From positions 68,449 through 129,490 of the forward strand of contig JAUWKI010000002.1 in NCBI GenBank assembly GCA_030614255.1: a DNA stretch of 61,042 nucleotides, given 5' to 3'. The notes beneath the pieces are model-generated. The model was not told the DNA's origin. It saw nothing but the letters and a program-made list of their open reading frames with translations, and did no database searches. Below are positions 1 to 61,042 of the stretch, one piece after another. The position numbers were made by a program, and so were the translations under genes. Source of the DNA: Actinomycetes bacterium. GTDB taxonomy: Bacteria > Actinomycetota > Aquicultoria > UBA3085 > Oleimmundimicrobiaceae. How positions within the stretch are numbered: position 1 is the first letter of the stretch; the number at the start of each line of letters is the position of its first letter.

Positions 1-91
1 TCTTTGCGTATGCCGCACAACTCATATAGTGACTTGCGGGGCAACCTTTTAAATCCCAACAATTTTTCATGATTACTCTCTCAAAATCTTA

Positions 92-334
92 TTACTTCTT
101 AGTAGAATAACTTGCCTTGGCCTCTAAAATTCTATTCCTTAAATCATCTTCGTCTTTAACAGCCGTGTAATCTATATCAAGCTTCCTTATAGCATTTATT
201 GCAGCTCTTACAATTTCAGTATTTGCTAGTTTGTGCCCCCCGGTGACTTTAGATTTCAGACTATTCTCCTCAAGATAGCTTACCATATCGTCTGGCATAG
301 TTATTGGCACTCTGATATAATTCTCTTTTCCCAC
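92..334 (-). CDS. small ribbon-helix-helix-like DNA-binding protein
   Basis: An 80-residue protein starting at a GTG (332-334) with a strong GGAGGAG site just upstream. The N-terminus (IRVPITMPDDMVSYLEEN) has the alternating beta strand followed by a helix of CopG/Arc-type repressors, and ANTEIVRAAINAIRKL fits the second helix. Such proteins are usually autoregulators or antitoxins, but no toxin gene lies directly downstream within the window (bases 1-91 hold no clear gene). It has its own promoter in the gap after the antiporter operon. The fold is inferred from pattern only; the target is unknown. Confidence 0.55.
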   Translation of the reverse strand: MGKENYIRVPITMPDDMVSYLEENSLKSKVTGGHKLANTEIVRAAINAIRKLDIDYTAVKDEDDLRNRILEAKASYSTKK

Positions 335-382
335 AGTCTTCTCCTCCTAAGATAGCTTTACCCTACCGCAACTTTTAGTAAA

Positions 383-398
383 ATTAGTTCATACTAAT
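383..398. promoter_or_regulatory. inverted repeat, possible operator
   Basis: ATTAGT and ACTAAT arms separated by 4 bases lie just downstream of the promoter at 416-444 in the leader of the small DNA-binding protein at 92-334. The position suits an autoregulatory operator; this is inference. Confidence 0.3.
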
Positions 399-415
399 AT
401 TTCTTTTAATTACTC

Positions 416-444
416 AATATAGCGATAATCTCTTATTAGGTCAA
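416..444 (-). promoter_or_regulatory. sigma-70-type promoter for the 92-334 gene
   Basis: On the minus strand, TTGACC (439-444) and TATATT (416-421) are separated by exactly 17 bases. Transcription would start near 408 and give a leader of about 75 bases before the GTG at 334. Confidence 0.55.
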
Positions 445-476
445 CCCTTGCGAGAAGGAAAGATTGTTGCATTAAG

Positions 477-3449
477 CTAGATATTCCCCCACAGCAACAA
501 GCCGCAGAGCAATATTAACATTCCAACTAAAACCAATACATTAAATCCAATATCCCTGGTATAGGAACGAATAGCATCCCTCGTGTCTTCAATATCCATC
601 GACGTAAAAATAGCTTGTTCAATACTGCCAAACTTTTCTTCGGAAAGCACCATCATCATCGCCACAATCATTCGGCGCACCCAACCGAACATCTCTCTAA
701 AAACACCACCAGTTATAACTCTGTAACTGAGTTGCATCCTTCTATACTCAAAAAAAGCCTTTTGAAGAACGGGCTCCATTCTTTCCTCTTGAATAATATT
801 TTCCACGCTGTGACTCAACTTAGCCAATCTACTCAGACCAACCATGCTTACATCGCGAATTTGCTCCTCTCCCTCTCGTAATTTATCAAATGGGAAGATG
901 CTGGAAGCAGATATTTCTTCCACCTTGGGGCCTGTCTCTCTTAATTTAATTAGAGCAGATAAACTTATTTTACGAAGTTTCTCCTCTTCCGCCAGCAATT
1001 CTTCAAGCGAAATTGACCTTGAAGTAGCTTCCTGGCGCAGTTTTTCTAATTCCTCTTTAGCTATTCTCTCGCTCGCTGCTTGAAGTTTAAAACCAGCCCT
1101 TTGCATTCTTATTAATTTTTCCTCACCCACCTTATGTTCTTTAACCAACGCTCTCTCGGAAAGGAAGAGCAATCTGCGCAGCCAATAAACATCCTCTTTG
1201 CTAAGTTGTTCGGGACTGGCCTCCATGGTAGCTACCGCGTCCCTCAATGTATCCAAATTCGTCTTGCTTAAGTTTTCATAGATAACTAAAGGTTCCTCTA
1301 TCATCCTGAAAACTTTTCTCAAATGATAAAGGTCTGTTCTGTCTAATCGTTTTATTCCCCGGTCCAGTTTCGACACAGCATCTCTAATAGCTCTTAACTT
1401 CTCCAGCCTTTCCTTCTGTTCGTTTAGAGCATCTGCTAATTTTAAAACTATCTCTTTTCTTCTTCCCTCTTCTCCTTTTAAGAGATATGTTGCAACCCTT
1501 CGACGAGATTGTTTTATTAAAATGCCCAATTTTCCGGGAAGAGCAAGAAATCCAGTTGCCAGCTTCAAATACCAGTATTTTACCGAGGTCCATTCGGGAA
1601 CCTTAACGTGAAACCAGCCCAATCTGTAGCCCAAAACAAAGAACATTCCACCACCCAAAACAGCCATTCCTCCGCCCAAAAGGTTGTGTAACACCTCTGG
1701 GTTACCAAAAATTGATAAATTTCGAGGGTCATACAAGAGAGGGATTGTAGAGCGAATACCCTCAGGCAGATGAATATTATAGAGAATATGATAAGCATGA
1801 GAGCTAGCGTCATAACCAAAACCAGCGAGAGCTGGTCCTATAAATTTCTCTAACATCCAATTTGGCCTTAGTCCAATAAATAGTATTGCCGCCGAAAGAG
1901 TGACTAACACGATTCTCATATAAATAGGTTCTGATTTCACATCCTTAAATTTCTCGGGCCGTTTCCATATGAAAACAAACAACCACATCTTAAAGTTGGA
2001 GCAAAAAGTACCAAATGCCGTTAGCATAAAGAACATCTCGGCCACTAAAAGAAGTGGGTCACGTTGTGAAAACGAAGAAAAAACTGCAGAATGTTCCCAT
2101 GCCTCAAAAATGGAGTGATGAAGAAGGGTTTTGCTGGCAAAACCATTAAAAAAGGGCACACCCGCAATTCCAAAAACCGCTATTAGGCAAGCAACCGCTA
2201 CAAAGGGCATATTCCGCCACAGACCACCCAGTTTATACATATCAAGTTCACGCGTTCTGAAATAGACGGCGCCCACACATAAAAATAGCGATGCTTTAAA
2301 GAGAGCGTGATTGACTATATGGTAGAGACTCCCCGCAAGTCCCATTGCTCCTTCCGCTCCAAGATAGGCGGCACAACCGAGACCAAAAACGATATATCCC
2401 ATTTGAGAAACGCTGTGATAGGCAAGCATCCTTTTGCAGTTGTGCGAGAGCAAAGCGTTAACCACGCCGAAAAACATGGTTATGACACCAAGCCAAATGA
2501 GTGCATAACCTAAACTGGTTTTTGTCGTCCATTGGGCCGCTGCGTGAACAACAGCGGCCTCAGGAGACTCAGCCGCCATCGGAGCATAAAGAGTGTTTAC
2601 CGCTCTTAAAATTCCATAAGCTCCTGCCTTTATCATAACTCCCGAAAGCAATGCGCTAGCTGGAGTCGGGGCTACAGGGTGAGCTTCGGGTAGCCAAACA
2701 TGTAGAAAGAAAATTCCCGCCTTAGCCCCAAAACCCATAATAAATAATGTGGCAACTATATAGCGCAAGTAAGTAGGCATGGCCTTTTCCAGAAGTTCCG
2801 CCATGGGTTTAATATCCACTGTGCCAGTGTAGGCAAACAAGAGAACGATCCCAGCCAAAAGCACTAAACCAAATATCATACAAAACCATAGATAAAGCTT
2901 ACCAGCGTTTAAAGCTTGCTCATCTTCCTCGTGGATGACGAGCATGGTAGAAAAAATTCCCAAAAGCTCAAAAAAGACAAACAAGGAGAAGAAGTCTGCA
3001 GCAAGTAAAACACCCAAATCAACGCCCAAAGTTAATAAAGAGAAGATTGCAAATCTGGTCCTGGCATGCTCGTGTGACATATAGCTTATTGCATATATAG
3101 AGCAAAGAAACCAAAGGAAGGAAGTAATGAGTGCTATGGTTAAACTTACGGGGTCAACCCTAAACCCCGCTCCCAGAATTCCCTTAATGCTGTATTCTAT
3201 CCCTTTATAAAAATGCCCACCAATATGAACACCGTTTATAACGGGTCCATACATAAAAAGAAGTAGCACAAAAGCGATAAAGGTCGTTGCAACCGTAACA
3301 GCGTCACGCAATTTCTCTTTTTTGCCCACCAGCCCAGCAATAATCGCTCCGATGATTGGCACCATGCATACTATGAAAGGAAGGACAGCAACACCGCTAA
3401 CTTTGCTTGTTAAAGGCATTACTACTTCCAAATGACTCATAAACTTCAT
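477..3449 (-). CDS. NuoL/MrpA-like antiporter subunit with long C-terminal coiled coil
   Basis: A 990-residue proton-conducting antiporter subunit, the last gene of the Mrp-like operon. Residues about 20-560 are the multi-span core, with the TM5 Glu (FFELLG) and the TM7/TM8 lysines (GFGAKAGIFFLHVWLPEAH and MIKAGAYG). After another membrane segment near 610-630, about 300 residues rich in Lys, Glu and Leu form a predicted coiled coil, and a final hydrophobic helix (about 965-988) ends the protein. Ordinary NuoL/MrpD subunits are about 500-650 residues, so the soluble insertion before the last helix is unusual. It could brace the subunits like the lateral helix of complex I (inference). Membrane-located. 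Confidence 0.85.
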   Translation of the reverse strand: MKFMSHLEVVMPLTSKVSGVAVLPFIVCMVPIIGAIIAGLVGKKEKLRDAVTVATTFIAFVLLLFMYGPVINGVHIGGHFYKGIEYSIKGILGAGFRVDPVSLTIALITSFLWFLCSIYAISYMSHEHARTRFAIFSLLTLGVDLGVLLAADFFSLFVFFELLGIFSTMLVIHEEDEQALNAGKLYLWFCMIFGLVLLAGIVLLFAYTGTVDIKPMAELLEKAMPTYLRYIVATLFIMGFGAKAGIFFLHVWLPEAHPVAPTPASALLSGVMIKAGAYGILRAVNTLYAPMAAESPEAAVVHAAAQWTTKTSLGYALIWLGVITMFFGVVNALLSHNCKRMLAYHSVSQMGYIVFGLGCAAYLGAEGAMGLAGSLYHIVNHALFKASLFLCVGAVYFRTRELDMYKLGGLWRNMPFVAVACLIAVFGIAGVPFFNGFASKTLLHHSIFEAWEHSAVFSSFSQRDPLLLVAEMFFMLTAFGTFCSNFKMWLFVFIWKRPEKFKDVKSEPIYMRIVLVTLSAAILFIGLRPNWMLEKFIGPALAGFGYDASSHAYHILYNIHLPEGIRSTIPLLYDPRNLSIFGNPEVLHNLLGGGMAVLGGGMFFVLGYRLGWFHVKVPEWTSVKYWYLKLATGFLALPGKLGILIKQSRRRVATYLLKGEEGRRKEIVLKLADALNEQKERLEKLRAIRDAVSKLDRGIKRLDRTDLYHLRKVFRMIEEPLVIYENLSKTNLDTLRDAVATMEASPEQLSKEDVYWLRRLLFLSERALVKEHKVGEEKLIRMQRAGFKLQAASERIAKEELEKLRQEATSRSISLEELLAEEEKLRKISLSALIKLRETGPKVEEISASSIFPFDKLREGEEQIRDVSMVGLSRLAKLSHSVENIIQEERMEPVLQKAFFEYRRMQLSYRVITGGVFREMFGWVRRMIVAMMMVLSEEKFGSIEQAIFTSMDIEDTRDAIRSYTRDIGFNVLVLVGMLILLCGLLLWGNI

Positions 3450-3466
3450 CCCCCGATTAATTAATT

Positions 3467-3931
3467 TTAATGATGAGCTTCATCGTGTCTACCAAGAACA
3501 CCATAGAAAGTCACAAGAGCTCCGCTAATAAACAACAGAAGCAATCTCAAAAAACCTAGTAACAAAAGCTCATGGTAGTCCATCATCGTATAGCTAAGAA
3601 AGAATACCAAAAACACCATTCCAACAATTGCATATGCTACAAACAAACTTTCTTTCCCGCTTTGGCCATACTTTCGAAATTTAACTGCATACTGCAGAGC
3701 CATCCCTAAAATGGCGAAAATGAAAAACCACTGTACATAATAGGTGACGGGAGTTCCGTGATGTTCTTCTTCGGCATGCCCTTCTTCTACATGCTCCGTA
3801 GCAACTTCCTCGACATGATCATGTGTTTCGGTTACCTCTGAACTAGCAAAAACCACAGCAGTGAATAGAAAAACAATAGCCACTACAAGGGTGAGCACAA
3901 ATAATTTTTTCAACAATCCAATACCTCTCAA
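3467..3931 (-). CDS. small membrane protein with His/Glu-rich loop in the antiporter operon
   Basis: A 154-residue protein with an N-terminal hydrophobic segment resembling a signal peptide or first membrane span. A His/Glu-rich extracytoplasmic stretch follows at about 35-62 (repeats of HVEE and HAEEEHH), then three membrane spans. It sits between two antiporter subunits, 10 bases after the upstream one and 17 before the 990-residue one, so it is part of the same operon. The His-rich loop may bind metal or buffer protons at the channel mouth (inference). I do not recognise a family. Confidence 0.6.
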   Translation of the reverse strand: MRGIGLLKKLFVLTLVVAIVFLFTAVVFASSEVTETHDHVEEVATEHVEEGHAEEEHHGTPVTYYVQWFFIFAILGMALQYAVKFRKYGQSGKESLFVAYAIVGMVFLVFFLSYTMMDYHELLLLGFLRLLLLFISGALVTFYGVLGRHDEAHH

Positions 3932-3941
3932 TCAAAGAATG

Positions 3942-5477
3942 TTACTTCACGAAAAAGCTCACAGCAACCTTTACAATCGAAAGCGGAAAATATCGCAAAT
4001 CCGCAAATAACCCAACGATAATAACTCCCATAGCTCCAAGAACAACGGGAACCACCATAACCCTCGGTGCTTCTAACTGTTTCTTGCCCTTTGGGTCAAC
4101 CGCAACCGCCGCATGGCCACCATGTTCTTCGCCGAGCACTTCCTCATCGGATTTCTGGAAGAAAGCGGTATAAACGATGGGAAGAAAATATGCTGCCCCT
4201 AAAAGCGAGCTTATTAACAAAACAATTACGAAGATGATCTCCCCGGCCTCTAAGGAGCCTATACAGAGATACCACTTACTTATGAAGCCCACAAGCGGAG
4301 GCACCCCTATCATACCCAATGCAGCAATGGTGAATGCCCCCATAGTTATGGGGAGCTTTTTCCCAATGCCACGCATCTCGCTAACGTTCTTTTTGCCGGT
4401 TTGTTTAATAATAGTACCTGCACACAAAAACAATGTGCCTTTCATAAAAGCATGATTTACGATGTGAAGAACGCCACCCCAGACGCTATAAGTTGTCAGC
4501 AGAACGGTACCAAGAATAATGTAACCCATCTGCCCAATGGTGGAATAAGCCAATCGTCGTTTCAGATTATCTTGGTCTAAGGCAAGGATTGATGAGACAA
4601 TAATGGTGAAGGAGACAATATAGGCCATAATTAACCCTGTCCCCAGCTCTTGTACTAAGGTAGGCCCAAAGACATTTAAAACGACCCTCATTATTCCGAA
4701 AGCGCCTACGGCAACCATTATGCCGGAAAGTATCGCGCTAAAAGGAGCGGGGGCTATCGGGTGAGCATCAGGAACCCAACCATGAAGAGGCATAACTGCC
4801 GCCTTTACGCTAAAACCAATCATGTAACTCCAGAAAAGGATGAGCAAGGGAACTCGACCGTGCTCCGCAAGTGAAAGTATCCCCGCTTGGCTTAGTGTTA
4901 ACGTTCCCGCCAAGAAATACGTATAAATGATAGCAAATAGAACAAACGACGAGCCCACCAATATATATATCATGTACTTTTTACCTGCAGCCAATGCATC
5001 GGGAGTTTCCTCATGAACAATAAGAGGATACGTGGATATGGAAAATAGTTCGTAAAATATCAGGTACGTAAAGAAGTTCCCTGAAACCGCAACTCCCACA
5101 GTCCACGCAAGGCAAAGAGTCAAAAAGCTAAAATACCGTTTTTGAGCATGTGCCCCCTCCATATAACCAATTGAATGCATGCTCGACAGGAACCAAAGCG
5201 TCGCCGCACCCAGCGCCAGCACCAACCCTAGCTGGTCAACCCGAAGGAACATCCAAATTCCCGGGACAATCATCATTAAATGAGTTTCAAAAATTGTTCC
5301 TTTTAAAGAACCGGGCAACATCAACAGCACAATAAACAGTGTGACCGCGGAAGCTGCAACAGCTAACCAACCTCTCCAACAATCGTACTCCTTCCCTAGT
5401 AAAAAAATTGTAATTGAGAACAATACAGGGATAGATACAGCCAAAACTGGAAGAATAGAACTTACTTCTTCATGCAT
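3942..5477 (-). CDS. MrpD/NuoM-like antiporter subunit lacking the TM8 lysine
   Basis: An antiporter-family membrane subunit of about 511 residues from the ATG at 5477, which has GGAGGTG 6 bases upstream; a TTG 15 bases further out is less likely. It keeps the TM5 Glu (FYELFSISTYPL), the TM7 Lys (GFSVKAAVMPLHGW) and the TM12 Lys (GFISKWYLC). The TM8 motif, which reads I/V-K-A/V-G in the sister subunits, is MVAVGAFG here, so the central-axis lysine is replaced by Ala. It may therefore translocate ions differently. Adjacent to another D-like subunit with which it shares many motifs, suggesting duplication. Confidence 0.85.
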   Translation of the reverse strand: MHEEVSSILPVLAVSIPVLFSITIFLLGKEYDCWRGWLAVAASAVTLFIVLLMLPGSLKGTIFETHLMMIVPGIWMFLRVDQLGLVLALGAATLWFLSSMHSIGYMEGAHAQKRYFSFLTLCLAWTVGVAVSGNFFTYLIFYELFSISTYPLIVHEETPDALAAGKKYMIYILVGSSFVLFAIIYTYFLAGTLTLSQAGILSLAEHGRVPLLILFWSYMIGFSVKAAVMPLHGWVPDAHPIAPAPFSAILSGIMVAVGAFGIMRVVLNVFGPTLVQELGTGLIMAYIVSFTIIVSSILALDQDNLKRRLAYSTIGQMGYIILGTVLLTTYSVWGGVLHIVNHAFMKGTLFLCAGTIIKQTGKKNVSEMRGIGKKLPITMGAFTIAALGMIGVPPLVGFISKWYLCIGSLEAGEIIFVIVLLISSLLGAAYFLPIVYTAFFQKSDEEVLGEEHGGHAAVAVDPKGKKQLEAPRVMVVPVVLGAMGVIIVGLFADLRYFPLSIVKVAVSFFVK

Positions 5478-5524
5478 CTTAGACACCTCCAAATAAGACT
5501 CATCTTATAAATAGCCTTCTTTGT

Positions 5525-7015
5525 TTATAATCCAAAAAATCCTGTCACGGCTCCACGAGCTAGCGCTAGAGGAACAAACGGTAAATCCGCAAATAGGCCT
5601 AGGGCAATAACATAAAGCGCACAGATAACACATGGAACAAGGAGCGTCCAGTGAGCTTCATCTGTCTTTAAGTTTCCATCTTGCGGCTTCATAAAATAGG
5701 CCCTATAAACAATCGGCAAAAAATACGCGGCATTTAAGAAAGAACTCAACAACAAGATGACCACAACTACCATTTTACCAGCATCCAGCGCACCTAGGCA
5801 CAGATACCACTTACTTATGAACCCAGCCGTTGGTGGAAGTCCCATCATGCCAAGAGAAGCTATGGTAAAAGTTGCCATGGTTAGCGGCATCTTATGCCCT
5901 ATGCCATGCATCTCGCTTATATTTTTCTTATGTGTCTTTTTATAGATTGCTCCCGCTACAAAAAACATCGTTATCTTCATAAATGCCTGATTTGCAATAT
6001 GAACAATTCCTCCCAGCGCTCCATCTGGAGTCAAAAGAGAGACTCCTAAAACAATGTATGAAAGCTGACTCACAGTCGAATAAGCAAGCCTCTTTTTTAA
6101 CCCATCTTGCATTAGGGCCATCAAAGAAGCACAAATTATTGTAATCAATGCCGCCCACATTAAAACACTCGCCACATCCATACCCTCTAAAGCCATATCT
6201 TTCAATGTTGATACTCCAAAGATGTTATAAATTATCCTAGTGATTCCAAAAACACCAGCTTTTACCACAGCTACTGCATGCAGCAAAGCGCTAACGGGTG
6301 TAGGCGCAACCATAGCACTTGGCAGCCAGCCATGAAGGGGCATAATTGCCGCCTTTACACCAAAACCGAGCATAAACATAGCAAACATTGCAGCCAGGAG
6401 ACCAACCCCGTTGCTTATTGAAAGGATACCCGGCTCAGCAAATGTTACTGTGTCGGCCAAATAAAAAGTCAACGCCGTAGAAAATAAAATTAAGGAACCG
6501 CCCGTGAGAGTATATACCAGATATTTTCTACCAGCCCTCATCGCTTCGGGAGTTTCCTCGTGAATTACCAGTGGATAAGTACAGACTGTCAACATTTCAT
6601 AGAACACAAAGAGAGTAAATAGGTTTCCGGCAAAAGCTATTCCTACCGTGGTCGAAACACATAAGGCAAAGAAGGCGAAGAACCTTTTTCGTGCGTGCTC
6701 CCCTTCCATATAACCTATAGCATAAACAGTAGTTATAATCCAAAGAGTTGACGATACCATCCCGAAGAACATGCCCAAACCATCGACCCTCAAAAGAAAA
6801 CTAATACCCGGGACAAAAGGGATAAGCTCAGTTACATAAATCTTCCCGGCCAATGAACCCTGAAGCATCGAAAAGACAACAACCCATTTAACAATGGCAG
6901 CTGATATACTAAACGATCTTCTTAAAAAAGCATTACCTCCGCGCCAAAAAATTAAAACGGCGCATAAAATTGAAATCATCGGCGCAAGCAAAGGTCTGAT
7001 ATCATTGACAATCAT
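5525..7015 (-). CDS. mrpD: MrpD/NuoM-like antiporter subunit
   Basis: A 496-residue polytopic membrane subunit of the proton-conducting transporter family, starting at an ATG with GGAGGG upstream. Conserved features are FVFYEML (TM5 Glu), GFGVKAAIMPLHGWLP (TM7 Lys), SALLHAVAVVKAGVFG (TM8 Lys) and GFISKWYLC (TM12 Lys). It lies 14 bases after the previous antiporter gene. It is one of four such subunits in this operon, where a standard Mrp complex has two, so the complex is probably larger than ordinary Mrp and closer to Mbh/Mbx or complex I membrane arms (inference). Confidence 0.88.
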   Translation of the reverse strand: MIVNDIRPLLAPMISILCAVLIFWRGGNAFLRRSFSISAAIVKWVVVFSMLQGSLAGKIYVTELIPFVPGISFLLRVDGLGMFFGMVSSTLWIITTVYAIGYMEGEHARKRFFAFFALCVSTTVGIAFAGNLFTLFVFYEMLTVCTYPLVIHEETPEAMRAGRKYLVYTLTGGSLILFSTALTFYLADTVTFAEPGILSISNGVGLLAAMFAMFMLGFGVKAAIMPLHGWLPSAMVAPTPVSALLHAVAVVKAGVFGITRIIYNIFGVSTLKDMALEGMDVASVLMWAALITIICASLMALMQDGLKKRLAYSTVSQLSYIVLGVSLLTPDGALGGIVHIANQAFMKITMFFVAGAIYKKTHKKNISEMHGIGHKMPLTMATFTIASLGMMGLPPTAGFISKWYLCLGALDAGKMVVVVILLLSSFLNAAYFLPIVYRAYFMKPQDGNLKTDEAHWTLLVPCVICALYVIALGLFADLPFVPLALARGAVTGFFGL

Positions 7016-7029
7016 CTTATAACCCTCCT

Positions 7030-8562
7030 TTACCCCCCAGGGGGAATATACGTCGGCGGTAAACCAAGTATTGTTGCCGCAGCCGGTTTTATGACCGCCA
7101 GAGGCAGATAAGCAAAGACGCCAAACACTAAGCAGCTTATTGCTAGAATCACAATTGGTATCAACATACTTAAAGGAGCTTCATCCACTTCGAGGATGGG
7201 CTCAGCGGGCTCTCTGAAAAAAATCGCATTGACTATCTTTATGTAATAGGCAAAGACAAATATCGCTCCTATCAATAGAGCGGCTGCCCAAATTCCCCGA
7301 CCAAATTCTATGGCTCCGAGAACAATAAACCATTTACAGATAAATCCTGCCGTTGGGGGAATTCCCGCGATTGAAAGAGCTGCGATAGTTAAGGCCCCAC
7401 ACGTGATAGGCATCTTCTTCCCTATTCCTCGCAAATCACTCAATTTACGAAAACCGGTTTTATAAATTATGGCACCTGCACATAGAAATAATGTTGATTT
7501 GATTATCGCATGATTAAAGATATGGATTAATCCACCAACCATGCCAAGATAACCTCTCTCTGGCTGAGTGAAAGAGATCAAGCTTATACCCATAATGATG
7601 TAACCAATATTAGATATGCTCGAGTAAGCAAAAATCATCTTTATATCATCCTGGAAAAACGCAAAGAAAGCACCTACTAACACGGTAATCGCCGCAAGCC
7701 AACCCATAAAATTGGTCACGGTGGTAAAATCAATAGCGCCTCCCAGTCTGTATATTCCATAAATAACCCGTAGTAACCCCACAATGCCAACCTTGATCAC
7801 AAGCCCTGAAAGCAAGGCACTGACCGGCGAAGGAGCCAACGCGTGAGCATCCGGGAGCCATACGTGTACGGGGAACATGGCCGCTTTCACGCAAAACCCG
7901 ACAACAAACAGACATAGAGCCATATATGATGTTGCAATTGGCTCAAATTGTTGCAACCTAAGAGCCATATCGCTCATATTTAAGGTCCCCGTTACATTGT
8001 AAAGAAGAGCAACTCCAGCTAAAACACACATCGAGGACACGGCTCCCATGACCAAATATTTGAAACTTGCCATAGCGGTAAGTTTTTCCTCGGTGATCGC
8101 AATTAGAGCATAGCCAGAGAGTGAGAGTATCTCAAGAAAAACGTAAAGGTTAAACATATCCCCTGTAATTGAGAAACCAACCATGCCACACAAAAGAAGC
8201 AAAACCAGAGTGTAATATACGGGTAATTTTTCTTCCTTAATATCATGTTCAATATACTTTTTCGAATAGAGAATAATGAGAGCACCCAAGACCGTCATTA
8301 AGAAGGTGATGGAGGAAATATAATCGAAGTAAATCTCGATGCCATAAGGAGGCTCCCAGCCACCTAGCCAGTAACTTATCGGACCTTTTGTGTACAGTGA
8401 CCAAACAGCACAAGAAGAGAAGAGAAGAGCCAAGAGAGAAACAAAGAAGGCCCACCAGAAAGAAAATTTCTTTTTCGATTTACTAACTATAGGAGTAAGA
8501 ACAGCTCCGGCTAGAAAAGTAATTACCATAAGAACGGGACAATGGTGCGCAAATTCTGCCAT
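7030..8562 (-). CDS. mrpD: Na+/H+ antiporter subunit D (MrpD/MnhD)
   Basis: A 510-residue multi-span subunit following mrpC after 3 bases. It shows the family signature GFCVKAAMFPVHVWLPDAH, then APSPVSALLSGLVIKVG with the TM8 Lys, the TM5 Glu in YVFLEILSLSGYAL and the TM12 Lys in GFICKWFIV. The C-D order is that of classical Mrp operons, so this is the likeliest true MrpD of the set. It would conduct protons or exchange H+ for Na+ across the membrane as part of the complex. Confidence 0.9.
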   Translation of the reverse strand: MAEFAHHCPVLMVITFLAGAVLTPIVSKSKKKFSFWWAFFVSLLALLFSSCAVWSLYTKGPISYWLGGWEPPYGIEIYFDYISSITFLMTVLGALIILYSKKYIEHDIKEEKLPVYYTLVLLLLCGMVGFSITGDMFNLYVFLEILSLSGYALIAITEEKLTAMASFKYLVMGAVSSMCVLAGVALLYNVTGTLNMSDMALRLQQFEPIATSYMALCLFVVGFCVKAAMFPVHVWLPDAHALAPSPVSALLSGLVIKVGIVGLLRVIYGIYRLGGAIDFTTVTNFMGWLAAITVLVGAFFAFFQDDIKMIFAYSSISNIGYIIMGISLISFTQPERGYLGMVGGLIHIFNHAIIKSTLFLCAGAIIYKTGFRKLSDLRGIGKKMPITCGALTIAALSIAGIPPTAGFICKWFIVLGAIEFGRGIWAAALLIGAIFVFAYYIKIVNAIFFREPAEPILEVDEAPLSMLIPIVILAISCLVFGVFAYLPLAVIKPAAATILGLPPTYIPPGG

Positions 8563-8565
8563 CTT

Positions 8566-8940
8566 TTACTTTAACTCCTTTAACTTATCTGCATTTAAAG
8601 TTCCGCATTGCTCGTATAATTTAATCATCAAGGAAAGTGCCAATGCCGTTGTACTCATTGCGACAACAATTCCTGTAAGAATAAGAGCTTGGGGAATAGG
8701 ATTAACAAAAACTGTTTCGGGGCCTACCCCTTCCCCAAAGATAGGTGCCTTCCCCCCGGCTATTGCTCCACTAGAAACTATAAAGAGAAATATCGATGTC
8801 TCCATAATATTCAGTCCCATAAACTTCTTAATCAGATTTGGTTTTGAAATTAAGGTATAAAGACCGATTATAAAAAGCGTCATAGCCACCACATAATTAA
8901 AATTGACATTAAGCTTATAAAATAATTCACTCACACTCAT
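8566..8940 (-). CDS. mrpC: Na+/H+ antiporter subunit C (MrpC/NuoK-like)
   Basis: A 124-residue protein with three membrane helices, the length and layout of MrpC/NuoK. The second helix carries MGLNIMETSIFLFIV, with the membrane Glu typical of NuoK-like subunits, and IPQALILTGIVVAMSTTALALSL matches the third helix. It overlaps mrpB by 4 bases (ATGA), so the two are translationally coupled. Confidence 0.88.
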   Translation of the reverse strand: MSVSELFYKLNVNFNYVVAMTLFIIGLYTLISKPNLIKKFMGLNIMETSIFLFIVSSGAIAGGKAPIFGEGVGPETVFVNPIPQALILTGIVVAMSTTALALSLMIKLYEQCGTLNADKLKELK

Positions 8941-9671
8941 TCTTTTTCCACCTTTTCCATCGCTAAAAATATTGAAGAAATTGCCGCTCCGCCTCCAACG
9001 CCTATGCCTATTTCAACCATGATAAGAAGTAAGTGACGGACAAAGTCTTGATAGGTGTGGGCAACGCATGGAAGCAAATAAGTCAAGAAATTTTGACCGC
9101 AGAATATAGCGACCATGCCCGCAATAAAAAAACTAAGTGGCCCGGCACTTTCAAACAGCACTCGGTACTTCAATGATAACTTTTTGGCTACAAGAGCAAA
9201 GCCAAAAGTTAAAGTGATGATGATAACACTCGCTCCCAAAATAGCCCCGCCTTGAAATCCCCCGCCCGGGGATTCGGCTCCATGAAGAATTATGTAGAAG
9301 GCAAATAAAATTATAAAAGGTGCCAAAAAGCGAACGACGCATTTGACAATGACACTTTTTTCAACAGATGACACTTCCGCCTTTGACGTATGACGGAGAA
9401 TATTTTCCCTACCCAAAACAGCTAATACACAAGTGAGAGCGACAAAAATTACCGTAACCTCTCCCATTGTGTCAAATCCTCTGTAATTCAAGATTATACC
9501 CGTTACCAGATTGTGGGCGCCCCCTTCTTCAACCCCCTTTTCAAGATACCGTGGGATAATATGTGTATTTGTTGGATTTTCGGGACTCCCCATGGGAGGT
9601 AAAACTATCACGGTGTATACCAATAAAATCCAGAGTAAAAACAGGGCAAATACTACTAGACCTTTCTTCAT
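8937..9671 (-). CDS. mrpB: fused MbhE-like plus MrpB antiporter subunit
   Basis: A 244-residue membrane protein. The first about 90 residues contain NYRGFDTMGEVTVIF, the signature of MbhE and of the C-terminal part of MrpA. The second half contains the MrpB signature (HGAESPGGGFQGG) and four helices. In Mbh-type operons these are separate genes and in Mrp the first part belongs to MrpA, so here the E-like part is joined to B. It overlaps the upstream MbhD-like gene by 4 bases and mrpC by 4. Confidence 0.85.
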   Translation of the reverse strand: MKKGLVVFALFLLWILLVYTVIVLPPMGSPENPTNTHIIPRYLEKGVEEGGAHNLVTGIILNYRGFDTMGEVTVIFVALTCVLAVLGRENILRHTSKAEVSSVEKSVIVKCVVRFLAPFIILFAFYIILHGAESPGGGFQGGAILGASVIIITLTFGFALVAKKLSLKYRVLFESAGPLSFFIAGMVAIFCGQNFLTYLLPCVAHTYQDFVRHLLLIMVEIGIGVGGGAAISSIFLAMEKVEKE

Positions 9672-9913
9672 TCGTCTTCCCTCCGAACCGTGCGACTAAT
9701 GGTAATTAAAAATAGAACGGTAGTAACTCCAGCACCAACAGCCGCTTCCGTCAAAGCCAAATCGGGCGCACTTAATTGTTGCCAAACGATGGCCATGGTA
9801 AAGCTATACGCTGAGAAAATAATTGAAGCCCCAAGCAAGTCCTTAGTGCGAACTACCCCAACTGCGGTTACCAGTAAAAACACGAGGAGTATGACATCAA
9901 GACTACGTAACAT
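9668..9913 (-). CDS. MbhD-like subunit (MrpA C-terminal domain homologue)
   Basis: An 81-residue protein with three membrane spans. The ATG at 9913 is chosen because GAGGAGGG lies 5 bases upstream and because a start further out would run through much of mrpG. The motif QLSAPDLALTEAAVGAG is typical of the MbhD/DUF4040 segment that forms part of large MrpA proteins. A detached MbhD next to MbhE/MrpB shows the MrpA protein is split here, as in Mbh-type complexes. Confidence 0.8.
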   Translation of the reverse strand: MLRSLDVILLVFLLVTAVGVVRTKDLLGASIIFSAYSFTMAIVWQQLSAPDLALTEAAVGAGVTTVLFLITISRTVRREDE

Positions 9914-10253
9914 TTTCGCCCTCCTCTTCAGGGAAGACAGTTGGAACGCTCTTCCGCCAAGGCGTAATACCAACTTTATAGGCCGCACGGGAAATGGCGT
10001 GACCCGTCGTTGAACTCATCACCATAACCAAAAAAGCCAAAACAATCATTTTAAGACCATTTACAGAAAACCTTTCATAGATGGCAAGTGCAAAGAGAAT
10101 GGACCCGGCACCCAAAGTGTCGCATTTCGTGCTGGCATGAAGACGAGTATAAACATCGGGCAAACGAACCAAACCCAAGGTCCCAACGAGAAAAAAGAAT
10201 ATCCCGAGACATGAAAAGATGATTACCAGAGTGTTTATTATGATATCAAGCAC
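9903..10253 (-). CDS. mrpG: Na+/H+ antiporter subunit G (MrpG)
   Basis: A 116-residue protein starting at GTG. Three hydrophobic helices surround the family motif GLVRLPDVYTRLHASTKCDTLGAG, split here as GLVRLPDVYTRLH and ASTKCDTLG, which is diagnostic for MrpG/MnhG. It overlaps mrpF by 8 bases and the MbhD-like gene by 11, so translation is coupled. Confidence 0.9.
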   Translation of the reverse strand: MLDIIINTLVIIFSCLGIFFFLVGTLGLVRLPDVYTRLHASTKCDTLGAGSILFALAIYERFSVNGLKMIVLAFLVMVMSSTTGHAISRAAYKVGITPWRKSVPTVFPEEEGENVT

Positions 10254-10515
10254 TGGGTAGCCCCCCTATTTCAAGATACCTAGACACCGCTACCGTAACA
10301 ATAAAATTAAGTAGCGCGTAGACAAAAGCCGTATCGATATACATATGTTGTCCGAAAATATAAGCTACGAGTACGAGGACGACTAACGTCTTCGTTCCCA
10401 CTATATTAATCGCTACTATCCTGTCGGGAAGGGTGGGACCCACAATCGCTCTAAAAAGGCAGACGAAAGCATTCGCAATCAAGATTAATCCAACCACAAG
10501 AAAAAAGTTTTGCAC
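10246..10515 (-). CDS. mrpF: Na+/H+ antiporter subunit F (MrpF)
   Basis: An 89-residue protein with three membrane helices. The motif GPTLPDRIVAINIVGT is the conserved loop of MrpF/MnhF. The GTG start abuts the mrpE stop codon directly. A small structural subunit of the antiporter complex. Confidence 0.9.
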   Translation of the reverse strand: MQNFFLVVGLILIANAFVCLFRAIVGPTLPDRIVAINIVGTKTLVVLVLVAYIFGQHMYIDTAFVYALLNFIVTVAVSRYLEIGGLPSA

Positions 10516-11013
10516 TTATTTTCTCACTCCTTTGAAAACCCATGTAACCATATCCTCTAGCTTCCGTTCCATCAAGTCTTTTGCATGTTTATCGGCTAAG
10601 CAGTGTATAAGAAAATCTCCACTCTCATCGGCATTAATTGTTAATGTGCCCGGCGTAAGAGTTATTGAATTTGCCAGCAGTGTCTGAGGGTCTTCATCCT
10701 TAAGATGACAGTGATACTTAACAATGGCGGGTTCTATAGGTAAACGTGGGTTTAATACCCTTTCCGCCACGTCTACATTGGCTTTCATGATTTCAATCAA
10801 GAGCCAGACCAAGTACAAAACGAACCTAACCAGAATCGCAGGGCTTCCTTCCAAGTTACTAATATTCTCTCTTAATAAAACATGCGCTCCGTAAGCGACC
10901 AGGAAAGAGCATACAAGCCCAAGAAGCAAGTTTAAAAATCCAAGACTTCCTGTAAGCACTAACCAAAAAATAAAGAGAAAAAGTGCGGATTTAATAATTC
11001 TAGGAAATGACAA
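10516..11013 (-). CDS. mrpE: Na+/H+ antiporter subunit E (MrpE)
   Basis: A 165-residue protein and the first gene of the antiporter operon. Two N-terminal hydrophobic helices precede a cytoplasmic domain containing ANSITLTPGTLTINADE, the MrpE signature. The start is a TTG (11011-11013) with GGAGGTAG upstream; a rarer start codon for the lead gene may limit expression. The gap to the upstream gene (11014-11133) probably holds the promoter, but I could not pick one convincing site. Confidence 0.9.
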   Translation of the reverse strand: MSFPRIIKSALFLFIFWLVLTGSLGFLNLLLGLVCSFLVAYGAHVLLRENISNLEGSPAILVRFVLYLVWLLIEIMKANVDVAERVLNPRLPIEPAIVKYHCHLKDEDPQTLLANSITLTPGTLTINADESGDFLIHCLADKHAKDLMERKLEDMVTWVFKGVRK

Positions 11014-11133
11014 TCGCTACCTCCACAAAAAACTTATTTAACTTTGTGTAATTTATCACATGCTTACCATATACTTTACTTAAGCGCCATATTCTTATGT
11101 GAAACTTTTTTTCTCAAAGAATTTAGAGCTGTT

Positions 11134-11388
11134 TTACTCTTCTTTCCCTTCCTCGACTGGGAAAACCAGGAGAATTGAATCTCTGTGAACAGCTGCATAG
11201 CCCTGTTCGTAAAAGACCTTATCTTCTACCGAATGCATTACCTTCACATTCGTAAGGGGGAAAAAATCATGAGTTTTGACGTTAAACATATCGGTTAATC
11301 TACTTCCGGGGATGATATACATATCTCCCTCTATTCTATAGAGCGAAGTGCACATCATAACCCTAATTTTCTGTTTCTCGGTATACAC
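11134..11388 (-). CDS. conserved hypothetical protein (DUF6812-like)
   Basis: An 84-residue soluble protein with a GTG start and AGGAGGATT upstream. The pattern YRIEGDMYIIPGSRLTDMFN then FFPLTNVKV resembles small beta-rich proteins in deep-branching actinobacterial genomes that NCBI groups as DUF6812; this resemblance is from memory. No catalytic motif is visible. It lies 28 bases after the diguanylate cyclase gene and is probably cotranscribed with it, so a link to surface or cyclic-di-GMP signalling is possible. Confidence 0.5.
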   Translation of the reverse strand: MYTEKQKIRVMMCTSLYRIEGDMYIIPGSRLTDMFNVKTHDFFPLTNVKVMHSVEDKVFYEQGYAAVHRDSILLVFPVEEGKEE

Positions 11389-11416
11389 TCACAATCCTCC
11401 TTAAAAATTATCGACA

Positions 11417-12268
11417 TTACTTTCCATGCTCACAAGTCCGGTTCCTGCCACTCTCCTTCGCTTTATAGAGAGCTTCATCGGCCCTGACTACCAATTCGGT
11501 ATCATCACTTGCATCAACCGGGTAAACTGCCACACCCGCACTAATTGTTTTTTTGACAATTGGCTCCTCAAAATCACCCTCAAACTCAGCCAACTCAACA
11601 CTTTTGCGAATCCTCTCCGCAGCCTCTTTGGCCTCTTTGCCTATATTGGGGAGCAGAACAGCAAACTCCTCCCCTCCGTAACGAGCAACGATATCGATAT
11701 CCCTAACTTTTTCTTTAATAATTACCGCGATATCTTTGAGAACCTTGTTGCCTTTTTCATGGCCAAACGTATCATTAAAATCTTTAAAATAATCTATATC
11801 TATCATGATCAACGCAAGTGGAATTTCATACCGTTTTGAGCGCTTAATCTCCTCATCTAATCTATCCACAAAGTAACTATAATTATAAAGTCCCGTTAAC
11901 CTATCGTGGACAGAAAGTCTTTCTAACTGTGTTTGCTGCCTCTTTTGTTTGCCAGAAATATAACCCAAAATCAAGCCCGCAATCAGGAAAATTATCGTTC
12001 CGATGCTTATCTCATATCCAAGAACTGTACGATTTTCTATTAAGCCAGCCCCAACACCGGTGTAAAACCAGAAAGTTAAGATTCCTGCGCTCATTATCCC
12101 CACTATCAAACCGCCAACTAAGTTATAAGTTATGGCAGCTATAAATATTGGGATTATATACAGATACCAATACAAGTTAAGCTGACCCGTAAAATTAATA
12201 AATATGGATACAAAAGCAAAACTTATCAAAATTAAAAGAAAGCTCGCGAGGTGTTCCCCTGTTCTCAA
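11417..12268 (-). CDS. membrane diguanylate cyclase (GGDEF)
   Basis: A 283-residue protein. Residues about 1-105 contain four to five hydrophobic helices and the rest is a GGDEF domain with RYGGEEFAVLLP as the active-site loop, preceded by DRLTGLYNYSYF and IDIDYFKDFNDTFGHEKG. It would make cyclic di-GMP from two GTP at the membrane. The TTG start at 12268 has GGAGGG at a good distance. No clear RxxD inhibitory site is seen. Confidence 0.88.
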   Translation of the reverse strand: MRTGEHLASFLLILISFAFVSIFINFTGQLNLYWYLYIIPIFIAAITYNLVGGLIVGIMSAGILTFWFYTGVGAGLIENRTVLGYEISIGTIIFLIAGLILGYISGKQKRQQTQLERLSVHDRLTGLYNYSYFVDRLDEEIKRSKRYEIPLALIMIDIDYFKDFNDTFGHEKGNKVLKDIAVIIKEKVRDIDIVARYGGEEFAVLLPNIGKEAKEAAERIRKSVELAEFEGDFEEPIVKKTISAGVAVYPVDASDDTELVVRADEALYKAKESGRNRTCEHGK

Positions 12269-12375
12269 AAGTCTTACCCTCCTCTATATCTCGACTATAA
12301 AATGTTCTTTATAAATATCTATGACCAAATATTAGACATAATTATACTTTATCCTCCACAAGTTTTCGAAAAATT

Positions 12376-13425
12376 TCACAAATTTCTTAAAAATTTTGTT
12401 GATTCCTCAGGTGAAGTAACATTTATCATAATTCCCGACCCCATCTCAAAACCAGCTTGGATGGAAAGTTTAGGAAAAATCTCAACGTGCCAATGATAAA
12501 ATTTTCTCGTATCTATTTTCTTTGGCGACGTGTGAATATAAAAATTATAAGGGGGGTCATTTAGCCCCTTATAGACTCTCGAAAGTGTATCCTTCAATAT
12601 AAAAGCAAAGTCCTTCTTCTCTTCCAGAGAAATAAACTCGAAGTTGGCCAAATGTTTTTTAGGAACTATCCATGTTTCAAAAGGTTGCCTGGCCGCATAG
12701 GGAGAAAAAGATAAAAAATGCTCACTCTCAGATATTACTCTCTCACCCGACTTTAGTTCTTCGGTTAAGATATCGCAGAATATACATCGCCCTTTCTTAC
12801 CAAAATAACTGCTAGCACAATTTATTTCCTCGGCCATAACCGGTGGAATCATCGGCATTCCAAAAAGTTGTGAGTGAGGGTGCTCAAGAGATGCACCAGC
12901 TTCATTCCCGTGATTGACAATGATAAGAAGGTGCTGGACCATAGGGTCATCCTTAACAGCTAACAAGCGCGAGCAATAAGCTTCTATTACTAATTCAACC
13001 TCATCATTAGTTAAGAGAGCTAAACTTTTAAAGTGATCGGAGCTGCTTATTATAACCTCGTGAATGCCTAGCGCCGGTTTGTGAGAGTAAATTCCCAGCT
13101 CTTCTTGCTCGTTAACCTGCTCACTATTGGACATAATAGACGTAGCAGATACCCGAATTTTTTGCTCATCTTTTATAGTAAAAGCGGGAAATTTATTGGG
13201 AACCACCCGAACTCTCCAACCCGAACTATTGGGCTCAGCGCCTTCAGGTCGAAAAGCCAGTACCTCGGGTGGAGTCATCGCTTCATTACCATAACAGAAA
13301 GGACAATTAGCTCTCGATTTTGATGGCTTCCTTCGTTCTTGAGCAAAACTCTCCGGTCTTTTTGCACGCTCAGTGGCAATCACCACCCACCGACCTGTAA
13401 CAGGTTCTCGACGTAATTCAGGCAT
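12376..13425 (-). CDS. galT: galactose-1-phosphate uridylyltransferase
   Basis: A 349-residue full-length GalT-family enzyme that exchanges UMP between UDP-glucose and galactose 1-phosphate (Leloir pathway), or acts on related sugar phosphates. The N-terminus (MPELRREPVTGRWVVIATERA) is characteristic, with a zinc CxxC (NCPFCYGNE). The active-site His motif reads HPHSQ (canonical HPHGQ or HPHSQ), and a second zinc or structural pair occurs in CIFCD. FYHWHVEIFPKL is the second His cluster. No other sugar genes adjoin it, so the physiological substrate is unclear. Confidence 0.9.
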   Translation of the reverse strand: MPELRREPVTGRWVVIATERAKRPESFAQERRKPSKSRANCPFCYGNEAMTPPEVLAFRPEGAEPNSSGWRVRVVPNKFPAFTIKDEQKIRVSATSIMSNSEQVNEQEELGIYSHKPALGIHEVIISSSDHFKSLALLTNDEVELVIEAYCSRLLAVKDDPMVQHLLIIVNHGNEAGASLEHPHSQLFGMPMIPPVMAEEINCASSYFGKKGRCIFCDILTEELKSGERVISESEHFLSFSPYAARQPFETWIVPKKHLANFEFISLEEKKDFAFILKDTLSRVYKGLNDPPYNFYIHTSPKKIDTRKFYHWHVEIFPKLSIQAGFEMGSGIMINVTSPEESTKFLRNL

Positions 13426-14395
13426 TTAAATAACCCCCAATCTGGCTTATGGCTGATAGCGTATAGCTGATGGTCTTAACTTTGCTCTACAATCTATGAG
13501 CTGTTAGCCAATATTCTTCTCAATTAAAAACTGAAAAATAAAAACGATATAGAAAAATTTAAAATGGTACAACATTCTTAAAAAAATTATCCCAAGCGCT
13601 GGTCTGACGATAAAAACTTTTTTAATTCTTGATTACCATGTCTGCCGACAGGCAAGTGGCTTTTTCCCTTTCTCGTGAAACCAGTATCTGGCATTCTTCA
13701 CTTTTTCGTAAAATCAGTATCTGGCATTTAACTATGCTCTTACCTTTACTTCTGCTCTGCTTGATGCCTCGCACTCTCTGCCTTTAACTATCAGCTATTC
13801 GCCATCAGCTATATGCTATTTGGTCGGGATGGGCGGATTTGAACCGCCGGCCTCCACGTCCCGAACGTGGCGCTCTGCCAAACTGAGCCACATCCCGAAA
13901 AATCAGTTTATAGTCCACAGTAAATGGTTAATAGCAATTCTCAAAAATTAAACTATCAACCATTTACTGTCAACTTTTCTTACTCCTCGCCCTTATTTTC
14001 ATCAGCTCTCAACCATTAGCCACCAGTCATTTAAATTAAAAAGTAAAAATGTAAAATTAAAAACTACATAGAAAAATTTAAAATGGGAAACCCTTTAAGA
14101 TAATGTTTATCGTTAGACCAACACCTGTCTCTCCAGTAAGCTGGCTTGGAAATCATTTTTATTTCTTCATTACCGTGCCTATCGTACCTGTCGGTCTGTC
14201 CCCGATGGCGATCGGCAGGCACAGCGTTACCCTATTAGTGGGGAGTCGGTAGCTTGCTAGCTAGATTGCTGGTTTTATTACACTCCATACCCTGTTTGCC
14301 ATCTGCTATCAGCCATAGGCCATCAGCTTTGTTGACTTTTAACTTTTCCTTTACCCTTCTTTTTCTATATGCTATCTGCCATAAGCCATCTGCCA
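13426..14395. repeat. 970-bp intergenic region rich in short repeats, containing tRNA-Pro
   Basis: Apart from tRNA-Pro there is no coding signal. The stretch holds many copies of two families: permutations of AGCTATCAGCCATAAGCC-type words (13447-13465, 13785-13815, 14297-14330, 14363-14394), and GC-rich inverted words of the GCCTRCCGGTAGGC type (13640-13660, 14185-14222). A direct repeat around CAGTATCTGGCAT occurs at 13681-13693 and 13716-13728. The same families recur in other gaps of the window, so they are dispersed repeats. Confidence 0.7.
13821..13897 (-). tRNA. tRNA-Pro (CGG)
   Basis: On the minus strand a complete cloverleaf: acceptor CGGGATG (13891-13897) pairs with CATCCCG (13825-13831), T-arm GGTTCAAATCC, and anticodon arm CCACG-TTCGGGA-CGTGG giving anticodon CGG (codon CCG). 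CCA is encoded at 13821-13823 after discriminator A. It stands alone in a repeat-rich gap. Confidence 0.95.
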
Positions 14396-15484
14396 CTACA
14401 CTAACCCTTTTTGCTGTAACGTTAGCTTGAAATCATGCGGATTCGCAGCTGTATTCAAAGCATCCTCTAATGTAATTTTGCCATCTTGATAAAGCTTTTC
14501 TAAGCTCTGCTCAAACGTTATCATACCGTAATAATCTCCGTCTGTAATCGCTTCCTTAATTTTTGAAGTTTCCGCCTCTTTTAAAATATACTCCCTGATA
14601 GTAGCAGTATTGACCATTGCCTCAACGGACAGAACTCTGCCCCCGCCCACTTTGGGTAAAAGTCTAAGAGAAATTATACCTTTTAAGGTTGCAGCAAGCA
14701 TTATTCTTATCTGGTTTTGCTGATACGGAGGAAAGAAATCTATTATACGATTTATGGTCTCCGTTGCATCAATGGTATGGAGAGTCGAGAGAACTAAATG
14801 ACCAATCTCTGCAGCGCTAATAGCTGCTCTCACTGTTTCAATATCCCTCATCTCGCCAATTAGAATTACATCCGGGTCTTGCCTCACCACACGCTTTAAG
14901 GCCTCTTGATATGATTCAGTATCTATCCCAATTTCCCGCTGATTGATAAAGCTCAGGTTATCCTCGTGTAAAACCTCTATAGGGTCTTCAACCGTAACTA
15001 TATGAGCCCGCCTTGTTTCATTTATATGATTTATCATAGCTGCCAATGTCGTAGTTTTTCCGCTACCTGCCGTTCCGGTAACCAAAACAAGTCCTCTTGG
15101 CTCATCGGCTAACTTTCTTGTCACGGGGGGAAGTCCCAAATCATCAACATTTAAACTCTTTCCAGCAACAACCTTTCGAATGGCTATGGCTATATTTCCT
15201 CTTTGAAGTGAGATATTGACTCTAAAGCGCCCAATGTCAGACAAACTATACGCGAAGTCAAAATCTTTAACTTCTTTGAGCTTGGAAAATCGTTCCTCAC
15301 CCATAATCAAATGCACCATCTCTTCAACATCAGAAGCAGATAAAGCGGCACCATCGGCCAAAACAAGATTGCCTTGTACTCTAAAACAAGGAGGGCTCCC
15401 CTCTTTTAAATGAAGGTCAGAGGCATCTTTCTCGACCACATCATTCAACAAATTACTCAATAAATCAGTTACTTTCACAACCAT
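14396..15484 (-). CDS. pilT: type IV pilus retraction ATPase PilT
   Basis: A 362-residue hexameric ATPase for pilus retraction. The N-terminal PAS-like part (DASDLHLKEGSPP) is typical of PilT, followed by Walker A GTAGSGKTTT, the Asp/Glu-rich boxes (TVEDPIEVLHED), Walker B (DPDVILIGEMRD) and the PilT/PilB His box HLVLSTLHT. The retraction motif reads AAEIGHLV. ATG start with GGAGGAG. PilB lies 6 kb away on the same strand; the pilin and platform genes are not in the window. Confidence 0.93.
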   Translation of the reverse strand: MVVKVTDLLSNLLNDVVEKDASDLHLKEGSPPCFRVQGNLVLADGAALSASDVEEMVHLIMGEERFSKLKEVKDFDFAYSLSDIGRFRVNISLQRGNIAIAIRKVVAGKSLNVDDLGLPPVTRKLADEPRGLVLVTGTAGSGKTTTLAAMINHINETRRAHIVTVEDPIEVLHEDNLSFINQREIGIDTESYQEALKRVVRQDPDVILIGEMRDIETVRAAISAAEIGHLVLSTLHTIDATETINRIIDFFPPYQQNQIRIMLAATLKGIISLRLLPKVGGGRVLSVEAMVNTATIREYILKEAETSKIKEAITDGDYYGMITFEQSLEKLYQDGKITLEDALNTAANPHDFKLTLQQKGLV

Positions 15485-15521
15485 CTCCTCCGTTCTAAAC
15501 GGATTTTAGCCAAGGAACCTT

Positions 15522-16568
15522 TTAAACTTTCCAAAACTCTTTTTGAATATCTCTAACTTTGTCAATAATACCTAAATCTAACTTGTCAAAAAAGGCGGGT
15601 AAGCCGTGTGGATCTTTGATGTTTAAACCAAGGTTGCCCATCTCATTCAAAGTAGCAGCAACTGAATAAGAAAGCGCCTTGAGTTCATATCCTCCTTCCA
15701 AGGAAATCAGGAGCTTGCCATCGCAAATCTCTTCTGCAAGATTTAAAACCTCTTTGGTAAGTTTTGAAAATCCTGAAACAGTTAAATTTAAACCCGTAAG
15801 AGGATCCGCAAAGTGACCATCATAACCTGCAGCAATTACTATTATTTCCGGTTTAAATTGGGAAGCTATCGGGGCTATTAAGTCCTCAAAAATCTTAAGA
15901 TATAACTCATCTCCCGAACCTTCCCGCACGGGGAAATTGACCGTGAAACCCTTTCCTTTGCCCACCCCCACTTGGTCTAAATAACCCGACCCCGGGTAAA
16001 AGGGATACTGATGAAGTGACATGTAAAGCACGCTGGAGTCATCATAAAATATTTCCTGGATACCGTTGCCGTGATGGGCATCCCAATCTAAAACCAGAAC
16101 GCGAGAAACACCACGATTCTGAGCATGTTTAACTCCCACAGCGATATTGTTGAAGAGACAAAAACCCATGCCTTTTTGAGATATCGCATGATGGCCAGGT
16201 GGCCTCAGTAAACAAAATGCGTTATTTGCCGCCCCGTCTAACACCCTGTCAACTGCCGTCATAACCGCCCCGGCTGCGAAGGAAGCAGCCTCATAAGAGT
16301 CAGAAGAGAGTACTGTGTCAGAATCAAGATGGCCTCCACCCTCCGAAGCCAAACCTTCGACTTCTTTAAGATAAGAGACTGCATGAACCAAAGCAATATC
16401 CTCTGGCGAAGCTTTTTGGGGCCTAATTTTAATTAGTTTAGAAAGAATATTTTTTTCCTCAAGAATAGATAGGGTAACGCTGAGTCTTTCGGGTCTTTCG
16501 GGATGTTCAAAACCCGTGATGTGTTTCAAATAAATTGGGTCATAAAGCAAAGCTGTTTTACTCTCCAA
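15522..16568 (-). CDS. histone-deacetylase-family amidohydrolase (AcuC-like)
   Basis: A 348-residue zinc-dependent deacetylase fold of the HDAC/AcuC/acetylpolyamine amidohydrolase family. Zinc and catalytic residues are visible: RPPGHHA (His pair), LDWDAHHGNG (Asp and His ligands) and AGYDGHFADPL (third Asp). It would remove acetyl groups from lysines or small amines in the cytoplasm. It overlaps the upstream YjbQ-family gene by 11 bases, so they are coupled. The substrate cannot be read from sequence. Confidence 0.88.
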   Translation of the reverse strand: MESKTALLYDPIYLKHITGFEHPERPERLSVTLSILEEKNILSKLIKIRPQKASPEDIALVHAVSYLKEVEGLASEGGGHLDSDTVLSSDSYEAASFAAGAVMTAVDRVLDGAANNAFCLLRPPGHHAISQKGMGFCLFNNIAVGVKHAQNRGVSRVLVLDWDAHHGNGIQEIFYDDSSVLYMSLHQYPFYPGSGYLDQVGVGKGKGFTVNFPVREGSGDELYLKIFEDLIAPIASQFKPEIIVIAAGYDGHFADPLTGLNLTVSGFSKLTKEVLNLAEEICDGKLLISLEGGYELKALSYSVAATLNEMGNLGLNIKDPHGLPAFFDKLDLGIIDKVRDIQKEFWKV

Positions 16569-16968
16569 CTATCCTAACCAAAACCTTCCTGGGGCGAGAT
16601 CCGTCCAACTCAACAAAGAAAATACTTTGCCATGTGCCCAGTTCTAAATTACCTTTGCTAATGATTAAATTCAAGCTATTTCCTAAAAATGAACTAACAA
16701 TATGTGAGGCCGCGTTGTTATCTATCGCATTATGAGCATAGATCTTACCCCATGGGATAAGATCTTTAATGGCTCCTTCAATATCTTTAACAAGACCAGG
16801 CTCGTTCTCATTTATTATTAGAGCCGTAGTGGTATGCGGAGAATAAACTATTGTGGTACCCTTTTCGATTTCGCTTTCTTGAACTAATTGAGAAATTTGC
16901 GAAGTGATATTCAGAATCTCAATAGATTTATTGGTCTGAATTCTTAGAGTCTTGTCGAAGAATTTCAT
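16558..16968 (-). CDS. YjbQ/UPF0047 family protein
   Basis: A 136-residue protein of the YjbQ family, full length. Key motifs are SPHTTTALIINENEPGL, the HNAIDNNAASHIVSSFLG stretch with the second His, and LGTWQSIFFVELDGSRPR. Some members have weak thiamine-phosphate synthase activity, but the real role is unsettled. It lies 12 bases after the NlpC/P60 gene and overlaps the HDAC-like gene. Confidence 0.88.
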   Translation of the reverse strand: MKFFDKTLRIQTNKSIEILNITSQISQLVQESEIEKGTTIVYSPHTTTALIINENEPGLVKDIEGAIKDLIPWGKIYAHNAIDNNAASHIVSSFLGNSLNLIISKGNLELGTWQSIFFVELDGSRPRKVLVRIVGE

Positions 16969-16980
16969 TTTGTCATCTGC

Positions 16981-18015
16981 CTAGGGCCGGCAAGCTCCTG
17001 CATAATTTCGTCTACTGCTTAAGCTGCTAATTGAAACAACAGCCCCGCGATGAGGAGCATGAATAAAGTTCCCCCCGCCCACATATATACCGACGTGGTG
17101 AATTGGCCTACCGAAAAAGACCAAGTCTCCCGGCCGAAGCTGGTCCCTGCTCACTCGCGCTCCGCAACTGTACTGAGCTCTGCTTGAATGAGGAAGACTG
17201 ATACCCACCTGAGCATAGACATACATGACAAGCCCGGAGCAATCAAAAGCATTTGGCCCGGCGGCTCCCCACCTGTAAGGACAACCCAAGTATCGCATAG
17301 CGATATCCACAACAGAACCATTGGGGGCACCCGGTGCTCTTGAAACAGCAACTCCTCCACCGCGCACGCTGCCAATCAATTGTGCGCGACGAGAAGCTTC
17401 CGCTCTCTCTAAGTGGGCAATTTCACCTTTAATTTGGTTATATAAAGTATCTCTCTTTCCAACTTCCTTTTCAATGCTGGATTTATTCGCCTTTAACTGC
17501 GCCGCAAACTTCTCTTGCTTTGCTTTCTGGGTTTCAAGCTCTTTTTTGCAGTCTTCAATCTTAGCTTTCTTCTCCGCAACCGTTTCAATAAGCTCTGCGT
17601 CACTTTTACCTATTCTAAATATGATATAAAGCTGGGTGGTGAAATCTTCAAAGCTCTTGGTGTCGCAGAGAACCTCAATGAAATTGATTTCTCCGTACTT
17701 ATAAATTCCCTTTACTCGCAAATTGAGGATTCCCCTATACTTGGCTAAATCCTCAGTCGCCTCTGTTAGACTATTTTCATTTGTCTTTATTTCGCTCTTC
17801 GTTTTGTTTAGGAAATAACACGCCTCATTGTATTTTTCGGCAGCCACGCTCAATTTTTCGTCAAATTCATCCAACTCTTTCTTAAGCTCTTCGGCTTTTT
17901 TTTGCTTACTGCTCAAAGTGGTTGGGGCAGCAAGAACAAGAGTTGAAAAAAATAAGGTGAAAATAGTGAGGGCTACTGTAAAAACCGTGAGACTCTTCTT
18001 CCCTTGCATTCTCAT
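16981..18015 (-). CDS. secreted NlpC/P60 peptidoglycan hydrolase with coiled coil
   Basis: A 344-residue CwlO-like protein. Residues 1-30 are a signal peptide (KKSLTVFTVALTIFTLFF...), 33-215 form a long coiled coil, and 225-344 are an NlpC/P60 endopeptidase. Its catalytic Cys is in FDCSGLVMYVYAQ and its His in HHVGIYVGGGNFIHAP. It would cut peptide stems of peptidoglycan outside the cell; in CwlO relatives the coiled coil holds the enzyme in check until activated. The combination is typical of monoderm bacteria. Confidence 0.92.
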   Translation of the reverse strand: MRMQGKKSLTVFTVALTIFTLFFSTLVLAAPTTLSSKQKKAEELKKELDEFDEKLSVAAEKYNEACYFLNKTKSEIKTNENSLTEATEDLAKYRGILNLRVKGIYKYGEINFIEVLCDTKSFEDFTTQLYIIFRIGKSDAELIETVAEKKAKIEDCKKELETQKAKQEKFAAQLKANKSSIEKEVGKRDTLYNQIKGEIAHLERAEASRRAQLIGSVRGGGVAVSRAPGAPNGSVVDIAMRYLGCPYRWGAAGPNAFDCSGLVMYVYAQVGISLPHSSRAQYSCGARVSRDQLRPGDLVFFGRPIHHVGIYVGGGNFIHAPHRGAVVSISSLSSRRNYAGACRP

Positions 18016-18089
18016 AGTATTTAAAATACCTGTCTCCTCCTAGAAAATTAATTAAAGTATCGTAGCATATACTAGAACTTTTATCAATG

Positions 18090-19169
18090 TTAACCACGTA
18101 TTCCCAGAAACTTCTTAACCCCATCGAAAACAGCTATCGCTATCGTTTGGCGAAATTTTTCGTCCCTGAGTAGCTTCTCTTCCTCTGGATTGGTTATAAA
18201 AACCGGCTCCATCAAGACAGCGGGCATCTTCGTCTCTCTTAAAACCGCAAAATTTTTTCCATGAATGCGATCATCTGGTCTCTTAAGAGAAGCGAGTAAC
18301 TCTTCGTGAATAACACTCGCCAAACTCTTGCCATCTTTAGAAAACTGATCGCCAGCAGCAAAATAATAAGTGCTGGTACCCTCAGCCTTCGAATTTGAAG
18401 AGCCGTTAAGATGGAAACTTAAAAAAATATTTGCCTTAACTTCATTGGCCAGGTTGGCACGCTCAGACAAATCGATGCAACAACCTCGTTGCCTGGCATA
18501 AATAACCTCAGCTCCCAAGAGCTCCAGCAGATTTCCGAAACGAAGACCCAAATCTTCGCAAATCTCGCTTTCCTTAAGCCCGGTTGGCCCCACAGCTCCA
18601 TAATCAGGTGGATACCCGTGGCCGAAGTCCACCATAACCTTGAGGTCTTTGAAGACCGAAATGGAAGAAGCGGGCTCGACTTTTTCTTCCCATGGAAACG
18701 CAACCTTAAAATCCGCGTGCAAAATCTTTCTCAAATTGTGGAAAATATCTAGGGTAGATGAACCCAATATGCCATCAGGAAGCAAACTTGCATTTTCCTG
18801 GAACTCCATCAAGGCCTTCTCGGTAGTGGGGCCATATATACCGTCGACGACTCCCGTTGAAAAGCCCAACCTGTTTAACCATTTTTGAAGCTGCTTCACA
18901 TCGTCTCCACGCAGATAGGGCGTCTTTAAATAGAGGAGCCTGTCTCCCAGTCTATAAGTTGCTCCGACAAGCTCACGCCAGGTATCCTCACCAACTATCC
19001 CGTCCGCAACAAGGCCTCTATCCTGCTGAAACTGCTTAACTGCACTATCCGTACAATAACCAAATATTCCATCAGCACCCGCCAGCCCGAGATTATACCC
19101 CAGCAGAACGAGTTTGGTCTGAATATCCTTTACTCCCTTGCCTTTACTGCCTTTTCTAAATAGCTTCAT
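18090..19169 (-). CDS. N-acetylmuramoyl-L-alanine amidase with two peptidoglycan-binding domains
   Basis: A 359-residue protein. Two PG_binding_1 repeats (about 5-60 and 80-140, each with DGIFG or DGIYG and AVKQFQ/ALMEFQ) come before an Amidase_3 domain (about 175-355). Zinc ligands are visible as VDFGHG, KESE and SFHLNG, with the catalytic Glu in MEPVFITNPEE. No signal peptide is seen, so export may be non-classical or, as in some relatives, linked to the neighbouring secreted hydrolase. It lies 74 bases upstream of the NlpC/P60 gene, in the same direction. Confidence 0.9.
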   Translation of the reverse strand: MKLFRKGSKGKGVKDIQTKLVLLGYNLGLAGADGIFGYCTDSAVKQFQQDRGLVADGIVGEDTWRELVGATYRLGDRLLYLKTPYLRGDDVKQLQKWLNRLGFSTGVVDGIYGPTTEKALMEFQENASLLPDGILGSSTLDIFHNLRKILHADFKVAFPWEEKVEPASSISVFKDLKVMVDFGHGYPPDYGAVGPTGLKESEICEDLGLRFGNLLELLGAEVIYARQRGCCIDLSERANLANEVKANIFLSFHLNGSSNSKAEGTSTYYFAAGDQFSKDGKSLASVIHEELLASLKRPDDRIHGKNFAVLRETKMPAVLMEPVFITNPEEEKLLRDEKFRQTIAIAVFDGVKKFLGIRG

Positions 19170-19204
19170 AGTTTCCCTTAATAGTTTTTCTTAAAAGTAT
19201 AACC

Positions 19205-19245
19205 AAAACAGCTGCCAGCCACCAGCCTCCAGCTACCAGCGGAGA
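19205..19245. repeat. CAGCTRCCAGCC repeat copy
   Basis: A run of CAGCYDCCAGC-type words (for example CAGCCACCAGCCTCCAGC). The same family recurs at about 20061-20084, 20288-20320, 24833-24864 and 25591-25615, always in gaps and often followed by an A-rich tail (GGAAAATMAAA). Confidence 0.6.
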
Positions 19246-19395
19246 GCTTGGAGCAGAGAGTAGAAAAAATAAGGGTAATGGGTAGAGGGTAAAGTAAAAA
19301 ATGGAGAATAAAAATTGCCAAAAAAAGTGGGGATGTGACAATCTGTGTTCGCGAAAACTTTTTGAAGCAGTTGAACCGGTTTTGAAGCTTAACTA

Positions 19396-19647
19396 TTATT
19401 TATAGACATCTCTTCTATGCCCTACTCGAAGCACCAGGATGCCGTCTACCGTTTTTGTATATATAACACGATAATCACCGATTCTATACCGGTAGAGCCC
19501 TTGAAAATTACCTTTAAGTGGTTCTCCTTTCTCTGGGTTGTTGCTTAGGTCATTTTCAATTTTACTCAAAACCTTCACGGTTTCTGCTTTGGCTAATTTT
19601 TTGAGGTCCCGTTCTACAGAGGATTTATAGATTATTTTATAAGTCAA
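19396..19647 (-). CDS. RelE/ParE-family toxin
   Basis: An 83-residue RelE-fold protein (YKIIYKSSVERDLKKL, LSNNPEKGEPLKGNFQGLYRYRIGDYRVIYT, RVGHRRDVYK). The basic C-terminal pattern R-GHRRDVY matches RelE toxins that cleave mRNA on the ribosome. It overlaps the antitoxin gene by 11 bases, and antitoxin comes first, the usual order. Confidence 0.9.
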   Translation of the reverse strand: MTYKIIYKSSVERDLKKLAKAETVKVLSKIENDLSNNPEKGEPLKGNFQGLYRYRIGDYRVIYTKTVDGILVLRVGHRRDVYK

Positions 19648-19855
19648 GCATTCTCCTTAACTCTGAACTCTTGATAATCTTGTCATTCTTATCAAGAAGT
19701 CGATCGAGAGCTATCCGATAATCACTGTATTCTTTCAAGTAAGTCTCAATGGCTTCACGGACAAGAAAAGTCTTTGGACGTTCCACGGCCGTAGCCAGGT
19801 TGTCTAGCTCTTTGACTAATTTTTCAGGCAGTCTAATCGAAATAGCAGTGGACAT
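19637..19855 (-). CDS. ribbon-helix-helix antitoxin
   Basis: A 72-residue antitoxin. The N-terminus (AISIRLPEKLVKELDNLA) is a ribbon-helix-helix DNA-binding fold, followed by the second helix (RPKTFLVREAIETYL) and a toxin-binding tail. AGGAGGGTGAT precedes the ATG. It should bind the operator at 19879-19910 with its toxin partner. Confidence 0.88.
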   Translation of the reverse strand: MSTAISIRLPEKLVKELDNLATAVERPKTFLVREAIETYLKEYSDYRIALDRLLDKNDKIIKSSELRRMLDL

Positions 19856-19878
19856 TTTATCACCCTCCTTTTGCTACT

Positions 19879-19910
19879 CTTGTAATACATGTATATCATT
19901 GAGTTACAAG
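19879..19910. promoter_or_regulatory. inverted-repeat operator of the toxin-antitoxin operon
   Basis: CTTGTAA (19879-19885) and TTACAAG (19904-19910) are perfect inverted arms 18 bases apart, with a palindromic ATACATGTAT inside. The site covers the -10 element, as expected for autorepression by the toxin-antitoxin complex. Confidence 0.65.
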
Positions 19911-19918
19911 TATGTCAA
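19890..19918 (-). promoter_or_regulatory. promoter of the toxin-antitoxin operon
   Basis: On the minus strand TTGACA (19913-19918) and TATACA (19890-19895) are 17 bases apart, a near-consensus sigma-70 promoter. Confidence 0.7.
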
Positions 19919-20442
19919 TATCTACCATACTTGACAAAAAATAATCCCAATTTAAGCTATCAGCCATAAGCCCCGCCAGCAGCGGGCAGGGAGAAATATA
20001 GGCCAATAAATCAGTCGAAAGTCAACCGTTACGCTAGTCAAGAGTCAATGGGATAGCCCTCAGCCTCCAGCTACCAGCCACTAGAAAAACCAAAAGAGCT
20101 TTTAAAAATTTTGGTTTTTAAAACTCGAGTGAGTTGTTTTGGTCGACTTACCTACGTCACACAGACATATGAACCCGCTATTTTGTTTTTCTTTAGACTA
20201 TTTCTTCTTGGGCTTTAAATATCCCGTGGCTCTTGCTAGAGCGACTCTGAGCACGCCATTTTATTTAAACGCCATATCATTTAAAAACAGCCTCCAGTCC
20301 CCAGCTGCCAGCCACCAGGAAAATAAAAGCTTTTTATTGATTTTGGTTTTAAAACCCGGGTGGGTTGCTCATAAGGTGACTGTGCAGGCGACCGTTAAGT
20401 GAATAAGACTCGAACATCTGCGGCACCGTGCCTACCGCCGTG

Positions 20443-20480
20443 CCTGCCTGCCCTGCCTACCGGCAGGCAGGGCAGGCAGG
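20443..20480. repeat. 38-bp GC-rich palindrome
   Basis: CCTGCCTGCCCTGCCTACC followed by its near-perfect reverse complement (one mismatch). A perfect copy is at 25715-25752 and partial copies at 25434-25452, 14185-14222, 44328-44345 and 53563-53580. The family is dispersed. Confidence 0.7.
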
Positions 20481-20508
20481 TCGCCAACGCTCCTCGCAAT
20501 GACAATCC

Positions 20509-20540
20509 CTTCGTTTTCTTGGACGAGTAAGAAAATGAAG
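20509..20540. repeat. dispersed hairpin (CTTCRTTTTCTTG family)
   Basis: CTTCGTTTTCTTG and TAAGAAAATGAAG form a stem of about 13 pairs with a short loop. The same hairpin occurs at 44187-44218 and its right half near 53688-53701. It lacks a following T-run on the plus strand, so it is classed as a repeat, although it could end transcription. Confidence 0.55.
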
Positions 20541-20543
20541 GAG

Positions 20544-21425
20544 TTACATCCTCCCTTTCCACTTCCTCCCCAGTAAACAATTAATGGCTAAGAAACTTAT
20601 GATGGCAACAATAGGGAAAAAGATAAGCCACGTTCTAACCTCGGCGTAGCTCCAGTAAATAAGATGTTCAAACTCGTGAGCAACAGTCTTCAAAAAATCC
20701 TTCGTTGAGGGCTCGGCGGGATTAACATCTAAATATAACAGCTCCATTTCATTACCGGTTTCACTCCTAAATCTAGGGAGTGAATCCTCCGCCCAAAAAT
20801 ACCCGGCAATATAACGTTGATTCCTTTCTTGCAAGTCGCACTCATCCCTAATATCCAGAAGAAGCAGAGTAATTTTTCCTTCATTATCAAGAGTTGACAG
20901 AAAACGATTTCTAATTTTTTCCTTATGGGATATTTTCTCATCGAATTCGGTCTTTAGACTATTTATCCAAAAATCATCGACCTTTTGCCCTCTCTCAACA
21001 AAGATATAGCAAGACTTCCCCACCGCCTTGCAGGTGGCACTTAAAGCATACTCCTTACCTTCAACACCGGTTGTAAAACTTCTTGCATAAAAAGTTTTCT
21101 TATCTCCAACCTTATATAGAGAATTTGCTCCCGACTCGGCAACACCGCCAGCTAAAATAACCGGCTCACAAAAATAATCGGAAACAGATGTCGGCTGAGC
21201 ATAGCTCAAAAGGTCAAAAACTATCTCCGGCAAAAAGATGGAGCCCACCAAAACAAAAGAGAGTAAAATTATTAGCGTTGGAGCGTCCAAAGAAATTTTA
21301 AACGTAGGTAGATGTATTCTCTTTCTTAAAGATTTAACAAAAGGACGTATCCTTTTTCGTAAGGACTTAACGAAATTTATTTTTTCCCTTAAATAATCGG
21401 CAAATCTATTATAAGCGTTGAGCAC
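20544..21425 (-). CDS. membrane-anchored protein with M6-like domain and HEFEH motif
   Basis: A 293-residue protein starting at GTG with a G-rich ribosome site. A basic N-terminus with a duplicated KSLRKRI segment precedes a membrane helix (about 50-72). An extracytoplasmic domain follows whose order resembles immune-inhibitor-A-type peptidases: VGDKKTFYARSF, YIFVERGQKVDDFWI, ITLLLLDIRDE, YIAGYFWAEDS, then KTVAHEFEHLIYW. Ten residues after HEFEH a second membrane helix begins, so the downstream third zinc ligand and the rest of the peptidase are absent. It may be an inactive or unusually short membrane protease. It lies 14 bases after pilB. Confidence 0.55.
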   Translation of the reverse strand: MLNAYNRFADYLREKINFVKSLRKRIRPFVKSLRKRIHLPTFKISLDAPTLIILLSFVLVGSIFLPEIVFDLLSYAQPTSVSDYFCEPVILAGGVAESGANSLYKVGDKKTFYARSFTTGVEGKEYALSATCKAVGKSCYIFVERGQKVDDFWINSLKTEFDEKISHKEKIRNRFLSTLDNEGKITLLLLDIRDECDLQERNQRYIAGYFWAEDSLPRFRSETGNEMELLYLDVNPAEPSTKDFLKTVAHEFEHLIYWSYAEVRTWLIFFPIVAIISFLAINCLLGRKWKGRM

Positions 21426-21439
21426 ATTTTGCCCCCCCT

Positions 21440-23104
21440 TTAAACCACAACCCTCATTATCTCTTCAAGGGAGGTTACGCCCATCTTGACCTTTTCTAAT
21501 CCATTTTCCCTTAATGTTTGCATTCCTTCTTCTATTGCAACTTTGCGAATCTCTTCCGTCGATTTTTTCTCGACACAAAGCTTCGCTATGGTCTCGCTCA
21601 CAGCCATCACCTCATATATACCCACTCTTCCCTTATATCCCGTATCGAGACATTTTTTACATCCCTTTGCGCGATAGACAGTTACCTCTTTACCATCTAA
21701 GCCTATGTCAGCAAGCGCTTTCCCCGATAGCTTGTACTCCTCCTTACAATGTTTGCACAACTTTCTAGCTAACCGCTGTGCCAAAACACAATCTATTGAA
21801 GAAGAAACCAGGAAAGGCTCAAGGCCCATCTCGGTGAGTCTAGTGAGAGCAGAAGGCGCGTCGTTTGTATGAAGAGTCGAGAGAACCAGGTGGCCCGTTA
21901 AGGCAGATTCAACGGCAATCTTAGCGGTTTCTAAATCTCTTATTTCACCCACCATAATGATATCGGGGTCACATCTTACAATCGACCTTAGCCCCGTAGC
22001 AAATGTAAGCCCCGCCGCAGGATTTACCTGAATTTGAATAATCCCCGGCAGGCGATATTCAACAGGGTCCTCCACCGTAATTATCTTCTTTTCCGGAGAA
22101 TTAAGCACATTTAGGGTGGCGTAGATGGTCGTAGATTTCCCCGAACCAGTCGGCCCCGTGACCAGCAAGGCCCCATATGCTTGCGAATAAGCCTCTTTAA
22201 ACTTTTTGAGCGTACCGGGCGAGAACCCTAAGTCTTCAAGGCCCAAGCAAGCCTGGCTCTTGTCAAGAATCCTCATAGTCACATTTTCTCCATAGACAGT
22301 TGGCAGCGTTGCCACACGTAAATCAATTTCTTTGCCCCCCGCACTCACAGTGGCACGCCCATCTTGGGGCATTCTATGCTTGGCAATATTCATGTCGCTC
22401 ATTATCTTAAGGCGCGAGACAAGACCCGCCTGAACCTTCTTCGGCACTGTCATGATATCGTGAAGAACTCCGTCTACTCTGAATCTAACTTGGAAATTTT
22501 TCTCCTGGGGTTCGATGTGGATATCGCTCGCACCCTGACTCACCGCATCTGCAATTATTTGATTGGCGAGCTTGACAACCGGTGCATCGGGAACGGCTGC
22601 TTCCGGTTCTTTTTCTCTAGCTGTCTCTTTTATTTCAATTACGGCTTCTACAGCATCTTCCACGGAGGAGCTTCTTGCCAAAAATTTATTAATAGCCTCG
22701 TTGATCTCCGAGCGAGTGCAAACAACCGGCTTTATTTCATACCCCGCCATAACTCTTAAGTCATCGATGGCGTGAATATCAAGAGGATTTGCCATCGCAA
22801 GAACCAACTTTCCTTCTTCATAACCAATTGGCAAAGCCATATGTCTACGGGCAATTTTTTCAGTGACAAGACTAGCAGCGTGAGAGTTAACCTCATATTC
22901 CTCCAAATTGACCACCGGCAAATTCTTCTGTTTAGCCAGAGCTTTTGCTATCTCATCTTCAGTCGTTGCGCCAATTTCGACTAAGGTATCACCCAGTGGT
23001 TTGCCGCTTACTTTTTGCACATCCAGTGCCTCCATAAGCTGCTGGGGAGTAATTATGTTCCTTTTTATCAGGATATCTCCTATTCTTTCATGTTCCCAAG
23101 CCAC
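21440..23104 (-). CDS. pilB: type IV pilus assembly ATPase PilB (GspE family)
   Basis: A 554-residue extension ATPase. The N-terminal MshEN domain (RIGDILIKRNIITPQQLMEAL) is a fold that often binds cyclic di-GMP. Then come Walker A GPTGSGKSTT, the Asp box TVEDPVEYRLPG, Walker B DPDIIMVGEIRD, the His box HLVLSTLHT and the zinc site CKHCKEEY...CKKCLDTGYKGR. Upstream, 15 bases away, is a GGDEF protein, which suggests local cyclic di-GMP control of pilus extension (inference). Confidence 0.93.
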   Translation of the reverse strand: MAWEHERIGDILIKRNIITPQQLMEALDVQKVSGKPLGDTLVEIGATTEDEIAKALAKQKNLPVVNLEEYEVNSHAASLVTEKIARRHMALPIGYEEGKLVLAMANPLDIHAIDDLRVMAGYEIKPVVCTRSEINEAINKFLARSSSVEDAVEAVIEIKETAREKEPEAAVPDAPVVKLANQIIADAVSQGASDIHIEPQEKNFQVRFRVDGVLHDIMTVPKKVQAGLVSRLKIMSDMNIAKHRMPQDGRATVSAGGKEIDLRVATLPTVYGENVTMRILDKSQACLGLEDLGFSPGTLKKFKEAYSQAYGALLVTGPTGSGKSTTIYATLNVLNSPEKKIITVEDPVEYRLPGIIQIQVNPAAGLTFATGLRSIVRCDPDIIMVGEIRDLETAKIAVESALTGHLVLSTLHTNDAPSALTRLTEMGLEPFLVSSSIDCVLAQRLARKLCKHCKEEYKLSGKALADIGLDGKEVTVYRAKGCKKCLDTGYKGRVGIYEVMAVSETIAKLCVEKKSTEEIRKVAIEEGMQTLRENGLEKVKMGVTSLEEIMRVVV

Positions 23105-23119
23105 AGAACCCCTCCTTTT

Positions 23120-24790
23120 TTATCTGCCTGTCAATAGTCGCGGAGTGAAAGTACATACCTTGTTCTTTCTCCCCCTCTTTGCCTTATATAATGCCAAATC
23201 GGCCTTTCTAATCAAATCATCAACGGAGGCCGCGTCACAAGGAAAAGAGGCCACTCCTAGACTTATTTTGACAGATGCGTATATCTCCCTTTTTATTAAG
23301 AAATTGTCAACAACTTCAATTTTAATCCTATCCGCCATTTCGAAAGCTCGCTCTTTATCAATTTCGGGAGAGATTATAGCGAATTCATCGCCCCCATAGC
23401 GAGCTGCCATGTCCATCTCACGAGTATGTTTAGTGAGCAAATCGGCGATGCTAGTTAACAAAATGTCTCCTTCAAGGTGACCGTAGGTGTCATTAAAATT
23501 TTTGAAATCATCTATATCTATCAACGTAAGAGAGAGAGAATGGTGATAACGGTCCGCCCTCATGATCTCATTCTCAAGGGTTTCGCGAAAATGCCTGTGA
23601 TTATATATTCCTGTTAAGCCATCCATGATTGCCAATTCTTTCGTCTTCTCATGCAGCTGTGCGTTATCTATTGCAACCGCCGCTTGGGTTGCGAAAATTG
23701 ACACTAACCTCACTTCGCTTTCGGTAAATTTTCGAGGCCTAAAGTCATCAACATAAAGAATCCCGACTATTCTGTCCTCGGTAAATAAAGGAACCGCTAT
23801 AAGCGATTTAATACCCTCAGCTAGTAGCACTTGGTTGTTGAAAATCGCTTCCTCCGAAGCATTCTCAACTACAAAAGGTTTTCCTCCTTTTAAAATTGCA
23901 TCCGTCATCCCACCTTCTCTAACCTTCCACTTAAGCGTCCTACTTAAGAATTCCTCACTAAATCCCTTGGAAGCCCTGATGTTGAGCTCTCCTTTTTCTT
24001 CATCAAAGAGCGCCACGCTGCCAGCAGAAGTCCCTGTTTCGGAAATTGCAGTATTTAAGATTAAGTCGAGAATCACATCAAGTTTTAGAGTGGAGCCTAA
24101 CAGTTTGCCAACATCTAAAAGCGTAGATAACTCCCTAATTCCTTCCTGTTTTTTGTGAAGAAGACCGGATAAATAATTGGTGAGATATATGATGAGAAAG
24201 AATACGATGATTAGCTCGATAACCATCGTAATTACAAATCTTCCATCAAGGTAAAGGTCATGAGAGAGAGGATGTAATATGGTCAATCCATGATGGGGGA
24301 GTATGGAAAAATATTCTAATATAATAACTGAAGTGCTTAAAGTTGAAGCCAGAGCGGCTTGCAAATAACTTGCTCTGATTGAAAGTAGAGTCCCAGCAGT
24401 AATCATGTGGAAAACATAAAAGAAAACAAACGGACTTTCTATCCCACCAGTAAGATACATAACAAGAGTAAGGACCACCAAGTCCACAGATACTTGTATA
24501 TTAGCAAGTCGCTTGGCCTTAAGTTCATCATCCTCAACACTTAGCGACTCCGTATAGAAAGCATATGCTAAATTGCAACCGGCAACAAATGCCACTACAA
24601 GACAGTAAGGAGTGGCTGTAAACTCCAATGGCTCTAGTATTTTCGCCACGCAAATAGCCATAAAGGCGCATGCTACCACTATCCATCTCAGCTTAATAAG
24701 CCACTGGATTCTCTCAAAAATTTCAAGTTTGCTCTGAAAATATCTTTTCATGCTTAAGCCCCTTTGTTTTGTTAATTTAGATATCGGCAT
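23120..24790 (-). CDS. membrane diguanylate cyclase with GAF domain
   Basis: A 556-residue protein. About six hydrophobic helices lie between 30 and 205, a GAF domain spans about 225-375, and a GGDEF domain about 385-550 has the active loop RYGGDEFAIISPE and DGLTGIYNHRHF. It would make cyclic di-GMP in response to a small ligand or membrane signal. It is 15 bases upstream of pilB and is probably cotranscribed. Confidence 0.9.
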   Translation of the reverse strand: MPISKLTKQRGLSMKRYFQSKLEIFERIQWLIKLRWIVVACAFMAICVAKILEPLEFTATPYCLVVAFVAGCNLAYAFYTESLSVEDDELKAKRLANIQVSVDLVVLTLVMYLTGGIESPFVFFYVFHMITAGTLLSIRASYLQAALASTLSTSVIILEYFSILPHHGLTILHPLSHDLYLDGRFVITMVIELIIVFFLIIYLTNYLSGLLHKKQEGIRELSTLLDVGKLLGSTLKLDVILDLILNTAISETGTSAGSVALFDEEKGELNIRASKGFSEEFLSRTLKWKVREGGMTDAILKGGKPFVVENASEEAIFNNQVLLAEGIKSLIAVPLFTEDRIVGILYVDDFRPRKFTESEVRLVSIFATQAAVAIDNAQLHEKTKELAIMDGLTGIYNHRHFRETLENEIMRADRYHHSLSLTLIDIDDFKNFNDTYGHLEGDILLTSIADLLTKHTREMDMAARYGGDEFAIISPEIDKERAFEMADRIKIEVVDNFLIKREIYASVKISLGVASFPCDAASVDDLIRKADLALYKAKRGRKNKVCTFTPRLLTGR

Positions 24791-24832
24791 ATATTCCCAG
24801 GGACTAAAGGGTAATAAAGAGTAAAAAGTAAA

Positions 24833-24864
24833 CAGTCCCCAGCCTCCAGCTGCCAGCCTCCAGG
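24833..24864. repeat. CAGCTRCCAGCC repeat copy
   Basis: CAGTCCCC followed by AGCCTCCAGCTGCCAGCC and an A-rich tail; same family as at 20288-20320. Confidence 0.6.
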
Positions 24865-25002
24865 AAAATCAAAAATAAAAAAATAAATTTAAATTTTCAT
24901 AAAAATATTTGTAGTTTATAAAAGGAACTATTTTAAATAAGTAGAATTAGACTTTAAGTAAAATATTAGTTTAATGTAATATTACCTTAAAGAGGAGGCC
25001 TG

Positions 25003-25398
25003 TTGGAAAAAAATGCTTGGGGAAATATTCCAATCTGCGCGATAATTCATAAGTGTTCAATGGGAGTTATGGAGGTATGCCCAGCGTTCAAGATCTCAAA
25101 ACCGTGCTGGGAAGTAGAAGGAACGTCGTGCAACACAGAACATGAGCAAGAATATTGCATTGACTGCAAGGTTTATAAACTATTCATAAAGAAAGAAAAG
25201 TGCTGGGAAGTTAGAGAATGTGAAGATAGGTTCCGTAAAGGTTGCGAAGCTTATAACAATGGTAAAAGCTGTTTTAAACTAAATAGAAATTGTTCCATTC
25301 ACCACCCAGAAAGGGCGATTGTTTGTGACGGCTGTGAAGTTTGCCAGTATTATCACTATCAAAAAGATGAGTACATTAAATCTTGGGAAACACGCTAA
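25003..25398 (+). CDS. cysteine-rich protein with two CWEV repeats
   Basis: A 131-residue protein with 15 cysteines, starting at a TTG (25003) behind AGAGGAGG. The two halves each begin with CWEV (PCWEVEGTSCN...YCIDCKVYK and KCWEVRECEDRFRKGC...VCDGCEVCQYY), so it is an internal duplication. Cys-Trp-rich repeats of this kind occur in sensor proteins (called two-CW domains) and probably bind a metal or iron-sulphur centre. No signal peptide or membrane helix is visible. It is the only plus-strand gene between 0 and 29 kb and sits alone, next to the selenocysteine cluster. Confidence 0.7.
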   Translation: MEKNAWGNIPICAIIHKCSMGVMEVCPAFKISKPCWEVEGTSCNTEHEQEYCIDCKVYKLFIKKEKCWEVRECEDRFRKGCEAYNNGKSCFKLNRNCSIHHPERAIVCDGCEVCQYYHYQKDEYIKSWETR

Positions 25399-25488
25399 AC
25401 CGCTAGTTTTAAAGCAAGCACTTTCCAATTTACCTGCCTGCCCTGCCTGCCGGTAGGCACGGTAGACACGGCAATCTTTAATTTATAC

Positions 25489-25585
25489 TGGCGGGGGCGT
25501 GTGGGAATCGAACCCACCCAGGACGCTCTTAACGCCCCACCGTGGTTTTGAAGACCAGGCGACCCACCAGGACCAATCCGCCCCC
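25489..25585 (-). tRNA. selC: tRNA-Sec (UCA)
   Basis: A 97-base minus-strand tRNA with a 7-8 pair acceptor (GGGGGCG with CGCCCCC), a T-arm GTGGG-TTCGATT-CCCAC and an anticodon loop CTTCAAA giving anticodon TCA. It has a long extra arm (GGGGCG...CGTCC) and an encoded CCA (25489-25491). Extended acceptor, long variable arm and UCA anticodon are diagnostic of selenocysteine tRNA. It sits downstream of selB on the same strand. Confidence 0.95.
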
Positions 25586-25714
25586 ATAATCAGCTGCCAG
25601 ACACCAGCTGTCAGCAAATTAAAAAATAAAAATGTAGAACTATATAGAAGAATTTAAAACGAAAAAATTCATAAAGATAGCATTTAAAATCATTTTTATT
25701 TCTTCATTACCGTG

Positions 25715-25752
25715 CCTGCCTGCCCTGCCTACCGGTAGGCAGGGCAGGCAGG
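25715..25752. repeat. perfect 38-bp GC-rich palindrome
   Basis: CCTGCCTGCCCTGCCTACC (25715-25733) is followed directly by its exact reverse complement (25734-25752), with no loop. It lies between selB and tRNA-Sec and could slow or end transcription, but no T-run follows and the family is dispersed. Confidence 0.75.
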
Positions 25753-25835
25753 TCATTCTTCACTTTTCATTTTACATTTTACATTTAACCTTACCCACTA
25801 CCCCTTACCTTAAACTTTCCACTTTCAACTTTTAG

Positions 25836-27743
25836 CTACCTCAGCACCCTATCACTTCCGACTCTTCGGGTTATTTTTTGCGAGTCAAAATATTCAAGTA
25901 GGGGCAAAGCATACTTCCGAGTTACCCCCAAAAGATCCTTAAATTCCGCGGGACCCATCTTCTCGTTTTCCTTAAGAAAATTAATTAATTTATCTTTGGC
26001 TCTACTAATAGCATCATTATAGTAGAAGATATCGTGTTTTATTCTCACAACATCACCTTCCGAAGTCAATATTCTCAAGTACTCTCTCAGTTCATCCACG
26101 GGGATGCCAAGATTATTTTCTAACTCATTTAGAGTAAGAGGAGCAAATTCACCTTCTTTTAATTTAGACAATATCTTCTTGAGCTTGCCCTCCTGGCCCT
26201 TACTTAATTCGGTCTTTACTTCAAAGTGACGAATCGTGTCCCCTTCCAAAATTACCGACTTGGAAGCGACTAATTCTCCAATTAAAGTATCGGCTTGTTT
26301 GGAGGAAAGATGAGACATAACTTGGGCCCTTACTACATCTTTTTTCGCCCCGGGGCTCAATGGATTTTCAACATGATATTCCCTTAGATAATTAAGTATT
26401 ACCTCCTTTAGTTCCTCGTACCCCTCTTTAAAAATATAAAGGGCACTATCCCCCGCCCCTATTGATAATATTTCACCCTTCTCTAAAAGCGATTCCAGTA
26501 TCATATCCAACTCGTTGCTCAAAAGCTCATAGTGCATGATAATATCATCTTTAGCCAAGGGCACCTTTGAAAATTCTTTAAAGATGAGTCTCGCTATATC
26601 TTCAGATTTACCTTCCTCTAAAATTTTCAATCTGGAAATCACATTGGCCCTAAAACGTTTATGTCTGTTGGGGTGACCGTCTATAATCCTTCCTCCACCT
26701 ATGGTATGAACAGGGGAATATTGCCGGACTACATACCTGTCTTCATACTTTGGAACTATTGGAGCTTCCAACTGAAGTTGAACAAAGTCACTTTCTCCGG
26801 GACACAGCTCATTTCTGTTGAGAAGAATCACCCTGCCCATAACTTCGTGTGTGGCGTGATACACCCTAACTCTTGTCCCGTTTTTAAGAGGCTTTGGCAC
26901 ATCAGATAAGAGATGGAACCTGCTATCAAATATGTATGTTGGGCTAAGGTAGTCGGGGGGAAGTATCGTGTCGCCTCTCTCTATGTCTTCCCGATTCACT
27001 CCGGCAAGATTAATAGCCACGCGTTGACCCGCATGAACTGTTTCAACCGATTCATCGTGCACCTGTAGATTTCTAACTCTCGCATTAAGCCCATCCGGCA
27101 AAATTACCACTTGATCTTCCATAGACATCTTCCCGGACCAAAGAGTGCCCGTAACCACGGTACCAACTCCCTTTAAAGAAAAAACCCTATCTATGGGTAA
27201 TCTATAGGAAGAATTCAAGTCTTTCTCAGTCACCTCTCTGGCAACCTTATCAATCTCTTCCGTTAAGTGTTTTATGCCTGTACCTTTAATGGCAGAAACA
27301 GGTATTATCGGGGAATCCTCAAAATGAGTTCCTCTTAGGGTCTCCTTGATATCTTCTACTGCCAACCTAAGCCAATCATCATCTACTAAATCAGTTTTTG
27401 TTAATGCCACCACGGCCCTCTTTACACCCAAAAGATTAGCAATAGCAAAATGTTCCCTTGTTTGTGGCATCACCCCATCGTCGGCAGCTACAACCAGGAG
27501 AACGAGATCCATCCCGGTTGCTCCAGCAAGCATATTCTTCACAAATCGTTCGTGACCAGGAACATCAACTATCCCAGCGATATCTCCGCTGGGTAATTTG
27601 AACTGGGCAAAACCGAGGTCTATAGAAATTCCTCTCTTTTTCTCCTCAATCAAACGGTCTGTGTCTGCTCCTGTTAAAGCTTTTATGAGAGTAGTTTTCC
27701 CGTGATCGATGTGGCCCGCTGTTCCAATAATTACATGTTTCAA
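25836..27743 (-). CDS. selB: selenocysteine-specific elongation factor SelB
   Basis: A 635-residue translation factor that carries Sec-tRNA to UGA codons next to a SECIS hairpin. G-domain motifs are GHIDHGKTTL (about 7-16), DVPGHERFVKNML and TKTD. Translation-factor beta domains follow, and about 365-635 are the winged-helix repeats that bind SECIS RNA. It follows selA by 32 bases. The client visible in this window is fdhA. Confidence 0.95.
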   Translation of the reverse strand: MKHVIIGTAGHIDHGKTTLIKALTGADTDRLIEEKKRGISIDLGFAQFKLPSGDIAGIVDVPGHERFVKNMLAGATGMDLVLLVVAADDGVMPQTREHFAIANLLGVKRAVVALTKTDLVDDDWLRLAVEDIKETLRGTHFEDSPIIPVSAIKGTGIKHLTEEIDKVAREVTEKDLNSSYRLPIDRVFSLKGVGTVVTGTLWSGKMSMEDQVVILPDGLNARVRNLQVHDESVETVHAGQRVAINLAGVNREDIERGDTILPPDYLSPTYIFDSRFHLLSDVPKPLKNGTRVRVYHATHEVMGRVILLNRNELCPGESDFVQLQLEAPIVPKYEDRYVVRQYSPVHTIGGGRIIDGHPNRHKRFRANVISRLKILEEGKSEDIARLIFKEFSKVPLAKDDIIMHYELLSNELDMILESLLEKGEILSIGAGDSALYIFKEGYEELKEVILNYLREYHVENPLSPGAKKDVVRAQVMSHLSSKQADTLIGELVASKSVILEGDTIRHFEVKTELSKGQEGKLKKILSKLKEGEFAPLTLNELENNLGIPVDELREYLRILTSEGDVVRIKHDIFYYNDAISRAKDKLINFLKENEKMGPAEFKDLLGVTRKYALPLLEYFDSQKITRRVGSDRVLR

Positions 27744-27775
27744 AAAACCACCTCAAAGACAATAATTTAAGAATC

Positions 27776-29185
27776 CTAACTTATCGTCGCCAAAACTCCA
27801 GCAATTTCACCTATTTCCTCAGGTTGGATGGTTCGTACATCTAAAAGAACCTTATCCTCGCGAACCCTGCCCAGAATTGGTGGGTCGGACTTTCTAAGTT
27901 TGCTTTCCAGTTTAGACGCAGACAAATTTTTTGTGGATAGCGCAACGATTGCCGTTGGAAGTTCCTCGAGAGGCAAAGCCCCACCACCGACCATCGAGAC
28001 ATCCTCGATAACTTCTATTGAATACTTCGTGCCAACTTTTTCTTTGAGTTTCTTCGCAAGCTTTTCCGCCTTCTTTTTCAATTTGGGAAGCGGGGCTAGA
28101 ATCATGCTAAGGGTGGGTATTTCTTCAATTGCCTTGGCAGGGTCAAGATATAATCTTAAAGTCTCTTCCAGTCCCGCAAGCGTTAGTTTGTCAACACGTA
28201 GCGCCCTTGCCAATGGATGTTTTTTCATCACAGCAATTAATTTTTCCTTACCGATGATTACTCCGGCCTGGGGTGCACCTAAGAGCTTGTCCCCACTAAA
28301 TGTCACTACATCAACGCCGGTCTTAACGGATTCACACACCGTCGGTTCGTGAGAGAGACCATACTTTGACAAATCAACGAGGACACCGCTACCTAAATCT
28401 TCCATGACGGGCAATTTATGCTTTTTACCCAAAGCCACCAAATCTTGAAGTGGAACTTCAGCAGAAAAACCCACAACCCTAAAATTACTGGTGTGGGCCT
28501 TTAAGAGAAGAGCCGTCTCTTCCCCTATTGCCTTCTGATAATCCTCAAGATATGTTTTATTGGTCGTGCCAACTTCTTTTAAGATTGCCCCGCTTTGGCA
28601 CATAACATCAGGTATCCTAAAAGACCCACCAATTTCCACAAGTTGCCCTCTGGAAATAATCACCTCTTTGCCCTCAGCAATTGCGCTTAGAGCTAAAAGA
28701 ACCGCTCCCGCGTTGTTGTTAACAATCATGGCCGCCTCAGCACCAGTCAAAGAGCGGAGTAAATCCTCCACGTGGGAATGCCTGCTTCCTCTTACTCCTT
28801 CATCCAGATTAAATTCAAGATTTGAATAGTTGCTCGCCACACTAAGTATGGCATCAACGGCCAGCGGAGCAAGGATTGAGCGACCGAGATTCGTGTGTAT
28901 AACTACTCCCGTCGCATTTATCACCCTTCTCAAGCTTGGAGACATGACTTCTTTAACCAGTTCATGGATGAGAGGCACCAGATCGTCTGGCTCCAGCGAT
29001 ATGCTCCTCAATTCATCTTCTTTCTTGGTCGCAATAATCGTCCTTCTAAGCTCATTAATTACCGTGCGGGTTGCATTTACCATCACGGTGCGAGGATAAT
29101 TTAAGATTAAATCCTTCATGGCAGGAAGCTCTAAAATTTCATCAATGGGGGAAAGCTGTCGCAGATATTTTTCCTTCTCCATCAC
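27776..29185 (-). CDS. selA: L-seryl-tRNA(Sec) selenium transferase SelA
   Basis: A 469-residue PLP enzyme converting Ser-tRNA(Sec) to Sec-tRNA(Sec) with selenophosphate. Motifs are RVINATGVVIHTNLGRS, HSHVEDLLRSLTGAEAA and the PLP lysine in FSGDKLLGAPQAG. Full length for the family. First gene of the selA-selB-tRNA-Sec unit; selD, which makes selenophosphate, is not in the window. Confidence 0.95.
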   Translation of the reverse strand: MMEKEKYLRQLSPIDEILELPAMKDLILNYPRTVMVNATRTVINELRRTIIATKKEDELRSISLEPDDLVPLIHELVKEVMSPSLRRVINATGVVIHTNLGRSILAPLAVDAILSVASNYSNLEFNLDEGVRGSRHSHVEDLLRSLTGAEAAMIVNNNAGAVLLALSAIAEGKEVIISRGQLVEIGGSFRIPDVMCQSGAILKEVGTTNKTYLEDYQKAIGEETALLLKAHTSNFRVVGFSAEVPLQDLVALGKKHKLPVMEDLGSGVLVDLSKYGLSHEPTVCESVKTGVDVVTFSGDKLLGAPQAGVIIGKEKLIAVMKKHPLARALRVDKLTLAGLEETLRLYLDPAKAIEEIPTLSMILAPLPKLKKKAEKLAKKLKEKVGTKYSIEVIEDVSMVGGGALPLEELPTAIVALSTKNLSASKLESKLRKSDPPILGRVREDKVLLDVRTIQPEEIGEIAGVLATIS

Positions 29186-29340
29186 CTTGTTCCTCCTTCA
29201 GTTCCTCTAACAATAAAGACATGCTCTACTTCTTCACCCAAAAACATTTTCCTGCTAATCACCTCAAGGAAATGGTAAAATAAATAATACCATAAGTCGA
29301 CCCTTGTTGCATAAAAACGAATTTGAGGTAAATTCACGGA

Positions 29341-30546
29341 ATGGGAAAGCGATTAGAAAATCTAGAAAACCGCCGCAAAAAGAGAAAAAAGGGGGTCTTA
29401 ATTGCACTTTCGATATTTGTTCTTTTCTTCGGCGCCATCTTCATTTACTTTCAAAGCGGTTTAAAAATCTTCACACCCGAATCGGAAGAAATCACCAAAA
29501 AAACAGACGAAATGGACACCTCGGACAGAGAAAATCCCTCTCCTAATAACCCCATTAAACCCATTCCAGAAGAAGAGGTCTCCGTCACCGGCCCCAAAGA
29601 GCTCACCATAATTGCCGTAGGAGACATACTTTTAGACAGGCAAGTGGGCGCTATGATTAAAGAACACGGTATAGACGAGCCCTTTTTAGATGTAGCGGAT
29701 ATATTATCCAGCGCGGATATAACTGTGGCCAATCTTGAGTGTCCTCTTTCAACGAGAGGCACAAAGGCCGATAAAGAATACACCTTCCGAGGAGACCCTG
29801 AATCAGCACTGGGTCTAAAAAACGCCGGTATCGATATCCTGTCATTAGCAAATAACCATTCCCTGGATTTCGGAACCGAAGCCTTGAAGGACACGATAAG
29901 TACCCTTAGCGAGCAAGGAATTCGTTTCTCAGGCGCTGGAATAAACTCATCAGAAGCGTTCTTGCCCGCAACAATGGAAATAGATGAGAAAAAGATTTCC
30001 TTTCTAGCTTTCTCATACATAATCCCCAACGGGTTTTTTCCTTCTTCGACACAAGCAGGCATCGCATATGCAAGAGCCCCTTTTGAGCTCGTAACTCAAG
30101 GCATCAAGGGAGCAAAAGAAAACTCAGATTTTGTTATCGCCTCCTTTCATTGGGGGATAGAATATGAAGACTATCCAATACGGTCGCAGATAGAACTGGC
30201 ACATTTAGCCATAGATGCCGGCGCTGACCTCGTAGTCGCTCATCATCCTCACGTAATTCAGGGAATAGAAATTTACAAAAATAGACTCATTGCCTATAGT
30301 CTCGGAGATTTTGTATTTGATCACTATAGCCGCAAAACAGGTGAAGCTTTTATTTTGGAATGTAAAATCAACGAGAAAAAAACTTTAGAAGCAAAAGCTA
30401 TTCCCGTTTATCTAACTTCAAATGGAAAACCTCAGCTGGTCGTGGATGATGAAGCCACCACCATTCTCGAAAGACTTAAAAAAATTTCCAAAAATTTTGG
30501 CACAGACATGACGATTGAAAAGAATGAAGCTATCATCGAAATCTAA
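29341..30546 (+). CDS. CapA-family (PGA_cap) metallophosphatase-like membrane protein
   Basis: A 401-residue protein with a basic N-terminus and one membrane anchor (about 18-40), then a CapA fold (about 85-370). Motifs are VGDILLDRQVG, ANLECPLSTRG, SLANNHSLDFG, ASFHWGIEYEDYP and AHHPHVIQGIEIY, which supply the His/Asp/Asn residues of the calcineurin-like metal site. Relatives include poly-gamma-glutamate synthesis protein CapA, but no cap genes adjoin, so the substrate (surface polymer or other) is unknown. Active outside the membrane. Confidence 0.85.
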   Translation: MGKRLENLENRRKKRKKGVLIALSIFVLFFGAIFIYFQSGLKIFTPESEEITKKTDEMDTSDRENPSPNNPIKPIPEEEVSVTGPKELTIIAVGDILLDRQVGAMIKEHGIDEPFLDVADILSSADITVANLECPLSTRGTKADKEYTFRGDPESALGLKNAGIDILSLANNHSLDFGTEALKDTISTLSEQGIRFSGAGINSSEAFLPATMEIDEKKISFLAFSYIIPNGFFPSSTQAGIAYARAPFELVTQGIKGAKENSDFVIASFHWGIEYEDYPIRSQIELAHLAIDAGADLVVAHHPHVIQGIEIYKNRLIAYSLGDFVFDHYSRKTGEAFILECKINEKKTLEAKAIPVYLTSNGKPQLVVDDEATTILERLKKISKNFGTDMTIEKNEAIIEI

Positions 30547-30603
30547 AATGGTTGAGCAAGCCAGGACTTGGAGTGGTAAAATTTAACCAAGGAGGTGAAT
30601 TTC

Positions 30604-30837
30604 ATGGTTAGCGCATATATTTTAATCACTGGTGAAGCTGGTGAAGCTGGTGACATTGTCAAGCAGGCAAAAAAAGTCGAGGGAGTAAATTTTGTACACG
30701 CCGTAACCGGACCCTACGACGCAATCGCTTTCGTTGAAGCGCCCGATTTCAATGCCTTAGGTAATCTGGTGGTGGCAAAAATCCAAAAAATCAAAGGAGT
30801 AATCCGCACTCTTACCTGCATATTAGTCGAGCTGTAG
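30604..30837 (+). CDS. stand-alone Lrp/AsnC ligand-binding (RAM) domain protein
   Basis: A 77-residue protein that is only the effector-binding domain of Lrp/AsnC regulators, without a helix-turn-helix. The pattern is AYILITGEAGEAGDIVKQAKK...GPYDAIAFVEAPDFNALGNLV. The ATG at 30604 is preferred over a GTG at 30595 because GGAGGTGA (30591-30598) then has correct spacing. Such proteins bind small amino-acid-like ligands and may pair with full-length regulators. Confidence 0.82.
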   Translation: MVSAYILITGEAGEAGDIVKQAKKVEGVNFVHAVTGPYDAIAFVEAPDFNALGNLVVAKIQKIKGVIRTLTCILVEL

Positions 30838-31227
30838 TCAGCTTCCCATCTTATCTTTTTTAACCAAGACGGCAATCAATACAATTAACAAAACTGCTAC
30901 GACATCGACTATAAAATCTTTGAAACTACAGTCACGCGTTGGAACAAAAGACTGATGTAGCTCGTCAAAGACAGCATAAATAACACTTGTGCTGATGGCC
31001 CAAAAAGGAGCTTTTACTAAGGTTGTTTTATGTTCACCAAATGCCCTTAAAAACAAGGCTCCAAGTACAGCATATGCAAAAAAATGAAAAACGTAATCGG
31101 GCAGAAAAGAAGGCATCTCCGAAGCCGATAAAGAGGAGGAGCGATAGATTAGTACCATCCATAAAACAGGAGGAAGCCAGACCAATAAAGATTGAGTTTT
31201 TGTTCGCTGAGGGGATCCGTTAGCCAA
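30838..31227 (-). CDS. VanZ-like membrane protein
   Basis: A 129-residue protein with four membrane helices and the VanZ-family pattern [21 protein letters not shown], then [41 protein letters not shown]. The TTG start overlaps the stop of the truncated PEP carboxylase. Function is not established; VanZ itself gives low-level teicoplanin resistance. Confidence 0.85.
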
Positions 31228-31576
31228 GACTCCCCCTCATCTTAGCTAATCTCAAAATCCATTCGTTTACTAGACTAAATTCGAGACCTTCATCGCTAAC
31301 TATCGGCTCGCCTTCAATCCCGCTGGGTATCCGAGGAGTTACAAAAGCATCTTTCCCTGGCACAATCCCTTTTGTCAAAAGACCCATAACTATTTGAGAA
31401 GTCTGCTGGTAAGGAGTTAATTTTCCTTCAAAGTCGACCATTGCTTCCTTAAGCCCCAGACCATCAGGCGCAGAAGTAAGGGAAAATATGGCCTCTTTGG
31501 GCTCCTCTTGTATGGATACATAGGTTGAAGCATCAGGATGTTGCGTCATCATGGAAGTTGGTATCTTGCTCTTCAT
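31220..31576 (-). pseudogene. truncated archaeal-type phosphoenolpyruvate carboxylase (N-terminal fragment)
   Basis: A 118-residue reading frame that matches only the N-terminus of archaeal-type PEP carboxylase (PpcA, normally about 500 residues): [45 protein letters not shown]. After that the family match fades and the frame ends at TAA, running into the VanZ-like gene. No remaining PpcA sequence is seen in other frames nearby. Loss of the catalytic part indicates a remnant, unless the short protein has a new role. Confidence 0.75.
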
Positions 31577-32002
31577 TGATTTCCCTCTTCTCGAATATTA
31601 CAAAAATAAATGTACCTCATTTTCTCACTATTTGACAATTTTAAGAGCACGCCTCTCAACACGTATCATCCACAAAAAACAGGCTCAGGATAGCCTTCGC
31701 ATCGTCATCACACCCCACGGGGAATCACCTAAAGAGAATCAGCACATCCTCTTTCTTTGAGTAATGACTTCTGCCAAATTTCTTGGGACCCCAAAACTTA
31801 TAGGAGAAGTTCATCCCCTCATAGCTCTTTGGTCTCAACAAACTTTAATCTGCCATCCTGAGCTTAATATATTATTCGCTACAACCTCATTTTAACCTTC
31901 CTTATTTTCTTAGCCGAAAAGTCAACTTTTCATTATATTTTGACTCTTCTTAAATAAAGTATTATATTCTGCATTAGAAACTAACCCGAAGGATGGTATG
32001 CG
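31577..32002. other. 426-bp intergenic region
   Basis: Between the PpcA remnant and the zinc-finger/Hfq gene. Apart from the promoter at 31940-31968 I see no gene, RNA or repeat family here; the left part may be decayed sequence. Confidence 0.4.
31940..31968 (+). promoter_or_regulatory. promoter of the zinc-finger/Hfq gene
   Basis: TTGACT (31940-31945), a 17-base spacer, and TATATT (31963-31968). Transcription would begin near 31975, and GAAGGA (31988-31993) precedes the ATG at 32003. Confidence 0.7.
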
Positions 32003-32593
32003 ATGAAAGAAGGTAAATGCCAAATCTGCGGCAAGAATACAGAGAAACTTTGGGTTTTAAATACAGCGATGTATGATAATTTGGAATTAGCAAAACAACG
32101 CATAAGAGCCGATATTTGCGAAAAATGCGCTGCGGACATAGGTGAGGTGGTGAATCGTTTGAAAAAATTTAGTCAAGAATCTAATTCAACCCGAATGCAA
32201 AAAGCTTTCAACGAAGCAATAACCAAAAAGAATGTATCTGAACCCCCTCAAAAGAAAACAGGGGCTCCCCAAGCAACAAAGGATGAGAAGAAGATTGAGC
32301 ATAAAGCGGAGGAAAGATCAGAGATAAGACCTCAGAGAAGTAAAGGGTTCGCCCAAAATGAATTTCTCAGAAGAATTCATCACAGCCAAGAAGAAATTGA
32401 AATCTTGGGTATGGGAAATGAGGTTTGGAGGGGAACTCTTAACGCATACGACGACTATTCCTTAGTTTTAAAGACCAAACGCGGCAATGAGCTAATTTTT
32501 AAACACGCTATCAAGTCCGTAAAGCTGGCAAAAGAAGGGGCCTTTAATGCTCCTGTACGTTCAGTTTCAAAAATAAGCCCTGCTAAATCTTAA
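32003..32593 (+). CDS. zinc-finger protein with C-terminal Hfq-like Sm domain
   Basis: A 196-residue protein with two parts. Residues 5-45 have a CxxC...CxxC zinc site (C6, C9, C39, C42). A charged, probably disordered linker follows. Residues about 117-176 closely follow the Hfq pattern: Q-N-E-F-L at the start (Hfq QDPFL), VWRGTLNAYDDYSLVLK (Sm1) and FKHAIKSV (Sm2, Hfq YKHAISTV). The Hfq RNA-pocket residues Gln8, Asp40, Phe42 (Tyr here), Lys56 and His57 all have counterparts. It may be an RNA chaperone with an added zinc module. It has its own promoter and stands alone. Confidence 0.75.
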   Translation: MKEGKCQICGKNTEKLWVLNTAMYDNLELAKQRIRADICEKCAADIGEVVNRLKKFSQESNSTRMQKAFNEAITKKNVSEPPQKKTGAPQATKDEKKIEHKAEERSEIRPQRSKGFAQNEFLRRIHHSQEEIEILGMGNEVWRGTLNAYDDYSLVLKTKRGNELIFKHAIKSVKLAKEGAFNAPVRSVSKISPAKS

Positions 32594-33089
32594 CTATCTT
32601 ACCTGAGATTTTATCGCAACACTCTTCGGTAGATTGGTTAATATCGAGGAAACCAACGGAATTTTGTGTGGTAAAAATTTTGTCCATGGCGCTTCCGGGG
32701 TTAAATAACAAAACACCATCGATATCCCGGTTGAAAGGCTCATGGCTGTGACCAAAGACGACACAGTCGACATTCTCAAACTCTTCTCTTACACGCTCAG
32801 GCAAACCAGCCGCGGGGCCTCGGCCATGTATCAAGCCAATTTTGCATTTACCCACTTTAACAACGGTCTTTTCCGGTAACACCCGCTTAGTCTCTGGAAA
32901 ATCCATATTACCTCTAACCGCAATCGTCCGAGTTACCCGTCGCAAAACCTTAAGAGCCCGTAAATCCACCATATCTCCCGCATGAAAAATCATATCAACA
33001 TCCTTAAAATGACAGCGAGAAATTTCTTCTAAGAGATTGAGTTCTTCGTCCGTTTTAACATGAGTATCGGAGATTACACCAACTCTCAT
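32583..33089 (-). CDS. YfcE/MJ0936-type metallophosphodiesterase
   Basis: A 168-residue calcineurin-like phosphodiesterase. Metal-binding motifs are GVISDTHV, IFHAGDMVD, VRGNMDFP, GLIHGRG and VFGHSHEPF, all present. It overlaps lon by 4 bases and its stop overlaps the convergent Hfq-like gene by 11 bases. The natural substrate of the family is not settled. Confidence 0.9.
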   Translation of the reverse strand: MRVGVISDTHVKTDEELNLLEEISRCHFKDVDMIFHAGDMVDLRALKVLRRVTRTIAVRGNMDFPETKRVLPEKTVVKVGKCKIGLIHGRGPAAGLPERVREEFENVDCVVFGHSHEPFNRDIDGVLLFNPGSAMDKIFTTQNSVGFLDINQSTEECCDKISGKIVKI

Positions 33090-35479
33090 TTTTTGTCCTT
33101 ATTGATTGATTTTTTGGATTTAAGGGATCCCGTCAATGCCGCCTCAAACACTTCAATCACATTTTCAACAAATATAAATTTTAATTCTTTTCGAACCTGC
33201 TCTGGAACTATCTCCAGATCTTTCTTATTCTCTTTTGGGATAATTATCTTCTTCAAACCGGCTCTGTGAGCAGCAAGCATCTTCTCTTTAATACCTCCAA
33301 CCGGCAAGACATGTCCACGCAGAGTAATTTCGCCGGTCATACCAACATCCTTTTTCACAGGAATCTTTGTTAATAGTGATACGAGAGAGGTTGCTATAGT
33401 AACTCCGGCCGAAGGACCATCTTTCGGTATTGCCCCAGCTGGAACATGAATATGGATATCGTATTTATCGTAAAAATCGACAGGAACTCCAAATTCTTTT
33501 GCTTTCGAACGAGTATAACTCAAAGCCGCTTGGGCAGATTCCTGCATAATCTCACCAAGATGACCCGTAAGAGTCAGTTTTCCATTCCCTTTCATAATGG
33601 TGGACTCAATAGATATTATATCCCCACCTGCCTCTGTCCAAGCCAGCCCTGTGGCCACTCCAATCTCATCTTCTTCTTCGGCTAGACCATAACGAAATTG
33701 AGACGGGCCCAAAAACTCAGATAGATTGTCGGAGGTTGCTTTAAAAGACCTCTTCTCTCCCCCCACAATCTTCCTCGCTATCTGTCGACAGATAGCGGCT
33801 GCTTTCCGCTCAAGGTTTCTTACCCCTGCTTCTCGCGTATACTCTTGTATCGTTTTTCTTATGGCCTCTTCTGTAATAGTTAAATCCTTTTCCTTGAGCC
33901 CATGGGCCTCATACTGTCTGGGCATTAGGAACTGCTGAGCAATCTTCAACTTTTCTTCTTCCGTATAACCTGGAAAATGAATGACTTCCATCCGGTCTTT
34001 GAGAGCCGGTGGTACGGTATCCAGAATATTTGCGGTGGTTATAAACATAACATCAGAAAGATCGAATGGGACCTCGAGGTAATGGTCACTAAAGGAATCA
34101 TTTTGCTCCGGGTCGAGAACCTCAAGAAGCGCAGCGGTCGGGTCGCCCCTAAAATCGGCTCCAACTTTGTCAATCTCATCTATCATAAAAACTGGGTTGT
34201 TCGTCCCCACCTGTTTGATATTCTGGATTATTCTTCCCGGTAAAGCTCCCACATAGGTACGCCTGTGCCCCCTAATCTCGGCCTCATCGCGTACCCCGCC
34301 CAGAGATATCCTAATAAACTTTCGTCCAAGAGCTCTTGCAATTGACTTACCAATTGAAGTTTTACCTGTGCCCGGAGGCCCGACAAAACAGAGTATGGCC
34401 TCCTTCATCTTGTTTTTGGCCAGCTTACGAACGGCAAGATGCTCAAGCACCCGCTCTTTTACCTTCTCTAAACCGTAGTGGTCCTCATTGAGAATCTTAT
34501 CCGCTTTTTCAATGTTCAATTTTTCCTTGGACTTCTTGTCCCAGGGTAAATCGATTAACCAATCGAGATACGTTCTAACCACAGATGCCTCTGCGGCAGC
34601 CGGGGGCATCTTTTCAAGCCTTTCGACCTCCTTAAGGGCTTTCTTCTCCACTTCTTCAGGCATCTTCGTATCAGCTAATTTTTCTCTCAATTCCTGGACT
34701 TCAGCTATACGCTCATCAGCCACCCCTAGCTCTTTTTGAATCGCTCTCAACTGCTCTCTTAAAAAATACTCTTTTTGAGTCTTAGTCATCTGCTCTTTCA
34801 CTCTATTTTGAATCTTGCTTCCAAGCTCCAAAATCTCAAGCTCTTTAGCCAAAAAAGCAGATACTCTCCGCAGGCGCTCCTTGGGACAGACGGCCTCTAA
34901 TATCTCTTGCTTGCCCTTGGTTTTTAAATTCAAATGAAAGGCCACAAAATCAGCGAGTCTACCTGGCTCATCAATATTTAAAGATGCTACTAAGACCTCC
35001 GGGGGGATTGGCTTTCCCAATCTGGCACATTCTTCAAATTGAGAGAGAAGATTTCTCATTAAAGCTTCGGCCTCAATATCTTTTTCGGTTGATTCTCCAA
35101 CAACCTCAATCTTGACTTTAAAATAAGGGTCGGTTTGAATGAAATCTTTTATCTTTATGCGAACTTTGCCTTCTACAAGAGCTTTCGCGGTGCCATCCGG
35201 AAGCTTCAATTCCTGCATAATAACAGCAACTGAACCCACATGGTAAAGGTCGCCGGGAAGCGGGTCCTGCACTTCGACATCTTTTTGCACGGCGAGGGCC
35301 ACCAGATGGTTTTCGCGCATGGCCGCCTCCAACGCATTTATGGAGTGTTCTCTTCCCACAAAAAGGGGAACTACAAGATTTGGGAAGATAATTAAGTCCC
35401 TCAACGGTATTAACGGCAATTCATTGGGAATTTCTAGACTATCCCTGGGATTATCTTTGTAATCTTTTGCAACCATCAA
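33086..35479 (-). CDS. lon: ATP-dependent protease Lon
   Basis: A 797-residue LonA protease. The N-terminal substrate-binding domain ([22 protein letters not shown]) is followed by a coiled coil, the AAA+ domain with Walker [10 protein letters not shown] and [10 protein letters not shown], and the proteolytic domain with Ser in [12 protein letters not shown] and Lys in [11 protein letters not shown]. Cytoplasmic; degrades misfolded and regulatory proteins, including antitoxins in many bacteria. Confidence 0.97.
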
Positions 35480-35577
35480 AGTCGTCCTTCCTATTTATCA
35501 ATTTTTTTTCTATATTGTTATTGTAAACACTTCTCCAGATTACATAACATTCCTTCTCTTAATTTAACGAGAGGAAC

Positions 35578-37572
35578 ATGCTAACTATGAAGAACGGAAA
35601 AGGAAAGATAAAAAAGTTTACCTTTTTCTTAATCATTATAATTCTTTTCATCCTCGCTCATACACAAATTTCGCCGGCTACCGGTGGAGTCGAGCTAGGA
35701 CTCATTTTCGACAAACCATTCTACGAGCCTAGCCAGAGGTTCTCTTTGTCAATTAATGTCAAAAACCTCTCAGAAGATACGCTCAGTAGAGCCAAGATTA
35801 CCGTAACGATAAAAACGCCAGACGGCGAGGACGAGGTTTTCATACGCAATCTATACACCGGGAAAATTCTACCAGAAAAAACCAAAGAATTTAAGATAAA
35901 AAAGGATATTCCAAGATTAAGTTTATCAGAAGGAGTATACCCCGTAGAACTGGTCATCAAAAAAGGCGGTGAAGTTCTTGCCGAAAAACAATCTTTTCTT
36001 ACCGTCCTGGACGAAGTAAAAATGCCCTTGGCCATCGCGCTGGTCTGGAACTTAAATGAGTCAGCGCACTTCAACCCGGAAGGCGTATTCCTGGACCACG
36101 AAATTCAATCAACTTGCAGCAAAGAAGGCATGTGTTGGCAACACTTGGAGGCCTTAAACACTCACCCTTTTGTAAATGTTTCAATGAACATCACCCCAAT
36201 CTTTTTGGAGCAACTTCAAAACATCAGCTATGGTTATAAATTTCTTGAAGGGAACGAGATAAAAAATATCAAAAAAGATTCCAAAGAAGCTGAACGCGCA
36301 ACCGAGATTCTAGAAGGATACGAGAGAGCAATCAAAAATAGGCAGATAGAAATCATCCCCGCTCCTTATTCTTATCCACTCTTAAATGAACTCATGAACG
36401 AAGAGTGGGGGAAAGATGATGCTTCACTTCAAATAGCTTTGGGCAAAGAGATAACCATGGAGACGTTTCACCTCTCAGAAGAACCAAGAGGAATGTTTAG
36501 TCCGGAGCTCGTACTCAACATGGCCGCAATTTCCTGCCTAAGCAGCGAGAAGGTTGAATATACCCTTCTTCGTAGTAGTCTCCCGTATTTTTCAACATCA
36601 AGTGAGTCTGAGAAAGTAACTGAAAGTATCAATATTTTTAAACCATACAGAGTCCAGAGCTTAGAAGGAGATAGATTAACTGCTCTATTTGCGGATAAAG
36701 AAATTTCAAACGCGCTGACAAAAACCGACGACCCCCAAGAAGCAGTGCAACTTTTAACTGGGTACCTGGCCCGAATCTACCTTACCGACCCTTACAAACA
36801 AAAAATTGTAGCAATAGCCCCGTTTGATTTGGGCTGGCAACCATCCTCGGAGCTTCTGGAAAATGTCTACTGTCTTCTTGAGGAACATTGGTTGAATCCC
36901 GTGACGCTCGAAATAGCATTTGAACTGGTCCAAGCACCTACTAAACCGATTGGGCTTGTAGAGTTGAGGAGAGAAAAAGGCTATATCCAAACAAAATACG
37001 ATGAGAACATAAGAAGCACCCACACTAAATTGTCAGACTTCGAAAAAATGGTAGAGGACGATAACCCCCTCTTAGACACACTACACAAACAAATTCTTAT
37101 AGCCGAAGCAACCGACTGGAGATTATCGAAAATTCCTGGGATTGCAAATAAGGGCTTGAGCTTTTTGACATACGTAAGTGAGACCATCGATGCCGAGCTG
37201 GAAAAACTAATGATTGGGCCTGAAGCAAACTTAGAAAGTGGTAAAGCGCAAGTTGTAATCGATAACGACACCGATTACAACTTCAAGGTATCAATAAGTT
37301 TAGATTCCCAAACAACGAAAAATGTGACCCTGTATCCAAAAAAGAACACAATTTCCTTGTCCGCAGATAATCTGAAACCCGGGCAAAAAACAAAAATTTA
37401 TATCGGCAACGGCGAAAAAAATATAAAAGAATCGGATGTGACACTCGTAGAACCATCAACAACTAAGACCAGCTTCTTCCTTCTAGTTATAATTTTTGCT
37501 CTAATAGTAATTATAAGCGTGGTCATGGTTTGGGTTTTCAAAAGCAAAAAAGGTGAGGGTGAGAAGCTGTGA
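35578..37572 (+). CDS. surface-anchored protein with GH57-like domain
   Basis: A 664-residue protein with an N-terminal signal or anchor (about 12-33), a beta-rich domain (about 40-140) and a central region (about 145-480). The central pattern (IALVWNLNESAHFNPEGVF, CWQHLEALNTHPFVNVSMN, AERATEILEGYERAIKNRQIEI) resembles the N-terminal barrel of family 57 glycoside hydrolases. A second beta domain and a C-terminal membrane helix (about 635-657) follow. It is probably displayed outside the cell. The catalytic Glu and Asp cannot be assigned with confidence. The next gene starts inside its stop codon, so the two are coupled. Confidence 0.6.
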   Translation: MLTMKNGKGKIKKFTFFLIIIILFILAHTQISPATGGVELGLIFDKPFYEPSQRFSLSINVKNLSEDTLSRAKITVTIKTPDGEDEVFIRNLYTGKILPEKTKEFKIKKDIPRLSLSEGVYPVELVIKKGGEVLAEKQSFLTVLDEVKMPLAIALVWNLNESAHFNPEGVFLDHEIQSTCSKEGMCWQHLEALNTHPFVNVSMNITPIFLEQLQNISYGYKFLEGNEIKNIKKDSKEAERATEILEGYERAIKNRQIEIIPAPYSYPLLNELMNEEWGKDDASLQIALGKEITMETFHLSEEPRGMFSPELVLNMAAISCLSSEKVEYTLLRSSLPYFSTSSESEKVTESINIFKPYRVQSLEGDRLTALFADKEISNALTKTDDPQEAVQLLTGYLARIYLTDPYKQKIVAIAPFDLGWQPSSELLENVYCLLEEHWLNPVTLEIAFELVQAPTKPIGLVELRREKGYIQTKYDENIRSTHTKLSDFEKMVEDDNPLLDTLHKQILIAEATDWRLSKIPGIANKGLSFLTYVSETIDAELEKLMIGPEANLESGKAQVVIDNDTDYNFKVSISLDSQTTKNVTLYPKKNTISLSADNLKPGQKTKIYIGNGEKNIKESDVTLVEPSTTKTSFFLLVIIFALIVIISVVMVWVFKSKKGEGEKL

Positions 37573-37934
37573 GGGAATGGCTCAGCTTCATAATTAAGAT
37601 AACTTTAATCATCATAATCGCGGTCGTCATCTTAAATGATGTTGGGACAATTATCCTAAGTAATTGGCAAAGCTATACCGTCGCAGACGAAATTGCTATG
37701 GCAGCCGGATGCTGTTATTACCTTACCGGTTCTGTTGAGGAAGCTCAAAATGTTGCCGAAGATTGGGCTGTTCAAAGAGGGGTAAACTTAACTTACTTCG
37801 CCATCGAAGAAGATACCGTGACCTTAACCATAGAAATTCCCAAGAAAAGAACCTACATAATCCGTCACATTAAATTCCTGGAAAATATTCTCCCGACTAC
37901 TAAAACTGTAAGTAGAGAGGTTGGCTCCAAATAA
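37569..37934 (+). CDS. small membrane-anchored protein
   Basis: A 121-residue protein whose GTG start overlaps the stop of the surface protein by 4 bases. A basic N-terminus and one hydrophobic helix (about 7-30) precede a domain with a YTVADEIAMAAGCCYYL helix and beta-rich tail. This resembles Tad/TadE-like pseudopilins in layout, but I do not recognise a family. It is probably exported together with the upstream protein. Confidence 0.6.
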   Translation: MREWLSFIIKITLIIIIAVVILNDVGTIILSNWQSYTVADEIAMAAGCCYYLTGSVEEAQNVAEDWAVQRGVNLTYFAIEEDTVTLTIEIPKKRTYIIRHIKFLENILPTTKTVSREVGSK

Positions 37935-37955
37935 AAACGGACAATAGGAGGAAAA

Positions 37956-38267
37956 ATGGAGAAAGAAAAAAAGACAACTGAGGAACCGAAACTTGAGGAC
38001 ATCATCGCCGAATTAAAAGTGATGGGTGTTCAACTGAAGGATGCGTTTAAGACAACTGTTGAAAGCGAAAAGGCAAAAAAACTGAGAGCACAAGTCGCAG
38101 ATGGCTTCGATACTCTAACCGATGCCTTTGATAAATTCATCAAAGACGCCAAGAGCGGCCAGCTTGAAAAAGACATAAAGAAAGGCCTGTGCGACAGCAT
38201 AAAAGCGATAAACGAGAAGCTTAAACAATATTCCGAGGCAAAGAAGGAAGAGGAAGGGGAGGAATAA
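37956..38267 (+). CDS. small charged helical protein
   Basis: A 103-residue, highly charged protein behind AGGAGG, almost entirely predicted helix (LEDIIAELKVMGVQLKDAFKTTV..., DTLTDAFDKFIKDAKSG...). The amphipathic pattern resembles YtxH-like or lipid-associated helical proteins. Third gene of the unit starting at 35578. No known function. Confidence 0.6.
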   Translation: MEKEKKTTEEPKLEDIIAELKVMGVQLKDAFKTTVESEKAKKLRAQVADGFDTLTDAFDKFIKDAKSGQLEKDIKKGLCDSIKAINEKLKQYSEAKKEEEGEE

Positions 38268-38297
38268 AGCCTTTCTGTTTGCACTTTCTTTTGCATA

Positions 38298-38432
38298 GAA
38301 AAATATACAACATCTAGATTTATTTATACAAATATCCCCATATATTGTGGATAATCCTGTGGAAATGGGGACAACTAAAGAAATTATTGTTATTTCCACC
38401 CTCCCCCGCCAGAGGCGGACAGGCTGGTAGCT
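38298..38432. repeat. DnaA-box repeat, copy 1
   Basis: First of three copies of an AT-rich repeat. It contains TGTGGATAA (38346-38354, the perfect DnaA box TTATCCACA on the minus strand), then TGTGGAAAT seven bases later, and ends with a short hairpin CCGCCAGAGGCGG. Copies 2 and 3 are at 44389-44526 and 53025-53125. Confidence 0.8.
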
Positions 38433-38474
38433 TTGCCAGTTGGCTGCTTCGCTAGTCAAGAGTCAAAAAAACAA

Positions 38475-38618
38475 GTGGCTGATGGGAAAAGAAGGGTAAA
38501 GGGAAAGTCAAACCAGCAAATTATCAACTCACTTACTCCAGAAATGAAGGAAAGAGCAATCAAAATGGCGAAAATAAGTGCCGATTCCATTTTAGCTGCA
38601 TTTATGCATAAGAGCTGA
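38475..38618 (+). CDS. possible small protein upstream of the restriction gene
   Basis: A 47-residue frame from a GTG at 38475 with a plausible amphipathic helix (LTPEMKERAIKMAKISADSILAAFMH). There is no strong ribosome site and its 5' part borders repeat copy 1. It ends 34 bases before the restriction-modification gene. Kept as a weak call because the composition looks protein-like. Confidence 0.25.
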   Translation: MADGKRRVKGKSNQQIINSLTPEMKERAIKMAKISADSILAAFMHKS

Positions 38619-38651
38619 TACAATACTATGAAAGAAACTTGGGGGACCAAC

Positions 38652-41627
38652 ATGAGCGCTCCTAAAGAAGTTCTGGAATTAGTCGAAAGATTTGAAAGAA
38701 ATAAAGAAGCATATCGGTCTGGCCAATACAATGAAACCCAACTTCGGCGCGAGTTCATCGACCCATTTTTTAAGGCGCTCGGTTGGGATGTGGATAATGA
38801 GAAGGGCTACGCCGAGGCATACAAAGACGTAATCCACGAAGATGCCATCAAAATTGGAGGTTACACCAAAGCCCCGGATTATTGCTTTCGCATTGGCGGG
38901 GCTCGCAAGTTCTTCGTGGAAGCCAAAAAACCTTCGGTTAATTTAAAAGATGACATAAGCCCCACTTTTCAACTACGACGCTACGCATGGTCAGCAAAGC
39001 TGCCTCTTTCAATCCTCTCAGACTTTGAGGAGTTTGCCGTCTACGACTGCAGAATTAGACCAATCAAAACCGATAAAGCTTCCACGGGACGCATAATTTA
39101 TATTAATAATACAGAGTATTCCCAGCGCTGGGACGAAATTACCACAATCTTTTCCCGTGAAGAAATTCTAAGGGGCTCATTTGATAAATACGCCGAATCA
39201 ACCAAGCGCAAACGCGGCACTGCCGAAGTTGATTCCATTTTTCTTAAGGAAATCGAGCACTGGCGAGAGCTGCTTGCACACAATATTGCCTTACGCAACC
39301 CCAAGCTTAGCACCCGCGAGTTAAATTTTGCCGTTCAACGAACCATCGACCGAATCATCTTCCTTCGTATCTGTGAAGATAGAGGTGTTGAGAACTACGG
39401 CAAGCTCATGGCCTTACAAAACAGTGCGCGAGTTTACAAACGTCTATGCGAGTTATTTCAACGAGCCGACGAGCGATATAATTCCGGGTTGTTCCATTTC
39501 CAAAACGAAAAAGATAATTTGGAACCGCCCGATAATCTAACGCTTAACTTGACTATCGACGATAAACCACTAAAGGATATAGTTAAAAACCTTTATTACC
39601 CTGATAGCCCTTATGAGTTCTCCGTTTTGCCCGCTGAAATTCTCGGTCACATTTACGAGCAATTTCTCGGAAAAGTAATTCGATTGACCCCCGGTCACAG
39701 GGCCGTTGTTGAGGATAAACCAGAGGTTAAAAAAGCGGGTGGAGTTTACTACACGCCTACTTACATCGTGGATTACATCGTAAAAAATACCGTTGGCAAA
39801 CTACTCGAGGGCAAAACTCCCGGCCGAGTTGCTAAAATAAAAATCCTTGACCCCGCCTGCGGCTCCGGCTCATTTCTCATCGGCACTTATCAATATCTGC
39901 TCAACTGGCATCGTGATTGGTATGTAACCGATGGCGCCGATAAACACGCAAAGAAAAAAGTGCTTTACCAGGCCGGCGGCGGAGATTGGAAACTCACCAC
40001 CGCCGAGAAAAAACGAATTTTGCTGAACAACATCTATGGTGTTGACATCGACCCTCAAGCCGTTGAGGTTACCAAGCTCTCATTATTGCTCAAGGTGCTT
40101 GAAGGTGAGACGCAGCTAATCTTATTCCACGAGCGCGCCCTGCCCGATTTGGGCAACAACATTAAATGCGGAAACTCCCTCATCGGCCCAGATTACTACG
40201 AAAACCAGCAGATGAGTTTACTCGATGAAGAAGAATGTTATCAAATAAACGCCTTCGATTGGCAAGCCGAATTCCCAGAAATCATGAAAAATAGTGGATT
40301 TGACACAGTAATCGGCAATCCGCCATATGTGAGACAGGAAGCCCTGGGCAAATTAAAAGACTATTTCAAACAGCATTATCAAGTCTATCACGGAGTTGCC
40401 GATCTCTACGCTTACTTTATCGAGCGTGGCTTATCGCTCCTTAAAAAGGACGGCATCTTTTCATATATCGTCGCAAACAAGTGGATGCGTGCCAACTACG
40501 GAAAACCACTTAGGCAATGGATGAAACAACAACGCATCGAAGAAATTATCGACTTTGGCGACTTACCTGTATTTCAAAAAGCAACAACTTATCCCTGCAT
40601 CCTTCGAATTCGCAAGGATTCAACAAGTAAAACGTTTGACGCGGCTAAAGTAAAAACGTTAAGTTTCATCGAACTTGAAAATTATGTAAGCGAACATCGT
40701 TATAGTGTAAAACAAAAAATGCTCGATGACGGAGGTTGGTCGTTGGCAAACGAAAAAACCCAAACATTGCTCTCAAAGCTACAAAAAATGGGCACGCCGC
40801 TGGGTGAGTACGTCGAGGGTAAAATCTATCGTGGTATTTTAACCGGTCTTAACGAAGCTTTTGTCGTTGACTCTGAAACAAAGAACCGACTTATCTCAGA
40901 AGACCCAAAAAGCGCAGAATTGATAAAACCGTTTTTGCTTGGACGCGATATTAAAAGATATCAACCGCTTAGAAGCAACCAGTATCTAATTTTCACTCGT
41001 CGTGGAGTTAACATAAAAGAATATCCTGCTATTGAGCAACATTTAAGTAATTTCAAAGAAAGATTAATGCCAAGACCAAAGAATTGGAAAGGTAACAGTT
41101 GGGAAGGACGAAAACCTGGACCATATCAATGGTACGAAATCCAAGATACTATTAATTACTATGCTGAGTTTGAAAAGCCGAAGATAATTTACCCAAACAT
41201 TTGCAAAAAACCTGAGTTTACAATCGAGAATTCTAATCAATACACAAATCAAAAGTGTTTCATTATCCCGCTAAACGACAAATATCTCCTCGGCATCTTA
41301 AATAGCTCTATAACATTCCTCCTCTTTAGAGAAATATTGCCTAAACTGCGCGGGGATTTTTATGAACCTAGTTATGTTTTCCTTAAAGATTTTCCAATCC
41401 GCCAAATCGATTTTTCCAACCCAAACGATAAAGCGCGCCACGATAAAATGGTTAAACTGGTGGAGCAAATGCTGACGCTACACAAACAACTATCAGCAGC
41501 AAAAACTGACCACGACAAAACCATAATCCAACGCCAAATCACCACCACCGACCACCAAATTAACCAATTGGTTTATGAATTGTACGGATTAACAGAAGAA
41601 GAAATTAAGATAATTGAGGAGACGTAA
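38652..41627 (+). CDS. type IIG restriction-modification enzyme (Eco57I-like)
   Basis: An enzyme of about 991 residues carrying nuclease and DNA adenine methyltransferase in one chain. An N-terminal PD-(D/E)XK nuclease (about 10-110) has APDYCFRIG and FFVEAKKP. The methyltransferase has the SAM site ILDPACGSGSFLIG and the catalytic NPPY (VIGNPPYVRQE). A TaqI-type specificity domain follows. The ATG at 38652 is preferred over the one at 38628 because GGGGGACC lies just before it. It would both modify and cut the same asymmetric site. First gene of the accessory island, right after repeat copy 1. Confidence 0.9.
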   Translation: MSAPKEVLELVERFERNKEAYRSGQYNETQLRREFIDPFFKALGWDVDNEKGYAEAYKDVIHEDAIKIGGYTKAPDYCFRIGGARKFFVEAKKPSVNLKDDISPTFQLRRYAWSAKLPLSILSDFEEFAVYDCRIRPIKTDKASTGRIIYINNTEYSQRWDEITTIFSREEILRGSFDKYAESTKRKRGTAEVDSIFLKEIEHWRELLAHNIALRNPKLSTRELNFAVQRTIDRIIFLRICEDRGVENYGKLMALQNSARVYKRLCELFQRADERYNSGLFHFQNEKDNLEPPDNLTLNLTIDDKPLKDIVKNLYYPDSPYEFSVLPAEILGHIYEQFLGKVIRLTPGHRAVVEDKPEVKKAGGVYYTPTYIVDYIVKNTVGKLLEGKTPGRVAKIKILDPACGSGSFLIGTYQYLLNWHRDWYVTDGADKHAKKKVLYQAGGGDWKLTTAEKKRILLNNIYGVDIDPQAVEVTKLSLLLKVLEGETQLILFHERALPDLGNNIKCGNSLIGPDYYENQQMSLLDEEECYQINAFDWQAEFPEIMKNSGFDTVIGNPPYVRQEALGKLKDYFKQHYQVYHGVADLYAYFIERGLSLLKKDGIFSYIVANKWMRANYGKPLRQWMKQQRIEEIIDFGDLPVFQKATTYPCILRIRKDSTSKTFDAAKVKTLSFIELENYVSEHRYSVKQKMLDDGGWSLANEKTQTLLSKLQKMGTPLGEYVEGKIYRGILTGLNEAFVVDSETKNRLISEDPKSAELIKPFLLGRDIKRYQPLRSNQYLIFTRRGVNIKEYPAIEQHLSNFKERLMPRPKNWKGNSWEGRKPGPYQWYEIQDTINYYAEFEKPKIIYPNICKKPEFTIENSNQYTNQKCFIIPLNDKYLLGILNSSITFLLFREILPKLRGDFYEPSYVFLKDFPIRQIDFSNPNDKARHDKMVKLVEQMLTLHKQLSAAKTDHDKTIIQRQITTTDHQINQLVYELYGLTEEEIKIIEET

Positions 41628-41630
41628 GAA

Positions 41631-42560
41631 ATGCGAGTTTTCTCTGCTGAATGGATAGACCAAATCAAAAACCGCTATGAGCAAAAACCAAAACACCAAA
41701 GACCAGAAATCTACTTTGTTGCAACCAGCGATAAATATAAAGAATTACGTAATGAGGTTGAAGAATGGGTAGCCGATTTTCCAAAAGCCACTCAAAATAA
41801 ACTAATTCCCAAGCTGCAATCATCCGAAAATTCCATCCAGAACACCTACCACGAATTAGCTGTTGGCAACATGCTTAAAAAACTCGGCTTTCAGATAGAA
41901 TATGAAAAAAAAGTAGATGGCCTTACTCCAGATTGGTATATACAACCGAAAGACAAAACACCAGCTTTCATTGTCGAAGTATCTACGGTCAATCTATCTG
42001 AAGAAACGAAAAAATCGGATAAACAAGTAGTTGACTTACTTAGCAGGCTCAAACAGATTTCCGTCGGTGTTAATCTGAATATCAATTTTAATCGAGACAA
42101 GGTTGTGTTGGATCCAAAACTAAATAAAACCATCTCCAAAAAAGTGGGATGTTGGCTCTTAAACGAGAATCCATCTGTCGGTGCCCAGTTAGACTTAAAT
42201 GGTGTCGTTTTTGAGATTATCCTATTTAATGATAAGTTTCGGAGGGTTCAACCCATGGGTGCCAGTTATGCATCTTTTGTAAACTCAAAACATTTACGTA
42301 AGAAGATTAAAAAAAAGATTTCCAGGTACAAAAAGCAAGCCGAAATGGGCATTCCACTTGTTATCGCTGCGGCTGCCGATCCCGAAATGGGATATGATTT
42401 TGAAAACTTTAAGGAGGCTTTAATCAAACTTAATACTAAAAAGGAATTGAGTGCTGCAATCTGGGTAGGCGAAACAGAATCTAGCGAGAGGGAAATTAAA
42501 GCTATTCACAATCCGGCTGCCATGAACCCTCTACCAAACACCACATTCGATAAGAAATAG
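41631..42560 (+). CDS. putative PD-(D/E)XK nuclease beside the restriction enzyme
   Basis: A 309-residue protein starting 3 bases after the restriction gene, so cotranscribed. A region near 85-120 (FQIEYEKKVDGLTPDWYIQ... then AFIVEVSTVNL) has the spacing of a PD-(D/E)XK nuclease core in which the final Lys is replaced (EVS). The C-terminal part is mixed helix and strand with no known motif. It may be an accessory nuclease, a nickase or a control subunit. The call rests on a short motif only. Confidence 0.5.
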   Translation: MRVFSAEWIDQIKNRYEQKPKHQRPEIYFVATSDKYKELRNEVEEWVADFPKATQNKLIPKLQSSENSIQNTYHELAVGNMLKKLGFQIEYEKKVDGLTPDWYIQPKDKTPAFIVEVSTVNLSEETKKSDKQVVDLLSRLKQISVGVNLNINFNRDKVVLDPKLNKTISKKVGCWLLNENPSVGAQLDLNGVVFEIILFNDKFRRVQPMGASYASFVNSKHLRKKIKKKISRYKKQAEMGIPLVIAAAADPEMGYDFENFKEALIKLNTKKELSAAIWVGETESSEREIKAIHNPAAMNPLPNTTFDKK

Positions 42561-42572
42561 TCCTAATTCTAA

Positions 42573-42606
42573 GCTATTACCGAATTATCGATAATTCGGT
42601 AATAGC
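42573..42606. repeat. perfect 34-bp palindrome
   Basis: GCTATTACCGAATTATC (42573-42589) is followed by its exact reverse complement (42590-42606). It lies 12 bases after the stop of the nuclease-like gene. No T-run follows, so it is not a textbook terminator; a factor-binding or recombination site is possible. Confidence 0.7.
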
Positions 42607-42829
42607 CTGGTAATTGGTTGTTTAACTATGCCAGAAAGAATTGCGCCTTGAAACATAAGGTTTTTGTCCCCTAATCCAAAGTACATAAAATGGATTATAA
42701 TAGTTTGCTTCGGACAAAGGCAAGCAATCTTTTTGCATCTTTCAGAGCTTTTTCGGCCTCAGATTTGAAAACTAATCTTTTTGAGAAAGATTAAATCTCA
42801 TAGTCATTCCTTAACATTTTTGTTCTAAT

Positions 42830-42847
42830 CTTAACATTTATGTTAAG
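42830..42847. promoter_or_regulatory. inverted repeat CTTAACAT-TT-ATGTTAAG
   Basis: Perfect 8-base arms around TT. A second similar word, CTTAACATTTTTGTT, begins at 42810, giving a direct repeat with a spacing of 20 bases. This looks like a paired binding site for a dimeric regulator. Confidence 0.4.
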
Positions 42848-42956
42848 GGTGTTTAATCCCCCTCAAAACATTAACCAATTCGTTACACTGACAACAAGCA
42901 ACTCTGAGTAATGCGCAATCCAAGGCTTTCGACAGAAAAAAATCACAAAGAAATGA

Positions 42957-42985
42957 TTGTAATTACTATCAAATGAAGCTATAAT
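42957..42985 (+). promoter_or_regulatory. promoter of the second toxin-antitoxin operon
   Basis: TTGTAA (42957-42962), 17 bases, and a perfect TATAAT (42980-42985). AAGGTGAT follows, then the ATG at 43003. Confidence 0.65.
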
Positions 42986-43002
42986 ATATCAAGGTGATAA
43001 AT

Positions 43003-43251
43003 ATGAAATCGGTAATAGTAAGACTTGACGACGAGCTTTTTCAGGAGTTCGACCGATTCTGCAAAAAGCGAGGTTATGCCAAGCAAGGTTTAATTAAAAG
43101 ACTTATTAGAGAGCTTGTGTTTAACGCCAGGGTCAAATCCCTTCCTGTGGAAGAACCGCTTCCTGATGAGTTAGAAGCACTTAAAGGGCAACAAAAAAAT
43201 ATTCTCGAGGATGAACTGGTAGACTGGGAAAGGATAAAGAGTGCCCTTTAA
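43003..43251 (+). CDS. ribbon-helix-helix antitoxin-like protein
   Basis: An 82-residue protein. KSVIVRLDDELFQEFDRFCKKRG is a ribbon-helix-helix strand and first helix, and the second helix is GLIKRLIRELV. The C-terminal acidic tail (EEPLPDELEALKGQ...) would bind the toxin. The ATG at 43003 follows AAGGTGAT at good spacing; a GTG 9 bases upstream is less likely. It overlaps the toxin gene by 11 bases. Confidence 0.82.
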   Translation: MKSVIVRLDDELFQEFDRFCKKRGYAKQGLIKRLIRELVFNARVKSLPVEEPLPDELEALKGQQKNILEDELVDWERIKSAL

Positions 43252-43501
43252 AGTAGAGCTCTCTAAAAACGCCCTCAAAAATTTAAAAAGACTTGACCAA
43301 AAACAGATCAAGCGATTAAAAGAAGCCATTGATGAAATTGCCGAAGACCCGCTAAAAGGAAATGTAATCAAATTAAAAGGTTACGAAGCTTTCAGAAAAA
43401 GAGTTGGGGAGTTCCGCATAATTTTTACGGTGAATTTTTCAGATTCTCGCGTCTTTATTGTAGATATTCTACCAAGAGGCGACGCATATAAGAATTTGTA
43501 A
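43241..43501 (+). CDS. RelE-family toxin
   Basis: An 86-residue RelE-fold protein (FKVELSKNALKNLKRL, DEIAEDPLKGNVIKLKGYEAFRKRVGEFRIIFTV, VDILPRGDAYKN). The typical RHR-type end is IDILPRGDAY here. It begins inside the antitoxin gene at a GTG. Second such pair in the window, not closely similar to the one at 19.4-19.9 kb. Confidence 0.87.
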   Translation: MPFKVELSKNALKNLKRLDQKQIKRLKEAIDEIAEDPLKGNVIKLKGYEAFRKRVGEFRIIFTVNFSDSRVFIVDILPRGDAYKNL

Positions 43502-43529
43502 TTACGAAAGAGGGAAGGAAGATTAAGAA

Positions 43530-43874
43530 ATGGAATTTAACGAGGAAGGTAAAAAACAAAAGATTGACTTTGTCCAGCGAAAAATCTATCAGGCCCTCAA
43601 ACACAGAGACCATCCCAAACTTCCTCTTGAAGTAGTCAAAGTCAGAAATGGTCATATTGTTGGATATCGGCGCCAACCTTATGGGGATTGGGATACTATC
43701 AAGGAGCCCTATTTGGAGAAATGCGTCAAAATCCAGTGCATTAAGAGTAGAAATATCTGGAAACTTTATTGGATGAGAAGCGACCTAAAGTGGCACGGCT
43801 ATGATGAGTATCCATCATTAGAGGCAGCCATTAAAGAAATTGATAAAGACCCCGATGGCTGTTTCTTTGGGTAG
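43530..43874 (+). CDS. DUF3024-family protein
   Basis: A 114-residue protein with the ending WKLYWMRSDLKWHGYDEYPSLEAA...DPDGCFFG, the pattern I associate with DUF3024, a small family of unknown function often encoded near mobile or defence genes. GGAAGGA lies before the ATG. It follows the toxin by 28 bases and may belong to the same transcript. Confidence 0.65.
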   Translation: MEFNEEGKKQKIDFVQRKIYQALKHRDHPKLPLEVVKVRNGHIVGYRRQPYGDWDTIKEPYLEKCVKIQCIKSRNIWKLYWMRSDLKWHGYDEYPSLEAAIKEIDKDPDGCFFG

Positions 43875-44003
43875 TTTGTCATCAGCCCATCAGTCGATAG
43901 TCTCTTAGTCGGGAGTCGGGAGTTTGCCTGATACAGGAGCTGTGCTTGCAGCCAATTTTTAAGCTAACCAATAAATGCCATATCATTTTTAGGCAGAAAA
44001 ATA

Positions 44004-44140
44004 GGTTGTTTGGGAAATAAGCCGAAGCTGTTTGAGCCAGGCTTATATCCGACTTACAACGTAGTTGGAAGTTTTGGCTTGAAAAGCCAAAGGTAAGGAT
44101 ATAGTTTAGCCTGACGAGTTCTGCAGGCGCCTGAACAACC
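44004..44140. ncRNA. candidate structured element, three-way junction
   Basis: A nested fold can be read by eye. The closing stem is GGTTGTT (44004-44010) with AACAACC (44134-44140). Inside, CAGGCT+TATATCC (44038-44050) pairs with GGATATA (44097-44103) and AGCCTG (44108-44113) around a 4-base bulge. Two hairpins sit within: ACTT-A-CAAC / GTTG-G-AAGT (44052-44072, loop GTA) and TTGGCTT / AAGCCAA (44074-44090, loop GAA). A fifth, CAGG-CG-CCTG, lies at 44124-44133. The strand is undecided because both can fold. It may be a structured RNA or a repeat that forms a cruciform. Confidence 0.4.
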
Positions 44141-44186
44141 GTACATTTTGGAGCCGTTTAAAAAATGATCGGCCGCCCTTCTTTTG

Positions 44187-44218
44187 CTTCGTTTTCTTGG
44201 GCGAGCAAGAAAATGAAG
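44187..44218. repeat. dispersed hairpin (CTTCRTTTTCTTG family)
   Basis: CTTCGTTTTCTTG and CAAGAAAATGAAG form a 13-pair stem (one G-T) with a 6-base loop. Same family as 20509-20540. Confidence 0.6.
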
Positions 44219-44388
44219 GAGAGTAAAGTTTCGTAATCAAGAGCCGAGAATAACCCACAAAAAAGAAACAACTAATCAAACAAGCAAAAATAAATCAACT
44301 GTTATGATTAAAACGAGATTGCTTCGCCGTGCCTACCGGCAGGCAGAGTCTCTGGTGAGAGCCACAAAAAAATAAATTCTTTGAGACA

Positions 44389-44526
44389 ACCAAAAAAATA
44401 GAAAAAATACAATATATGGTGTTATTTATACAAATATACACAATATGTTGTGGATAACTCTGTGGAAATGGGGACAACTAAAGAAATTATTGTTATTTCC
44501 ACCCTCCCCCGCCAGAGGCGGACAGG
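44389..44526. repeat. DnaA-box repeat, copy 2
   Basis: Near-identical to copy 3 through the DnaA boxes (TGTGGATAA at 44449-44457, then TGTGGAAAT) and to copy 1 through the trailing CCGCCAGAGGCGG hairpin. It is directly preceded by the right end of the TIR element (AGTCTCTGGTGAGAGCCAC, 44347-44365), as copy 3 is. Confidence 0.8.
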
Positions 44527-44682
44527 CCTTCATCCCCTCCCGTCAAGGGAGTAGGAAATTTAGCTATCACCCAATAGCTATTTTTGCCATAATTAAATTC
44601 TTTTCATTAAACAGTTTTATTTTATCCGTTTTAGCGAGGGGTAGAGGAGCCGGGGGTGAATGCTCCTCGCCAAAACACCTTA

Positions 44683-45831
44683 TTATTCGTTGCTAATAAA
44701 GATATCGACATATTCTTTATATATGAAGGACTGGCCGTATTTTTTATCTTTATCTTTGGGCGATAGAATTCCCATTTTAATAAATCGCTCAATGACGGTT
44801 TGTGCTCCAGCACGCGTAAATCCTGTCCAAGTTTGAATAACATTATTGTTTACAATTGGCTGACTGTAAAGTTTTGGTAAAATAATAGCGGCGCTTTCTG
44901 AAGCACGTTTTCCTAATTTTTGAATTTTTGTCATATCTCTTTCTCGCAGTAATGTTATTTTATCTACGATATCAATAGCTTCATTGGAAATTTCAATCAC
45001 GCCGTCAAGAAAAAAATCAATCCAATCAGACACATTTCCGTTGTGATATCCAAATAATTTTTCGTAATAGAGTTTTTGATATTTTTTAAAGAAAGACGAT
45101 AAAAACAAGACAGGCCTTTCTAAGTAGCCTTCTTTCCAAAGATAAAAGGTGATTAACATTCTGCCGGTCCTACCATTACCGTCTAAGAACGGATGGATTG
45201 TCTCGAATTGCGCATGGATTATTCCTGCCTTAATTATGGTCGGTATAGTATCATCAGTATGTATAAATTTTTCAAGATCGTTGAGCGCTCTTTGCATATC
45301 ATCAACAGGCGGGGGCACAAAGTGGGCGTTATCCGGACGAGTACCACCAATCCAATTTTGTGTTTTGCGAAATTGGCCTGGATTAGAAAAATGAGTAGAA
45401 CGCGCTTTATGCATAAGTTGTTTGTGTAATTCTCGTATAAATCGAAGTGCCATCGGAAAATTATCCGTTGTTACTCTTTTTATCCCGTAATTAAGCGCTT
45501 GGATGTGGTGTAATATATCTTCAACGTCTTCTGGTATATTTGTTTTTATTTTTATTTCAGCTTCAATGGCATTAATCATTGTCGCCATTGTTCCCTCGAT
45601 TTGGCTTGAGGAAGCAGCATCTTTTCTTAGATACATCAAAAGAAAAAAATCGACATCAGGCAGAAGTTTTGTAATACCATCAAGCTTACCGAGTAATCGA
45701 GTTGCCTTGTCGTTATTCTTTAAAGTTTTTGGATCAAAAACAAAACCTTCCTTCGGTGGAAAAGGATTTGGAACGAAGGCTTTAAATCCATCTTTTTGTT
45801 CAATGTTTGTGCCAATTTTAATATTTTTCAT
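44683..45831 (-). CDS. Fic-family AMP transferase with C-terminal winged helix
   Basis: A 382-residue class II Fic protein that would attach AMP to a target hydroxyl. The inhibitory helix SSQIEG (S-x-x-x-E-G) is near the N-terminus and the catalytic motif is HPFLDGNGRTGR. The C-terminal about 70 residues (QTWTGFTRAGAQTVIERFIKMGIL) form a winged helix that probably binds DNA. The ATG at 45831 is chosen because a promoter lies at 45865-45893, inside the longer open frame that could extend to 45951. Autoregulation by the winged helix is likely (inference). Confidence 0.85.
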   Translation of the reverse strand: MKNIKIGTNIEQKDGFKAFVPNPFPPKEGFVFDPKTLKNNDKATRLLGKLDGITKLLPDVDFFLLMYLRKDAASSSQIEGTMATMINAIEAEIKIKTNIPEDVEDILHHIQALNYGIKRVTTDNFPMALRFIRELHKQLMHKARSTHFSNPGQFRKTQNWIGGTRPDNAHFVPPPVDDMQRALNDLEKFIHTDDTIPTIIKAGIIHAQFETIHPFLDGNGRTGRMLITFYLWKEGYLERPVLFLSSFFKKYQKLYYEKLFGYHNGNVSDWIDFFLDGVIEISNEAIDIVDKITLLRERDMTKIQKLGKRASESAAIILPKLYSQPIVNNNVIQTWTGFTRAGAQTVIERFIKMGILSPKDKDKKYGQSFIYKEYVDIFISNE

Positions 45832-45853
45832 AGTTTGTTTGCATCTTTTATAT

Positions 45854-45867
45854 AATGTATGCAAAGT
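45854..45867. promoter_or_regulatory. direct repeat AATGTATGCAAAGT, first copy (putative Fic operator)
   Basis: The 14-base word overlaps the Fic -10 element. An identical copy lies at 47027-47040, on the far side of the insertion sequence. With the insertion removed the two start 42 bases apart, which suits a pair of operator sites on one face of the helix. Confidence 0.45.
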
Positions 45868-45893
45868 ATATAGGTTTGTATACATTGTGTCAA
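45865..45893 (-). promoter_or_regulatory. promoter of the Fic gene, at the IS junction
   Basis: On the minus strand TTGACA (45888-45893), a 17-base spacer and TATACT (45865-45870). The -35 element directly adjoins the 5-bp target duplication of the insertion sequence, so the core promoter is intact but its upstream region has been replaced. Confidence 0.75.
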
Positions 45894-46981
45894 TAAATTG
45901 TAAGCGTCCATAACATATTGGACTTTTGGGCTGGTATAAAGTTATTAACATAATAAGCGAGTGGGGAGAGCTTGTTAAGCCCTCTGTGTGCTTTTTCAGT
46001 ATTGTACCAAATAAGGTATTTCATTAGGCCGAGGTTAAACTCGCTTGGTTCATATAGTTCATCCATATGCCAGCCGACGTGTTGTTCCTGGATGGTCCGA
46101 TTGAATCTCTCAATATGAGCATTGCTCTTTGGGGATCTGGGGTAGTTGTAGAAATGGATAATCCCTTCATCCTCCAGATACTTATGGAAGAACTTATGGA
46201 ACTCCTTGCCGTTATCCGTCTGAACTCTTCTTGCCTCAAAAGGAATGACCTCTCTTAGCTTGATCATGAAATCACGAGCAGAGGCGGAAGATAGGGTTTT
46301 GTAAGAATAGGCAAAGGCAAAGCGACTTTTAAGATCAATCGCGGTGATGATGTATCTTCTGATACCGAGAAGAAAGATCTCAATCGCATCGATCTGGAGA
46401 AGATCTCCCGGTGTTTTGGGTTTAAAGCCATGGGCCCGGAGTTTTTTAACCCCCTTTTTTCTCTTTCTAAAGATTAGCCTTCCCGTTTTGCCATTGATAG
46501 TAGTTCTGATGTAGTAATCGGGCAATCTTCCTTGCTCTTTAAGATCATGAATAATGCGGCCAATGGTCGATTCGGAGACGGTTTTTAGTCCCAGGGCGAG
46601 ACAGAAAGCATCAGTTGGCGCTTTTAGGGTAGTCTTATCGACTCCGGGGTGCTTGAAGCGATATTCCTTAATAAATTGCACGATAAGAGGGTCTGTCTCT
46701 CTTCTCCTTTTAGTTTTAGGGGTTCGGGAGCCTATCTTAAGTGCGGAGAGACGGCCTCCTTCCTCTCTAAGTTTCTTTTTCCATAAGAAGATAGTCGATC
46801 TTGATTTGCCAAAAACTTTCTTTGTGGCATCGGGGCCGTATTCATTGAAGAACTCGATTATCTTTATCCTTTCAAAGATAATCTGCCTGTCCCGCTCACT
46901 CATATGAGTAATATTTGAGATGTAATTCATGAAGCGATTATATCCGCTTCTAAAGTAGCTTTGAATGTAGATCTGTTGCAT
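45890..46981 (-). CDS. IS481-type transposase
   Basis: A 363-residue DDE transposase with an N-terminal helix-turn-helix (ATKKVFGKSRSTIFLWKKKL) and an integrase-core domain whose catalytic acids are in LLQIDAIEIF, VQTDNGKEF and HIERFNRTIQEQ. The frame is intact, so the element may still be active. Its last codons cross the left end of the element at 45899, ending in the flanking sequence. Confidence 0.92.
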   Translation of the reverse strand: MQQIYIQSYFRSGYNRFMNYISNITHMSERDRQIIFERIKIIEFFNEYGPDATKKVFGKSRSTIFLWKKKLREEGGRLSALKIGSRTPKTKRRRETDPLIVQFIKEYRFKHPGVDKTTLKAPTDAFCLALGLKTVSESTIGRIIHDLKEQGRLPDYYIRTTINGKTGRLIFRKRKKGVKKLRAHGFKPKTPGDLLQIDAIEIFLLGIRRYIITAIDLKSRFAFAYSYKTLSSASARDFMIKLREVIPFEARRVQTDNGKEFHKFFHKYLEDEGIIHFYNYPRSPKSNAHIERFNRTIQEQHVGWHMDELYEPSEFNLGLMKYLIWYNTEKAHRGLNKLSPLAYYVNNFIPAQKSNMLWTLTIY

Positions 46982-47024
46982 TAAGACTCCTCATGGGAGT
47001 CCAATATGTTTCTGAACTTTTGCA
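45899..47024 (-). mobile_element. IS481-type insertion sequence, complete
   Basis: The 1126-bp element starts TGTAAGCGTCC... (left) and its right end, read inwards, is TGCAAAAGTTC...; both reach a shared AACATATTGGACT, giving imperfect terminal inverted repeats of about 26-27 bases. TAAAT is duplicated on both sides (45894-45898 and 47025-47029), a 5-bp target-site duplication. Intact ends, frame and duplication indicate a recent insertion between the Fic promoter and its upstream DNA. Confidence 0.9.
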
Positions 47025-47029
47025 TAAAT

Positions 47030-47415
47030 GTATGCAAAGTTTAATGAATTATCCAGCCACAGCAGAGCTGCTGGGTATTTACTTTTTAGATGAAAAATAT
47101 ATTTCGCCTAACGTATGGCGGATGAACGAAGTGCCTCGTCAGAGGCATTTGTACACCCTATATTTAACATGGTATTCCTCTGCAAGAACTCACTTCGTTA
47201 TTTTTTCACATTCACGATATATACATATATCATATTTACCAAACATTTGTTCGATTATCAAGAGCTCTTACCAATCCTTATAAATTTTTCATAAATATAT
47301 TACTTCTTTATTCTCCAATTCCAATGCAACTCCCTTTAAGAAAATGCCTTTTAGACAATGACCAACAGCTATTTTTACCATATCATTTTTTCCAGAGCTT
47401 TCACCACAATCAGAT
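47030..47415. other. intergenic region right of the IS
   Basis: Begins with the displaced copy of the putative Fic operator (47027-47040). The remainder, AT-rich, holds no gene or recognised repeat; it is the end region of the GHKL operon transcribed toward it. Confidence 0.4.
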
Positions 47416-49065
47416 TCAAGCTCTATTCCGAAATAAATCAGCAGTTCTTCGAGAAATTCTATCTACTATCTCTCGTACTTCTGCTATTGCTTCAATTGCA
47501 TCATAATATTCGCCCAACTTATCCGCTAATTCGTGAGGTATCGCCAGCGCATATTCAGTGAAAGCTATCTCATAAGATAACTGTCTAAAAGCTTGGTTTT
47601 CCAAACCATCACCACCTATAGAAGCATTGACCTGAGGGTGATCAAGATTGATAACGATAATTTTTGTATCTCCCTCATATCTGGAACGAGGAGCATCTTC
47701 AGTCTCGTTCCTGTAATCAATACTGAAACCGCCTCGGCGCGACTTCCTGCCTTTTGAACTAACGCGCGAGGAAGAACCAGCGCTTTGGCCAGATACAAAA
47801 TCAAGGCCTGTCCTGGGCTCTTCTCCATCTCTTGGTAACCCATCACCAGACTCCCCATCTTTATGAGGTGCTCCAGCTTCCTGAAGGGAACTTTCTTCTT
47901 CCCCTTCACCAGGTAAAACTTCAGAGGAATCCTCGCCGCCAATCAAGTCTCTTAAAGCAGTAAGAGGTCCCACCTCATGACCAGCTGAAGCACTAGCTCT
48001 TGCAAGTTCACGCCGGTAAGCTTCAAAGTCCTCGTTTAAAACTTCTGCAATTTGTTGAGCTTGCTCACTTAACCGTTTTGCCTCTTCGCTCGCTCGTCTC
48101 TGCCTTTCTTCCTTAACAAGTTGTAAGCGTACATTTTCTATGCAATCTTGTAACCAGCTATATAAAACTCTCACAAGTTGATTCTCTGGGTTCAAACAGC
48201 CACTACGAGTATTATCAAAAGAAGGAATTGGCGAATTATCAAGTTCAAGTGCTGGCACATCAATCTCACCAAAAATATATTGAACCATTTCCTTTCCGCC
48301 AAGCTCAACTAGTGTAGTCTCATGCCAAATACCATTTGAAAGTATATCTATTCCATTTAACGCAGAGCTAAGTGGAGTTGGGGAAACTCTGATAATGCAC
48401 ACGACATTGCCAAGAGTATCTTTTAGATTACTTGGAACTTGAAATTGCTCCTCTCTTACAAAGGACTGTTCTTGATATTGGCACAGATGACCATTAATAA
48501 TAACTGAGTGTACCTGTTGATGCCTTCCTAAATGTCTTTCCACATAATCAATTGAGCCTTTCACGTCAATGCGATTTCTCGACAAATTTATGTTTGTTAT
48601 TTCAATTATTGTGCCCGGGCTTTCCACGGTGAACTCATCAATTACAATTTCTTTAACCGGAAATGGTTCACCTGTTCTAGCTTCTTCAATACCCGTACGA
48701 TGCAGCTCAACAACATTTTTGAATCCATCTTTCACTGTTTCCACCCTTAACACATCCGCTATACCAAAAGCAGCACATTTGCCCGTACCAAATCTGCCTC
48801 TAACCAACCTGCCCACAGCCCTCTGAATATTTTCGCCATGCATTTGAAAAAAGCGCTTTAGATCCTCTTGGGACATACCAGAAGCATTGTCTTTAACCAG
48901 TATTCGATTTTTTGAAATTGAAACTTCGCACACAACAGGCTCACTATTGCGAGGGTTATCCAGTGAATTGGATACGTACTCCCAAACAACCTTAAGCACA
49001 TTATTAAAATAAGCAGCATTTTGAAGAAAATCGCGTGCAACGTGGCTCGAAACTTCAATTGTCAT
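47416..49065 (-). CDS. GHKL/Hsp90-type ATPase, last gene of a four-gene putative defence operon
   Basis: A 549-residue protein with a Bergerat ATP-binding fold: N box EYVSNSLDN (about 29-37), G1 box VKDNASGM (57-64) and G2 box GRFGTGKCAAFG (89-100). This groups it with Hsp90, MutL and MORC-like ATPases, not with histidine kinases (no His-phosphorylation domain). A transducer-like domain follows, then a helical segment (about 325-370), a disordered Gly/Glu/Ser-rich stretch and a C-terminal helical domain starting IIVINLDHPQV. It overlaps the upstream gene by 11 bases. Probably a nucleotide-switched clamp or scaffold. Confidence 0.85.
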   Translation of the reverse strand: MTIEVSSHVARDFLQNAAYFNNVLKVVWEYVSNSLDNPRNSEPVVCEVSISKNRILVKDNASGMSQEDLKRFFQMHGENIQRAVGRLVRGRFGTGKCAAFGIADVLRVETVKDGFKNVVELHRTGIEEARTGEPFPVKEIVIDEFTVESPGTIIEITNINLSRNRIDVKGSIDYVERHLGRHQQVHSVIINGHLCQYQEQSFVREEQFQVPSNLKDTLGNVVCIIRVSPTPLSSALNGIDILSNGIWHETTLVELGGKEMVQYIFGEIDVPALELDNSPIPSFDNTRSGCLNPENQLVRVLYSWLQDCIENVRLQLVKEERQRRASEEAKRLSEQAQQIAEVLNEDFEAYRRELARASASAGHEVGPLTALRDLIGGEDSSEVLPGEGEEESSLQEAGAPHKDGESGDGLPRDGEEPRTGLDFVSGQSAGSSSRVSSKGRKSRRGGFSIDYRNETEDAPRSRYEGDTKIIVINLDHPQVNASIGGDGLENQAFRQLSYEIAFTEYALAIPHELADKLGEYYDAIEAIAEVREIVDRISRRTADLFRNRA

Positions 49066-49660
49066 CTTTATTACCTCCCTGATTTTCAGTCAAAAATCTT
49101 CCTCTTAAAAAAACCAAAAAATCTGCAATGTCTTTCTCCTCGCTGAAAAGATTCTCCAATTTCTGCATGCGCTCTCGAATCCTTGTCTTACTAAAGTATT
49201 CATTAACTTTTAAAAGTGAGTAAACATCATAAATATTTATGTCTTCCTTTTGACCCAAAGAATATTTTTGATATGCCTTGCTTGCTAGCAAATGTTGCTT
49301 TTCGCGATTGTAATAAAATTCTCTATTGCTGCGCGACTTAGACTTTAAAGAAGCATCGCTTTCAATTTTACTCATTTTTTTTAAAATATTTTTTGCTTCT
49401 TCCGCGCCTTGAGAGGTAAGCATCCAACTTTTGTTCGGCATGCGTCTAACTAACAGACCATGTTTTTTCTCGCTAGCGTCTTCGAGCGAAAACCTCACTA
49501 AAGCTTTATCTATATTTTTAGGATACTTTCTCCAACAAAATTTTCTAGGTTCCAGATTATAGGTCTCGATTGCTATGTCTTCGAGATCAACAGACTTTAC
49601 ATCTCCACTTAGATTTAACAAAGCAACCAAAACCCAGTCCATATTCCTCATGCTACCCAC
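49055..49660 (-). CDS. winged-helix protein of the putative defence operon
   Basis: A 201-residue protein. The first about 95 residues (MDWVLVALLNLSG, VDLEDIAIETYNLEPRKFCWRKYPK, LLVRRMPNKSWMLTSQGAEEAK) have a winged-helix-like order that I associate with proteins of defence operons. The rest is helical and basic. It overlaps both neighbours (8 bases with the 904-residue gene, 11 with the ATPase gene), so the three are translationally coupled. No enzyme motif is seen. Confidence 0.65.
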   Translation of the reverse strand: MGSMRNMDWVLVALLNLSGDVKSVDLEDIAIETYNLEPRKFCWRKYPKNIDKALVRFSLEDASEKKHGLLVRRMPNKSWMLTSQGAEEAKNILKKMSKIESDASLKSKSRSNREFYYNREKQHLLASKAYQKYSLGQKEDINIYDVYSLLKVNEYFSKTRIRERMQKLENLFSEEKDIADFLVFLRGRFLTENQGGNKDDN

Positions 49661-52367
49661 TCTCCTTATTATTAAGTACTTCTAGTAAAGCCGTTTTCGT
49701 TCTTGGGTCAAATGTAATAGTTATTGCTGTGTCTTCGTAAAATTTCTCGGCTCTGAACCATTTACCAGCTCGTGAAATATAATAATCCCCGACTTTTAGT
49801 ATATAATTGTTCTCCCCTGTATCTCTTCCTTTCCAAAGCCCCACAAGACCAAGTTTTTTACCCCGCACCGGAAGCAAGCCATTTCTCAGTGTGGCAGCAT
49901 TCAACTTATACTCCAGCCGAATCTTGCCATCACTATTATACGAGATTGCACGTACAACCTTTCCACGCTTTTCTTGTCTTCTCATGGCAGCACGAACGTC
50001 ACTCAAACCGAACCTTGCCCCGACTTTACACACCAACCCCTCACCAATGAGCAAAAACAGACCAGAACCATAAATTGCTAATTGAGCAGTAACAGAATTA
50101 ACGTTCATGTCAACTAACTTATTTTGAAGCTCAGCAGTCGGCATAATAGGACCCATATCATCTATCAAGCTTATTGCTTTTTTCTCCGCATCACTAAGTA
50201 GATTGGCATCCTTGGCGGATTTTGAGACGAACCTCACAGCATCCCCTTCTAAAATTAATGAAGAATCCAAAGAGATTATCTTTGAAAGAATTTCCGGTGG
50301 AGGGACCACCTCCACACGACGAATTCTTCTAAGCGCTTTATATATATCCTTTAGGCTAAGCTGAGAGCAAACTTGCAGCATCCTATAAATCCGTCTTAGT
50401 AAAGGATTCCAGCGTTTTCCTAAGTCAAAAGGCTTCATAAACCAGCCATTCCCAAGATCATATTCGGGAAACATTTGTTTGGCTATAGATACAAGCTGTT
50501 CATTTGAAAACGAGAGCTCTTCTTCTTCAAGGAGATGAAATAAGCCTTTAACATTCACTACACCATTCCTTAGTAAAACTTTTTTGATTAGCTTAGCTGC
50601 TTTCACAACTTTCTTGAAATCATCCTCATTTAGAAACCAAACTTCGAGATCACGGTCAAAATGGAAGAGAATATTTTTGCCAAATGGGGTTCCTGATAAA
50701 TTAGCTAGCGCTGTTAGCTCCTCTTGAAAGGAAATCAGTTTCTGCGCAATCATCTTCCCCGCTAATTGTTCATGAAAAATCCAGCCTCCAGATTTTTTTA
50801 TTTCGTTTTCGAGATAATGCACACCAAATATAAAGCAAGTTTTACTTTTTAATCTTGCTTCTACCCCTTTAGTGGCACGAGTCTCAATTTGCCGAATCCG
50901 CTCTCTCGTTACACCCATAAAATCTCCGACTTCTTGAAGAGTTTTTTTTCCATGTCCATCCCAACCCCATCTTTTCTTTAGTATAGTTATCTCACGTGAC
51001 GAAAGCTCCCCAAGAAGAGCTTCAAGTTCACTAGATATCCCAGGATAAGACTGCACCCATTCATCAATTTTCTTCAAGGCATCTTCTATTGAAGCAATAA
51101 ATCTAGGTGAAGGAGAATAAATTGTATTTATTGCTACCGCTAGCGGAATAGGATTCCCTGAAAATGAAACTCTAAATCTGAAATCGTTAGTTAAAATGGC
51201 TCCAAGAAAACTAGCTTGTTTTTCACAGATTTCTTTTGCTTTAGACGAGATACATTCCTTAAGTAGTTTGCTTTCATAAGTTTGAACCTCTTCTTCATAT
51301 TCAATAAGGTCATTAATATACAAAGTGAGTGCTACGATTACCTCAACAAATGTTTTTATGCCCATGAATCTAATTCTCGTTAAATCATAAACCGAGCATG
51401 CCAAAAGCTCTCCTATTCTTTCAATGCTCGAATTTTTTAAACAATTTCCGGCCCTTTCTGACAACTCAAGAGTACTAATTGGCAAAAAAATCAAACTTGA
51501 CAGTATCTTATAATTGCCATTTAATAACTGTTGCTTACGAATTTGGGATAGATGCTTCCCGGTAGGTACAAACTTCCACACCCTGAACTTATCTTCTATC
51601 AGTAAACTAAGATCGCCATAAATGGTATTCAGCTCCCTGTTCCGAATGCCAAATTTCGTACATTCTTGTTTCCCAAGTCTCAAAAATTGACCAAGAGTTG
51701 CTATGCCCCCTGCTTCTAACCGACTACTGTAAGAAGGAATCGCTTGTTTGATATTTATTGAATCCTTTGCAAAAATTTTAGAAGCAGGGTCGCCAGATGT
51801 TAGTTTCGGCGATTCTTTTATTAAAATACTGTTTTCATCTGTAACCGGAAAAATATGAGGCAGACTTGGATGTACACCCAAATCGACAAGTGCTAAATGA
51901 AGATACAGCTCCGTAAAAGTCTTGGCGCCAAGATTCTTTATTTTTGCGATACCACTGATAAAACTATACGAAAGAGTCCCAACGGTAAAAATTCTATTTC
52001 TACGAATAATATTCGAAGCGCGCACAGAAAGCCCTAAGTCCACTAATGGAATTATCTCAACCTCTACTTTTAGGCCTTCGTAGAAAGGGCGAGGGAAAGA
52101 GGAAAGAGTAATCATTTTAGTGCTTACTACATTAATTAACGACAATCGAATTGCTTCAATATCTTTTAATGAAAAACAACACAACTTAACTAGATCACCA
52201 TTGTTGTACCCATCAAAATTGGCCAGCTTTACAAAGCCATTTTTCACAAGACACCAAATTATTTTTGGATTAAGATTTAAACTATCTACCCTGTGGTTAA
52301 ATGCTAATTCTAAACCTGGTGTAACAAGTGGGGACGCTTTTTGCATAAATACAAAATGCATTTCCAT
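49653..52367 (-). CDS. large protein with alpha-CTD-like repeats and sigma-70 region 4
   Basis: A 904-residue protein unlike a standard sigma factor. Up to four helix-hairpin-helix units resembling the RNA polymerase alpha C-terminal domain occur at about 26-80, 106-165 (LGLSVRASNIIRRNRIFTVG...IKNLGAKTFTEL), 212-258 and 293-350 (LELSERAGNCL...MGIKTFVEV). At 452-506 there is a clear sigma region 4 (LSSREITILKKRWGW, LQEVGDFMGVTRERIRQIE). Region 2 is absent. The C-terminal 390 residues contain several winged-helix-like stretches. AAGGAG precedes the ATG. It probably binds DNA, perhaps mimicking or blocking polymerase contacts. Confidence 0.75.
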   Translation of the reverse strand: MEMHFVFMQKASPLVTPGLELAFNHRVDSLNLNPKIIWCLVKNGFVKLANFDGYNNGDLVKLCCFSLKDIEAIRLSLINVVSTKMITLSSFPRPFYEGLKVEVEIIPLVDLGLSVRASNIIRRNRIFTVGTLSYSFISGIAKIKNLGAKTFTELYLHLALVDLGVHPSLPHIFPVTDENSILIKESPKLTSGDPASKIFAKDSINIKQAIPSYSSRLEAGGIATLGQFLRLGKQECTKFGIRNRELNTIYGDLSLLIEDKFRVWKFVPTGKHLSQIRKQQLLNGNYKILSSLIFLPISTLELSERAGNCLKNSSIERIGELLACSVYDLTRIRFMGIKTFVEVIVALTLYINDLIEYEEEVQTYESKLLKECISSKAKEICEKQASFLGAILTNDFRFRVSFSGNPIPLAVAINTIYSPSPRFIASIEDALKKIDEWVQSYPGISSELEALLGELSSREITILKKRWGWDGHGKKTLQEVGDFMGVTRERIRQIETRATKGVEARLKSKTCFIFGVHYLENEIKKSGGWIFHEQLAGKMIAQKLISFQEELTALANLSGTPFGKNILFHFDRDLEVWFLNEDDFKKVVKAAKLIKKVLLRNGVVNVKGLFHLLEEEELSFSNEQLVSIAKQMFPEYDLGNGWFMKPFDLGKRWNPLLRRIYRMLQVCSQLSLKDIYKALRRIRRVEVVPPPEILSKIISLDSSLILEGDAVRFVSKSAKDANLLSDAEKKAISLIDDMGPIMPTAELQNKLVDMNVNSVTAQLAIYGSGLFLLIGEGLVCKVGARFGLSDVRAAMRRQEKRGKVVRAISYNSDGKIRLEYKLNAATLRNGLLPVRGKKLGLVGLWKGRDTGENNYILKVGDYYISRAGKWFRAEKFYEDTAITITFDPRTKTALLEVLNNKESG

Positions 52368-52390
52368 TTCTATATCCCGCTCCTTGAATA

Positions 52391-52627
52391 TTAGAGCTTG
52401 AATTCCTTTTTTCTGTTTCTCTTAAACCTAGCCCTTGCTACTTTTAATTCTTCCTCAATAGCTAGAAATATTTTTTTTACATCTTCATCTGTGTAATCAT
52501 AAAAACTCCTATTCGCACAATTGCTTAATATTCGAAGTTTTTTTAAAATCTCGTTTGTTCTTAATGTTGCGAGTCTTTTAAACCTATCCTTGGGAGTTTC
52601 ATTCTTTTTATTAGTTGAACCGCTCAT
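52391..52627 (-). CDS. small basic protein, first gene of the putative defence operon
   Basis: A 78-residue protein from the ATG at 52627 (GGGAG upstream; a TTG 12 bases further out is less likely). The core RFKRLATLRTNEILKKLRILSNCANRSFYDYTDEDVKKIF is helical with a basic tail. I have no function for it. It is 23 bases upstream of the 904-residue gene and is expressed from the promoter at 52667-52695. Confidence 0.65.
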   Translation of the reverse strand: MSGSTNKKNETPKDRFKRLATLRTNEILKKLRILSNCANRSFYDYTDEDVKKIFLAIEEELKVARARFKRNRKKEFKL

Positions 52628-52666
52628 CTTTGCTCCCAATGTAAAATAAGAATATTTACTTTTTAA

Positions 52667-52695
52667 ATGTTAACTCATTTACAAAATAATGTCAA
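52667..52695 (-). promoter_or_regulatory. promoter of the four-gene defence operon
   Basis: On the minus strand TTGACA (52690-52695), 17 bases and TAACAT (52667-52672): a strong sigma-70 match. Confidence 0.75.
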
Positions 52696-52711
52696 TAAAA
52701 AATTATATAAC

Positions 52712-52723
52712 ACTTATATAAGT
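52712..52723. promoter_or_regulatory. 12-bp palindrome upstream of the defence promoter
   Basis: ACTTATATAAGT is a perfect palindrome centred about 25 bases upstream of the -35 element. It could be an activator site or an AT-rich UP element. Confidence 0.35.
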
Positions 52724-52850
52724 AAATACTAAACAATAGAAAGTGAGCTACACCAAACAACGATGAGATGATATGGGCAAACAATTTGACCTATTTACTA
52801 TATCGTTTTTAGGCATAAATGCTTTTTCTTCTTAGGTTCTTAAACACCTC

Positions 52851-53002
52851 GTGGCTCTTGCTAGAGCGACTCTGAGCACGCCGTCAAACGAGTGAGGCTC
52901 GAGTAGCAGCGGCAAATCGCGTGCCCAAAGGGTAAATAGCGATTTCGCTCTACGAGAGTAGGCGAGTAGGCGCGCGCAAGCAGAGTCTCAGGTGAGAGCC
53001 AC
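52851..53002. repeat. TIR element, copy A (152 bp)
   Basis: The left end GTGGCTCTTGCTAGAGCGACT and the right end, read inwards GTGGCTCTCACCTGAGACT, are imperfect inverted repeats. The interior (TAAATAGCGATTTCGCTCT and so on) has further hairpins and no reading frame. A second, nearly identical copy is at 53494-53666; fragments are at 20226-20257 and 44344-44365. It looks like a non-autonomous, MITE-like element. Confidence 0.65.
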
Positions 53003-53024
53003 AAAAAAATAAATTCTTTAAGGC

Positions 53025-53125
53025 AACCAAAAAATAGAAAAAAATACAATATATGGGGTTGTTTATACAAATATACACAATATATTGTGGATAACTCTGT
53101 GGAAATGGGGAAAACTAAAGAAATT
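53025..53125. repeat. DnaA-box repeat, copy 3
   Basis: Contains TGTGGATAA (53086-53094) followed by TGTGGAAAT, and the same AT-rich left half as copy 2. It directly follows TIR element copy A. It lacks the trailing hairpin of copies 1 and 2, diverging after AAAGAAATT. Confidence 0.8.
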
Positions 53126-53493
53126 CGGGAGTCTATTAGTTGGAAGTGCGGAGATTTTTAGTTCATTGTTCGTAGTTCATAGCTCATTGCTTTGCCATAA
53201 GCAATAAGCTTTAAGCTATCTGCTGCTTATGAGATTGCCGCACTCCCTTTGGTCGTTCGCAATGACGAGAAAGAACTGTTCCATACCCCATACTCCATAC
53301 TCTATATGCTATCTGCCAATTGCCATATCATCCCTCATTTCATTCCCCTTGGGTCGGACTTCGTCTCGGAGGACTCCAGTCTGAGAGAGACCCTCCGAGG
53401 TCAAGACCGGGATGACCCTGCCTCAGGCCTTGGGGGAACAAAGGGTCATTTTTAGGCGCAAACAGGCTTTCTTCTTGGGTTTTTAAATACCTC

Positions 53494-53666
53494 GTGGTTC
53501 TCGCTAGAGCGACTCTGAGCACGCCGTCAAACGAGTGAGGCTCGAGTAGCAGCGGCACCGTGCCTACCGGCAGGCAGGAATCGCGTGCCCGAAGGGTAAA
53601 TAGCGATTTCGCTCTGCGAGAGTAAGCGAGTAGGCGCGCGCAAGCAGAGTCTCAGGTGAGAGCCAC
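53494..53666. repeat. TIR element, copy B (173 bp)
   Basis: Same as copy A except for about 21 extra bases that include the palindrome GCCTACCGGCAGGC, apparently inserted into the interior. The rest is nearly identical, which suggests recent duplication. Confidence 0.65.
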
Positions 53667-53756
53667 AAAAAAAGAATTCTTAGACAAATAAGAAAATGAA
53701 GGGAGTAAAGAGTCGTGCTGCAAAGATCGAAGGAGCAAGTAGGCGTGCTTACTCGT

Positions 53757-56453
53757 CTACTTGCTTCTTGTTTTTTTCACACGCACCGCACACACCTTAA
53801 GCTCAGGAATTTTTGATATCGGGTCAAGTGCAGAGTTGGTAAGCATATTTATCGGAGACTCCTTGAAATGGAAAGGCACAAATATGGTTCCTTTTGGAAC
53901 GCGATGAGTTACACATGCTTTAACTTTCACTCTTCCGCGACGTGAGGCAAGCTCGACCCAATCATCGTCTTTTATCTTAAACTTTTTGGCATCCTCGGGA
54001 TTTATCTCAACCCTGGCCTCTTTACAAACCTCATCAAGCCCCATGGAATGCCTGGTCATCGTGCCGGTATGAAAGTGATATAGAAGTCTCCCGGTAGTTA
54101 AGATAAACGGGTATTCTTTATCGGGTTCTTCCGCCGGCGGTCTGTATTCAACAGTGTGAAACTTGCCCAATCCGCGAGCAAATTTTTCCGTATGAAGAAT
54201 CGGTGTCCCCGGATGCGTTGCATCTGGACACGGCCACTGAACACTTTCTCCGCTTATTCTCTCAAACGTTATTCCGCCATAAGTTGGGGTGATGTCCGCA
54301 ATCTCCTTGGTGATCTCGGCAACCGTAGTGTAGTCCATGTCATAACCCATGGCCTTTGCCAAATCGGAGATTATCAGCCAGTCCGGTCGGGCGTTGCTAA
54401 CCGGGGTAATAGCCCTTCTTACCCTTTGAACTCGCCTCTCGGTATTGGTAAATGTTCCATCCTTCTCGGCGAAAGTAACTCCCGGCAATACAACGTCGGC
54501 TAGTTCAGCTGTCTCAGTTAAAAATATGTCCTGAACAACCAAAAAATCCAACTTTTCAAAAGCTTTTTTCACATGACTTAAATCGGGATCCGAAAGCATA
54601 GGGTTTTCGCCCAAAATATAGATGGCTTTAACTTCGCCACGCAAAGCGGCATCCGTCATTTCGGTAATGCTTAACCCGGGCTTTTTCGGAAGTTTTACTC
54701 CCCAAATATCTTTACATTTATCAATAATTCCCGAATCGCAGACATTTTGATAGCCGCTTATACAGCCGGGAAGTGCTCCCATATCACAAGCACCCTGGAC
54801 GTTGTTTTGTCCCCGAAGAGGGTTAACTCCGGTTCCGGGTCTTCCGATGTTTCCGGTAAGCATAGCCAGATTAGCGATGGAGAGGACATTATCAGTACCG
54901 GTTGTATGCTGGGTAATGCCCATGCAATAGAAGATTGCTCCATTCTTAGCCGAGGCAAACAGTCGTGCTGCCTCCCGCAGAGAATCCGCTGGGATGCCGG
55001 AAATCTTCTCGACTTCCTCGGGTGTATAATTGGCAACTACTTTCTTTAATTCTTCATAACTTTCTGTCCTATTCTCGATAAACTTTTTATCTTCGAGGCC
55101 CTCTCCGATTATCACGTTCATGAGGCCGTTTAAGACCGCGACATCGGTTCCCGGTTTTTGAGAGAGCCACGTATGAGCATATTCAGTCAGCCGAATTTCT
55201 CTGGGGTCTATCACAATAATCTCTGCGGCGAAATCGGAGACCGCCCTTTTCATCTCGAGAGCAACTATCGGATGATTCTCGGTGGTATTCGAGCCGATAA
55301 CAAGAATCACATCGGCTTTATATATGTCAGCGATGGAATTTGTCATCGCCCCACTCCCAAACGCTTTGACCAGACCGGCCACCGTTGGAGCGTGTCACAA
55401 CCGGGCACAATGGTCGATATTGTTTGTGCCAATCACCGCCCTCATAAATTTCTGCATCAAATAATTTTCCTCGTTGGTGCACTTTGCCGAGGAGAGCCCC
55501 GCAATCGCATCGGGACCGTGTCTCTTCTTTATCCTTGAAAACTTGTCTGCAACAGTTTTAATCGCCTCATCCCAGGAAGCCTCAACAAGCTTCCCATCTT
55601 TTCGAACCAACGGAGAGGTAAGCCGGTCGGGATGATTCACAAAGTCGTAACCAAACCGCCCCTTTGCACACGTGTTCCCCTTATTTATACCGCCCTCGAC
55701 ATCGGACGAAACGCGAACGATTTCACCATCTTTAACTTGAAGCTCGAGCTCGCAGCCACAACCGCAGTAAGGACAGATCGTCTTTACTTTTTCTATCTCC
55801 CAAATTCGCCCCTTATACCTGCTCATCTTCTCAGTTAAAGCTCCTGTTGGACATGTAGATATACACTGCCCGCAAAGCTCGCATTTTGTCTCAATGAGCG
55901 ACCTGTCATAAGGAGTTGTTACTACGGCATCGAAACCTCGATTTGCAAAGGTATATATTCTATCCTGTTGAACCTCTTCGCAGATGCGAACACAGCGACC
56001 GCAGAGGATACACTTATTTAAATCTCTCTCAATCAAGGGGTTGTAATCTTCAATGGTATAGGTGTGTCTTTCTCCTTCAAAACGGTTCTCTTCTATCCCC
56101 AGCTCATAAGCTAAATCTTGCAGCTGACACTGGCCGGCACTCTCACAAGTTACACAGCTCAACTCATGGTCGGAGAGCAACAGCTCAACTATAGTTCTCC
56201 TTATTTTATAAAGTGGAATCGTATTTGTCTTTACGACCATTCCATTGGCAATCTCAGTTGCGCAAGCGGGTAAAAAGTTTCTTGCGCCCTCAACTTCAAC
56301 AAGACACACCCGACAAGCTCCGTAGGGTTCGAGCCGTGGGTCGTGACAAAGAGTAGGTATTTTTATGCCGTTCTCTTTGGCAACCTCAAGTATAGTTTGG
56401 CCCGATTCGGCCTCAATTTTTTTATCATTAATCGTTAAGCTTATCTTAGGCAT
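53757..56453 (-). CDS. fdhA: selenocysteine formate dehydrogenase alpha subunit (NAD-linked type)
   Basis: One gene interrupted by an in-frame TGA at 55395-55397 read as selenocysteine (residue 353 of about 898). The context DHCARL-Sec-HAPTVAGL matches the active site of formate dehydrogenase. The N-terminus is NuoG-like: a [2Fe-2S] domain (HDPRLEPYGACRVC), His-Cys3 cluster (HELSCVTCESAGQC), two [4Fe-4S] sites (CILCGRCVRIC and CELCGQCISTC) and the CPYCGCGCE cluster of the Mo/W domain. The rest binds two pterin guanine dinucleotides. It oxidises formate or reduces CO2 and passes electrons to the NuoF/NuoE-like partners upstream. Confidence 0.95.
55352..55394 (-). promoter_or_regulatory. SECIS-like hairpin after the UGA codon of fdhA
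   Basis: Immediately 3' of UGA, the RNA CACGCTCCAACG pairs with CGTTTGGGAGTG (10 of 12 positions), and an upper stem GGCC/GGTC closes a GGTCT loop. The E. coli fdhF SECIS has the same GGUCU loop at the same distance. This is the bacterial signal that recruits SelB. Confidence 0.85.
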
Positions 56454-56464
56454 ACTTCCTCCAC

Positions 56465-56893
56465 TTATTTTTCTCTTCTCTTCATAACTCGAGCCCCAAG
56501 CTCAATTAAGATGCAATCAATAAAGTCTTTAGCAAAATTGGCGATATCGGAGACAGAAAGAATTCCCACGACCTTTCCTTTGACAGTTACCGGCAGATAT
56601 CTTATCTCCAATTCCTCAAGAAGTTTGGCGGCTTTTGCCGCTTCCATCTCGGGAGGAACCGAGACGACGCTCTCATACATAAAATCCCTTACTTTGGTTT
56701 TTTCTACATCCAAACCAGCAGCGACAACCTCAACCGCTACCATCCTGTCGGTAACTATCCCAAGAAGCTCTTCACCATCGATGACCAAAAGTGAACCAAC
56801 TTTCTTTTTCTTCATCAAGTTTGCCGCCTCTTTAGTGCTAGCACCCGGAGAAATCGATACGGGTTTTCTGGTCATTATGTCTTTAACAATCAT
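56465..56893 (-). CDS. two-CBS-domain protein
   Basis: A 142-residue protein made of two CBS domains (VKDIMTRKPVSISPG, LLVIDGEELLGIVTDRMV; then VRDFMYESVVSVPPE, YLPVTVKGKVVGILSVSDI). Such pairs bind adenine nucleotides or similar and sense energy or redox state. It sits between the NuoF-like gene and fdhA with 20- and 11-base gaps, so it may report the cell's energy state to the formate dehydrogenase complex (inference). Confidence 0.9.
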   Translation of the reverse strand: MIVKDIMTRKPVSISPGASTKEAANLMKKKKVGSLLVIDGEELLGIVTDRMVAVEVVAAGLDVEKTKVRDFMYESVVSVPPEMEAAKAAKLLEELEIRYLPVTVKGKVVGILSVSDIANFAKDFIDCILIELGARVMKRREK

Positions 56894-56913
56894 GGGAAAC
56901 TCCTTTCAAAGGC

Positions 56914-58719
56914 CTACTTCGCGACATATATCGCGTCAAACGAACAGTGTTGCATACAGATGCCGCATTTTACACATTTCGTCACATCTATTTCATGTGG
57001 CTGCTTCTTTTCCCCTCTTATTGCCCCAACCGGACAGTGTTTTTTGCAAACCCCACAGCCCTTACAAACATTATCTTTAATAACGTAGGTGATGAGCTCA
57101 GAACATACTCCCGCTCGACATCTTCCCTCTTTAACATGCTCTTCAAACTCCTTGCGAAAATACTTAAGCATCGTGAGTACCGGATTCGAAGCTGTTTGGC
57201 CCAAACCACAGAGCGACGAAACCTTAACATCCTCTGCTAACTGCTCTAAGAGAACAACTTCTTCTTCACTACTTTCACCCCTTGTCATCCGTTGAAGCAT
57301 CTCAAGCATTCGCTTCGTTCCAATGCGACAGGGGGCACATTTCCCGCATGACTCTTTCTGAGTAAAGGCCAAAAAGTATCTCGCCAAATCCACCATGCAG
57401 GAGCTCTTATCCATAACAACCATCCCACCGGAGCCCACTATGGCACCTGTTTTAGCTAGCGACTCATAATCTATTGACGTATCGAGAAACTTGGCCGGGA
57501 GACATCCACCAGATGGACCACCTATCTGAACCGCTTTAAACTCTTTGTCGTCCTTTACCCCACCACAGATGTCGAATATTACTTCTCTAAGGGTCGTCCC
57601 CATGGGAACCTCAACCAACCCACCATTTTTAACTTTCCCCGTAACCGCAAAAATCTTGGTACCTTTGCTCTTTTCTGTCCCAATTGAAGTAAATTTATCG
57701 ACTCCATTGACAATTATCCAGGCCACATTCGCAAGTGTTTCAACATTGTTGATATTGGTAGGTTTGCCCCAAAGACCTGATTGAGCCGGAAAAGGTGGGC
57801 GAATGCGAGGCATCCCTCTTCTGCCCTCAATTGAAGCTATAAGAGCCGTCTCTTCCCCGCAAACAAAAGCACCCGCTCCTTCCTTTATCTTGACGTTAAA
57901 ATTAAAGGAGCTATCAAGGATGTTCTTACCCAAAAAGCCTTTCTTCTTGGCTTGCTCAACAGCAATCCCTAACCGTTTAACAGCTAAAGGATACTCGGCT
58001 CGCACATATATATATCCCTCGGAGGCACCAATGGCGTAGCCGGCAATCACCATCCCCTCCAGAATGCTGTGTGGATCGCCTTCCAGAACACTTCTATCCA
58101 TAAATGCGCCGGGATCCCCTTCATCGGCATTGCAAATTATGTACTTTATGTCACCGGGGGCTTTTCGGGCAAAATCCCACTTAAGCCCCGTGGGAAATCC
58201 TGCTCCACCACGACCCCTTAAGCCGGAGGCCTTAACCTCCTCAATAACCTTTTCGGGAGTCATCTCGCTTAAAACTTTTTTAAAAGCTTTATAGCCACCA
58301 TGTTCAATATAGTCATCTATATCTTCGGGATCGATTAGACCACAGTTCTTGAGGACGATTCTGTTTTGCTTTTTATAAAAATTTATATCCTTATAAAGAG
58401 GAATTTTTTTGTTCGTCAGTGAGTCTTCATAAAGCAAATCCTCAACAACTTTGCCCCCAACCAAATGCTCTTCAACAATTCGGGGCACGTTCTCCACAGA
58501 AACTCTCGGGTAAAAAAATCCTTCGGGTTGAATAACAACGATTGGGCCCTGTTGACAAAAACCATGACAACCAGTTTGAACGATATCGATTTCTGAAATT
58601 TTTCTCTTTTTAAGCTCGCTCTTAAAAGCGGCTTTTACCTTCATAGACCCGCTTAGGACACAGCCAGTTCCCGTACATATAAAAACTCTAGTCTGTTTTC
58701 CTTTAACCATAAATTTCAC
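56914..58719 (-). CDS. nuoF: NuoF-like NADH-binding flavoprotein (HndC/HydB type)
   Basis: A 601-residue protein. The N-terminal thioredoxin-like [2Fe-2S] domain (CTGTGCVLSGS, QTGCHGFCQQGP) is followed by the NuoF core: FMN/NADH site GLRGRGGAGFPTGLKW and ICNADEGDPGAFMDRS, the [4Fe-4S] site ESCGKCAPCRIG, and a C-terminal two-cluster ferredoxin (CKGCGVCKKHCPVGAI, CVKCGICMQHCSFDAI). This layout is that of bifurcating hydrogenase and formate dehydrogenase subunits, linking the formate dehydrogenase to NAD(H). It abuts acsE without a gap. Confidence 0.93.
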   Translation of the reverse strand: MKFMVKGKQTRVFICTGTGCVLSGSMKVKAAFKSELKKRKISEIDIVQTGCHGFCQQGPIVVIQPEGFFYPRVSVENVPRIVEEHLVGGKVVEDLLYEDSLTNKKIPLYKDINFYKKQNRIVLKNCGLIDPEDIDDYIEHGGYKAFKKVLSEMTPEKVIEEVKASGLRGRGGAGFPTGLKWDFARKAPGDIKYIICNADEGDPGAFMDRSVLEGDPHSILEGMVIAGYAIGASEGYIYVRAEYPLAVKRLGIAVEQAKKKGFLGKNILDSSFNFNVKIKEGAGAFVCGEETALIASIEGRRGMPRIRPPFPAQSGLWGKPTNINNVETLANVAWIIVNGVDKFTSIGTEKSKGTKIFAVTGKVKNGGLVEVPMGTTLREVIFDICGGVKDDKEFKAVQIGGPSGGCLPAKFLDTSIDYESLAKTGAIVGSGGMVVMDKSSCMVDLARYFLAFTQKESCGKCAPCRIGTKRMLEMLQRMTRGESSEEEVVLLEQLAEDVKVSSLCGLGQTASNPVLTMLKYFRKEFEEHVKEGRCRAGVCSELITYVIKDNVCKGCGVCKKHCPVGAIRGEKKQPHEIDVTKCVKCGICMQHCSFDAIYVAK

Positions 58720-59499
58720 CTAGTCCAGATAAGAATGGCAATAAAGAACCTCGTTTCTTAATATATTAACTGTCTTTGCGACATCCATTAATTCTTTGTC
58801 CAGAGGATCAGCAATCGCGGCATCCAAACCAACGGTCGCAAGCATAGCGAGATACGTCCTATCTAAAAGCGGTTTAGTTTCGACAGGAACACCATTCGAT
58901 ATATTGCTAAGCCCAACAACCGTCTTAAGCGGAGGGTCATTCAACTGCCTGAACATCTTTATTGCCTCGATTGCTTCCTGAGCTTGCTCTTGAGCAACGG
59001 CAATTGGAAGAATTAACGGGTCGAGATAGAGATCCTCCATTGGAACCCCTTTCTCCGCCATCTTCGCCATGATATCAACCGCTATGGCTATCCTCTCATT
59101 GGCATCACGGGGAATGCCTGTTTCGGTCATGGTCAACCCGATTACACAAGCCTCATACTTTGCAGCCAAACTCATCATTGTTTCAAGCCGATTTGGCTCA
59201 CCAGAAGCAGAATTTATGATAGGTTGTTTCTTGCAAACCTTAAGACCTGCTTCCATGGCCTCAGCATTAGTTGTATCTAAACAAAGTGTTACATTGACCG
59301 CTTCCTGAACGGTCTTTACGACCCATTCCATCACTTCCGGGCCATTTTTGCGAGCTGGCCCAATGTTTATGTCTAAAATATTTGCACCAGCCCCAACCTG
59401 GGTCATCGCCATATCTTGAATTGGTTTCGGGTTACGATTTTTCATGGCGGGGCCTATGGTCATCGACATCACATTAATTTTCTCTCCAATTATTAACAT
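58720..59499 (-). CDS. acsE: methyltetrahydrofolate:corrinoid iron-sulphur protein methyltransferase AcsE
   Basis: A 259-residue pterin-binding TIM barrel that moves the methyl group from methyl-H4folate to the corrinoid iron-sulphur protein, the last step of the methyl branch of the Wood-Ljungdahl pathway. Motifs close to AcsE: MLIIGEKINVM, LDINIGPA, LCLDTTNAEAMEAGLK, IGLTMTETGIP, DLYLDPLILPIAVAQE and VGLSNISNG. Full length for the family. It is set between the NuoE- and NuoF-like genes, 14 bases after the former. Confidence 0.92.
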   Translation of the reverse strand: MLIIGEKINVMSMTIGPAMKNRNPKPIQDMAMTQVGAGANILDINIGPARKNGPEVMEWVVKTVQEAVNVTLCLDTTNAEAMEAGLKVCKKQPIINSASGEPNRLETMMSLAAKYEACVIGLTMTETGIPRDANERIAIAVDIMAKMAEKGVPMEDLYLDPLILPIAVAQEQAQEAIEAIKMFRQLNDPPLKTVVGLSNISNGVPVETKPLLDRTYLAMLATVGLDAAIADPLDKELMDVAKTVNILRNEVLYCHSYLD

Positions 59500-59513
59500 C
59501 TATACCCCCAATG

Positions 59514-60029
59514 TCAGTTTAATGTTTTCTTTTTGGATCTCATGTTACGTATAATTTCTCGAGCCTCTTTAGGCGTTAACCGCCCATAGGTTTCATTATT
59601 TATTCTCATAACAGGAGCAAGACTACAAGCCCCCAGACATGCAACCGATTTCAAAGTAAACTGGCGATCATGAGTGGTTTCATCTTCCTCAATACCTAAT
59701 TCGTCAGCCAACGCCTCTGTTATCTTCTTCGCGCCGCTTACATGACAAGCCGTCCCGTGACATACCGAAACCACGTTCTTGCCCACCGGAATAAGAGAAA
59801 ATTGCGAGTAGAAAGTGGCCACACCGTAAAGCTGACTCAATTGAATCCCCGTGGCCTCGGAAATATAGTCCAAAACATCCTCAGAAAGATAACCAAATCT
59901 TTTCTGTATCTCTTGAAGCAACGGGATGGTCGCCCCGGTATAATTTTTGTACCTATCAATGATATCGGAAATTTCAGAGAGATTGAATTCTTCACCATTC
60001 GATTTCTCACATCTACATTGATGTGCCAT
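59514..60029 (-). CDS. nuoE: NuoE-like [2Fe-2S] subunit (HndA/HydC type)
   Basis: A 171-residue thioredoxin-like [2Fe-2S] protein with the four ligands in SVCHGTACHVSGAKK and VACLGACSLAPVM. The N-terminal helical part (IPLLQEIQKRFGYLSEDVLDYI) is typical. It would pair with the NuoF-like protein and FdhA to form the NAD-linked complex. Confidence 0.92.
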   Translation of the reverse strand: MAHQCRCEKSNGEEFNLSEISDIIDRYKNYTGATIPLLQEIQKRFGYLSEDVLDYISEATGIQLSQLYGVATFYSQFSLIPVGKNVVSVCHGTACHVSGAKKITEALADELGIEEDETTHDRQFTLKSVACLGACSLAPVMRINNETYGRLTPKEAREIIRNMRSKKKTLN

Positions 60030-60063
60030 CTAAACCCCCCTTTCCTGAAAATAATCTAAATTT

Positions 60064-60849
60064 CTAACCTACAACCGCTTCAAGTTTTTTCCGAAGAGAA
60101 TCGATCTCTTCTACAAACATCTCATCGAGGTCATAGGACGATTTTCCTTCAATATCGGCGAGACGAACTTTTTGGTTCTCACTTATCCAACTAATTATGG
60201 GCAAATCCGGAATTTCTTTTCTTATCTTTTCTTCTACACAACCCTTCTCACTATCTCTAACCTTATTTACTACCAAAAAAATCTTCTCAATTCCTATATC
60301 TCTGGCAAGATTTCTTATCGACTTTGCCGTTTCTATGCTGCGAAGACCGGGCTCGACCACGATTACAAAAACATCTACGGACTCAGCTGTTCCCCTTCCC
60401 AGATGTTCAATGCCCGCCTCCATATCCATGATGACCACCTCATCGCGCTCCAACAGTAAATTCCTTAAAAGACTTCGCAAAAGAGCGCTTTCGGGGCAGA
60501 TACAACCTCCGCCTCCTTTTTCCACGCCTCCTAAAACCAAAAGCTTTATGCCCAAAAGCTCTGTCCCCAACTTTTCAGGGATGTCGTCAACTTTAGGATT
60601 TATCTTAAAAAAACTTCCTACGGTACCTGGCTTCGCCCCGGTGCGCTCCTCAATCAACTTCTTCATCTGTGAAATTGGCACAATCTCCTGCTGTATCTTA
60701 GAAACACCAGCGATGGCAGAGCCAAGGTTAGCATCAGGGTCAGCATCAACCGCTAGAACCTTATAACCTTTATCTTTATATAGTCTGGCAAACGCCCCGG
60801 CGATGGTCGTCTTTCCAACCCCGCCCTTGCCCGTAATTGCTATCTTCAT
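60064..60849 (-). CDS. cooC: CooC/AcsF-type nickel-insertion ATPase
   Basis: A 261-residue SIMIBI-class ATPase with deviant Walker A GKGGVGKTTIAG and DADPDANLG. The CxC motif in GGGCICPES, which binds metal at the dimer interface in CooC, is present. It would load nickel into CO dehydrogenase/acetyl-CoA synthase, whose genes are not in the window. First gene of the unit running to fdhA, with a 34-base gap to the NuoE-like gene. Confidence 0.9.
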   Translation of the reverse strand: MKIAITGKGGVGKTTIAGAFARLYKDKGYKVLAVDADPDANLGSAIAGVSKIQQEIVPISQMKKLIEERTGAKPGTVGSFFKINPKVDDIPEKLGTELLGIKLLVLGGVEKGGGGCICPESALLRSLLRNLLLERDEVVIMDMEAGIEHLGRGTAESVDVFVIVVEPGLRSIETAKSIRNLARDIGIEKIFLVVNKVRDSEKGCVEEKIRKEIPDLPIISWISENQKVRLADIEGKSSYDLDEMFVEEIDSLRKKLEAVVG

Positions 60850-60894
60850 TTAAATCCTTTTCTTCGTCGATAGATAATTAAAAAATAAAAGTGA

Positions 60895-61020
60895 AAATCC
60901 AGCCCTAAAGGGCAACCCTTTAAACCAGCTTTCAAAATCAGCCCTTAAAGCAGCCACTAGCCGTTAGCCAAAAGCTAAAGCATAAAGACCAATAACTAAT
61001 AGCTATCAGCCCCTTCACCT
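60895..61020. repeat. gccataagc-family repeats at the right edge
   Basis: CACTAGCCGTTAGCC and CTAATAGCTATCAGCC belong to the dispersed family seen at 13.4-14.4 kb. No gene is visible between cooC and the window end. Confidence 0.5.
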
Positions 61021-61042
61021 TCACCCCCACCTTAATCCTCCC

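Follow-up and report, generated by a model that had tools for sequence, protein, structure and literature searches.

Background

Prokaryotic MORC and paraMORC1-5 proteins are GHKL ATPases with an S5-type domain that are encoded in restriction-modification (R-M) operons of sporadic, mobile distribution. Some of these operons also carry a VP1/RAV (B3-type) DNA-binding protein, and sigma domains are not mentioned in their description (PMC2292703). VcSduA (GHKL-Shedu, paraMORC3) is a proven anti-phage GHKL ATPase with a C-terminal PD-(D/E)xK nuclease (PMC12137116). CapK, an HTH-STAS-GHKL kinase, and CapS, a STAS-wHTH repressor, are encoded upstream of diverse immune operons (PMC13373217). Sigma-related helices occur in defence proteins as well, since DndH of some Gammaproteobacteria holds a sigma-related HTH (PMC10853773).

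Here we describe an operon of an actinomycete, located in a stretch of 61,042 nucleotides that was analysed as a whole (the window). Among known systems, it resembles MZA (MzaABCDE) in composition, where sigma-related MzaA and GHKL ATPase MzaB are likewise encoded in a defence-associated operon. With a probability of roughly 0.4, we read the operon as a self-contained, horizontally moving cassette of defence type, in which a promoter-addressed MORC-like clamp silences invading DNA.

Operon organization

According to the first-pass annotation, four overlapping or tightly spaced genes occupy the minus strand at 47416-52639. All four open reading frames were confirmed at these coordinates.

52391..52639, minus strand: 82-residue basic protein of a family (about 76 residues) heading GHKL-ATPase or restriction operons; likely start ATG 52627
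49653..52367, minus strand: 904-residue, putatively promoter-reading protein with alpha-CTDs, sigma region 4, three winged helices and B3-like domain
49055..49660, minus strand: 201-residue partner, presumed winged helix; family kept at every locus
47416..49065, minus strand: MORC-like ATPase of 549 residues; GHKL and S5-type domains, then a coiled coil of 70 residues and a C-terminal domain
52667..52695, minus strand: candidate sigma-70-like promoter TTGACA-17-TAACAT before the operon; 10/12 match

The first and second genes are separated by a 23-nt gap, the second and third overlap by 8 nt, and the third and fourth by 11 nt. Since orthologous three-gene sets are present in 30/30 retrieved loci (see below), these reading frames are real genes and not chance. 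The first of them was counted from TTG 52639; ATG 52627, preceded by GGAG, appears the likelier start. The promoter, described earlier as strong, is present as listed, but its strength could not be upheld: 18 promoter-like sites of this kind occur in the region versus 14.9 +/- 3.5 in shuffles, which leaves the candidate plausible and statistically not significant.

Repeats with TGTGGATAA (DnaA-box-like) motifs were observed between cassettes, at about 38.3, 44.4 and 53.1 kb.

The large protein

Up to four alpha-CTD-like units and a sigma-70 region 4 had been attributed to the 904-residue protein. Region 4 was recovered by Pfam (Sigma70_r4, residues 451-499, E 7e-12), whereas only two alpha-CTDs are supported: RNA_pol_A_CTD matches in two stretches (E 6e-22, best 294-347; Pfam), and NCBIfam places another at about 110-165. 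Two features were overlooked at first and are predicted from structure models, namely a row of three winged helices and, at the C-terminus, a B3-like domain.

51870..52049, minus strand: alpha-CTD 1 (residues ~107-166), from NCBIfam; LSVRASN and GAKT motifs
51321..51497, minus strand: alpha-CTD 2 (residues ~291-349), from Pfam and AlphaFold2; LSERAGNCL and GIKT motifs
50844..51038, minus strand: sigma-70 region 4 (residues 444-508), whose recognition helix TRERIRQ hardly varies among 28 relatives
50025..50627, minus strand: three tandem winged helices (residues 581-781), from AlphaFold2 secondary structure, pLDDT mostly 80-94
49671..49970, minus strand: putative B3-like DNA-binding domain (residues ~800-899), from Foldseek; residue assignment inferred

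Region 4 is found in 28/28 relatives and the alpha-CTD in 15/28. The most conserved stretch of the protein is formed by the -35-reading residues (TRERxRQ helix), where T487, R488, E489, R490, R492 and Q493 are kept in 26-28 of 28 relatives. We take the residues of this T487-Q493 helix to be equivalent to sigma-70 R584/E585/R588/Q589. At the level of sequence, conservation of the -35 reader favours an ability of the large protein to bind promoters; that it might also sense or block polymerase had been proposed from the window alone. Sigma regions 2 and 3 (melting, -10 recognition) were not found, region 4 alone being recognised in the window protein and 28/28 relatives, and a region 3 match appeared in one relative only (E 0.004).

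The AlphaFold2 model, built on a 28-sequence alignment, has a mean pLDDT of 62.9 and is poor outside domains. Its confident parts are alpha-CTD 2, region 4, the winged-helix stretch at 581-781 and a beta domain at the C-terminus (~800-899). When the whole model was searched with Foldseek, the best match was FUS3 B3-DNA (E 1.7e-3, probability 1.00), followed by other plant B3 domains (LEC2, VAL1, ARF, TEM1) and also by sigma region 4. Foldseek prints no query range; the B3 match was placed at ~800-899 because this is the sole beta-rich domain of that size, and the B3-like fold is thus a prediction from structural matches to a single domain. At the sequence level, neither the C-terminal segment nor the winged helices found a credible match in the PDB, and the viral structure library matched only the sigma and alpha-CTD domains. 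The segment after region 4 has a constant length in all intact relatives (396-436 residues); the N-terminal part is variable, ranging from about 50 to 510 residues.

Alpha/sigma hybrid proteins, in which a HARE-HTH domain is joined to features of alpha-CTD and sigma-4, were reportedly described by Aravind and Iyer in 2012. No HARE-HTH match was obtained in the window proteins with Pfam at E <= 1, and the winged helices are predicted without class.

The MORC-like ATPase

The last gene had been assigned a Bergerat-fold ATPase, which is borne out by HATPase_c_3 in the 549-residue protein (Pfam, 3e-14). The order of its parts is GHKL, S5-type domain, 70-residue coiled coil and C-terminal domain.

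47419..47736, minus strand: C-terminal domain of the ATPase (residues 444-549); invariant R460, N473, H476, E499 and Y505

The GHKL boxes are invariant or nearly so (E29, N33, D59, G63 and GTGK in 28/28 sequences); the first glycine of the G1 box, present in 26/28, is alanine (A61) in the window ATPase. As in MORC and paraMORC proteins, an N-terminal GHKL domain with its motifs kept in 28 sequences is followed by an S5 domain. The structure model (mean pLDDT 79.5) finds Hsp90 homologues as closest relatives by E-value. By query-normalised TM-score (0.42-0.45) these are MORC2-DNA (0.45), MORC3 and MORC4. Human MORC2, MORC3 and MORC4 have a like fold (GHKL, transducer, coiled coil) at about 14% identity, but differ in C-terminal domain and partners.

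No nuclease was recognised in the window ATPase by Pfam or in the structure model, so that of the features of VcSduA it has the GHKL ATPase but not a recognisable PD-(D/E)xK nuclease. TIR and RecB-type domains were not detected by Pfam, and no nuclease, toxin or other effector is recognisable in the cassette.

A conserved three-gene core

We wondered if the same genes occur together elsewhere. Full-length searches with the 904-residue protein were swamped by RpoD; an alignment of three ATPases was therefore used as query against one genome per species (84,980 species). This search retrieved 30 loci, every one of which has an adjacent sigma-4 protein and a 201-residue-type protein (30/30), neither being part of the query. 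Two of the loci (L064/L065) are near-identical copies, and L058, L068 and L073 come from the same genomes as G182, G007 and G278. The tie between the sigma-4/alpha-CTD protein and the GHKL ATPase, proposed from the window alone, is thus a conserved cassette. The four-gene unit did not hold, as the 82-residue gene is missing from the other 30 loci and the conserved core comprises three genes.

At least seven bacterial phyla harbour the cassette: judged by record titles, the loci come from Chloroflexota, Actinomycetota, Pseudomonadota, Bacteroidota, Bacillota, Acidobacteriota, Poribacteria and one bin labelled Parcubacteria. Between the three proteins, pairwise distances are correlated (r 0.83-0.88, a level reached in 0/5000 permutations): the three core genes co-diverge. 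Phyla are intermixed on the tree, and Chloroflexota needs at least 6 changes. This mixing points to horizontal transfer of the cassette between phyla. The sigma-4 gene lies upstream, downstream or divergently, with four changes of position on the tree. Apart from two weak extra matches, there is one copy per genome. In the host's phylum the cassette or a variant was detected in 5/394 genomes, and in the host's family (five sampled genomes) the four-gene operon is present in the host only.

Searches of mobile elements were mostly negative. A pattern search for the 904-residue protein in genomes and viral contigs gave nothing, the ATPase was not found in viral contigs, and plasmids and phages searched with the 904-residue protein gave no match; one distant ATPase without partners is encoded on a Rhizobium plasmid. 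No cassette was found in E. coli genomes at the DNA level.

The small proteins

The winged helix claimed for the 201-residue protein found no support from HMMs or PDB sequences: Pfam and NCBIfam gave no match, and a PDB sequence search with the family was empty as well. It is presumed from the sequence pattern. The family is compact, with E27, A30, F41, W43 and A129 invariant, and at L043, L081 and L082 it is paired with another GHKL family.

For the 82-residue protein, Pfam and NCBIfam gave nothing credible. We rejected its gene as a core component, as it was not found at any of the 30 core loci. Its relatives (~76 residues) head other operons. The copy at L043, a locus of the host's own family, is 49% identical and is followed by a 201-residue-type protein and a different, Hsp90-like GHKL ATPase. 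The 76-residue family directly precedes GHKL-type ATPases on Agrobacterium and Dinoroseobacter plasmids (weak HATPase_c_3 match), and proteins with GHKL-like motifs, recognised by eye, in Arthrobacter, Priestia, Planococcus, Ensifer, L113 and L114. These GHKL-motif operons often lie beside cytosine methyltransferase, Vsr and type II restriction genes. At L112, as judged by eye, the family member is followed by a set of type III R-M and SIR2-like/HerA-like genes. Given its absence from the 30 loci and the position of its family at the head of other GHKL/restriction operons, the 82-residue gene appears to have been recruited locally from immune operons of GHKL type.

Genomic context

A sister-genus genome (G117) has collinear flanks, consisting of a GH57 gene, a Fic gene (94% identical DNA) and then formate dehydrogenase genes. 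The segment that holds the operon is missing there at the same site.

47383..53033, no strand: segment absent from G117 (clean empty site, L124 8151-8267); holds the operon

A transposase gene is likewise missing from G117. The evidence supports an accessory nature of the operon and its insertion in a hotspot.

Neighbours in the window include a type IIG R-M enzyme, a SoFic-type protein and a transposase, and a defence context had been proposed on such grounds. We examined +/-6 kb of 16 related loci with PADLOC (E<=1e-20), together with 14 control regions of the same genomes. Matches were obtained in 4/16 loci and comprise a CBASS cyclase with effector, Lamassu, type IIG R-M and an AriAB-like ATPase. 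The controls gave housekeeping-type matches only (UvrD, GlgB, DEDDh, AAA-type). Defence neighbours are thus commoner than in matched controls (4/16 versus 0/14), but the enrichment is small (one-sided p about 0.07, by hand). Matches to RT_UG29 and PDC-S11 in the neighbour scan, which are not assigned to a particular locus, were left out of the defence counts. Those to MzaA and RTasDnaG-like, probably RpoD and DnaG of L066, were not counted either.

In particular, L074 has a CBASS cyclase with a 2TM effector, L054 Lamassu LmuA/B and L069 a type IIG R-M enzyme; beyond the matched set, DSR1 (L068), a type II MTase (L033) and further MTases (L059, L064) were noted. On the same strand, DSR1 begins 59 bp after the ATPase (L041/L068) and CBASS 74 bp after it (L074), whereas Lamassu is an overlapping upstream gene (L054) and the MTase lies upstream at a distance of 62 bp (L064). 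The CBASS, DSR1 and Lamassu neighbours are complete systems, apparently in the same transcription unit as the cassette.

Such an arrangement also fits a regulator. The main rival to the clamp reading, which we hold to be rather unlikely, is a controller of adjacent immune operons with a role like that of CapK/CapS. The sigma-4/alpha-CTD protein would then act as a regulator linked to RNA polymerase, the 201-residue protein would repress or co-regulate, and sensing would fall to the GHKL ATPase; neighbouring defence genes would be switched on upon infection or DNA damage. The close same-strand immune genes at L041/L068, L074, L054 and L064 suit this idea, as does the nature of region 4 and alpha-CTD as transcription parts, and CapK/CapS upstream of diverse immune operons provide a precedent (PMC13373217). 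However, around many copies the nearest 6-10 kb are free of immune genes, and immune genes are upstream at some loci and downstream at others. A controller accounts for these stand-alone copies and for the variable side less well than the clamp does. The ATPase itself (GHKL-S5-coiled coil) is MORC-like and unlike the HTH-STAS-GHKL CapK, no STAS domain being detected.

Part of the family lives in purely metabolic surroundings, which weakens the defence context. In Chloroflexota loci with long flanks (L046, L048, L049, L051, L052, L053) the cassette stands alone among metabolic genes, and in four of these genomes it occupies the same site, between fumarase/SOD and transporter genes, which suggests stable inheritance. 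An ordinary chromosomal transcription or nucleoid regulator, sometimes transferred and without defence role, would account for this synteny and for the transcription-type domains. We regard it as quite improbable: occurrence is patchy (5/394), phyla are intermixed on the tree, presence and absence alternate between sister genera at a hotspot, and defence neighbours occur in many other lineages.

Comparison with described systems

The operon had been suspected to match no described system, and the search of its homologues against PADLOC and NCBIfam indeed gave no named-system match. PADLOC returned for the window proteins partial REase_II (residues 18-178), MzaA and PglW matches only, with no full-length model match. 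The cassette is missing from the PADLOC 2.0.0, NCBIfam and Pfam catalogues, and no description of it was found in open-licence papers (subscription journals and preprints lay outside this scope).

Membership in MZA was rejected, as MzaA and MzaB are both far below cut-off. MzaA (NF041931) matches the large protein with 45 bits, in the region-4 helix (residues 444-505) only, versus a cut-off of 800; MzaB (NF041932) matches the window ATPase with 12.6 bits versus 850. No mzaC, mzaD or mzaE was found among the window neighbours or the best 25 of 41 neighbour families of 16 related loci. The cassette, for its part, adds alpha-CTD, winged helices and B3-like domain. A BbrUII/HgiDII restriction enzyme was rejected too: the match is not full-length (best stretch residues 20-208) and scores 70.8 bits versus a cut-off of 550. 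With CapK/CapS the cassette shares a GHKL protein and a (presumed) winged-helix protein linked to diverse immune operons. Sigma region 4, alpha-CTD and B3 domain are absent from CapK/CapS, and a STAS domain is absent from all four window proteins (Pfam).

MORC/paraMORC operons are similar in their GHKL and S5-type module, sporadic mobile distribution and R-M neighbours (PMC2292703). The cassette differs from MORC R-M operons in its constant partners, the sigma-4/B3 protein and the 201-residue protein, and has no constant SF2 helicase, MTase or nuclease; MTases are found at a minority of loci. Since the MZA and HgiDII tests failed and the cassette lacks the helicase and nuclease that accompany MORC in R-M operons, we file it as a variant of GHKL/MORC-centred, defence-associated systems that matches no named one.

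The likeness to MORC operons raises another explanation. As proposed for paraMORCs, the cassette might be an R-M accessory that remodels the DNA lying between the sites of recognition and of cleavage, or draws it into a loop, the R-M enzyme being encoded nearby or elsewhere. MTase or type IIG genes do lie beside it in the window, L033, L059, L064 and L069, the ATPase N-terminus is similar to BbrUII/HgiDII enzymes (70.8 bits), and MORC/paraMORC proteins are associated with R-M (PMC2292703). There is, however, no constant R-M family, most loci have none within 6 kb, and a constant SF2 helicase or nuclease, as in described MORC operons, is lacking. We consider this role improbable.

Proposed function

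The computed basis of the clamp reading is formed by the domains, the conserved ATPase and -35 residues, the three-gene linkage, the transfer, the absence from the sister genome and the defence neighbours. Upon it we infer promoter binding in vivo, ATPase recruitment, clamping, silencing and foreign-DNA preference. The position of 82-residue relatives at the head of GHKL or restriction operons also favours a defence role. The large protein would serve as a DNA-addressing platform, whose sigma region 4 would read -35-like elements. The alpha-CTDs, found in half of the family only, may bind A+T-rich upstream DNA, and the three winged helices and the B3-like domain could provide extra DNA contacts. 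Through this platform, the 201-residue partner and the MORC-like ATPase would reach the promoters on DNA that enters the cell. There the ATPase would close an ATP-driven dimer clamp on DNA and block or silence transcription, in the manner of eukaryotic MORC proteins, by which DNA is compacted and silenced. Foreign DNA may be preferred, e.g. via its modification state or unoccupied promoters. The metabolic neighbours in Chloroflexota, the small enrichment and the lack of a recognisable effector speak against this clamp-defence model.

More speculatively, defence of a new kind might be at work: the promoter-reading surface of the cell's own polymerase (sigma region 4 with alpha-CTDs), fused to restriction-type B3 and winged-helix readers, might act as an address label, which loads a MORC-like ATP clamp and silences invader promoters without cutting. 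MORC silencing of eukaryotes would then have a counterpart in bacteria, to which it might even be related.

Being a fixed three-gene unit of at least seven phyla, often encoded beside known anti-virus genes and unmatched by named defence systems, the cassette is a good candidate for a novel means of stopping foreign DNA. Were it a regulator instead, it would still represent a new controller type for CBASS, sirtuin, Lamassu and R-M systems, and relatives of the 76-residue and 201-residue proteins are two search handles for more GHKL-based immune operons. If foreign promoters are silenced, this would be nuclease-free immunity that reads polymerase recognition signals, which are hard for phages to change. 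If true, bacterial MORC-like ATPases would be linked to the silencing role of MORC in animals and plants.

Variable content of the hotspot

Features of the window hotspot and of the DNA around it:
25489-25585, selenocysteine tRNA gene
38300-38424, 44339-44527 and 52976-53125, dispersed direct repeats containing DnaA-box-like TGTGGATAA motifs
38586-41631, type IIG R-M gene
41631-42560, gene for a 309-aa protein, directly after the type IIG enzyme
44683-45951, Fic gene
53757-56453, formate dehydrogenase-type genes

A type IIG R-M gene with 84-87% DNA identity to that of the window is also present in a third genome of the family (G138, locus L127), and comparison of the hotspots showed that the window gene is missing in the sister-genus genome G117. 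Hotspot content therefore differs between genera. The 309-aa protein matches PD-T7-5 weakly and partially (E 4e-8).

The Fic gene has a same-site copy in G117. Since the two copies share 94% DNA identity versus approximately 70-80% in their flanks, this similarity presumably reflects recent exchange or strong selection. The direct repeats are situated between accessory cassettes of the hotspot, and one copy is still found at the empty site of G117, where the core cassette is missing.

Related cassettes in other lineages

In four Chloroflexota genomes (L048, L049, L051 and L053), the site of the cassette near fumarase and SOD genes is conserved, suggesting its long-term vertical inheritance. 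In Arthrobacter (L069, 6812-9326), two ORFs of 363 and 477 aa that overlap each other seem to take the place of the single large protein, so that its N-terminal part is divided from region 4 with the remainder.

Related cassettes with immune genes next to them include:
L074, 9986-13745, CBASS cyclase and 2TM effector, beginning 74 bp past the MORC-like ATPase
L068 (the same as L041), 4447-9685, DSR1-like sirtuin gene, beginning 59 bp past the ATPase gene

The CBASS genes of L074 and the MORC-like ATPase apparently share one transcription unit.

Partner proteins in other operons

Proteins of the 201-aa type also occur in two-gene pairs with a GHKL ATPase that is Hsp90-like and different from that of the core cassette:
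L043, 263-3143
L081, 8586-11554
L082, 3321-6297

These pairs apparently represent a second system type with the same partner family. The ~76-aa family, whose member heads the window operon, recurs in an operon (L100-L102, L113) together with ~600-630-aa proteins bearing GHKL-like motifs, 258-295-aa proteins and DUF6339-type proteins. This operon adjoins methyltransferase, Vsr or restriction genes, and it possibly constitutes an undescribed system.
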